The translations under genes were made by a program, and so were the position numbers. From an uncultured Lachnospiraceae bacterium (GTDB lineage: Bacteria; Bacillota; Clostridia; Lachnospirales; Lachnospiraceae), in assembly GCA_947626475.1 (NCBI GenBank), contig CANQSK010000015.1:1-34052 (forward strand): 34,052 nt of DNA. The letters run 5' to 3'. Positions 1 through 34,052 of this stretch are shown here, piece after piece (the first letter of the stretch is position 1; every line of letters begins with the position of its first letter). The notes under the pieces are model-generated. The model saw nothing but the letters and a program-made list of their open reading frames with translations, had not been told where the DNA came from and searched no databases.

Positions 1-1527
1 AAGTCCGGCAACAACTGGTACTATCTGGGCGATGACGGCCTGATGGTGACCAGCACCCTGATCAGGGATTCCGGGAGTAATGGTACTGACACTTACTATG
101 TGAACAGCGGCGGTGTCAAGGTTACCAACTACTGGATCGAGATGCCCAATGACGACGGTTTCACCGTGAACGATCATGAGCCCTCCACCGTGTACTATTA
201 CATGGGAAGCGACGGCAAAGCTACCAAGGCTTCTGATCAGTATGTTGTCAAGCAAGTGAAGAAGAACAACAACACCACTGAGAAAGCATACTTCATCTTT
301 GATACAGAAGGTCACATGATGACCGGTTGGGTAAGGATCACTGATGATAGAGCTGACAGCGGAGAATATGTTTATTATCTGGGCGATGATGAGCAGGGCG
401 ATGAGGCCGGTGTAGCTCGTACCGGATGGAATTACATTGAGGATCCGGAAGACGCAGTGGAAGATCCTTATGAGGACAGTCACTGGTACTGGTTCACAGA
501 TACTGGTAAGAGTGCAGAGCCGGAGTCTACCCGTTACATTGACGGCAAATATTATCACTTTAATGGTGACCGTCAGATGGACAGCGGTTGGTTCGATTTC
601 GCCAGCCAATCAACAGCATCTGCTGGTATGGCTAGTGTAGGCCGGACCAAGAGCGATGGCCGTATGGAGACCGGATGGGTACAGAGAGCTGAAGACGAGT
701 CGGATGATGTGTACTGGTATTATCTCATCAATGTAAGAGACGAGAACAATAGAGTACGCGCAACTGTTCCGTTCAACCGTAATGGCGAAGGAAAGGGAAC
801 TGTTTGGATAGATAAGAACACAGATGGTAAGGTTGACGATGGCGAGGTCGAAAATGACGATTATGAATATGCAGCTCGTTCCATTAACAACAAGATCTAT
901 CTGTTCAATAACAAGGGTCAGATGATAACTGGTCTTACCTCAGATCTTGATGATTGGGCCACCAACGGTGGAGCTTATGTCTATAACTCCAACAACAAGG
1001 TGACACAGCAGACCTCGAATGGTAATAATGTAGTTAAATTGTTCCCATATGAGACTTATTATTTCACCAGCACTGGCGGCAACGCAGGTCAGATGGCTAG
1101 GAATGCCCGCACGGCAGTCGTTATTGATGGTGAGACCTTCTATTATCATTTCGACAAGCAGGGACGTGCTTATAAGAACGCTATTGTGAATGGCATGCTG
1201 TATGATGAAGATGGTGTGCGTGTACAGTCTGATAGCGGCTGGATGTCTTATGCTCCCAGATATAATGCAGATCAAGAGTATGTTTTATACGAGAAGGGTG
1301 ATTATACTTATGAGATTACCGGTGAACTTGCTGTTAACGCCTCCGGCCATGTAAAGATGCCTGCACTGCCCACCAAGACTGGCGCAGCCAATGCTACTAC
1401 GAGCACTGTTAGGATTGACGGACAGAATTATACCGTTAAATGGGAACTCGTGAAAGCAGCAGTAAAAGCCGATAAGAGCAAAAATCAGAGTAAGGTTTCT
1501 GGAGAGATTACAGCCAGTGTGTATTAA
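1..1527 (+). CDS. Cell wall-binding repeat protein, 5' end outside the window
   Basis: The reading frame is open from base 1 and lacks a signal peptide, so the true start lies to the left of the window; 508 codons are visible. The protein is a string of aromatic- and glycine-rich repeats of the choline-binding/cell wall-binding type (PF01473-like), with units such as NWYYLGDDGLM, HMMTGW and YYHFDKQGRAYKNAI. Such repeats usually hold a secreted protein on the cell surface by binding choline or other wall polymers. No separate catalytic domain is visible. It aligns nearly end to end with the protein encoded at 2138-3745 on the opposite strand, so the missing N-terminus is probably a signal peptide plus one or two repeats. 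The C-terminal ~50 residues are Lys/Thr/Val-rich and lack the repeat pattern, again as in the paralog. The biological role is not known; surface attachment is inferred. Confidence 0.85.
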   Translation, partial: KSGNNWYYLGDDGLMVTSTLIRDSGSNGTDTYYVNSGGVKVTNYWIEMPNDDGFTVNDHEPSTVYYYMGSDGKATKASDQYVVKQVKKNNNTTEKAYFIFDTEGHMMTGWVRITDDRADSGEYVYYLGDDEQGDEAGVARTGWNYIEDPEDAVEDPYEDSHWYWFTDTGKSAEPESTRYIDGKYYHFNGDRQMDSGWFDFASQSTASAGMASVGRTKSDGRMETGWVQRAEDESDDVYWYYLINVRDENNRVRATVPFNRNGEGKGTVWIDKNTDGKVDDGEVENDDYEYAARSINNKIYLFNNKGQMITGLTSDLDDWATNGGAYVYNSNNKVTQQTSNGNNVVKLFPYETYYFTSTGGNAGQMARNARTAVVIDGETFYYHFDKQGRAYKNAIVNGMLYDEDGVRVQSDSGWMSYAPRYNADQEYVLYEKGDYTYEITGELAVNASGHVKMPALPTKTGAANATTSTVRIDGQNYTVKWELVKAAVKADKSKNQSKVSGEITASVY

Positions 1528-1556
1528 TTTGCACATTATCTGAGTCTATTATTTCA

Positions 1557-1586
1557 GGGGTCCCAGGGCATATGCCTTGGGACTCC
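1557..1586 (+). terminator. Hairpin downstream of the truncated repeat-protein gene
   Basis: A long near-perfect stem begins 30 nt after the stop codon. Its arms run outward from a CATATG centre, with GTCCCAGGG pairing to CCTTGGGAC through G-U wobbles and extended by three more pairs outside. The following T-tract is poor (TTAACTGTT), so it may be a weak terminator or mainly an mRNA 3' stabiliser. It shares the flanking TTTCAG(G/A)(G)GTCCC pattern with the terminator of the opposing paralog. Confidence 0.6.
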
Positions 1587-1799
1587 TTAACTGTTGACAG
1601 AAATAAGGCTAAAGCACAGAATAAAAACGTCACAGTTCAGATTAAAATTGCATGCCATTTAGTAAAATCGGAAAGAATAAATGGTTAGGAAGAGATGCAT
1701 CCTCTTTTTGTGTACAGTACTCCTTTATTCTATCAAAAATTCTATGTCTATAGAGTAGCCTGTTGACAAACCTTCATAGACTCATTTAGGGAGCTTATT

Positions 1800-1965
1800 A
1801 GCGCTCCCCCACTCTTTTTCTCGAATGACCAGTTCCTGTTGTAGGTCTAAATGCTTCCCTTTTGACCTTTCTCATAATCAAAAGCCGCATTCCATTTCGG
1901 CTTCCATGAGTTCCTGAGGGATATCTTCAAGACCATCTTTGAGGAATAGACATCAGCAATGCCAG
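1800..1965 (-). pseudogene. Decayed IS256-family transposase fragment
   Basis: On the minus strand one frame reads LKDGLEDIPQELMEAEMEC. After a one-base frame change the next frame reads DYEKGQKG, then a stop codon, then NRNWSFEKK. In this order these match the N-terminal part of IS256-family (Mutator-type) transposases, which typically show an LLEAEMDxxLGYEKNxKG stretch followed by an RNGxSxKT stretch. The fragment has a frameshift and an internal stop, and nothing further of the transposase or of terminal inverted repeats was found. The family match is from memory of the family, not from a search. Confidence 0.55.
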
Positions 1966-1985
1966 GGATGTCAAATTATATTATT

Positions 1986-2026
1986 AAAAAGCCTTTAAAG
2001 CCCAAGAGCGCAAACCTCCGGGCTTT
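1986..2026 (-). terminator. Possible second terminator hairpin for the minus-strand repeat-protein gene
   Basis: On the minus strand, AAAGCCC and GGGCTTT form a 7-bp stem around a 16-nt loop, followed by AAAGGCTTTTT. It lies just beyond the stronger hairpin at 2059-2088, so it could act as a back-up terminator. The loop is large, hence the moderate confidence. Confidence 0.4.
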
Positions 2027-2058
2027 ATCATGTTACAGGCCGGACAGGCCAATAAGTC

Positions 2059-2088
2059 AAAAAGCCCCGGGGCCTACGCCCCGGGACT
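2059..2088 (-). terminator. Rho-independent terminator of the 535-aa repeat-protein gene
   Basis: Read on the minus strand, an 11-bp GC-rich stem (AGTCCCGGGGC with GCCCCGGGGCT, one G-U pair) closes a GTAG loop and is followed by TTTTT. It begins about 50 nt after the stop codon of the gene at 2138-3745. Confidence 0.8.
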
Positions 2089-2137
2089 CCTGAAACACTA
2101 AGTTAAGATAGAAATCGCTTAAATAGTATTCGCACCG

Positions 2138-3745
2138 TCAAGCCTTTGGTGTTATCTCGGACTTAATAGCATTTGTACCCTCAAGCGTCCATGTGACGGT
2201 ATAATTCTCGCCATCGATCCGAACGGTACTTGTAGTTTGTTCACCCACTGCCTTAGGAATCGAGAGAGTCCTGACATGACCACTGGCATTTACAGGGATA
2301 TAACCCGTAATTTTATAAGTCTTATTGTTCACAGTGTATGTCACACTGCCGTTAATCGGATGTGACATCCAACCAGCGTCAGAATTCACACGTACACCAT
2401 TACTTCCATACAGTACGCCACTCTTAATCGTATTCTTCAAGGCATGGCCATCTTTATCGAAATAATAGTAGTAAGTCTCACCATCAATGACAACCTCTGC
2501 ACGGGAGTCCCTGATCATCTGACCTGCGCCGCTCTCAGTATTCTTGAAGTAGTAAGTCGCATTTCCATACAATTCCACTACGTTAGTCGAAGTTCCAATC
2601 TCACTTACCAGCCTGCCGCTAGAATTGTAAACATCGGTGTCAGCCCAATCATCAAATTCATCAGTATTGACAATGCCAGTTACCATCTGTCCTTTGTCAT
2701 TGAACAGATAGATCTTGTTGCCAATGGAACGGGCTGCATAGGGGCTGTCTTCATGTTTAGCACCCTCAATTCTTCCTGCTCTGTTACGGTTGAACGGAAC
2801 AGTCGCAACCACTCTGTTGTCAGCGCCTCTCTCGTTGATCAGATAGTACCAGTAGACATCATCCTCTTCATCTTCAGTTCTCTGTACCCATCCGGTCTCC
2901 ATACGGCCATCACTCTTGGTACGGCCTACTTTAGACATACTAGCAGATGCTGTTTCCTGGCTGGCGAAAGTGAACCATCCGTTATCCATATAACGGCCTG
3001 CGCCAAAGTGGAAATATCTGCCGTCAATGTAACGGGTCGTCTCCGGCGCTACTAGCTTACCGGTCTCATTGAACCAATACCAGTGCTCAGTCTCATAAGG
3101 ATCATAGTTCTCTACGTCAGCCGGATCCTCAAGGTACTGCCAGCCGGTACGGGCTACGCCTGCCTCGTCGCCCTCTTCCTCATCACCGAGGTAAAGACGA
3201 TATTTGCTGTTGGAAACGAAGGGACCGTCTTCCTTCGTAGTATCAACATCCAGCCAGCCGGTCATCATGTGGCCCTGCTCATCAAAGACAAAGTAAGCCT
3301 TCTCAGTGGTGTTGTTGTTCTTCTTCACCTGTTTGATAACATACTCATTGTCCGTAGCCCTGGTCGCCTTACCGTCGGTGCCCATGTAATAGTACACCAT
3401 GGAGGGCTCGCGGTCATTGATGGTGAAGTTATCGTCATTGGGCAGTTCGATCCAGCAGTTGGTAACTTTCATACCGCCGCTGTTCACATAGTAGATGTCA
3501 GTACCGCTGTTTCCGGCATCCCTGATCAGGGTGTTGGTCAGCATCAGGCCGTCATCTCCCAGATAGAACCACTGGCCGCTGGCGTTCTTTCTCCACTCAT
3601 TTGTCACTCTCTCGCCATATTTGTCCAGATAGATCCAGTCCTCGCCGTCCATAGTCCAGCCGGCTGCGGAGGAGGTCATAGCTGCACCGATGGTGAGCAA
3701 AGCCGCTGCGGATACCATCGCAGCGATTTTTGTCTGCTTTCTCAT
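2138..3745 (-). CDS. Secreted cell wall-binding repeat protein, 535 aa
   Basis: The N-terminus has a charged MRKQTK start, a hydrophobic core and a likely signal peptidase site near residues 25-28 (SSAAGW). The rest of the protein is cell wall-binding repeats with Trp/Tyr/Gly spacing (GWTMDGEDWIYLDKYGE, GQWFYLGDDGLMLT, GHMMTGW, YYYFDKDGHALKN). There is no catalytic domain that I recognise, so it is probably a surface structural or adhesive protein; the ligand is unknown. An AAAGGAGAG ribosome site at 3756-3764, 10 nt before the ATG, supports the start. It is a diverged copy of the truncated gene at 1-1527, in opposite orientation. A palindrome overlapping a TATAAT lies about 70 nt upstream, and a strong terminator follows the stop. 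The gene appears to be transcribed alone. Confidence 0.88.
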   Translation of the reverse strand: MRKQTKIAAMVSAAALLTIGAAMTSSAAGWTMDGEDWIYLDKYGERVTNEWRKNASGQWFYLGDDGLMLTNTLIRDAGNSGTDIYYVNSGGMKVTNCWIELPNDDNFTINDREPSMVYYYMGTDGKATRATDNEYVIKQVKKNNNTTEKAYFVFDEQGHMMTGWLDVDTTKEDGPFVSNSKYRLYLGDEEEGDEAGVARTGWQYLEDPADVENYDPYETEHWYWFNETGKLVAPETTRYIDGRYFHFGAGRYMDNGWFTFASQETASASMSKVGRTKSDGRMETGWVQRTEDEEDDVYWYYLINERGADNRVVATVPFNRNRAGRIEGAKHEDSPYAARSIGNKIYLFNDKGQMVTGIVNTDEFDDWADTDVYNSSGRLVSEIGTSTNVVELYGNATYYFKNTESGAGQMIRDSRAEVVIDGETYYYYFDKDGHALKNTIKSGVLYGSNGVRVNSDAGWMSHPINGSVTYTVNNKTYKITGYIPVNASGHVRTLSIPKAVGEQTTSTVRIDGENYTVTWTLEGTNAIKSEITPKA

Positions 3746-3801
3746 AATGAATGCACTCTCCTTTTTCCTTTTTTCAGGCCTTCCTTACAGAGGCCCGTGT
3801 C

Positions 3802-3822
3802 TGCATTACGAGTTCCATTATA
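3802..3822 (-). promoter_or_regulatory. Promoter-proximal element shared by two repeat-protein genes (copy 1)
   Basis: On the minus strand a TATAAT (3817-3822) is followed after 6 nt by CGTAATGCA (3802-3810). The same TATAAT and CGTAATGCA pair, with a 5-nt gap, precedes the 497-aa repeat-protein gene (6953-6972). The placement fits a -10 box followed by a conserved initially transcribed sequence. No convincing -35 box is visible. Confidence 0.5.
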
Positions 3823-3837
3823 CTTCCTATAATGGAA
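3813..3837. promoter_or_regulatory. Perfect palindrome overlapping the -10 region (candidate operator)
   Basis: TTCCATTATA (3813-3822) and TATAATGGAA (3828-3837) are perfect 10-base inverted arms around a 5-nt centre, CTTCC. Each arm contains a TATAAT on one strand, so the palindrome sits on the probable -10 box of the gene at 2138-3745. A dimeric regulator binding here would block transcription; which regulator is unknown. Confidence 0.55.
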
Positions 3838-3906
3838 ATTATAGGGGAATGGAGAAATGCAGGAAAAACAAGGATTTTTGAGAAAATAGGAGTGGGGAGA
3901 AACGTG

Positions 3907-3941
3907 AAAAAAAGCTTCCTCCGAAAGTTGGGGGAAGCCTT
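3907..3941 (-). terminator. Rho-independent terminator of the 106-aa repeat-protein gene
   Basis: On the minus strand GCTTCC pairs with GGAAGC, with two further pairs across one mismatch, around an AACTTTC loop, and is followed directly by seven T. It lies about 25 nt after the stop codon at 3965. Confidence 0.85.
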
Positions 3942-3964
3942 TTGAAACAGTTATGATTGAGTGA

Positions 3965-4285
3965 TTATTTAATGCCCTTCATCTTGCCCTCAGAATTGAC
4001 ATAGTAATTGTCAACCCAAGTATCCTTTGCCATGATTCCGTCCTCATCAAAATAGTACCAGGAACCTTTGGATTTGAACCAGCCGGTTTTCAGCTTGTTG
4101 TCCTCACCCAGGTAATATGTCTTCTCGCCGTCTTCTATCCAGCCGGTGACGGACTCGCCGTCATCATTTGTGTAGGTCCACGTCCCATCTTCGCCCGATG
4201 TCCAGGTTCCGGCGTAAACCGGCATGGAGGACATGAGCATCATAAGGAGGGAAAAAATCATCGCTGTAATCCGTATCCGTCTCAT
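3965..4285 (-). CDS. Short secreted cell wall-binding repeat protein, 106 aa
   Basis: The product has a signal peptide (RRIRITAMIFSLLMMLMSS core, cleavage likely after PVYA) followed by about four short cell wall-binding repeats (GTWTYTNDDGESVTGW, KTYYLGEDNKLKTGW, SWYYFDEDGIMAKDTW, YYVNSEGKMKG). It is little more than a signal plus a repeat module, so it may be a small wall-decorating protein or a pared-down relative of its larger neighbours. An in-frame ATG exists 24 nt upstream, but the GGGAGG ribosome site (4296-4301) lies 10 nt before the ATG at 4285 and would fall inside the coding region if the upstream start were used, so I chose 4285. It has its own terminator and a likely extended -10 promoter. 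Confidence 0.8.
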   Translation of the reverse strand: MRRIRITAMIFSLLMMLMSSMPVYAGTWTSGEDGTWTYTNDDGESVTGWIEDGEKTYYLGEDNKLKTGWFKSKGSWYYFDEDGIMAKDTWVDNYYVNSEGKMKGIK

Positions 4286-4326
4286 CTCATTACAGCCTCC
4301 CTTCGTCATCGCTTTTTGATGGCTAC

Positions 4327-4335
4327 ATTATAGCA
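4327..4335 (-). promoter_or_regulatory. Candidate extended -10 promoter for the 106-aa protein
   Basis: The minus strand reads TGC followed by TATAAT, a consensus -10 box with the extended TGn motif, about 40 nt before the chosen start codon. No good -35 box is present 16-18 nt upstream, which is usual for extended -10 promoters. Confidence 0.5.
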
Positions 4336-4411
4336 TAGTATCCTGCCGTTTACCAGAGGAAAAACGCATATAAATCTTACGATTTTCAGACAGGAATCTT
4401 ACCAAAAACTT

Positions 4412-4418
4412 TTCGACA
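4412..4418 (-). promoter_or_regulatory. Spo0A-box match (TGTCGAA)
   Basis: This is an exact match to the 0A-box core TGTCGAA on the minus strand, within an A/T-rich context, about 80 bp upstream of the extended -10 of the 106-aa gene. A 7-base motif occurs by chance a few times in a window this size, so it is only a candidate. Confidence 0.3.
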
Positions 4419-4539
4419 AATTACGAGAAATTTGCGTTTTTGGAAGTTCCAGAAGTAGTGTTTTTGAGAGAAAACAGAGCTACATTTTGTGGAATGAAGG
4501 GGATTGGACGGATACTCGTCCGGTCCCGTTGGCGGAATT

Positions 4540-4546
4540 TGTCGAA
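4540..4546 (+). promoter_or_regulatory. Spo0A-box match (TGTCGAA)
   Basis: This is an exact match on the plus strand, preceded by TT as in strong 0A boxes, and sits about 20 bp upstream of the candidate -35 of the 51-aa gene. With the match at 4412 it forms a divergently oriented pair. Confidence 0.35.
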
Positions 4547-4564
4547 TTGTGCGGTTAATTCCTC

Positions 4565-4593
4565 TTTTCAAATCCGGAAAAAGGGGCTATAGT
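4565..4593 (+). promoter_or_regulatory. Candidate sigma-A promoter for the 51-aa protein
   Basis: TTTTCA (4565-4570) and TATAGT (4588-4593) are separated by exactly 17 nt and lie just upstream of the ribosome site. The -35 box matches the consensus in only four of six positions. Confidence 0.4.
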
Positions 4594-4624
4594 GAAATTA
4601 CTCAAAAAAAGGGGGGAATTTCAC

Positions 4625-4780
4625 ATGAGCGAGTTGGAAAAAATTGTTGCTCTTGAAGAGGAGAATCGAAGACTGAAAGCGGATAATGATAAGTTGTTAG
4701 AGATTATGGCGCAGCTGCGTGTGACATTGAACCGCTTGATTTTTCGATATGTCTCCGGCAGACAAGAGAACGAGGCGTAA
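4625..4780 (+). CDS. Small coiled-coil protein, 51 aa, function unknown
   Basis: Residues 1-38 form a strongly heptad-like, charged helix (LEKIVALEEENRRLKADNDK and on), ending in a basic, aromatic segment (LIFRYVSGRQENEA). No known domain is recognised; a small dimerising cytosolic protein is plausible. The frame extends 33 nt further upstream, but an AGGGGGG ribosome site 8 nt before the ATG at 4625 marks this as the start. The segment RLKADNDKL...T resembles the C-terminal coil of the neighbouring 131-aa protein. The next gene is convergent, only 32 nt away. Confidence 0.65.
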   Translation: MSELEKIVALEEENRRLKADNDKLLEIMAQLRVTLNRLIFRYVSGRQENEA

Positions 4781-4812
4781 TTGAGCCGGGCATTCGTAGA
4801 ACGGAACGGGGG

Positions 4813-5208
4813 TCAGGACTTTCGCAGTTCGGCCAGTTCCCGTTCCAGTTCACGGGTGCGCTTCAGTTGGTCCCAAATGGTTTTATGCATCCAGTCGATA
4901 GTATGATTCAATTCCTGATTTTCCTGTTCCAGTCTGCTGCATTCCGCGGCCAGCCGGCCAATCAGTTCACGGTGGTTGTAAACTTTGTCAGGAGCACAGA
5001 TGCGCTCTACCAGCGTCGGCGCGGATTCCACGATCTTGTGAGTGATCAGACGGTCTCTGGCGTCGTAGTCCAAATCCATAAAATCCTGATAGCGCATGTC
5101 CATCAGATTCATTTTAGTCTGGCACTTGTGGCAGACAGCGTTCTTGGGCAGCTGAAAATAGGCGTAGCGGCCGCAAAGCGGGCAATAGTAAACAGATAGT
5201 TCTCTCAT
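4813..5208 (-). CDS. Zinc-ribbon and coiled-coil protein, 131 aa, function unknown
   Basis: The N-terminus has a four-cysteine zinc ribbon, YYCPLCGRY (Cys9 and Cys12) and VCHKCQ (Cys26 and Cys29), followed by a linker with MDLDYDARDRLITHKIV. The C-terminal 50 residues are a coiled coil (RLEQENQELN, RTRELERELAELRKS). There is no signal peptide or membrane segment, so it is cytosolic. The zinc ribbon may bind nucleic acid or protein; the function cannot be told from sequence. GGAGG lies 10 nt before the ATG. It has no obvious operon partner: the neighbour to the left is convergent, and the gene to the right, on the same strand, ends in a terminator before this one starts. Confidence 0.75.
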   Translation of the reverse strand: MRELSVYYCPLCGRYAYFQLPKNAVCHKCQTKMNLMDMRYQDFMDLDYDARDRLITHKIVESAPTLVERICAPDKVYNHRELIGRLAAECSRLEQENQELNHTIDWMHKTIWDQLKRTRELERELAELRKS

Positions 5209-5283
5209 AGCGTTAATACCTCCAAGTTAATTTATGTACCCATTAATTAAAACGCAAAATCCTCAAATTTATAACATAAATAT

Positions 5284-5321
5284 GAAAAAAACTGCCAAAA
5301 TATTCCTATTCTGGCAGTTTT
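5284..5321 (-). terminator. Rho-independent terminator of the 497-aa repeat-protein gene
   Basis: AAAACTGCCA (5288-5297) and TGGCAGTTTT (5312-5321) form a perfect 10-bp stem around a 14-nt loop, and on the minus strand the stem runs into a T-tract. A GC-rich, self-complementary stretch at 5348-5380 lies between the stop codon and this hairpin and may add structure. Confidence 0.8.
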
Positions 5322-5416
5322 GAACGGATGATGCAGTTTTTTGGCTGTGCCGGGCCGCTGACCGGCGGCTCCGGCCGCAGTTCTATGGCAGCTTAACTGG
5401 AGGAAGCAATGGAAAT

Positions 5417-6910
5417 TTACTGCTGTACGATACCATTGGTATCTACGGTCCAGATCGTGTCATTGGAATCTCTTACGTCGCGGTAGCCGGCTCCAAGCTC
5501 CGGGCGGGCGGCAGATTTGGAGGAATTCGTAGCCTTCTGGATGGTTCCGGAGGCATTGACCAGATAATTCTTTCCCTCAAAGACGACCGGATTGTAGCGC
5601 AGGTCCGCGTCTGCCTCCAGGCGCAGGCCATTCTGGTAAATGGTGTTGCTGCGGATACCGTGGAAGCCCTGTCCCTTCTGAGAACCTTCCGTCTGGAAGA
5701 ACCAGTTCTGGTTCATGCCGGACTCCTCGTCAAAGATGACCTGTCTGCCGGTCTTCATAACGCCGTTGGCGTCAAAGTAGTAGTTGGCTGTAGTTCCTCC
5801 CTCCAGAGTGACTGCCTGAAGCCCGGTCTGCATTTCACCCTTTGTATTGAAGGCGTAGCGGTCGGAACCGACGCTGAATACCTGGATTCCGGTTTCCGCG
5901 AAGTAAGGAGCGCCGCTCTTGAAGTAGAATCGGTAAAGCTCGTCCTCCGTGCTGAGACCGGGGATGCCGGTGATATTCATCCATCCTGCGGCCCGTTTTC
6001 CGGCTTCATCATAGTACTGATAGCCTGCGGCAGTGACCGGTTTGGCCGGGAGAGTGGTGTCGTCCGCAGTTTTGTCCTGTTCCGAATCAGCCTGATTGTC
6101 GGAAGACTCATCGGCAGCGGTTTCAGAGCCGGTTTCCGAGGCAGCCTCAGCGACAGATTCGGCGGCAGTCTCCTCAGCAGAAGTCTCTGCGGCTTCACTG
6201 TCTTCCGCTTTATCGGAAGAGGATTCTTCAGCCGCGGTCTGGGGCAGCTTGTACCAGCCGGTTACCATACGGCCATCCACGAAGGTATAGTAAGCGTCAT
6301 TGATCCGCTTGTCTACCTGGTTTTCAATGCGCTTGCCGTCGCTCCCGAAATAGGACCAGGCGATATCCTCATCCAGGGGGTCATCGCTGACATCCAGCTG
6401 TACCCAGCCTTTTTTCATGGCGCCGTCACCATTTTTCCCAAAATAATAGTTGGCTCCGTCGATGGACTGAAGTCCTGTCACCATGTGGCCGTCCGCGTCA
6501 AAATAGTAGGTTTTATTGTCAATGGACTTAAATTTGGAGGTCAGCATTTTGCCGTTGCTGCCGTAATAATACCAGTAAACTTCGGAATCATTTTCTTCGT
6601 CCCAGAAGTCTTCATTTACAACGGACACCCACTGGTCCGCCACCCGTTTGCCTTCTGTATTTACGTAGTATTCGTCAATCTGCGCGTCCAGCGTAATGTT
6701 GCCGTCTTCATTTAAATAGTACCAGTCGTTGTTATGTTTTTTCCAGGAGTCGGTCAGTGCATACCCGTCGGAGTCATAGTACCTTAAATTGCCGTCCTCC
6801 TCTGCCCAGCCGGCGCTCTGGGCCATGACTGGCGCCGCCATGAGCGGAACCATTGCGGTCATAACTGCCGCGGTGGAAACAACAGCCGTCCATTTGATTG
6901 ATTTTTTCAT
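5417..6910 (-). CDS. Secreted cell wall-binding repeat protein with Ser/Glu/Ala-rich linker, 497 aa
   Basis: A signal peptide (MKKSIKWTAVV core, cleavage probably after PVMA-QSA) is followed by about eight cell wall-binding repeats (GNLRYYDSDGYALTDSW, NDWYYLNEDGN, KTYYFDADGHMVTG, ANYYFGKNGDGAMKKGW). Residues ~230-285 are a low-complexity, acidic Ser/Glu/Ala/Thr linker, after which repeats resume (YQYYDEAGKRAAGW, RYAFNTKGEMQTG, NYYFDANGVMKTG). The C-terminal ~70 residues (FEGKNYLVNASGTIQKATN and on) diverge from the repeats. It thus looks like two repeat blocks joined by a flexible spacer. AAAGGAG lies upstream of the ATG. It is more distant from the pair at 1-3745 than those are from each other, but shares a promoter-proximal element with the 535-aa gene. 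No catalytic domain is seen; the role is probably structural at the surface. Confidence 0.85.
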   Translation of the reverse strand: MKKSIKWTAVVSTAAVMTAMVPLMAAPVMAQSAGWAEEDGNLRYYDSDGYALTDSWKKHNNDWYYLNEDGNITLDAQIDEYYVNTEGKRVADQWVSVVNEDFWDEENDSEVYWYYYGSNGKMLTSKFKSIDNKTYYFDADGHMVTGLQSIDGANYYFGKNGDGAMKKGWVQLDVSDDPLDEDIAWSYFGSDGKRIENQVDKRINDAYYTFVDGRMVTGWYKLPQTAAEESSSDKAEDSEAAETSAEETAAESVAEAASETGSETAADESSDNQADSEQDKTADDTTLPAKPVTAAGYQYYDEAGKRAAGWMNITGIPGLSTEDELYRFYFKSGAPYFAETGIQVFSVGSDRYAFNTKGEMQTGLQAVTLEGGTTANYYFDANGVMKTGRQVIFDEESGMNQNWFFQTEGSQKGQGFHGIRSNTIYQNGLRLEADADLRYNPVVFEGKNYLVNASGTIQKATNSSKSAARPELGAGYRDVRDSNDTIWTVDTNGIVQQ

Positions 6911-6937
6911 AAAAATAATCTCTCCTTTATTTGTTGG

Positions 6938-6972
6938 CCGTAAATCCGTTTTTGCATTACGGTCAGATTATA
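6938..6972 (-). promoter_or_regulatory. Promoter-proximal element shared by two repeat-protein genes (copy 2), with leader hairpin
   Basis: On the minus strand TATAAT (6967-6972) is followed after 5 nt by CGTAATGCA (6953-6961), as in the element at 3802-3822. Here the conserved block is part of a potential 6-bp leader hairpin, CCGTAA (6957-6962) with TTACGG (6938-6943). This suggests common control of the two surface-protein genes at transcription start or in the early mRNA. Confidence 0.5.
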
Positions 6973-7091
6973 TACCATGGGGGCGGCCCGTGAAAAGTGA
7001 AGGTTCATGGCAAATGTGGAAGGAAAAGACTTTTAACTCCGGCGATTTTATGATATGATGAAACCAAATGCAGAGAGAAAGGACAGGCCGC

Positions 7092-8978
7092 ATGAGAATA
7101 AAAGTTTCAGACTATATCGCAAAACAGTTGGTTGAGCATGGAATCACCCAGGTCTTTACTGTGACCGGGGGAGGCGCCATGCATCTGAATGACGCCCTGG
7201 GCCATGAAAAAGGGCTGCACTGTCTGTATCAGCATCATGAACAGGCCTGTGCCATTGCGGCGGAGAGTTATGCCAGAATACACAATACGATCGCCGCTGT
7301 GTGCGTGACCACCGGACCCGGAGGCACCAACGCGATCACAGGCGTTGTAGGCGGATGGCTGGATTCCATTCCCATGCTGGTGCTGTCAGGGCAGGTGCGG
7401 TATGATACAACGGCCCGCTGGTCCGGCGTAGGGATCCGCGCCATGGGAGATCAGGAATTTGATATTACGAAGGCGATAGATTGTATGACCAAGTACAGCG
7501 AGATGGTGATTGATCCCGGAAGAATCCGGTATTGTCTGGAGAAGGCGATCTATCTTGCTTATTCCGGCCGTCCCGGTCCCGCGTGGCTGGATATCCCTCT
7601 GAATGTCCAGGGAGCTTATGTGGAGACGGATGATCTGGAGGGGTTTGACGCGGAGGCGTACGAGGCGGAAAACGGCGGGCAGGGGCTGCCTCCCAGGGTG
7701 ACAGAGGATACCGCCCGCAGGATTATTGAGAAGATACGCGGCGCCAGAAGGCCGGTGCTGAATGCGGGAAATGGTATCCGCATCGCGGGGGCCTATCCGG
7801 TGTTTCAGCGGGTGGTGAGGCTTCTGGGCATTCCGGTGGCTACCGGCTGGGACAGCGAGGACTGTATGTGTGATGACGACCCGCTGTATGTGGGGAGAGC
7901 CGGCAATATGGGCGACCGCCCCGGCAATTTCGCGGTTCAGAACAGCGATCTGGTCTTTTCGGTAGGAAGCCGGCTTAGTATCCGCCAGGTAGGCTTTAAT
8001 TACAAGACCTGGGCCAGAGCGGCTTATACCATCATCAATGATATTGATATGGAGGAACTGAAAAAGCCCAGCCTCCATGTGGACATGGCGGTCCATGCGG
8101 ACGCGAAGGACCTGCTTGAGACGTTGGAAAGAGTTCTTCTGAAGGAGCCGGCGCCGGTGTTTGACGGCGGGGAGGGCCTGCCGGGCATGAGCTGGCTGGA
8201 GACCTGCCGGATGTGGAAGGAGAAGTACCCGGTGGTTCAGCCTAAGCATATGGTTCAGGATGACAGCCGGGAGGCCAATGTCTACGCGCTGGTAAAGGAG
8301 CTGAGCAGCCGCCTGCCGGAGAATCAGATTACGGTGGTCGGCAACGGTTCCGCCTGCGTGGTGGGCGGTCATGCCTATGTCATCAAGAAAGGCCAGCGGT
8401 TTATTACGAACTCGGCTATTGCCTCCATGGGATACGACCTGCCGGCGGCCATAGGCGCCTGCATGGCGGCTTATGACCCGCGGTTTCGGCAGGCGGACGA
8501 GCCGGAGGACATTATCCTGCTGACAGGAGACGGCAGTATCCAGATGAATCTGCAGGAGCTGCAGACCATTATTCATCACAGGATGCCGATAAAGATATTT
8601 CTGATCAACAACGGCGGTTATCATTCTATCCGCCAGAGCCAGAAGAATTTCTTCGGAGAGCCCCTGGTGGGTATCGGAGTGGACAGCGGGGATCTGAGTT
8701 TTCCGGATATGGAAAAGCTGGCGTGGGCCTACGGTTATCCCTATGTGAAAGCGGTTCATAACAGCCAGCTGCCGGAGGCCATAGAGAAGACCCTGTCCAC
8801 AAAGGGGCCAGCCATCTGCGAGGTGTTCGTTACCATTGATCAGGTTTTTGAACCCAAGTCTTCCGGCAAACGGCTTCCGGACGGGACTATGGTGTCCCCG
8901 CCCCTGGAAGATCTGGCGCCCTTCCTTCCTGAGGAGGAAATGGACGCTATGATGATCATTCCCAGAATCCGGGAGTGA
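7092..8978 (+). CDS. Thiamine diphosphate-dependent enzyme, acetolactate synthase-like, 628 aa
   Basis: The three-domain layout of the acetolactate synthase/pyruvate decarboxylase superfamily is clear: an N-terminal pyrimidine-binding domain with the catalytic Glu50 in YQHHEQACAIAAE and the TTGPGGTNAITG loop, a central domain, and a C-terminal diphosphate-binding domain with GDGSIQMN from about residue 479 and the closing INNGGYHS. In polysaccharide loci such enzymes can transfer a two-carbon unit to a keto sugar (YerE in yersiniose synthesis is the precedent), while others make acetolactate-type products. Its place at the head of a sugar-modification/glycosyltransferase operon favours the sugar role, but the substrate is unknown. 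An in-frame start 24 nt upstream was rejected because AGAAAGGA precedes the ATG at 7092 at normal spacing. No acetolactate synthase small subunit or other ilv gene is nearby, which argues against branched-chain amino acid synthesis. Confidence 0.85.
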   Translation: MRIKVSDYIAKQLVEHGITQVFTVTGGGAMHLNDALGHEKGLHCLYQHHEQACAIAAESYARIHNTIAAVCVTTGPGGTNAITGVVGGWLDSIPMLVLSGQVRYDTTARWSGVGIRAMGDQEFDITKAIDCMTKYSEMVIDPGRIRYCLEKAIYLAYSGRPGPAWLDIPLNVQGAYVETDDLEGFDAEAYEAENGGQGLPPRVTEDTARRIIEKIRGARRPVLNAGNGIRIAGAYPVFQRVVRLLGIPVATGWDSEDCMCDDDPLYVGRAGNMGDRPGNFAVQNSDLVFSVGSRLSIRQVGFNYKTWARAAYTIINDIDMEELKKPSLHVDMAVHADAKDLLETLERVLLKEPAPVFDGGEGLPGMSWLETCRMWKEKYPVVQPKHMVQDDSREANVYALVKELSSRLPENQITVVGNGSACVVGGHAYVIKKGQRFITNSAIASMGYDLPAAIGACMAAYDPRFRQADEPEDIILLTGDGSIQMNLQELQTIIHHRMPIKIFLINNGGYHSIRQSQKNFFGEPLVGIGVDSGDLSFPDMEKLAWAYGYPYVKAVHNSQLPEAIEKTLSTKGPAICEVFVTIDQVFEPKSSGKRLPDGTMVSPPLEDLAPFLPEEEMDAMMIIPRIRE

Positions 8979-9022
8979 TGCAGTATCAGACCGTTGAAAA
9001 AGCAAAAGAAGGAGGAACGCCT

Positions 9023-11134
9023 ATGAACCTGGTCGTGACGGGAGCCACCAGTTTTCTGGGAACGGCGCTGGTCCGGAGGCTTTTGCAGGACGGACATCAG
9101 GTTTACGCGGTGGTGCGGCCCAATTCCGCCAACCTGCGGCGGTTTCGGCAGGAGATGCCGTCAAAGGTGCAGATCGTGGAGCTGGATATGGAGCAGTTTG
9201 ACCAGCTGCCCCGGCGAATTCCGGTTCCCTGCCAGGTGTTCTTTCACTTCGGATGGGATGGCTCCGGCAGCGCCAACCGAAAGAACGCCCGGATTCAGGA
9301 AAAGAACGCGGCGGATTCCATGAAGGCTCTGGAGGCGGCAAGAAAGCTGGGCTGCGAAAGATTTCTGTTCAGCGGCTCTCAGGCTGAGTATGGTCTTTGC
9401 GGAGAGCTTATGACCGAGGGGATGGAATGCCGTCCTGTATCCGAGTACGGCAAGGCCAAGCTGAAGTTTTACCGGCAGGCTGTCAGCCGGGTGGCGGAGT
9501 GGAACTGCCGGGATTCACAGGTCATGGAGTACATTCACACAAGAATATTCAGCGTCTACGGCCCTGGCGATCATCCCTGGTCGCTGGTGAATACCTGTCT
9601 TCAGACCTTTCAGGAGAATGGCCGGATGGAGCTGGGCGGCTGCGGACAGATGTGGAATTATCTGTATATAGACGATCTGGCGGAAGGTATTAAGGCTCTG
9701 GCCTTCTGTGACGGGCCTGTAGGCTTTACCGGCCTTAAGACAGGTTCTGCGGAGCCGGAGAATGGTATTTATAATCTGGCGGGCCCTGAGGCGGCTACCA
9801 GGCCTCTGAAGGATTATGTGGAGGATATCCGCCGGTACTGCGGCGGAAAAGGCGTCTGTGCCTACGGGCAGCTGCCGCCTAACGCGGAGGGCCGGGCCCA
9901 GCTGATGCCGGATACCGCGAAGATCAGGGCGGTGGTGGGATGGACGCCAAAGATTTCTTTTGAAGAGGGAATCAGACGTATGATTGAGACAGACAGAAGA
10001 ACTCATTGTATCGTATGCGGACATAAATTGCCGGAGAAGCCGCTTATGGAGCTGGACGGCATGCCGGCTTCAGCCCAGGATATCCCGGGAGCGGAGCAGG
10101 TGGAACAGGACAGCGGAATCCGGCTTCGGCTGTTCCAGTGCAGCCGTTGCGGGCTGGTGCAGTTTGACTGCAGGCCAGTCGGCTACTACCGGGATGTGAT
10201 CCGCTCCGGCGGATATTCCACCACTATGGCGGAACTGCGGACCAGGCAGTACCGGCATTTGATCGAGACTTATCATCTGGAGGGCAAGAAATTTCTGGAG
10301 GCCGGCTGCGGCGGCGGAGAGTTTCTGAGGATGCTTTCCGGATTCCCGGTGAAGGCCTACGGAATCGAACATCGGAAGGACCTGGCGGAGGCCGCCGCGA
10401 GAGAAGGACTCCAAGTCTTTCAGGGATTTCCCGAGAAGGAGGACACAGTTCTGGGGACGGAAGGTCCTTATGATGTTTTTCTGTCCTTTAATTTTCTTGA
10501 GCACCAGCCGGAGCCGGGAGTTATGCTTGACTGTATCCGGAACAACCTCAGTGAGGACGGCATGGGCCTGATCACTGTGCCCAGCCTGGAGTATATCCTT
10601 CAGTACGACGGTTATTATGAGCTGATTCGGGATCACATTGCCTATTATACTTTTGACACGCTCCGGTATCTGCTGGAGCATCATGGTTTTCAGGTGCTGG
10701 AGGAGGAGCTTGTCAACCGGGACACGCTGTCTGTGATCGTGAGAAAGAGGAAACCGGCGGACATATCCGGTCTTTTGGACAGTTATGGAAGGATCCGGCG
10801 GCAGATAGAGGAATTGACGGCGGACATAAAAAGCCGGAATAAAAAACTGGCCGTCTGGGGCGCCAGTCATCAGGGGTTTACGCTGGCGGCTACTACCTGC
10901 CTGGGAGAACGGGCAGCTTATATTATCGATTCCGCGCCCTTCAAACAGGGCCGTTTTGCGCCGGCGTCCCACCTGCCTATTGTGGCTCCGGAGCATTTCT
11001 TCCGGGAGCCTGCGGATGTGATCCTGATCGCGGCGCCCGGTTATACGGAAGAGATAGCCGGAGTGATCCGGCAGCGTTTCGGGGCGGATATTGAAATCAT
11101 GACGCTGCGCACGGACCGGGTGGAAAGGCTGTAA
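9023..11134 (+). CDS. Fused NAD-dependent sugar epimerase/dehydratase and sugar C-methyltransferase, 703 aa
   Basis: Residues 1-~320 are an extended short-chain dehydrogenase with the nucleotide motif TGATSFLG and catalytic Tyr142/Lys146 in SEYGKAK. From about residue 328 there is a zinc-binding segment (HCIVCGHKL ... FQCSRCGLVQFD), then a Rossmann methyltransferase (FLEAGCGGGEFLRM, ~423-436; FNFLEHQPEPG), then a C-terminal domain with LAVWGASHQGFTLAAT. That order (zinc-binding, SAM-binding, C-terminal NAD-like fold) is the signature of the TylC3/NovU-type sugar C-methyltransferases. The whole would reduce, epimerise or dehydrate an NDP-sugar and methylate a sugar carbon. An upstream in-frame GTG at 8975 was rejected; GGAGG at 9011-9015 directly precedes the ATG at 9023. 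It follows the ThDP gene by 44 nt. The joining of these two enzymes in one chain is unusual. Confidence 0.85.
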   Translation: MNLVVTGATSFLGTALVRRLLQDGHQVYAVVRPNSANLRRFRQEMPSKVQIVELDMEQFDQLPRRIPVPCQVFFHFGWDGSGSANRKNARIQEKNAADSMKALEAARKLGCERFLFSGSQAEYGLCGELMTEGMECRPVSEYGKAKLKFYRQAVSRVAEWNCRDSQVMEYIHTRIFSVYGPGDHPWSLVNTCLQTFQENGRMELGGCGQMWNYLYIDDLAEGIKALAFCDGPVGFTGLKTGSAEPENGIYNLAGPEAATRPLKDYVEDIRRYCGGKGVCAYGQLPPNAEGRAQLMPDTAKIRAVVGWTPKISFEEGIRRMIETDRRTHCIVCGHKLPEKPLMELDGMPASAQDIPGAEQVEQDSGIRLRLFQCSRCGLVQFDCRPVGYYRDVIRSGGYSTTMAELRTRQYRHLIETYHLEGKKFLEAGCGGGEFLRMLSGFPVKAYGIEHRKDLAEAAAREGLQVFQGFPEKEDTVLGTEGPYDVFLSFNFLEHQPEPGVMLDCIRNNLSEDGMGLITVPSLEYILQYDGYYELIRDHIAYYTFDTLRYLLEHHGFQVLEEELVNRDTLSVIVRKRKPADISGLLDSYGRIRRQIEELTADIKSRNKKLAVWGASHQGFTLAATTCLGERAAYIIDSAPFKQGRFAPASHLPIVAPEHFFREPADVILIAAPGYTEEIAGVIRQRFGADIEIMTLRTDRVERL

Positions 11135-11167
11135 GCGGCCCAAAATGACAGATAATTGGAGGAACCC

Positions 11168-12121
11168 ATGGTTGATTTGGCGGGAAAAAGGATAGTGATA
11201 ACGGGGGCCACAGGCTTTATCGGCAGGAATGTGGCCCGACGGCTGCTTGAGGAGGGCGCGGAGGTCTATGCCCTTGTGCGGCCTGAATCGCCGCAGAGAA
11301 ATTTACTGCCGGTTCATGGGGATTTTCATGTGCTGCCCGGAACACTGGATACGGCCGCGGACAGTCTGAGCGTTCTGGACCGGGCAGACGGCTTCCTTCA
11401 TTTCGCGTGGGGAGGGGTCAATCGTGAGGAGATCGATTCGCCCTCTGTGCAGGAGGCCAATGTGCTTGGCTCTCTGGAATGTCTGAAGGAAGCGCGCCGC
11501 CTGGGCTGCGGAATCTTCATGGATGCAGGCTCCAGAGTGGAGTATGGGATTACGCCGGACGGCATCATGGAAGAATCCATGGAGTGTCATCCGGTAAATG
11601 CCTATGGAAAGGCCAAGCTGGAGTTTTATCAGAAGGCGGCCAAGCTGTGCAGGGATTGGGGAATGACCTATTACCATCTGCGCTTTTTCAGCGTTTACGG
11701 TACGGGCGATCATCCCTGGTCGATCATTTCCACTTTGACAAGGGAGCTTCCGAAAGGAAACAGGGTTTCTCTCAGCGCCTGCCTTCATCGCTGGAATTTC
11801 ATGAATATAGCGGACGCGTCCAGAGCGGTGACAGAGCTTTACCGCCACAGCGGCGGCGACGGCAGGGTCTGCGCGGTGAATGTGGCCAGCGGCGACACCC
11901 GCCGGCTGAAGGAGTTTGTGGAGGAGATTCACCGCCTGTGCGGCGGAAAGGGAAGTCTGGAATACGGAACTTTTGTTCAGGCAAAAGAAGGCGCCCTGTC
12001 AATCTGCCCGGAGACAAAAGTGCTGCGGGAGCTGACAGACGGGACCTGGAAGGAGACCATATCATTTGCCCGGGGGATTCAGGAAATGCTTGGGGCAGGA
12101 GGCAGAGATGAAGAAAATTAG
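11168..12121 (+). CDS. NAD-dependent epimerase/dehydratase family protein, 317 aa
   Basis: This is an extended SDR with TGATGFIG at the N-terminus and the catalytic Tyr-x3-Lys in NAYGKAKLEFY, of normal length for NDP-sugar epimerases, dehydratases or reductases. It resembles the SDR half of the preceding fusion protein (both have FSVYGxGDHPWS and a RWNF/MWNY motif), so the two probably arose by tandem duplication and act on successive intermediates of the same sugar. The start at 11168 is preceded by TTGGAGG; a TTG 12 nt upstream was rejected because it overlaps that ribosome site. The last 14 nt overlap the next gene. The exact reaction cannot be assigned. Confidence 0.82.
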   Translation: MVDLAGKRIVITGATGFIGRNVARRLLEEGAEVYALVRPESPQRNLLPVHGDFHVLPGTLDTAADSLSVLDRADGFLHFAWGGVNREEIDSPSVQEANVLGSLECLKEARRLGCGIFMDAGSRVEYGITPDGIMEESMECHPVNAYGKAKLEFYQKAAKLCRDWGMTYYHLRFFSVYGTGDHPWSIISTLTRELPKGNRVSLSACLHRWNFMNIADASRAVTELYRHSGGDGRVCAVNVASGDTRRLKEFVEEIHRLCGGKGSLEYGTFVQAKEGALSICPETKVLRELTDGTWKETISFARGIQEMLGAGGRDEEN

Positions 12122-13145
12122 CGTATTGATACCGTGCTATAATGAGGAAGAGAATGTAGAACCGATCGCGCGGGCGATCATTGAGATACTGGAGAAGAAG
12201 CTTTCCCGGTATGATTATGAGCTGGTGTTTATTGACAACTGCTCTAAAGACAATACCCGCCCGATTCTCAGGCGGCTGTGCTCGGAGAATCCGAAGATCA
12301 AGGCGATTTTCAATGCCAGGAATTTCGGCCAGTTCAATTCTCCTTATTACGGCATGCTTCAGGTAACCGGTGACTGTGTGATCGAGATGGTGGCGGATTT
12401 TCAGGATCCGGTGGACCTGATACCAAAATATGTTCAGGCCTGGGAGGAAGGTTACAAAATCGTAATCGGAATCAAGACCAGCAGTAAAGAGAATCGGATC
12501 ATGTACTGGCTGCGAAGCTGTTATTATAAAATGATCCGCCGGCTGTCGGATGTAGAGCAGATCGAACATTTTACCGGCTCCGGACTGTATGACCGGGAAT
12601 TCATTGAGGTGCTCCGGCGGCTGGATGATCCGACTCCGTTTCTTCGGGGGATTGTGGCGGAGCTGGGGTTCCGCAGAAAAGAGATCCCCTATGAACAGCC
12701 GAAACGGAGAGCAGGGAAGACCAGCAATAATTTCTACAGCCTGTATGACGCGGCCATGCTGAGCGTCACCTCCTATACGAAGGTTGGCCTGCGTCTGGCC
12801 ACCTTTGTAGGCGCGATCAGCTGTGCGGTCAGCCTGCTTGTGGCATTTATCTACCTGATCATGAAGCTGGTCTGGTGGGACCGTTTTCCGGCAGGCATGG
12901 CGCCGATGCTGATCGGAATGCTGTTTTTGGGCTCTGTGCAGATTTTCTTTATCGGCATGATCGGGGAGTATGTGCTGTCCATCAATCAGAGGGTCATGAA
13001 GCGGCCGCTGGTGGTGGAGGAGGAGCGGATCAATTTCCCCGAAGAGAAGAAGGAGAAGAAGAAAAAGAAAAACAAGAAGGCGGGCGGAAACAAGAATCCA
13101 GACCGAAGCCGGCCGGGAGTGACAGACAATGAAATACAAGATTGA
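12108..13145 (+). CDS. Membrane-anchored GT2 glycosyltransferase (GtrB/CsbB/DPM1-like), 345 aa
   Basis: The N-terminal domain is a GT-A fold of family 2 (ISVLIPCYNEEENVEPIAR; VFIDNCSKDNTRPIL), and the C-terminal part has two membrane helices (VGAISCAVSLLVAFIYLIM and LIGMLFLGSVQIFFIGMIG). This layout is that of polyprenyl-phosphate glycosyltransferases such as GtrB, which load a sugar on undecaprenyl phosphate at the inner face of the membrane. The usual DxD-type motif is not clear; the matching region reads VADFQDPVD. The C-terminus is an unusual Lys/Glu-rich tail (KKEKKKKKNKKAGGNK). The start overlaps the preceding gene by 14 nt and is preceded by AGGAGG, giving tight coupling; the end overlaps the next gene by 17 nt. 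Confidence 0.85.
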   Translation: MKKISVLIPCYNEEENVEPIARAIIEILEKKLSRYDYELVFIDNCSKDNTRPILRRLCSENPKIKAIFNARNFGQFNSPYYGMLQVTGDCVIEMVADFQDPVDLIPKYVQAWEEGYKIVIGIKTSSKENRIMYWLRSCYYKMIRRLSDVEQIEHFTGSGLYDREFIEVLRRLDDPTPFLRGIVAELGFRRKEIPYEQPKRRAGKTSNNFYSLYDAAMLSVTSYTKVGLRLATFVGAISCAVSLLVAFIYLIMKLVWWDRFPAGMAPMLIGMLFLGSVQIFFIGMIGEYVLSINQRVMKRPLVVEEERINFPEEKKEKKKKKNKKAGGNKNPDRSRPGVTDNEIQD

Positions 13146-15339
13146 TGTAGTGCGGATCCGGGAAAATTCTATCCAGCTGAACGGCTGGGTGATCGGAAAG
13201 ACTCCGGAATCAAAGGCGTCCTTTAAGGTCCTTGACCAGGAGAAAAAGCCTGTGAAATTCCGCTGCGTGCCTACGCGGCGGGATGACGTCAGCCAGATCT
13301 ATTATAAAAAAACGTATGACCGGGATTTCGGTTTTGACATTCAGTTTCCCTATGAGAGAGGGAAAAGTTACTGGCTTCTGATCAAATGCGACGGCAGGAT
13401 CTCCAGGATCAAGTTCAACGAGGAACTGATCGCCAAACGTTCCAGCGTGGCCCACAAGCGTCTGGAGAAGATTCATGATCTGATGAACATGGAGACGGTT
13501 CATGTGGCGATGGAGTTCGGAAAGAAGCACGGCCTGAAAGCGCTGTTTCTCAAGTCCAAGCATAAGCTGCAGGGACTGGACAATGATTATGAGTACGCCG
13601 AGTGGTATGAGCTGACGAAGCCCTCTGAGGAGGAACTTAAGCGGCAGAGGAAAGAGCAGGTTCCCGGCGGGCTGAAGTTTTCCGTGGTTATGCCTCTGTA
13701 TAAGGCGCCGGCCGGTTATCTGCGGGTGATGCTGGATTCCATTCTCAGCCAGACCTATGAGAACTGGGAACTTTGCATTGCCGACGGAAGTCCGAGGGGT
13801 GAAGATTCTCAGGCCCTGGTGAAAGGTTATATGAAGAAAGATTCCAGGATCCGCTATAAGCTTCTGGAGACCAATGAGGGCATTTCGGGGAATACCAACG
13901 AGGCCATTGAGATGGCGTCCGGCGATTATATTGTGCTGGCCGATCAGGACGATGCAATGCCGGAGCATGCCCTGTACGAGTGTGCCAGGGCCGTGGCGGA
14001 GGACCCGGAGCGGGATGTGATCTATTCCGATGAGGATAAGATGGATATGGACGGAGGGGCGCTGTTTGACCCCCACTTCAAGCCGGATTTCAACGGAGAT
14101 CTGCTGACCAGCGTCAATTATATCTGCCACCAGTTTGTGGTGAAGCGCGAGCTTCTCAAGCAGGTGGGCGGGTTCCGCAAAGAGTTTGACGGCGCTCAGG
14201 ATTACGATCTGATCTTCCGATGCACGGAAGCGGCCGGGAAGATTTATCATATCCCCAAGGTGCTGTATCACTGGAGGTGCCATCAGAACTCCACGGCCAG
14301 CAATCCCCAGAGCAAGCTGTACGCCTTTGAGGCCGGTTCCCGGGCGATCATGGACCACTACCGCCGGGTGGGTATCCGGGCGGAAAAAGTGGAAAAGGGC
14401 ATCGACTACGGAATCTATCACACGGTTTTTGTCATTGAGGGACAGCCGCTGGTGTCGGTCATCATTCCCAACAAGGACCATAAGGAGGATCTGGATCTGT
14501 GCATCCGTTCGATTCTCACCAGATGCACCTACAAAAATCTGGAATTCGTGGTGGTGGAGAACAACAGCGTCAAGCCGGAGACCTTTGATTATTACGAGAA
14601 GATTCAGAAGGAATTTCCACAGGTCCGCGTAGTGAGATGGGAGAAGGAATTTAATTTTTCCGCCATCAACAATTTCGGCGTGGCCTGCGCGTCAGGAGAG
14701 TATCTTCTGTTCCTGAACAATGATATTGAACCGATCGCGGATAATTTTATTGAGGAAATGCTGGGCTTCTGCCAGCGTGAGGATGTGGGAGCCGTGGGAG
14801 CCCGCCTGCTCTATCAGGACGATACGATTCAGCATGCCGGGGTGGTGATCGGCTTCGGCGGCATCGCCGGCCACACGTTTATCGGGCTCCACCAGGCGGA
14901 GAACAGTTATTTCCACCGGGCCATGTGCGCCCAGGATTACAGCGCCGTGACCGCGGCCTGCATGATGAGCAAACGATCAGTGTTTGAGAAGGCCGGCGGG
15001 TTCAGCGAGGATCTGGCCGTAGCCTTCAATGACATTGACTACTGCATGAAGGTCCGCGCCCAGAACAAGCTGGTGGTCTACGCGCCCTACGCCCTTCTCT
15101 ACCATTATGAATCCAAGTCCAGAGGACTGGAGGATACGCCGGAGAAGGTGGCGAGATTCAACCGGGAGGTAGCCAGATTTGCCGTGAAGTGGCCGGATAT
15201 CCTGAGAGACGGGGATCCCTACTACAATCCCAATCTGACTCTGCGCAAATCCAATTTTGCCCTGCGCGACCTTCTGAAGGAAAAAATAGGGGAGCCTTAT
15301 CCCATGCCGGAGGAAATCCGGCGTCTGATGGAGGAATGA
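13129..15339 (+). CDS. Tandem-domain GT2 glycosyltransferase, 736 aa
   Basis: Residues 1-~110 form a separate N-terminal domain, rich in predicted beta strands (SIQLNGWVIGKTPES, DFGFDIQFPYERGKSYWLL). Two GT-A family 2 domains follow: the first from about residue 184 (FSVVMPLYKAPAGYLRVML; donor motif ADQDD; GGFRKEFDGAQDYDL) and the second from about residue 441 (VSVIIPNKDHKEDL; LNNDIEP; GGFSEDLAVAFNDIDYCM). Proteins with two GT2 domains often add two different residues or alternate linkages in wall polysaccharides such as rhamnans. There are no membrane helices, so it works on the cytoplasmic face on lipid-linked glycan. The start overlaps the previous gene by 17 nt and has GGGAG upstream. The next gene's ribosome site lies in its last codons. 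Confidence 0.87.
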   Translation: MKYKIDVVRIRENSIQLNGWVIGKTPESKASFKVLDQEKKPVKFRCVPTRRDDVSQIYYKKTYDRDFGFDIQFPYERGKSYWLLIKCDGRISRIKFNEELIAKRSSVAHKRLEKIHDLMNMETVHVAMEFGKKHGLKALFLKSKHKLQGLDNDYEYAEWYELTKPSEEELKRQRKEQVPGGLKFSVVMPLYKAPAGYLRVMLDSILSQTYENWELCIADGSPRGEDSQALVKGYMKKDSRIRYKLLETNEGISGNTNEAIEMASGDYIVLADQDDAMPEHALYECARAVAEDPERDVIYSDEDKMDMDGGALFDPHFKPDFNGDLLTSVNYICHQFVVKRELLKQVGGFRKEFDGAQDYDLIFRCTEAAGKIYHIPKVLYHWRCHQNSTASNPQSKLYAFEAGSRAIMDHYRRVGIRAEKVEKGIDYGIYHTVFVIEGQPLVSVIIPNKDHKEDLDLCIRSILTRCTYKNLEFVVVENNSVKPETFDYYEKIQKEFPQVRVVRWEKEFNFSAINNFGVACASGEYLLFLNNDIEPIADNFIEEMLGFCQREDVGAVGARLLYQDDTIQHAGVVIGFGGIAGHTFIGLHQAENSYFHRAMCAQDYSAVTAACMMSKRSVFEKAGGFSEDLAVAFNDIDYCMKVRAQNKLVVYAPYALLYHYESKSRGLEDTPEKVARFNREVARFAVKWPDILRDGDPYYNPNLTLRKSNFALRDLLKEKIGEPYPMPEEIRRLMEE

Positions 15340-15341
15340 TC

Positions 15342-16355
15342 ATGCCGGAGAAACAAGTGACGATCATCATACCAAACTACAATGGCCTTGCGTTTCTGGG
15401 CCCCTGCATGCTGGCACTGGAGCAGCAGCTGTGTCAGGATTTTAAGGTGCTGGTGGTGGACAATGGCTCCACCGACGGAAGCGTGGACTGGCTGAAAAAG
15501 CAGGGGATTCCGGCAATTTTCTTTGATGAGAACAAGGGATTTTCCGGCGCGGTCAACGCGGGGATCCGGGCGGCGGATACGCCCTATGTGCTGCTTCTGA
15601 ACAATGACACGGAGGCGGCGCCTCCTTTTGTCGGGGAGCTTCTTAAGGCGATCAGCCGTTCCGAGAAAATCTTTGCCGTCAGCAGCAAGATGGTTCAGAT
15701 GTATCACAAGAATCTGATGGACGACGCCGGGGATATGTACAGTCTTCTGGGCTGGGCCTACCAGCGGGGAGTGGGAAGAAGCAGCCGCGGCTACAACCGT
15801 CCCATGGAGGTGTTTTCCGCCTGCGCGGGAGCTTCGATCTACAGACGGAAGGTCTTCGATGAGATCGGGCTGTTTGACGAGATGCATTTCGCCTATCTGG
15901 AAGACATTGACGTGTGCTACCGGGCGAAAATCCACGGCTATCACAATCGGTATTGTCCTTCGGCCGTCGTCTACCATGTGGGAAGCGGCACCACCGGCTC
16001 CAAGTACAACGCGTTCAAGGTCCGCCTTGCCGCCCGCAACAATGTCTATCTGAATTATAAGAATATGCCCCTTCTCCAGCTGGCGTTCAACGGACCCTTT
16101 ATTTTGGCCGGGATCGCGGTCAAGTACGGATTTTTCAGGAAGCTTGGATTTGAGAAGGAGTACCGGTCAGGAATATGGGAGGGGCTGAAAACTCTTTACA
16201 AATGTAAAAAAGTGCCGTATAATTCTGCACATCTGGACAATTATCTGTCCATCCAGTGGGAGCTGACGGCGGGAACCGCCATTTATGTGTACGAATTTAC
16301 GATGAGGCAGCTAGGGAAAATGTTACCAATATTTAAGAATTTTTTAATACCATAA
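15342..16355 (+). CDS. GT2 glycosyltransferase, rhamnosyltransferase-like, 337 aa
   Basis: The protein has a single GT-A domain (VTIIIPNYNGLAFLGPCML; VDNGSTDGSVDWL; LLNNDTEAAP as donor motif) and the later FDEMHFAYLEDIDVCYRAKIHGY motif typical of WbbL/RfbF-type GT2 enzymes. The C-terminal ~80 residues (ARNNVYLNYKNM, FILAGIAVKYGFFRK) form an amphipathic or membrane-touching segment common in this group. GGAGG at 15330-15334 has ideal spacing to the ATG at 15342, whereas the in-frame ATG at 15336 is only 1 nt from it, so 15342 was chosen; it lies 2 nt after the previous stop. It is part of the polysaccharide operon; donor and acceptor sugars are not known. Confidence 0.87.
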   Translation: MPEKQVTIIIPNYNGLAFLGPCMLALEQQLCQDFKVLVVDNGSTDGSVDWLKKQGIPAIFFDENKGFSGAVNAGIRAADTPYVLLLNNDTEAAPPFVGELLKAISRSEKIFAVSSKMVQMYHKNLMDDAGDMYSLLGWAYQRGVGRSSRGYNRPMEVFSACAGASIYRRKVFDEIGLFDEMHFAYLEDIDVCYRAKIHGYHNRYCPSAVVYHVGSGTTGSKYNAFKVRLAARNNVYLNYKNMPLLQLAFNGPFILAGIAVKYGFFRKLGFEKEYRSGIWEGLKTLYKCKKVPYNSAHLDNYLSIQWELTAGTAIYVYEFTMRQLGKMLPIFKNFLIP

Positions 16356-16415
16356 GGCTTGATTTCATGTATAATGTATGGGACATCACACCACATTAAA
16401 TCAAGGTGAACTCTT

Positions 16416-17834
16416 ATGATAAAGAATAATCAGCCAATGCTGAACCGGCTGCATATCGTTTTGGATGTGCTGGTGATGGCTGTATCCTACGCGCTGGCCT
16501 GGGTATGCCTGTATGTAGGCAACCGGCTGTTTACGCCGGACAGAGGCCTGCTGCCGCCCCAGTATTATTTTGTGATGCTGGTCGGCATTGTCCCGCTGTA
16601 TCTGATCCTGTATACGGTGTTCCATCTGTATGAGCCGAAGCGGATACAGCAGAGAAGATATGAATTTGCCAATATTCTGAGGGCCAATCTGATTGGCCTT
16701 CTGATTATTACCATGGTGCTGTTTCTTCTGAATAAGAACCTGTATTACCAGGAATATTCCAGAAGAATGGTCTATTATTTCTTTGTCATCAACGTGATCC
16801 TGGAGACAGGGGAGCGCAACACGATACGGCTGGTCCTCCATACGTTCCGGGCAAAGGGATACAATCAAAAGCATGTTCTGCTGCTGGGCTACAGCCGGAC
16901 GGCGGAGGGGTTTATCGACCGCGTGCTGACCAACCCGGAGTGGGGATACCATATCTGGGGAATCCTGGACGACAACAAAGAGCTGGGCACCGAGTACCGG
17001 GGAGTCCGGGTGATCGGAAGGACCGGCGAGCTGGAATCCATCCTGGAGCTGAACACGCTGGATGAGATCGCCATCACCCTGGGGCTGGCAGAGTATGCCA
17101 AGCTGGAGACGGTGGTAGCGGCCTGCGAGAAGTCCGGCGTTCATACCAAGTTCATTCCGGATTATAACAATGTGCTGCCGACCAGGCCATACACGGAGGA
17201 TTTGCAGGGACTGCCGGTCATCAATATCCGTCATGTGCCGCTGAACCAGCCCTTTAACCGCGTGATCAAGAGAGCGGTGGATATTGTGGGGGCCCTGGTG
17301 GGCATTATTGTGTTCTCGCCTGTGATGTTTCTGACGGCTGTCATGATCAAGATTACGTCGCCGGGCCCGCTGATCTTCAAGCAGGAGAGGATCGGAATCC
17401 ACAACCGGCCTTTCCAGATGTATAAGTTCCGTTCCATGGAGGTGCAGGCGCCCTCTGAGGAAGCGAACAAGTGGACAACCCCTCATGACCCGCGGGTGAC
17501 GCCCTTCGGGCATTTTATAAGAAAATGCAGCATCGATGAGATCCCGCAGTTTTTTAATGTGCTGAAGGGGGACATGAGTCTCGTAGGCCCCAGGCCGGAG
17601 CGGCCGCTTTTTGTGGAGCGGTTTAAGGAAGAGATTCCCAGATATATGATCAAGCACCAGGTGCGTCCCGGCATGACCGGATGGGCTCAGATCAACGGAT
17701 ACAGGGGAGACACTTCTATCACCAAGAGAATTGAGCATGACCTGTATTACATTGAGAACTGGACGCTGGGATTTGATTTTCGGATTATGTTCCTGACATT
17801 TTTTAAGGGATTTATTAATAAAAACGCGTATTAA
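16416..17834 (+). CDS. Undecaprenyl-phosphate sugar phosphotransferase (WcaJ/CpsE-type), 472 aa
   Basis: This is the likely initiating enzyme of the locus: it would transfer a sugar-1-phosphate from a UDP-sugar to undecaprenyl phosphate. Four N-terminal membrane helices (first LHIVLDVLVMAVSYALAW, last MVYYFFVINVILE) are followed by a CoA-binding-like Rossmann domain (HVLLLGYSRTAEGFIDRVL) and then the catalytic bacterial sugar transferase domain from about residue 285 (RAVDIVGALVGIIVFSPV, MYKFRSM, SIDEIPQFFNVLKGDMSLVG, GPRPE). The length is normal for the TIGR03023-type polyprenyl glycosylphosphotransferases. The sugar, glucose or galactose or another, cannot be told. A 60-nt gap before it has a TATAAT at 16370-16375 but no -35 box, so it may have a minor promoter of its own. 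It is followed 21 nt later by the LCP gene. Confidence 0.9.
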   Translation: MIKNNQPMLNRLHIVLDVLVMAVSYALAWVCLYVGNRLFTPDRGLLPPQYYFVMLVGIVPLYLILYTVFHLYEPKRIQQRRYEFANILRANLIGLLIITMVLFLLNKNLYYQEYSRRMVYYFFVINVILETGERNTIRLVLHTFRAKGYNQKHVLLLGYSRTAEGFIDRVLTNPEWGYHIWGILDDNKELGTEYRGVRVIGRTGELESILELNTLDEIAITLGLAEYAKLETVVAACEKSGVHTKFIPDYNNVLPTRPYTEDLQGLPVINIRHVPLNQPFNRVIKRAVDIVGALVGIIVFSPVMFLTAVMIKITSPGPLIFKQERIGIHNRPFQMYKFRSMEVQAPSEEANKWTTPHDPRVTPFGHFIRKCSIDEIPQFFNVLKGDMSLVGPRPERPLFVERFKEEIPRYMIKHQVRPGMTGWAQINGYRGDTSITKRIEHDLYYIENWTLGFDFRIMFLTFFKGFINKNAY

Positions 17835-17855
17835 AGCTAGGATGAGGACGGAAAC

Positions 17856-19802
17856 ATGAGTTTTGGATATGATGATGGGAAAAACCCGCCGGAGGACGGG
17901 GATTTTTGGGACGGAGAGGACTGGGAGACGGAAGAGCGCCCCAGCCGGAAGCCGGTAAGGAGAACGGAACAGCCCGGCTATGACGCCGCCGGCGGCAGAG
18001 CCGGGAGCAGGACCGGAGGCAGAGCGGGGACCAGGAGAACCGCCTTTCAGCAGGGGAAGCAGCGGAATCCCTATTCCCAGACGGGAACGACAGCGTCTCA
18101 CAGCAGCCGGTATGCCCAGCTGAAGGAGGAGCAGGCCAGGAAAAAGAAAAAGAGACGCCGGATCATTGCCATGATCGTGGCGGAATGTCTTGTACTTACG
18201 GCAATATTTTCCTATGCGTATGTCACCAGGCTGTGGAATCTGATGCCAAGACCTACCGTCAGAGAGGAGAATGTAACCAATCCCAATCTGGCGGTCGAGG
18301 ATATTCATAAGATGCAGGGCTACTGGATGGTAGCCATTTTTGGCATTGACGTGGGAACCGGCGCCTCCGGCGCCCGCGGCAACTCCTCGGATGTGAATAT
18401 TATCGCCTGCATCAATCAGGATACCGGGGAGATCAAGCTGGTGTCCCTGTACCGGGATACGTATCTGAAGGTTACGGACAAGGGAGAGTACCGCAAGTTC
18501 AATTACGCGTATTCCGCCGGCGGCCCCGAGATGGCTCTGAAGATGCTGAACGAGAACCTGGATCTGAATATTACGGAGTACATTACCTTCAACTGGAAGG
18601 CTGTGGCGGACGGCATCAATATTCTGGGCGGCGTGGACGTGGATATCACAAAGTCAGAGTTTAAATACATCAACAGCTTTATCACAGAGACGGTTAAGGA
18701 GACGGGAGTAGGCTCCTATCAGCTGAAGAGCGCGGGCATGAACCATCTGGACGGGATCCAGGCGGTGTCTTACGCCCGGCTGCGTCTGATGGACAACGAC
18801 TACAAGAGAACGGAGCGGCAGAGAAAGATCATTCAGCTGGCTTTTGATAAGGCGAAGCAGTCCAATTATTCTGTGCTGAACAACATACTGGTGGTCTGCC
18901 TGCCCCAGGTTATGACCAATCTGGAGTTTGCGGATCTGACCAATCTGGCCCTGGGTATCTCCAAGTACCATATCGGCGAGACGGTGGGATTCCCCTTCGA
19001 TAAGGGCGACGCCAACATGGGCTCCAAGGGCGCTTCTGTCATTCCTCTGAGCCTGGAGTCCAATGTCAGCCAGCTGCATCAGTTCCTGTTCGGAGACGAG
19101 GCTTATACGCCTACCAGCACCGTGCGGCAGATCAGTCAGAAGATTGCCTCGGATACAGGACTTTACGCCAACAAGTCCTCTTCCTCCGGCGGCTCTTCCG
19201 GCGGACAGTCATCGGAAGGAAAGAAGGAGACAAAGGACTCTGAGAAGGAGACGGAGGAGAACGAGGACGGGCCGGACAGCAGTTCGGCGGATCGGACAGT
19301 CCCTGTCTATCCCGGAATATTTGAGACGGATGAGGACGGCAATCTTATCGATCCGCCGGAGCCGGATGAACCGTTTTTGCCGGGCGGAACCACGAGGCCG
19401 GGTCCCACCGAGAGTTCTCCCGCTCCGTCGCCGGGCATGAATGAGACCCAGCCCGGGTACGTTCCTTACGGCCCCGGGTATGAGACCCAGCCGCAGGACG
19501 GAAACGAGCCCAGGTGGCCGGGAGATACAGGCAGCGAAAACGGCGGTCCGGGAGACGCAGGCACACCCTCCGGCGGCACAGGCGGTCCCGGAGACATGTC
19601 CGTCGGTCCGGGCAGTACCGGTACGGGCCCCGGACTTTCGGAAGGGAATACAGGCGGTCCGGGAGCGGCGGAGAACGGTCCGGGTGCCGGAACGGGTGAC
19701 AGCGGTTCTCTCCAGGGAGGTCCCGGCGTATCGGCGGGCCCGGGAGACAGCAGCGGAGTGATTACCGGTCCGGGTGATGTCGCGCCAGGGCCCGGATATT
19801 AA
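17856..19802 (+). CDS. LytR-CpsA-Psr (LCP) family glycopolymer transferase with long Gly/Pro-rich tail, 648 aa
   Basis: Residues 1-100 are a charged, disordered cytoplasmic part (many Arg, Gly and Lys), followed by one membrane helix (~100-125, IIAMIVAECLVLTAIFSYAY) and the extracellular LCP domain (IFGIDVGTGASGARGNSSDV, SLYRDTYLKV, INILGGVDVDI, GIQAVSYARLRLMDNDYKRTERQR). The conserved Arg/Asp residues that bind polyprenyl pyrophosphate are present. LCP enzymes move lipid-linked glycans onto peptidoglycan, which fits the initiating transferase just upstream. From about residue 435 the protein continues for over 200 residues as a Ser/Glu-, Pro- and then Gly-Pro-rich tail with many GGPG units, ending in PGPGY. 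This is much longer than in most LCP proteins and may be a wall-spanning segment. GAGGACGG precedes the ATG. Confidence 0.9.
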   Translation: MSFGYDDGKNPPEDGDFWDGEDWETEERPSRKPVRRTEQPGYDAAGGRAGSRTGGRAGTRRTAFQQGKQRNPYSQTGTTASHSSRYAQLKEEQARKKKKRRRIIAMIVAECLVLTAIFSYAYVTRLWNLMPRPTVREENVTNPNLAVEDIHKMQGYWMVAIFGIDVGTGASGARGNSSDVNIIACINQDTGEIKLVSLYRDTYLKVTDKGEYRKFNYAYSAGGPEMALKMLNENLDLNITEYITFNWKAVADGINILGGVDVDITKSEFKYINSFITETVKETGVGSYQLKSAGMNHLDGIQAVSYARLRLMDNDYKRTERQRKIIQLAFDKAKQSNYSVLNNILVVCLPQVMTNLEFADLTNLALGISKYHIGETVGFPFDKGDANMGSKGASVIPLSLESNVSQLHQFLFGDEAYTPTSTVRQISQKIASDTGLYANKSSSSGGSSGGQSSEGKKETKDSEKETEENEDGPDSSSADRTVPVYPGIFETDEDGNLIDPPEPDEPFLPGGTTRPGPTESSPAPSPGMNETQPGYVPYGPGYETQPQDGNEPRWPGDTGSENGGPGDAGTPSGGTGGPGDMSVGPGSTGTGPGLSEGNTGGPGAAENGPGAGTGDSGSLQGGPGVSAGPGDSSGVITGPGDVAPGPGY

Positions 19803-19915
19803 GAAATCCGTTTCACAGATTTATAATCGTTCTTTCACAATTTGGTCACAAAGCGCTGATATAGTAAAAGACATCAAAGGTTGATAGATACTTTTTTGAA
19901 AGGAGATTATAGATC

Positions 19916-21382
19916 ATGTATGATGAGAATGACAGAAATTTAAATGAGAATCAGGCATCTGAGGAAAACGCGGACAAGGCGGATGTGAATTTTGTCATGA
20001 GCGGGTCTCAGACCCAGAATAATCAGGAACAGAACCGGCAGAGCTATCAGGGGTATCAGAATTACCAGGGACAGCCGGCAGGAGGGCAGAATCAGTCTTA
20101 CGGCGGATATCAGAATTATCAGGATTACCGGGCGCCGGAACCGCCCAGGAAACCGAAGAAGCCGTCAGTGGTCAAGAAGGTTGCCGGCATTGCGGCGGCG
20201 GCCCTGCTGTTCGGTATCATTTCCGGCGGAACCATGGTGGGCATCAATATACTGGCGGATTCCGCAAGCGATTCCGGGAACAAAACAGCGGAGACAGTTC
20301 GTCCTACAGAGGGAGTGAGCCTTTCGGACGAGGAGATTTCCAGAATTGTCACGGATCTGAACCTTGAGCTTGGAGACACTCAGGAAATGGATGTTTCCGC
20401 GATCGTGGAGGAGGCTATGCCTTCTGTGGTGGCGATCAACAATACCATGCTGTACCAGAGAAATAACCTTTGGTTTGGTTCTCAGACCTATGAGGTTCCC
20501 AGCAGCGGGTCCGGTATTATCATAGGGCAGAACGAGGATGAGCTTCTGATCGTCAGCAACAACCATGTGGTTGAGAATGCTACGGAGCTGTCGGTGGTGT
20601 TTATTGACGGTCAATCCATAGACGCTACGGTAAAGGGAACGGACGCGGAGACAGACCTGGCCGTGGTAGCTGTTCCGCTAAGCAGCATTCCGGCTGAGAC
20701 CATGAGCAAGATCTCCACGGCAAAGCTGGGAAGCTCCGATGATATGAAGGTAGGCCAGGGAGTGGTGGCCATCGGCAACGCTCTGGGATACGGACAGTCC
20801 GTGACGGTAGGATATGTCAGCGCCCTTAACAGGGAGGTGCGCACCTCCGACGCCAAGACCAGAACGCTTCTTCAGACAGACGCGGCCATTAACCCGGGCA
20901 ACAGCGGCGGCGCGCTTCTGAACATGAAGGGCGAAGTGATCGGCATCAACGCCGCCAAGTACGCGGACACTGAGGTGGAAGGCATAGGCTATGCCATTCC
21001 CATTTCCCAGGCGGAGAGCATCATTAACTCTCTGATGGTCCGCCGCAGCGGCGACAAGGTAGAGGAAGGCAGCGAAGGCTATCTGGGCATCCAGGGAGTC
21101 ACCGTCGATGACAGCATGGTGAAGCAGCTGGACATCCCGGAGGGCGTGTATGTGTACAAGATTCTGGATGGCGGCGCCGCGTCTAAAAGTGATCTGAAGG
21201 AAAAAGACGTGATCACTCAGTTTGACGGTCAGACCATCCGGACCATGGCGAGCCTTCAGGATCTGCTGAAATATTACAAAGTAGGGGAGACGGTGGACAT
21301 GGTGGTTCAGTCTCTGGAGGACGGCCAGTATGTGGAGCATACCGTCACCATCACCCTCGGCAAACAGGTAAATGCAGACTGA
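19916..21382 (+). CDS. HtrA/DegP-type membrane-anchored serine protease with PDZ domain, 488 aa
   Basis: Residues 1-80 are an Asn/Gln/Tyr-rich cytoplasmic segment with YQGYQNYQG-like repeats. One membrane helix follows (~85-108, VAGIAAAALLFGIISGGTMV), then a trypsin-like S1C domain with the complete triad His217 (NNHVVENATE), Asp247 (ETDLAVVAV) and Ser330 (NPGNSGGALL), and a C-terminal PDZ domain (GYLGIQGVTV ... GAASKSDLKEKDVI). It degrades or refolds damaged exported proteins outside the membrane. The ribosome site AAAGGAG lies upstream, and a 113-nt gap separates it from the LCP gene with a TATAGT near 19858 as a possible -10; no terminator is seen there. The next gene starts 15 nt after its stop, so the two are likely co-transcribed. 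Confidence 0.92.
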   Translation: MYDENDRNLNENQASEENADKADVNFVMSGSQTQNNQEQNRQSYQGYQNYQGQPAGGQNQSYGGYQNYQDYRAPEPPRKPKKPSVVKKVAGIAAAALLFGIISGGTMVGINILADSASDSGNKTAETVRPTEGVSLSDEEISRIVTDLNLELGDTQEMDVSAIVEEAMPSVVAINNTMLYQRNNLWFGSQTYEVPSSGSGIIIGQNEDELLIVSNNHVVENATELSVVFIDGQSIDATVKGTDAETDLAVVAVPLSSIPAETMSKISTAKLGSSDDMKVGQGVVAIGNALGYGQSVTVGYVSALNREVRTSDAKTRTLLQTDAAINPGNSGGALLNMKGEVIGINAAKYADTEVEGIGYAIPISQAESIINSLMVRRSGDKVEEGSEGYLGIQGVTVDDSMVKQLDIPEGVYVYKILDGGAASKSDLKEKDVITQFDGQTIRTMASLQDLLKYYKVGETVDMVVQSLEDGQYVEHTVTITLGKQVNAD

Positions 21383-21396
21383 CAGGAGAATAACAG

Positions 21397-22773
21397 TTGG
21401 ACGAAAAGAATCCCAATCACACAGAACAATCTGATCAGTACGAAAAGATTTGTTACATCTGCCGCCGGACAGAGAGCAAGGCAGGCCCTATGATCAACAT
21501 GCCCGGCGGCATGTGCCTGTGTCATGACTGTATGCAGAAATCCTTCGATTCCGTGTTAAACAGCGGCCTGGATTTTTCAAAGATCCAGAATATGCCCTAT
21601 ATGAACATGAATCTGAATGATTTCACGAATCTGAATATACCCAAGGCGGAGATACCGCAGAAGCAGAAGATCAAAAAGAAGACTGCGCAGGAGAAGCCGG
21701 CCCTGAATATCAGGGACATACCGGCTCCCCACAAGATCAAGGCGTCCCTGGATCAGTATGTGATCGGCCAGGAGCAGGCCAAGAAGGTGTTTTCCGTCGC
21801 GGTATACAATCATTATAAAAGAGTGCTGGCCAGGGAGAACCGCCGGGAGTCGGATGATGTTCAGATTGAGAAATCCAATATCCTTATGATCGGCCCAACC
21901 GGAAGCGGCAAGACCTATCTGGTCAAAACCCTGGCAAAGCTTCTGGACGTGCCGCTGGCCATTGCGGACGCGACGGCCCTGACCGAGGCCGGTTACATTG
22001 GCGACGATATTGAGAGTGTGGTGTCCAAGCTGCTGGCTGCCGCCGGAAACGACGTGGAGCGGGCAGAGAGAGGGATTATTTTCATCGACGAGATTGACAA
22101 GATAGCCAAGAAGAAGGAGACAACCACCAGGGATGTCAGCGGCGAGTCGGTGCAGCAGGAGCTTCTGAAGCTGCTGGAGGGAAGCCTGGTTGAGGTTCCC
22201 GTGGGCTCCAATCAGAAGAACGCCCTGTCGCCCATGGCTACGGTGAATACAGATCAGATTCTGTTCATCTGCGGCGGCGCGTTTCCGGATTTGGAGCGGA
22301 TCATCAGGGAACGCCTGAACCAGTCCTCTTCCATCGGGTTTGGCTCTGAGCTGAAGGATAAGTATGACAATGATCCGGATATCCTGACGCATGTGACCAA
22401 CGAGGATCTCCGCAAGTTCGGCATGATTCCGGAATTTTTGGGCCGGATGCCGATCGTGGTGACGCTTCGCAAGCTGACGGAGCCCATGCTGGTTGAGATT
22501 CTGAAAACACCGAAAAACGCCATCCTGAAACAGTACATAAAACTGCTGGAGCTGGATGAAGTGAAGCTGGTATTTGAGGACGAGGCGCTGGAGTGGATTG
22601 CCTCCGAGGCGTTAAAACGAGATACGGGCGCCAGAGCCCTAAGGGCCATCCTGGAAGAATTTATGCTGGATATCATGTATGAGGTGCCCAAGGACCCCGG
22701 CATCGGTACGGTGGTCATCACCAGAAGCTATCTGGAGAAAAACGGCGGCCCCCGTATTGAGATGCGCCATTAA
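21397..22773 (+). CDS. Divergent ClpX-like AAA+ unfoldase, 458 aa, TTG start
   Basis: The N-terminus has a zinc-binding domain (Cys19, Cys22, Cys42 and Cys45), followed by the AAA+ core with Walker A GPTGSGKT (~166-173), pore-1 loop GYIG (~199), Walker B IIFIDEIDK (~228) and a sensor-2 region with RDTGARALRAILE. The IGFG tripeptide loop that docks ClpX on ClpP is present (SSIGFGSELK, ~313). It differs from canonical ClpX in several places: the RKH loop is replaced by NQKNALSPMA, the pore region reads GYIGDDIESVVSKLL, and the zinc domain is altered. It may be a second, specialised ClpX whose substrates differ. AGGAG 8 nt before TTG (21397) supports the non-ATG start. No clpP or tig is adjacent; the partner in the operon is HtrA. 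Confidence 0.85.
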   Translation: MDEKNPNHTEQSDQYEKICYICRRTESKAGPMINMPGGMCLCHDCMQKSFDSVLNSGLDFSKIQNMPYMNMNLNDFTNLNIPKAEIPQKQKIKKKTAQEKPALNIRDIPAPHKIKASLDQYVIGQEQAKKVFSVAVYNHYKRVLARENRRESDDVQIEKSNILMIGPTGSGKTYLVKTLAKLLDVPLAIADATALTEAGYIGDDIESVVSKLLAAAGNDVERAERGIIFIDEIDKIAKKKETTTRDVSGESVQQELLKLLEGSLVEVPVGSNQKNALSPMATVNTDQILFICGGAFPDLERIIRERLNQSSSIGFGSELKDKYDNDPDILTHVTNEDLRKFGMIPEFLGRMPIVVTLRKLTEPMLVEILKTPKNAILKQYIKLLELDEVKLVFEDEALEWIASEALKRDTGARALRAILEEFMLDIMYEVPKDPGIGTVVITRSYLEKNGGPRIEMRH

Positions 22774-22775
22774 TT

Positions 22776-24500
22776 TCATAGAGATATCAGAGATTCGTAG
22801 AGATCCAAAGTACCATACCCCCACTCTCTGTTGGGATATGTGTAGTTTGGATTTCTTTGTGCCCCTCTGGTCAGATAGGCCCGGATCACGCTGTTGTTGA
22901 CCCGCGGGTTGTTGCCGTTTACGTATCCCCAGGAATAGAGGTCCGCCACGGCTCCGGCCCCATAGGCGGCCGCGATGGAGGTTCCGGTCATGCGCGTCAA
23001 AGGGTACGCCTGAGGGGCGGAGGAAACGCCGGGGCCGGATATGTCCACGCCGGGAGCTGCCAGGTCCGGTTTGACGCGGCCGTCCCGGGTATAACCGCGG
23101 CCGGAATGAATGTAAAGGCTGTTGTTTAAATGGTTGTAGGCGCCGGCGGTGATAGGAAAGGAAGCGTCTCCCGGCGCGGTGACGGTGGTATAGGGATCAG
23201 ACTGAAGAAATACCGTGTCCTCTGTGATAAATCCGTGAAGAGGCAGCCACATGTGGAAAATGCCCGTAACGATCACTGTAGGATATACCCGGATTCTCCA
23301 GATTCCGGCAGCCGGACGGCTAAACCGCAGCAGGGCCAGGTAGCTGCTTTCCCCGCTGGTGATGGTGATGTAGGAGACTGTGACTGTGCTTTCGTCGGCG
23401 GAAAATCGGACGGAGGCGTCCTGACCGCTCCGGAAGGGGATCCGCTCCGTCACCTCCCCGGAGGGAGAGATCAGTCCCACAGTGTAGACCTCCGGCAGAT
23501 TGGCCCACAGCTCCACATCAAAGCCGTTCTCGCCTTCTCCGACCCTTAGTTCCACTTCCTGATAGTCGCCGGCGGCGTAACCGGTATAGTGGTGTCTTCT
23601 GCCGGCTTCGTTTCCCACAGCGCAGACGGCGGACACGCCGCGAAAGACCTGAAGATGGCTTAATACTCTGGACAGGGGCGATGTCCCGTCGTGGCCGCCC
23701 TGATTGCTGCCCAGCCCCAGGCAGATGACAAGGGGCATCCGGTATCGGTAGGCCAGCTGAAGAAGATAGATGACGCCCATCATAATGTCCGTGCACTGAT
23801 AGGCCGCGGCGCCCGGGAGAATCTGATAATAGTCCCGCAGATACTGTTTGGCGGGCTTTAATTTTACCACTCCCAGAAAACAGGCCGGAGCGGCGCCGGC
23901 GTAATCCATATCGGGAGAGCCGCTGCCGGCGGCGGCGCCTGCCAGGAAGGTGCCGTGTCCCAGCTCGTCAGTCACGGGGACCAGGTCAAGGGGACATTCC
24001 GTCTCAAGAGCGAGATTGATATCTTCCTCCCGGTATTCCCGGCCGTACAGAAACTGATAGGGAAAGCCCAGAGGATCTTCCAGGACGAAAGGTTCTCCCT
24101 GGGCAGTCTGGTCCCAGATGCCGAGAATGCGCGTAGTGCCGTTCCGGTTGCGGAACAGAGGATTCTGATAGTCGATTCCCGTGTCGATAAAACCTATGAT
24201 GGTGCCTGCGCCGTCGGCGCCCAGAGCCGGACGGCGGGCGGCCTGAAGAAATCCGGAAGCCTCCAGGCCGGTATCGTCAAGAAGGCCGTACAGGGCGGGA
24301 ATGGAGTTGTAGGGATAATTTTCCGCGGAGACCGGCGCGATGTCCGCCAGAGGAACATGGAGTACGGCGTATTCCTCGTTGACGTAGGAGACGCAGCCGC
24401 TTCCCAGGAGTTCCCTTAAGGTGTCCAGACTGCTGTTTCCGTGCTGGTATATGAAGTCTCCGTAGTCCTCCCCTGCCACGTTGGCGGTACAGGTGATCAT
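22776..24500 (-). CDS. Csp-like S8 subtilase, 574 aa
   Basis: The subtilisin triad is complete: Asp106 (IIGFIDTGIDYQNP), His182 (DELGHGTFLAG) and Ser508 (MTGTSIAAAYG), with a likely oxyanion Asn in LGSNQGGHDG. The first ~100 residues resemble the prodomain of clostridial Csp proteases, and an insert of about 100 residues (jelly-roll-like beta strands) sits between His and Ser, as in CspB. No signal peptide is present. Csp proteases process the germination enzyme SleC in spore formers, but relatives are numerous in Lachnospiraceae and many have unknown roles, so a germination role is only one option. The start at 24500 is supported by AGGAGGC 7 nt upstream; the frame extends further with no ribosome site. 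Its stop lies 2 nt from that of the convergent ClpX-like gene. Confidence 0.85.
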   Translation of the reverse strand: MITCTANVAGEDYGDFIYQHGNSSLDTLRELLGSGCVSYVNEEYAVLHVPLADIAPVSAENYPYNSIPALYGLLDDTGLEASGFLQAARRPALGADGAGTIIGFIDTGIDYQNPLFRNRNGTTRILGIWDQTAQGEPFVLEDPLGFPYQFLYGREYREEDINLALETECPLDLVPVTDELGHGTFLAGAAAGSGSPDMDYAGAAPACFLGVVKLKPAKQYLRDYYQILPGAAAYQCTDIMMGVIYLLQLAYRYRMPLVICLGLGSNQGGHDGTSPLSRVLSHLQVFRGVSAVCAVGNEAGRRHHYTGYAAGDYQEVELRVGEGENGFDVELWANLPEVYTVGLISPSGEVTERIPFRSGQDASVRFSADESTVTVSYITITSGESSYLALLRFSRPAAGIWRIRVYPTVIVTGIFHMWLPLHGFITEDTVFLQSDPYTTVTAPGDASFPITAGAYNHLNNSLYIHSGRGYTRDGRVKPDLAAPGVDISGPGVSSAPQAYPLTRMTGTSIAAAYGAGAVADLYSWGYVNGNNPRVNNSVIRAYLTRGAQRNPNYTYPNREWGYGTLDLYESLISL

Positions 24501-24561
24501 AAAACTGCCTCCTGAAAGCTTCTTCTGAAATAAATATATGCAAAAATGAATGATATCTGTC

Positions 24562-24590
24562 TGGACGGAAAAAGATAATTGTTGTATGAT
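24562..24590 (+). promoter_or_regulatory. Candidate sigma-A promoter of the lspA-like/glmM/glmS operon
   Basis: TGGACG (24562-24567) and TATGAT (24585-24590) are spaced by 17 nt and lie just upstream of the ribosome site AAGGAGG of the first gene. The S8 protease gene diverges from the same 115-bp gap; its promoter is not clear. Confidence 0.55.
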
Positions 24591-24615
24591 GTAATTTGAT
24601 AAGGAGGATCCGACT

Positions 24616-25086
24616 ATGATATTATTGCTGCTGATTGCGGTCATTCTGCTGTTCGACCTTGGAATCAAGGATACCATCGAGCAGAGGCCGGATTCGGTTT
24701 TCCCCAGGGAACTGGAGGGGACCAAAGGACGGGTGGTACTGCGCAGGATTCATAATCCGGGGCTGCCCATGGGCGCTCTGGCCAGGTATCCCCAGCTGGT
24801 GATCCGGATACCCCTTGCGGTGGTCTCCGCGGCGGCAGGAATGCTGGCCTGCCTGTATCCGAAAAAGGGCAGTTATGCTCAGAAGGCCGGTCTGGCCATG
24901 GTCATAGGAGGAGGTCTGGGCAACCTTTACGACCGGCTGGTCCGCGGCTACGTGGTGGATTATCTGAACATCCGCTTCGGAAAGCTGCAGAAGATCATCT
25001 TTAATCTGGCGGATGTCTGCATTCTGGCGGGAGCAGTCCTGTTTGCCGCCGGAGAGCTGACAGAGGAGATCCGCAGACAGATATAG
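24616..25086 (+). CDS. lspA: Signal peptidase II (LspA) family protein, 156 aa
   Basis: Signal peptidase II removes the signal peptide of lipoproteins in the membrane. The protein has four hydrophobic segments, the N-terminal LLLLIAVILLFDLGIKD matching the first helix with its conserved Asp/Lys, a HNPGLPMG segment in place of the usual NxGAxFG, and the two catalytic Asp motifs, GGGLGNLYDRLVRGYVVDY (Asp115) and IIFNLADVCILAGA (Asp133). The divergence of the NxGAxFG motif suggests a paralog or a diverged member rather than a house-keeping copy; another lspA may exist elsewhere. AAGGAGG lies 8 nt before the ATG. It is followed by glmM 30 nt later, an unusual pairing. Confidence 0.82.
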   Translation: MILLLLIAVILLFDLGIKDTIEQRPDSVFPRELEGTKGRVVLRRIHNPGLPMGALARYPQLVIRIPLAVVSAAAGMLACLYPKKGSYAQKAGLAMVIGGGLGNLYDRLVRGYVVDYLNIRFGKLQKIIFNLADVCILAGAVLFAAGELTEEIRRQI

Positions 25087-25116
25087 CAATAAATGAAATA
25101 TGGAGGGAATTTTATT

Positions 25117-26472
25117 ATGGCAAAATATTTTGGGACAGATGGCTTTCGGGGCGAAGCGAATGTAGGACTGAATGTGGAGCACGCCTTTAAGATCGGGCGC
25201 TTTCTGGGTTGGTATTACGGGCAGAAGCGGGCCAGCGGCCCGGCCAAGGTGGTGATCGGAAAGGATACCCGCCGTTCTTCCTACATGTTTGAATATGCGC
25301 TGGCCGCAGGCCTGACGGCTTCCGGCGCCGACGCGTATCTTCTGCATGTTACCACGACTCCCAGCGTCTCCTATGTGGTGCGCACGGAGGATTTTGACGG
25401 CGGCATCATGATCTCTGCCAGCCATAACCCGTACTATGACAACGGCATTAAACTGATCAATTACTATGGCGAGAAGATGGATGAGGATACGATCATGAAG
25501 GTGGAGGCCTATCTGGACGGTTATTCCGGCGAGATTCCCCTCGCTGTCAGAGAGAAGATCGGCTGTACGGTAGATTACGCCATCGGGCGAAACCGCTACA
25601 TCGGGTATTTGATCTCGCTGGCAACCCGTTCCTATAAGGGCAAACGGGTCGGCCTGGACTGCGCCAACGGCAGCGCCTGGATGATCGCCAAGAGTGTGTT
25701 TGACGCTCTGGGAGCCAAGACTTATGTGATCGGCAACGAGCCTGACGGACTGAACATCAATGCGGGATGCGGATCTACCCACGTTGAGAACCTGCAGAAA
25801 TTTGTGAAGGAGAATCAGCTGGATGTGGGCTTTGCCTTTGACGGCGACGCGGACCGCTGTCTGTGCGTGGACGAGAACGGCGACGTGGTGGACGGCGACA
25901 AGATTCTTTACATATACGGCCGTTACATGAAGGAGAGAGGAAAGCTTCTGGGCAACAAGATCGTCACCACGGTCATGTCCAACTTCGGCCTGTACAAGGC
26001 CCTGGATGAAGCGGGAATCGGCTATGAGAAGACGGCGGTAGGCGACAAGTATGTCTATGAAAACATGGTATCCAACAACTACAGGATCGGCGGCGAGCAG
26101 TCCGGACATATTATTTTCCGGAAATACGCCACAACTGGTGACGGCATTCTGACGGCGATCAAGATGATGGAGGTCATGCTGGAGAGAAAGCAGCCTCTCA
26201 GCAAGCTGGCGGAGCCGGTGGTCACTTATCCCCAGGTACTCCAGAATATCCGCGTAAAGGACAAAGCGAAGGCCCGCGAGGATAAGGATGTTCAGGCCGT
26301 GGTGGACCAGGTGGCTGCTGAACTGGGCGATGAGGGCCGTATTCTTGTGAGAGAGAGCGGAACCGAGCCGGTGATCCGGGTGATGGTGGAAGCGGACAGC
26401 AGAGACAAGTGCCGGGAATATGTTGACCGGGTTATCCGTAAGATTATAGAGAAGGGACACGAGGAGGCTTAG
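25117..26472 (+). CDS. glmM: Phosphoglucosamine mutase GlmM, 451 aa
   Basis: GlmM converts glucosamine-6-phosphate to glucosamine-1-phosphate on the way to UDP-GlcNAc for peptidoglycan and surface glycans. The family features are all present: YFGTDGFRG at the N-terminus, the phospho-serine loop MISASHNPYYDNG (Ser102), the metal loop DGDADRC, the sugar-binding GGEQSGH and the phosphate-binding RESGTEPVIRVM at the C-terminus. The length is normal. The frame extends 24 nt further upstream, but GGAGGG precedes the ATG at 25117. It is followed by glmS after 3 nt, so one mRNA supplies two consecutive steps of the pathway. This supports the neighbouring wall and polysaccharide genes with precursor. 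Confidence 0.95.
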   Translation: MAKYFGTDGFRGEANVGLNVEHAFKIGRFLGWYYGQKRASGPAKVVIGKDTRRSSYMFEYALAAGLTASGADAYLLHVTTTPSVSYVVRTEDFDGGIMISASHNPYYDNGIKLINYYGEKMDEDTIMKVEAYLDGYSGEIPLAVREKIGCTVDYAIGRNRYIGYLISLATRSYKGKRVGLDCANGSAWMIAKSVFDALGAKTYVIGNEPDGLNINAGCGSTHVENLQKFVKENQLDVGFAFDGDADRCLCVDENGDVVDGDKILYIYGRYMKERGKLLGNKIVTTVMSNFGLYKALDEAGIGYEKTAVGDKYVYENMVSNNYRIGGEQSGHIIFRKYATTGDGILTAIKMMEVMLERKQPLSKLAEPVVTYPQVLQNIRVKDKAKAREDKDVQAVVDQVAAELGDEGRILVRESGTEPVIRVMVEADSRDKCREYVDRVIRKIIEKGHEEA

Positions 26473-26475
26473 TCT

Positions 26476-28320
26476 ATGTGCGGAATCGTTGGATACACAG
26501 GCGGAAGCCAGGCGGCCCCTATTCTGCTGGAGGGACTGGAAAAACTGGAATACCGCGGCTACGACTCGGCCGGCATAGCGGTGTTCGGCGGAAAAGAGAA
26601 GAAAAAAGAGCCGTCCATTGAGGTTATTAAGGCGAAGGGACGGCTGAAGGTTCTGTTTGAGATGACTGACAGCGGGAAGGCGGTTCATGGCACCTGCGGG
26701 ATCGGTCATACCCGCTGGGCCACCCATGGAGAGCCGTCGGTAGTCAATTCTCATCCCCAGTATGCCAAAGACAAGCGGGTCGTGGTGGTTCACAACGGCA
26801 TCATCGAGAATTATCAGGAGCTGAAGGAGCGGCTGGTAAGGGACGGCTGCGAGTTTGTGTCTGACACGGACACGGAGGTTGTGGCCCATCTTCTCGACCG
26901 GTATTATGAGAAGGATCCGGTGGACGCCATCAGCAAGCTGATGTACCATGTGCGGGGCTCCTATGCCCTTGGCATCCTGTTTGGGGACAGACCGGGAGAG
27001 ATTTACGCGGTCCGCAAGGACAGCCCCCTGATCGTGGGCCGCTCCGCGGGCGGAAACTTTATCGCGTCGGACGTTCCGGCCATACTCCGGTATACCCGCG
27101 ACGTGTGCTTCATTGAGAATCAGGTTATCGTCCGCCTGACCGGAAAGGACATTCAGTTCTTTGATGTGGATAAGGCGGAGCTGAAAAAAGAATTTACTCA
27201 GATTCAGTGGGATACGGAGGCGGCGGAAAAGGGCGGCTTCAAGCATTTCATGCTGAAGGAAATTTACGAGCAGCCTAAGGCGATTCGCGATACCGTAAGT
27301 CCCCGGGTGAAAGACGGAAAAGTAAATCTGGAAGAACTGCATCTGACGCAGGAAGATCTGGCGTCAGTCAGAAGGATTCAGATGGTTGCCTGCGGCTCCG
27401 CCTATCATGTGTGCATGACGGCGCGCTACATGGTGGAGGGTCTGGTCCGGATTCCCGTGGATGTGGATCTGGCCAGTGAATTCAGGTACCGGCGGCCGAT
27501 CCTGGAGGAGAACACTCTGGTGATCGTCATCAGCCAGTCCGGGGAGACGGCGGATTCTCTGGCTGCCCTGCGGGAGGCGAAAAGTCTGGGCCACAAGGTT
27601 ATGGCCATTGTGAACGTGGTGGGCAGTTCAATCGCCAGGGAGGCGGACAGCGTGTTCTATACCTGGGCTGGGCCGGAGATCTCCGTGGCCACCACCAAGG
27701 CCTACAGCACTCAGCTGGCGGCTGTCTACCTGCTGGCTATCGCCATGGGAAGGGCCAGGGGGCTTGTAGATGAGCAGACGGAGGCGGATATGGTGGCGGA
27801 GCTTCTGCGTCTGCCGGAGAAGATCGAGCGGATTCTGGAGGAGAAGGAACGGATTCAGTGGTTTGCCAACAAATTTTCCCACAGCCGGGATATTTTCTTT
27901 ATAGGCAGGGGGTTGGACTACGCGTCCTCTCTGGAGGGTTCGCTGAAGCTGAAGGAGATTTCCTACATTCACTCGGAGGCCTATGCGGCTGGAGAACTGA
28001 AGCACGGAACGATCTCCCTGATCGAGGACGGCATTCTGGTCATAGGAGTCGCCACCCAGAGCAGTCTGTTTGAAAAGCTGATCAGCAATATGGTGGAGGT
28101 AAAGAGCCGGGGAGCCTATGTTCTGGGAGTGACCAGTTACGGAAACTACAGCATGGAGGACGTGGCCAACTACACCATTTACGTGCCCAAGACCATGGAA
28201 TGCTTCGCGGCCAGCCTGGTGGTGGTTCCGCTGCAGCTGCTGGCGTACTATGTGGCCCTGGGCAAGGGCCTGGACGTAGATAAGCCCAGGAACCTGGCCA
28301 AGTCGGTGACGGTAGAATAA
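26476..28320 (+). CDS. glmS: Glutamine-fructose-6-phosphate aminotransferase GlmS, 614 aa
   Basis: GlmS makes glucosamine-6-phosphate from fructose-6-phosphate and glutamine, the first step of the hexosamine pathway. The N-terminal nucleophile Cys2 (MCGIVGY), LEYRGYDSAGI, HTRWATHGEPS and HNGIIENYQ mark the glutaminase domain (~1-240). Two SIS isomerase domains follow (SQSGETADSLAALR; GRGLDYASSLEGSLKLKEISY), and the C-terminus KPRNLAKSVTVE is the family standard. The length is typical. It starts 3 nt after glmM with no room for a glmS ribozyme, so the usual metabolite control of glmS in Firmicutes is not found here. No clear terminator is visible in the 15 nt before the convergent gene. Confidence 0.96.
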   Translation: MCGIVGYTGGSQAAPILLEGLEKLEYRGYDSAGIAVFGGKEKKKEPSIEVIKAKGRLKVLFEMTDSGKAVHGTCGIGHTRWATHGEPSVVNSHPQYAKDKRVVVVHNGIIENYQELKERLVRDGCEFVSDTDTEVVAHLLDRYYEKDPVDAISKLMYHVRGSYALGILFGDRPGEIYAVRKDSPLIVGRSAGGNFIASDVPAILRYTRDVCFIENQVIVRLTGKDIQFFDVDKAELKKEFTQIQWDTEAAEKGGFKHFMLKEIYEQPKAIRDTVSPRVKDGKVNLEELHLTQEDLASVRRIQMVACGSAYHVCMTARYMVEGLVRIPVDVDLASEFRYRRPILEENTLVIVISQSGETADSLAALREAKSLGHKVMAIVNVVGSSIAREADSVFYTWAGPEISVATTKAYSTQLAAVYLLAIAMGRARGLVDEQTEADMVAELLRLPEKIERILEEKERIQWFANKFSHSRDIFFIGRGLDYASSLEGSLKLKEISYIHSEAYAAGELKHGTISLIEDGILVIGVATQSSLFEKLISNMVEVKSRGAYVLGVTSYGNYSMEDVANYTIYVPKTMECFAASLVVVPLQLLAYYVALGKGLDVDKPRNLAKSVTVE

Positions 28321-28335
28321 AGATCAGAAGCGAAA

Positions 28336-29154
28336 TTAAAATTCACCAAAGGTATGATTCAGGCGGGCATCCAAAGGCTCGCCTTTTTCTATGTGATCTC
28401 TGAAGTTCTGAATCAGCTCCAGGGCATCCACCACAGCCGCTTCGTAATGTTTGGTCAGCTGGTCGCAGATGGGGACACAGGCCGGATTGACGTCAGGCCG
28501 CATGACCATGTCGTAAAGATCCTGAGGACAGTGAACCAGCTTCATGACTCCGCGCAGAATGCGGTGTCCCGCCCTGGTGTGGATGGTCAGGAGATTTATG
28601 TAAAAGCGGATGGAGCGGATTGCCTTCAGGGCCTCAGCAAGTCCGACACCGTGGAAGAAGCGTGAGATAACTCTTGCGTTCATCCGGGTGGCCCGGAAAT
28701 GCCGGGTAGGGTGATAATGCATAGGGTCGATGCCGTCCATGATCATGTACCGGCGGTCCAGCTCCGCCTCAATCTCACTGTGGGAGATGCCGGTGCGCCG
28801 TACAGACTGCTCCACATAGGGGTGGCAGTTGCTGTCCAGGGCGAAATGGCACAAAAATCCGTACAGGTAAGCCATGGAGGGAGCGATATCCTCCGGCGGC
28901 ACGACCGAGTCGGCCTGTTGCCCCAGAAAACGGGAGGCTCCAGAAAAAAATTCCATGCCGGGCCGTTTGTGCATGGCGAAACCCAGCTGATTCACGGGAT
29001 TGCGGTACAGCGCCCTGTAATAGAAAAGAAGGTCCGGTCCGTGAAGCCCGATGCAGAACAGATCCACATAAGGCCGGATATCCTGCCGGATCTGCAGGGG
29101 AAGCTGTCTGTATACGTCTTTGCCGAAGCGATAGTGAGTGTAAGTAGTAGGCAT
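28336..29154 (-). CDS. Zinc-dependent phospholipase C-like protein, 272 aa
   Basis: The sequence has the His/Asp pattern of the PF00882 family (TYTHYRFGKDV, LHGPDLLFYY, FLCHFALDSNCHPYVEQ, HSEIEAELDRRYM), which in characterised members binds three zinc ions and cleaves phospholipids. No signal peptide is present, unlike the secreted toxins of the family, and in Lachnospiraceae such intracellular members have no proven role. The start at 29154 is supported by GGAGG 9 nt upstream and by its TAATG overlap with the stop of the upstream SDR gene, which implies translational coupling; a GTG/ATG three codons earlier would sit directly on the ribosome site. The convergent glmS ends 15 nt away. Confidence 0.8.
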   Translation of the reverse strand: MPTTYTHYRFGKDVYRQLPLQIRQDIRPYVDLFCIGLHGPDLLFYYRALYRNPVNQLGFAMHKRPGMEFFSGASRFLGQQADSVVPPEDIAPSMAYLYGFLCHFALDSNCHPYVEQSVRRTGISHSEIEAELDRRYMIMDGIDPMHYHPTRHFRATRMNARVISRFFHGVGLAEALKAIRSIRFYINLLTIHTRAGHRILRGVMKLVHCPQDLYDMVMRPDVNPACVPICDQLTKHYEAAVVDALELIQNFRDHIEKGEPLDARLNHTFGEF

Positions 29155-29936
29155 TAAATCCATCCTCCATCCAAACCGATGATCTGCCCGGTCAGATACG
29201 CGTTTTCCTGAGCCAGGTAAAAGACCAGGTCCGCTGCTTCCTCAGGGGTTCCCAGGCGTCCGGCCGGGATCTCGTCCGTGAGAGACTGAAGCTCGCCGGC
29301 ATCCAGGAAATGATTCATCTCCGTGTCAATGGCCCCGCAGGCCACGGCGTTTACCTGAATGTTGCTGGGCGCCAGTTCCTTGGCCAGGGCCTTTGTGAAG
29401 GCGTTGACAGCCCCTTTGGAGGCGGAATAGGCGACCTCGCAGGAAGCGCCCCTCTGGCCCCACACGGAAGAAATGTTGATGATCTTGCCGGATTTTCCGG
29501 CGACCATGTCCGGAACGGTCAGCCTGCACAAATTGAACAGGGAGGTCAGGTTGGTGCGGATGATCCTGTCCCATTCGCCGGGTGACATGTCCTGCAGAAG
29601 GCCTATGTGAGAGATTCCGGCATTGTTTACCAGAATATCCAGGCGGCCGAAGCGCTCTCTGATCTGCGCCATCAGCTTTTCACATGCGGCCATATCCCCC
29701 ACATCGCACAGGAAGGAGAGACAGCCTGCGGGACTGTCCTGACCGCTCCCCACGCCTTGTTTTGCGCCGTGCCGGGCCGACTGGATCGCTCGGATCTCGG
29801 CTTCTGTTTCGGCCAGCAGGGTCTGACTGCGGACGCAGTTGATGACGACATTATAATCTTCTTTTGCGAATCTTAAGGCGATGGCCTTCCCGATTCCCCG
29901 GGAAGCGCCGGTCACCAGCACAGTCTTGGCAGGCAT
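29154..29936 (-). CDS. FabG/YmfI-like short-chain dehydrogenase, 260 aa
   Basis: This is a classical SDR with TGASRGIGKAIA for NAD(P) binding, NNAGIS, catalytic Ser in NISSVWGQRG and Tyr-x3-Lys in YSASKGAV, ending in LTGQIIGLDGGWI. The length is normal apart from an insertion of about 20 Gly/Gln/Ser-rich residues near position 55-75. The SCEVAYSASKG and LQDMS/EW segments resemble clostridial proteins annotated as elongation factor P 5-aminopentanone reductase (YmfI), as well as 3-oxoacyl-ACP reductase FabG; neither can be proved here. It lies away from any fab cluster, which slightly favours YmfI. The start at 29936 has GGAGG upstream. The stop overlaps the next ATG. Confidence 0.82.
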   Translation of the reverse strand: MPAKTVLVTGASRGIGKAIALRFAKEDYNVVINCVRSQTLLAETEAEIRAIQSARHGAKQGVGSGQDSPAGCLSFLCDVGDMAACEKLMAQIRERFGRLDILVNNAGISHIGLLQDMSPGEWDRIIRTNLTSLFNLCRLTVPDMVAGKSGKIINISSVWGQRGASCEVAYSASKGAVNAFTKALAKELAPSNIQVNAVACGAIDTEMNHFLDAGELQSLTDEIPAGRLGTPEEAADLVFYLAQENAYLTGQIIGLDGGWI

Positions 29937-30029
29937 ATTCTCATTTCCTCCGAAAATTACAACAATTATGATACCACCGGGACAATAAAAATGCAAGAAG
30001 CACAAATTGCCTGTCTGCGCAGAATCCGT

Positions 30030-30059
30030 TTGTATATTCCGTCTGTCCTGTGCTATACT
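30030..30059 (+). promoter_or_regulatory. Sigma-A promoter of the thioredoxin reductase gene
   Basis: TTGTAT (30030-30035) and TATACT (30054-30059) are 18 nt apart, and the -10 is preceded by TGC, an extended -10 motif. The start codon follows 37 nt later. The SDR gene on the other strand diverges from the same 160-bp gap. Confidence 0.65.
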
Positions 30060-30096
30060 ATGAGGAGCAAATCTGAGACAAAGGAGACGGTTACAT

Positions 30097-31026
30097 ATGG
30101 ACAACGTATATGATCTGATTATCATCGGTTCCGGCCCCGCAGGGCTGGCGGCAGGGATTTACGCGGAGCGGGCCAGGCTCAGTTCCGCTGTGATAGAGAA
30201 GGAATACGTCAGCGGCGGCCAGGTGGTGAATACCTATGAGGTGGACAACTATCCGGGACTGCCTGGGATCAACGGATTTGACATGGGCATGAAGTTTCGG
30301 GAGCACGCGGACAAGCTTGGAGTGAATTTCATCACGGATAAGGCGGAACGGGTGGAGCGGACGGAAGAGAACGGACGGACCGTAAACCGCGTTGTCTGTG
30401 AGAACGCGGTCTATGAGGCCAGGACGCTGATCATCGCCACCGGCGCCGTTCACCGGAAACTGGGCGTTCCCGGAGAGGAGGAGCTGGCCGGTATGGGCGT
30501 CTCCTACTGCGCTACCTGCGACGGCGCGTTTTTCCGCAATAAGGATGTGGCCGTGGTAGGCGGCGGGGATGTGGCTCTGGAGGACGCCATTTTCCTGGCG
30601 AGGGCCTGCCGGAAGGTGTATCTGATTCACCGCCGGGATGAGCTGCGGGGGGCGAAGAGCCTTCAGGAAAAGCTGATGAGCCTGGAGAATGTGGAGATTC
30701 TCTGGGATACGGTGGTTACGGAGATCAAAGGTCAGGGACAGGTCAATGCTGTGGCCCTTCAGAATAAAAAGACCGGACAGGTCAGAGAGCTTGAACTTCA
30801 GGGTGTGTTCATCGCCGTAGGCATCACGCCCAGCAGCGGGATTTTTGAGGGGCTGGTGGAGATGGACCACGGATATATCAGGGCCGGCGAGACCGGCGAG
30901 ACCTCGGCGCCGGGAATCTTCGCGGCGGGGGACGTGCGGACCAAGGCTCTGCGGCAGATCGTGACGGCTGTGTCCGACGGGGCCAACGCGGTAGCCTCGG
31001 CGGAGAAATATCTGACGGAATCGTGA
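30097..31026 (+). CDS. trxB: Thioredoxin reductase family flavoprotein (TrxB-like), 309 aa
   Basis: The protein has an N-terminal FAD motif (IIGSGPAGLAAGIYAERA), the redox-active CATC pair (Cys138 and Cys141), a pyridine nucleotide motif (VVGGGDVALEDA) with HRRDELRG, and the C-terminal FAD motif GIFAAGDV. It would pass electrons from NADPH to thioredoxin in the cytosol. The NADPH motif differs slightly from the usual GGGxSAxEE, but the HRRDE residues that contact the NADPH phosphate are kept. AAAGGAG precedes the ATG. No thioredoxin gene is next to it, so the partner is encoded elsewhere. It appears to be transcribed alone and converges on hpf at a shared terminator. Confidence 0.9.
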   Translation: MDNVYDLIIIGSGPAGLAAGIYAERARLSSAVIEKEYVSGGQVVNTYEVDNYPGLPGINGFDMGMKFREHADKLGVNFITDKAERVERTEENGRTVNRVVCENAVYEARTLIIATGAVHRKLGVPGEEELAGMGVSYCATCDGAFFRNKDVAVVGGGDVALEDAIFLARACRKVYLIHRRDELRGAKSLQEKLMSLENVEILWDTVVTEIKGQGQVNAVALQNKKTGQVRELELQGVFIAVGITPSSGIFEGLVEMDHGYIRAGETGETSAPGIFAAGDVRTKALRQIVTAVSDGANAVASAEKYLTES

Positions 31027-31038
31027 CAGAGCCGGCAT

Positions 31039-31074
31039 AAAAAATCCCCGGCGGGCCTGCGGCCTGCCGGGGAT
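31039..31074. terminator. GC-rich terminator shared by trxB and hpf
   Basis: ATCCCCGGC and GCCGGGGAT form a 9-bp stem continued by a G-U pair and GGCC/GGCC around a TGC loop. On the minus strand it is followed by six T, so it is a strong terminator for hpf. On the plus strand the T-tract is weak, but the hairpin starts 17 nt after the trxB stop and probably serves it too. Confidence 0.85.
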
Positions 31075-31087
31075 GCGGCTGTTTATC

Positions 31088-31621
31088 TTAAAATTCCGGT
31101 TCGATCAGTCCGTAATTGTTGCCTTTCCTCTTATATACCACGTTCACCTGGTCGGTCTCCGCGTTGAGGAACATGTAGAAATTGTGTCCCAGAAGCTCCA
31201 TCTCGATACAGGCGTCCTCCGGGAACATGGGCTTCATGCCGAACCGTTTGGTCTTAACGATATTGACGGTGTCGTCTTCCGCGTAATCTTCCTCCTCATT
31301 GATAAAGGCCTGGGAGAAGGACTGGGCGGACTGCTTCTTGTCAATGATCTTTTTCTTGTATCTGCGGATCTGCCGTTCGATGACTTCTTCTACCAGGTCG
31401 ATGGAAACATACATATCGCTGCTGCCTTCCTCCGCGCGGATGATTCCGCCCTTGATGGGAATGGTAACTTCAATCTTCTGAACTTCTCTCTGGATACTCA
31501 GGGTTACGATGACTTCTGTTGTCGGGGTGAAGTAGCACTCCAGCTTGCCCAGTTTTTCTTCTATGGCTTCTCTTAATCCAGAGGTTACTTCCATGTTTCT
31601 TCCGGTAATCGTGTAACGCAT
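31088..31621 (-). CDS. hpf: Ribosome hibernation-promoting factor, long form, 177 aa
   Basis: The N-terminal domain (MRYTITGRNMEVTSGLREAI ... EVTIPIKGG, ~1-95) is the S30AE ribosome-binding domain. A charged linker (FINEEEDYAEDDT) leads to the C-terminal dimerising domain (IVKTKRFGMKPMFPEDACIEMELLGHNFYMFLNAET). Long HPF pairs two 70S ribosomes into 100S particles in stationary phase. The open frame runs 38 codons further upstream, but GAAGGAG 8 nt before the ATG at 31621 and homology to the family N-terminus fix the start. Next to secA is the usual place for this gene in Firmicutes, here in divergent orientation. A good promoter and a Spo0A-box match lie upstream. Confidence 0.93.
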   Translation of the reverse strand: MRYTITGRNMEVTSGLREAIEEKLGKLECYFTPTTEVIVTLSIQREVQKIEVTIPIKGGIIRAEEGSSDMYVSIDLVEEVIERQIRRYKKKIIDKKQSAQSFSQAFINEEEDYAEDDTVNIVKTKRFGMKPMFPEDACIEMELLGHNFYMFLNAETDQVNVVYKRKGNNYGLIEPEF

Positions 31622-31651
31622 ATGATCAACTCCTTCGTTTGAGATGGTTAT

Positions 31652-31680
31652 AGTATAACACATATGTTCAAAATATTCAA
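31652..31680 (-). promoter_or_regulatory. Sigma-A promoter of hpf
   Basis: On the minus strand TTGAAT (31675-31680) and TATACT (31652-31657) are separated by exactly 17 nt and lie 31 nt before the start codon. Confidence 0.65.
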
Positions 31681-31698
31681 TGAATAAAGTTAAAAAAA

Positions 31699-31705
31699 TT
31701 CGACA
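31699..31705 (-). promoter_or_regulatory. Spo0A-box match (TGTCGAA) upstream of hpf
   Basis: This exact match on the minus strand lies 19 bp upstream of the -35 box of hpf, a position from which Spo0A could act on transcription. It is only a 7-base match. Confidence 0.35.
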
Positions 31706-31754
31706 ATTTTGAGGAAACAATCGAAAATTCCGCAATTTCTCTGAGAAAAACTTT

Positions 31755-31761
31755 TGTCGAA
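31755..31761 (+). promoter_or_regulatory. Spo0A-box match (TGTCGAA) between hpf and secA
   Basis: This exact plus-strand match, preceded by TTT, lies 50 bp from the match at 31699 and in opposite orientation. The same arrangement occurs at 4412/4540. Confidence 0.35.
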
Positions 31762-31822
31762 AACAAAAAGTTTATGACTTCTTAACAAAATTTGGAGGGC
31801 GAAAGAATCAAGGGCGAAATTA

Positions 31823-31893
31823 TGTGGATATTGTGGATAACTCTGTGTATAACTGGTTTTCCTTTAAAACAGGACAATCTTTCCGGTGGATAA
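31823..31893 (+). promoter_or_regulatory. Cluster of DnaA-box matches
   Basis: Two exact matches to the DnaA-box consensus TTATNCACA, read in reverse complement as TGTGNATAA, lie at 31832-31840 and 31844-31852. One-mismatch copies lie at 31823-31831 (TGTGGATAT) and 31885-31893 (GGTGGATAA). All four have the same orientation. dnaA, dnaN and oriC-type AT-rich unwinding repeats are absent. Confidence 0.5.
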
Positions 31894-32020
31894 GTTTCCG
31901 GTTTTTGTGGGTTCGGAAGAGAATCGAACATAATTTTTGTGCAATCTGCTGTGTTTACAATAATGGAAGGAGTTATGTCATCCTGAAAAGTAAATTTTTT
32001 GTGAATACCGATTGATTTGG

Positions 32021-32049
32021 TTGAATAAAGCCGGGGTTGGTGATACAAT
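32021..32049 (+). promoter_or_regulatory. Sigma-A promoter of secA
   Basis: TTGAAT (32021-32026) and TACAAT (32044-32049) are spaced by exactly 17 nt, about 48 nt before the secA start codon. Confidence 0.65.
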
Positions 32050-32097
32050 AAATAAGATTATACCCATTAAAATGTGTACGTAATAGGAGTGAGCAGG

Positions 32098-34052
32098 ATG
32101 AATCTCATTGAGAAAGTGTTCGGGACCCACAGTGAGCGGGAACTGAAGATGATATATCCCATTGTAGATAAGATCGTGGCCATGCGTCCGGAGATGATGG
32201 CGCTGTCGGATGAGGAGCTGAGAGGGAAGACCCGGGAGTTCCGCGAGCGGCTGGCGGCAGGACAGACGCTGGACGATATTTTGCCGGAAGCCTTTGCGGT
32301 TGTCCGGGAAGCGGCCAGAAGGACTTTGAATATGGAGCATTTTCCGGTGCAGCTGATCGGCGGCGTGGTCCTTCATCAGGGACGTATCGCCGAGATGAAG
32401 ACTGGCGAAGGCAAGACGCTGGTGTCTACGGCCCCGGCATACTTAAACGCCCTGATGGGCAAGGGCGTTCACATTGTAACAGTCAACGATTACCTGGCCA
32501 AGCGTGACGCCGAGTGGATGGGGCGGATCCATGAGTTTCTTGGACTGACCGTGGGCGTGGTCCTGAATTCCATGACCTCCGAGGAGAGGAAGAAGGCTTA
32601 CGCCTGTGATATCACATATGTGACCAACAATGAGCTGGGATTTGACTACCTGCGGGACAATATGGCCATCTACAAGGAGCAGACGGTGCTTCGGGAGCTG
32701 GATTACGCTATCATCGACGAGGTGGACTCGGTGCTGATCGACGAGGCCAGAACGCCGCTTATCATATCCGGTCAGAGCGGCAAATCCACGAAGCTTTATG
32801 AGGTCTGCGACATTCTGGCCCGGCAGCTGCAGCGGGGCGAGGCCTCCGGCGAGTTTACCAAGATGAACGCCATCATGGGCGAAGACATAACAGAGACGGG
32901 AGATTACGTCGTCAACGAGAAGGACAAGGTAGTTAACCTGACGGAGGACGGCGTAAGGAAGGTGGAAGAATTTTTCCACATTGAGAATCTGGCCGATCCG
33001 GAGAACCTGGAGATTCAGCACAATATTATCCTTGCCCTGCGGGCCAACAACCTGATGCACCGGGACAAGGATTACGTGGTAAAGGACGACGAGGTTCTGA
33101 TCGTAGATGAGTTTACGGGGCGCATCATGCCGGGCCGCCGTTATTCCGACGGCCTCCATCAGGCCATCGAGGCCAAGGAGCATGTGAATGTGCGCCGCGA
33201 GAGCAAGACTCTGGCTACCATCACCTTCCAGAATTTCTTCAACAAGTTCCGGAAGAAGGCTGGCATGACCGGAACGGCTCTGACAGAGGAGAAGGAGTTC
33301 CGCAATACCTACGGCATGGACGCGATCGAGATTCCCACCAACAAGCCGGTGGCCAGGATCGATCACAACGACGCGGTCTATAAGACAAAGAAGGAGAAGT
33401 TTAAGGCAGTTGTGGACGAGGTGGAAGCGGCCCACGCCAAGGGGCAGCCGGTGCTGGTAGGCACCATCACCATCGAGACCTCCGAGATGCTCAGTAAGAT
33501 GCTGAACCGCCGGGGAATCCCCCATAAGGTGCTGAATGCCAAATTCCATGAGCTGGAAGCGGAGATCGTAGCCGACGCCGGACTTCACGGGGCGGTCACC
33601 ATCGCTACCAACATGGCCGGCCGCGGTACGGATATCAAGCTGGACGATGAGGCCAGGGCGGCAGGCGGCCTGCGGGTAGTGGGAACGGAGCGCCATGAGG
33701 CCCGCCGTATCGACAATCAGCTGCGCGGACGTTCCGGCCGTCAGGGCGACCCGGGCGAATCTAGATTTTACATTTCTCTGGAAGACGATTTGATGAGGCT
33801 GTTCGGCTCCGAGCGGCTTATGAACATGTTCAACGCTCTGGGCGTGCCGGAGGGCGAGCAGATCGAGCATAAGATGCTGTCCAGCGCCATTGAGAAGGCC
33901 CAGAAGAAGATTGAGAACAACAACTACGGAATCCGTGAGAACCTGCTGAAGTACGACGAGGTCATGAACGAGCAGCGCGAAGTCATTTACGCGGAGCGCC
34001 GCCGTGTGCTGGACGGCGACAACATGCGGGATGTGATCCTGAAGATGGTCAC
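32098..34052 (+). CDS. secA: Preprotein translocase ATPase SecA, 3' end outside the window
   Basis: 651 codons are visible and the frame is open at the window end. SecA drives exported proteins through the SecYEG channel. The N-terminus [17 protein letters not shown], the Walker A region [11 protein letters not shown], the [15 protein letters not shown] motif, the [19 protein letters not shown] motif, the preprotein cross-linking region and the later [13 protein letters not shown] and [12 protein letters not shown] motifs all match. The zinc-binding C-terminus would lie outside. AGGAG precedes the ATG. It is expected to export the wall-binding repeat proteins at the other end of the window, among others. 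In Firmicutes prfB usually follows. Confidence 0.95.

Follow-up and report, generated by a model that had tools for sequence, protein, structure and literature searches.

Gene content of the locus

The window analyzed here is the whole 34,052-nucleotide stretch of contig CANQSK010000015.1 from an uncultured Lachnospiraceae bacterium. Between positions 7092 and 12121 it carries three forward-strand genes, and both their reading frames and their domain content agree with the ThDP enzyme, SDR/C-methyltransferase fusion and second SDR of the original prediction. The first gene (7092..8978) encodes a 628-aa ThDP enzyme with TPP_enzyme N, M and C domains, a YerE-like carboligase by the comparisons below. 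It is followed by a gene for a 703-aa fusion protein (9023-11134), in which an Epimerase-type SDR (SDR1; 9023..9988), an NADPH-type extended SDR and the proposed branch ketoreductase, precedes the SAM methyltransferase and C-methyltransferase C-terminal domains (MT; 9995..11134). The third gene (11168..12121) encodes SDR2, the second reductase, with 317 aa and an Epimerase domain. Further along the same strand lie a GtrB/ArnC-like GT2 gene (12108..13145), whose product is a proposed undecaprenyl-phosphate branched-sugar synthase, a double GT2 (13129-15339) and a GT2 (15336-16355) recognized by Pfam and NCBIfam, a WcaJ-type initiating transferase (16416-17834; WcaJ 497 bits, above the cut-off) and an LCP-family glycopolymer ligase (17856..19802; LytR_cpsA_psr, above the cut-off). 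The reverse strand carries a divergent gene for a choline-binding-repeat protein (5417..6910; Choline_bind_3, 79 bits), and a divergent ORF resembling it was found at most 4 kb away in 60 of the 73 relatives with sufficient upstream DNA.

The closest PDB entries to the MT half are the sugar 3-C-methyltransferases MtmC (4rv9, 70 bits), TcaB9 and KijD1; domains PF13489 and PF08484 score above the cut-off and the Zn-binding PF08421 below it. Four Zn-type cysteines and a catalytic-type histidine are present in all 60 MT rows. Within the Tyr-x-Glu-His motif of MtmC, the histidine is retained in 60/60 rows, Glu is replaced by Asp in 60/60, and Tyr by Ile in 51 and by Leu in 9. At the level of sequence, the fused domain is identified as a sugar C-methyltransferase. 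The structure model of the fusion reached a pLDDT of 86.1 and a pTM of 0.58, and because of the latter value the placing of the two halves is unsure.

Both SDRs look like NADPH reductases, with an Arg after beta-2 and the Ser-Tyr-Lys residues found in 73/73 SDR1 rows and 32/32 SDR2 rows. A GalE-type NAD epimerase was considered for SDR1 and rejected on the Arg that replaces Asp after beta-2 in all 73 rows; this Arg/Asp cofactor rule is not decisive, and NADP epimerases exist.

The ThDP enzyme and its proposed sugar precursor

The original prediction of a YerE-type carboligase is supported by phylogeny as well as by sequence and structure matches. In a tree of 37 rows, which included 15 of 80 related loci and 15 of 16 fetched stretches and lacked YpYerE itself, the ThDP enzyme and JanthE form one clade (100/100, with a long JanthE branch) apart from the acetolactate synthases. 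A position within true acetolactate synthases had been named beforehand as grounds for refutation; the enzyme falls outside them. JanthE is also its top PDB match by sequence (385 bits, with the next entry at 206), and the first six structural matches of its model (pLDDT 72.1, pTM 0.78) are all JanthE chains. The catalytic Glu E50, G479-D480-G481 and N506-N507 are invariant across 15 ThDP sequences. Among the JanthE residues studied by mutation (V121, Y268, P293, Y297 and K567), a set not known to define the family, only K567 is kept.

That the enzyme is an ordinary acetolactate synthase, placed beside sugar genes by accident, is highly improbable. Its best-scoring NCBIfam model is indeed the acetolactate synthase large subunit, but the score of 300 bits is far under the cut-off of 538 for this model, and the tree excludes such a placement. 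The genome moreover has its own AHAS on another contig, and among the window ORFs and domain calls no AHAS small-subunit gene follows the ThDP gene. When plasmids were searched with the ThDP protein, 1559 records were returned, none above 60% identity; among the matches listed, the names were those of acetolactate synthases where annotated, and the rest were unannotated or hypothetical.

An absent sugar precursor was another candidate difficulty. The predicted lack of a nucleotidyltransferase and a 4,6-dehydratase holds for the window but not for the genome, in which RfbF (402 bits), RfbG (432 bits) and RfbH (710 bits), all above curated cut-offs, are encoded on a contig other than that of the window. 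The absence was accordingly rejected, and the expectation that a precursor must come from elsewhere was borne out. RfbH shows the RfbH-type His and Cys pattern, and on sequence grounds the three proteins are members of the families making CDP-4-keto-3,6-dideoxyglucose.

Across 150 genomes, assigned to Lachnospiraceae on the grounds that the coordinates of three (G036, G102 and G127) coincide with those of named loci (L025, L051 and L019), RfbH occurs in 48 of 50 genomes with a YerE-like enzyme versus 5 of 100 without it, the YerE-like line being 320 bits, chosen after seeing a gap from 322.9 to 254.6. The two genes lie at most 12 kb apart in 22 of the 48 genomes, and RfbH is directly upstream of the ThDP gene in 4 of 73 loci with sufficient upstream DNA. 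In one relative (L083) the whole pathway set occurs in one run. A PMT_2 protein adjoins the GtrB-like gene in the same relative.

Second reductases and transferases among relatives

At least 562 relatives of the ThDP enzyme were found among at least 596 pattern matches in genome contigs, and the locus is therefore not a chance arrangement. Of these, the best 80 (68-93% identical) make up the locus sample, which is thus biased to close kin, with neighbourhoods defined by BLAST to the proteins of the window and of the RfbF-RfbG-RfbH contig, less than full annotation. A total of 75 loci were counted after L010, L015, L018, L030 and L076 were dropped for having no GT2 within reach. The original prediction had proposed searching other genomes for the ThDP-fusion-SDR trio. 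What recurs is the order ThDP gene, SDR, GtrB-like GT2 in 75 of the 80 best loci, but the single-ORF SDR-MT fusion is limited to the window and 7 of the 80. SDR and MT are separate in the remaining MT loci, with L040 as an exception in having an MT-SDR2 fusion instead. An assembly error as the source of the fusion was rejected, since a single ORF of the same kind occurs in those 7 other loci.

Exactly one extra reductase accompanies MT in 58 of 59 MT loci, namely SDR2 in 30 and an unrelated secondary-alcohol dehydrogenase in 28, with L014 as the lone MT locus without either. Neither reductase occurs in the 16 loci without MT. This association was seen in 7 of 8 independent pairs, with none opposed (p 0.016). 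Every one of the 58 loci with MT and a second reductase retains SDR1, and SDR1 stands alone in 12 loci. Among the carriers, L047 (Lacrimispora xylanisolvens) has the dehydrogenase, L051 has SDR2, and L019 lacks MT at the locus. The secondary-alcohol dehydrogenase was observed only in relatives, the slot in the window being filled by SDR2.

The tree of the GtrB-like transferase splits by reductase type with a single change, and those of the neighbouring genes need 5-6. The same grouping is rejected by both immediate flanks (AU p 6.6e-5 for MT and 5.5e-36 for the double GT2). These are fast or quick trees, one with 52 rows holding all compared genes and another with 58 of 59 (L038 dropped), and the AU test was run under plain LG+G. 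When loci without MT were added, the GtrB-like tree needed 10 changes for three classes, with the added loci near both transferase types, which suggests a transferase without a strict need for a methylated sugar. The GtrB-like gene is present in all 16 loci counted without MT, and the same downstream transferases are found with and without the module.

It is possible, if doubtful, that the link between reductase and transferase reflects hitch-hiking on a single block of exchanged DNA, without the two enzymes sharing a substrate. The two genes adjoin, so that recombination of one such block would produce an identical pattern, and the position of the loci without MT near both transferase types is in keeping with this. 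Yet MT and the double GT2 are equally close and both reject the grouping, and the 5-6 changes in the flanking trees would mean that the exchange was repeated with like borders. Overall, these comparisons show putative pathway parts swapped like modules among related genomes.

Proposed pathway and comparison with known systems

We propose that the locus probably makes a CDP-linked yersiniose-type branched 3,6-dideoxyhexose, C-methylated as well, which is passed to a cell-wall glycopolymer. RfbF, RfbG and RfbH would supply CDP-4-keto-3,6-dideoxyglucose; the ThDP enzyme would decarboxylate pyruvate, or a similar 2-oxo acid, and attach the resulting acyl group at the C4 ketone, and SDR1 would reduce the branch ketone. 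On this same sugar MT may methylate a carbon adjacent to a ketone, either on the branch or at ring C3 before branching, and SDR2, or the secondary-alcohol dehydrogenase in relatives, would reduce the ketone left after methylation. The GtrB-like enzyme is predicted to exchange the CDP carrier of the completed sugar for undecaprenyl phosphate, and on the outer side of the membrane the sugar would then be used on a WcaJ-initiated, LCP-anchored glycan. The earlier suggestion that both a C-branch and a C-methyl could be made is supported at the level of a pathway acting on a keto sugar, by the YerE-like carboligase and the predicted C-methylation, the product itself being a prediction; the extra methyl would make it a sugar other than yersiniose. 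The other product envisaged for the ThDP enzyme, an acyl-like substituent, gained no support. Points against the proposed scheme are the four JanthE positions that differ, the replacements in the MtmC motif, the separate contig of the RfbF, RfbG and RfbH genes, and L014 with its MT but neither second reductase.

Alternatively, one CDP-4-keto pool could feed two separate sugars, a yersiniose-type sugar through the ThDP enzyme and SDR1, and a C-methyl sugar through MT followed by ketoreduction by SDR2 or the secondary-alcohol dehydrogenase. MT is paired with a second reductase in nearly every MT locus, and a methyl on the branch would leave unexplained why SDR1 is retained beside that pair. Two reductases with one branch ketone fit this scheme, as does the common loss of the module; MT is missing altogether from G097 and G127, two of the five whole genomes searched. 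We nevertheless regard two sugars as unlikely: the GtrB-like gene follows the reductase type but persists without MT, as would fit a single sugar open to optional modification, the downstream transferases are the same with or without the module, and both SDR1-MT and MT-SDR2 fusions occur.

More broadly, we tentatively suggest, as a reading that might or might not hold, that about one third of the sampled Lachnospiraceae genera make an unreported wall-glycan sugar with a ThDP-installed C4 branch on a 3,6-dideoxyhexose and, in most close relatives, a C-methyl. Either SDR2 or a remodelled secondary-alcohol dehydrogenase would carry out the last reduction, with products that probably differ in stereochemistry, and the undecaprenyl-phosphate transferase would be exchanged together with the matching reductase, the whole amounting to a modular code on the surface of gut Firmicutes. 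If gut Lachnospiraceae do use a YerE-like route throughout the family, branched sugars would be expected in a different range of organisms, commensal wall glycans would be predicted to contain a residue that standard composition analysis may overlook, and many new ketone-accepting ThDP enzymes would become available. It then becomes testable which form of the branch each reductase produces and whether the transferase reads it.

In the open-licence literature, Lachnospiraceae were not found together with dideoxyhexose, nor together with capsular polysaccharide, glycosyltransferase and CDP-glucose, and among the matches listed no title of an open-licence yersiniose paper concerned Lachnospiraceae. 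The passages of PMC4753412 on the single-protein YerE route describe it for the LPS of Gram-negative bacteria, as opposed to antibiotic producers that are Gram-positive. More than 200 YerE-like enzymes were found in silico by Krug et al. 2024, as cited in PMC12247030, and some of the Lachnospiraceae enzymes may already be counted there.

The GtrB-like enzyme matches the polyprenyl-phosphate sugar synthases GtrB sll0501 (165 bits) and ArnC (118 bits) over its full length, residues 3-303 aligning to 27-325 of sll0501 with the C-terminal membrane part included. It differs in its presumed CDP-branched-sugar donor, and unlike in GtrB systems the single GtrA gene found lies elsewhere, on another contig. 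The slot enzymes of relatives resemble T. brockii/C. beijerinckii-type NADP secondary-alcohol dehydrogenases, with 156-175 of 349 positions (three rows) identical to 3fpc, possibly a T. brockii chimera, and with Zn ligands kept in 28/28. They depart from this type at I49 (Ser in 28/28), W110 (His in 27/28, Asn in 1/28) and C295 (Ala in 27/28).

MT shares with MtmC, TcaB9 and KijD1 the Zn-Cys, SAM and C-terminal domains and the catalytic-type His. It differs from all three in its fusion to an SDR, and from MtmC in having 81 of 383 aligned positions identical and in the active-site replacements of its family. In the part of PMC5103430 describing it, MtmC is itself a ketoreductase/methyltransferase. 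Relatives of SDR1 also occur beside transketolase-type ThDP enzymes in CDP-sugar (RfbF-RfbG) clusters. Methylovirgula and Paenibacillus plasmid clusters combine RfbF-RfbG with an SDR of this family, but with a transketolase-type in place of a YerE-like ThDP enzyme; the Paenibacillus cluster has a C-methyltransferase too, and there the SDR is fused to the ThDP enzyme, the one such fusion seen.

The closest known route is that of yersiniose A in Gram-negative O-antigens, with RfbF/G/H, YerE and a ketoreductase (PMC12247030, PMC12188165). The genome shares its CDP-4-keto-3,6-dideoxyglucose gene set, a reductase adjoins the ThDP enzyme, and this enzyme groups with JanthE, one of the YerE-like enzymes (JanthE, ErwE) of those papers, from which it differs in a canonical GDG instead of CDG and at four of the five studied residues. 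In contrast to that route, the host here is Gram-positive, the neighbouring genes are those of a wall glycan, and a C-methyltransferase, a second reductase and an SDR-MT fusion are added.

A YerE-like enzyme in a glycan locus

The three ORFs predicted at 7092-12121 are present, and their Pfam domains correspond to a ThDP enzyme of three domains, an SDR of the Epimerase family (SDR1) joined to a C-methyltransferase (MT), and a second SDR of that family (SDR2). They are followed by a GtrB/ArnC-like GT2 (12108-13145), a double GT2, another GT2, an initiating enzyme of the WcaJ type and, last, an LCP ligase, and because of these downstream genes the region is read as a locus for a wall or capsule glycan. 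The source genome comprises 3.1 Mb in 207 contigs, of which the window is contig C15.

The best PDB sequence match of the ThDP enzyme is JanthE (8rph, 385 bits), a YerE-like enzyme. Lower matches include 5ahk, second at 206 bits, which is titled acetohydroxy acid synthase but which we take to be a Pseudomonas YerE, and plant AHAS (195 bits). In a 37-row tree, where JanthE and Gcl have long branches, the ThDP enzyme and JanthE formed one group (100/100) that excluded the AHAS of the source genome (contig C71) and E. coli IlvI, IlvB and Gcl; a place within the true acetolactate synthases, which would have counted against a branched-sugar pathway, was not seen. When a moderate structural model (pLDDT 72) was searched against the PDB, the first six matches were all JanthE chains. 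Among five JanthE residues probed by mutation in PMC12188165, K567 alone is kept, and substrate choice may therefore differ from that of JanthE.

Precursor supply

The original prediction held that a precursor must come from outside the window. RfbF (402 bits), RfbG (432) and RfbH (710), all over their cut-offs, were found on contig C17 of the same genome, and this RfbH shows the arrangement of His and Cys that marks the 3-dehydrase. According to PMC12247030, their product, CDP-4-keto-3,6-dideoxyglucose, is the acceptor of YerE.

YerE-like enzymes occur in 50 of 150 family genomes. RfbH exceeded the cut-off in 48 of these 50 versus 5 of the 100 others (Fisher 6.7e-31, kinship ignored). Both YerE-like genomes without RfbH have RfbF, and one also RfbG, in the stretch around the ThDP gene; in two of the five genomes with RfbH but no YerE-like enzyme, a more distantly related ThDP gene lies 21-24 bases away from RfbH. 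The YerE-like gene lies within 12 kb of RfbH in 22 of the 48 genomes, within 45 kb in 6, further apart in 5, and on a different contig in 15, as in the source genome. In a phylum sample, strong matches (E up to 1e-90) were obtained in three of the four genomes from the same family, the source genome among them, and in 6 of the 295 remaining genomes. A single genome (G087:C1:1326000-1369000) has three YerE-like and two RfbH genes in about 41 kb.

Upstream of RfbFGH on C17 (L009, G000:C17:18000-32586), HddC-, HddA-, GmhB- and GmhA-like genes at 2834-5882 resemble the GDP-D-glycero-D-manno-heptose set, the GmhB-like match alone being over its curated cut-off. LicD follows RfbH (L009 13258-14097). 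The window encodes choline-binding-repeat proteins on the minus strand at 2138-3745 and 5417-6910, divergent to the ThDP gene, and 60 of 73 relatives have a similar ORF. LicD and these repeat proteins together hint at a phosphocholine-bearing glycan that anchors the latter.

Modular relatives and the second reductase

A GTDB genome scan yielded at least 562 ThDP relatives, of which the best 80 were analyzed; 75 of these 80 have a GtrB-like GT2 downstream of the ThDP gene. Between the two genes lie SDR1, MT and SDR2 (30 loci), SDR1, MT and a secondary-alcohol dehydrogenase (28), SDR1 and MT without a further reductase (one, L014), SDR1 alone (12) or another SDR alone (4). Exactly one of two unrelated reductases thus accompanies MT in 58 of 59 loci, and neither occurs in the 16 loci without MT. 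With kinship allowed for, seven of eight independent pairs agree with this link, none opposes it and one shows no difference (p 0.016). RfbH is immediately 5' of the ThDP gene in L081, L083, L084 and L087, and in L083 the run is RfbF-G-H-ThDP-SDR1-MT-SDR2-GT2-PMT_2, then a tRNA-synthetase gene.

SDR1 and MT form a single ORF in the window and 7 of the 80 loci, a trait explained by two changes when mapped on the ThDP or the MT tree and by three when mapped on the SDR1 tree (one due to L034). In L040 (13157-15400) MT is joined to SDR2 instead. Two dehydrogenase-class loci have, by eye, acetyltransferase-like ORFs between SDR1 and MT (L037 7332-8342; L039 3265-3960 and 4451-5539). The nearest ThDP relative among the best 80 of at least 562 (93%; L010 10001-11884) is without the cassette, and DNA similarity of its locus to the window is confined to 7011-8969.

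Both SDRs have an Arg after beta-2 and a full Ser-Tyr-Lys set (SDR1 73/73 rows, SDR2 32/32), a combination that NADPH reductases tend to show. The dehydrogenase shares 45-50% identity with 3fpc (three rows, with 156, 168 and 175 identities over 349 positions) and keeps the Zn ligands in 28/28 rows. W110, which presumably limits the substrate pocket, is replaced by His (27/28) or Asn (1/28), I49 by Ser (28/28) and C295 by Ala (27/28); from these replacements we read the pocket as opened for a large substrate.

The SDR2/dehydrogenase label of 58 rows requires six changes on the ThDP tree, five each on the SDR1 and MT trees and one on the GtrB-like tree; in 52 rows it requires six on the double GT2 tree and five on the WcaJ tree (shuffled means 17.3-17.8). 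Grouping of the SDR2 rows was rejected on both immediate flanks (MT, p 6.6e-5; double GT2, p 5.5e-36). On the simplest reading of these trees, the GtrB-like transferase would use the product of the second reductase, which would put the modifications on one sugar, although an exchanged DNA block with no function behind the pattern would look the same. With the 16 no-MT loci added, the three classes require 10 changes on the transferase tree, where no-MT loci are placed near both transferase types, so the tie is not absolute.

Proposed pathway and known systems

In the favored pathway, the ThDP enzyme would install a C2 branch on C4 and SDR1 would reduce it; C-methylation and a second reduction would follow, and the sugar would be moved from CDP to undecaprenyl phosphate for use outside the membrane. 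A methyl on the branch, extending it, is favored by the chemistry of the dehydrogenase family, and one at ring C3 by a Paenibacillus cluster with a single SDR. The main point that this one-sugar pathway leaves unexplained is the retention of SDR1 in all 58 loci where a second reductase accompanies MT; such fixed presence of two reductases favors the synthesis of two separate sugars, against which stands the transferase reading.

A plasmid search with SDR1 of the relative L019 matched 213 records, and the two described here were picked from these by score. On a Methylovirgula plasmid the order is RfbF-RfbG-SDR-RfbH-transketolase pair, with a nearby GT2 39.7% identical to that of the window (312 aa) and GtrA. 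The Paenibacillus plasmid (L113) has RfbF, RfbG, a C-methyltransferase, an SDR fused to a transketolase N half (8947-10854) and the C half, with no RfbH annotated across the 19 kb covered; it is perhaps a different ThDP route to a branched sugar. Both SDRs are 29-30% identical to SDR1 of the window, a family-level likeness. These clusters have a transketolase-type ThDP enzyme, whereas that of the window is YerE-like, and the pairing of one SDR family with different ThDP enzymes supports a role of SDR1 as reductase of the ThDP-made branch ketone.

YerE-like enzymes, C-methyltransferases and GtrB all belong to types already known, and an in silico survey reportedly covered over 200 YerE-like enzymes, so part of their distribution may already be known. 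As far as could be seen, the new elements are the Gram-positive, family-wide setting of a YerE-like enzyme, a methylation-reduction module added to it, the exchange of unrelated reductases within that module, and a transferase matched to the reductase.
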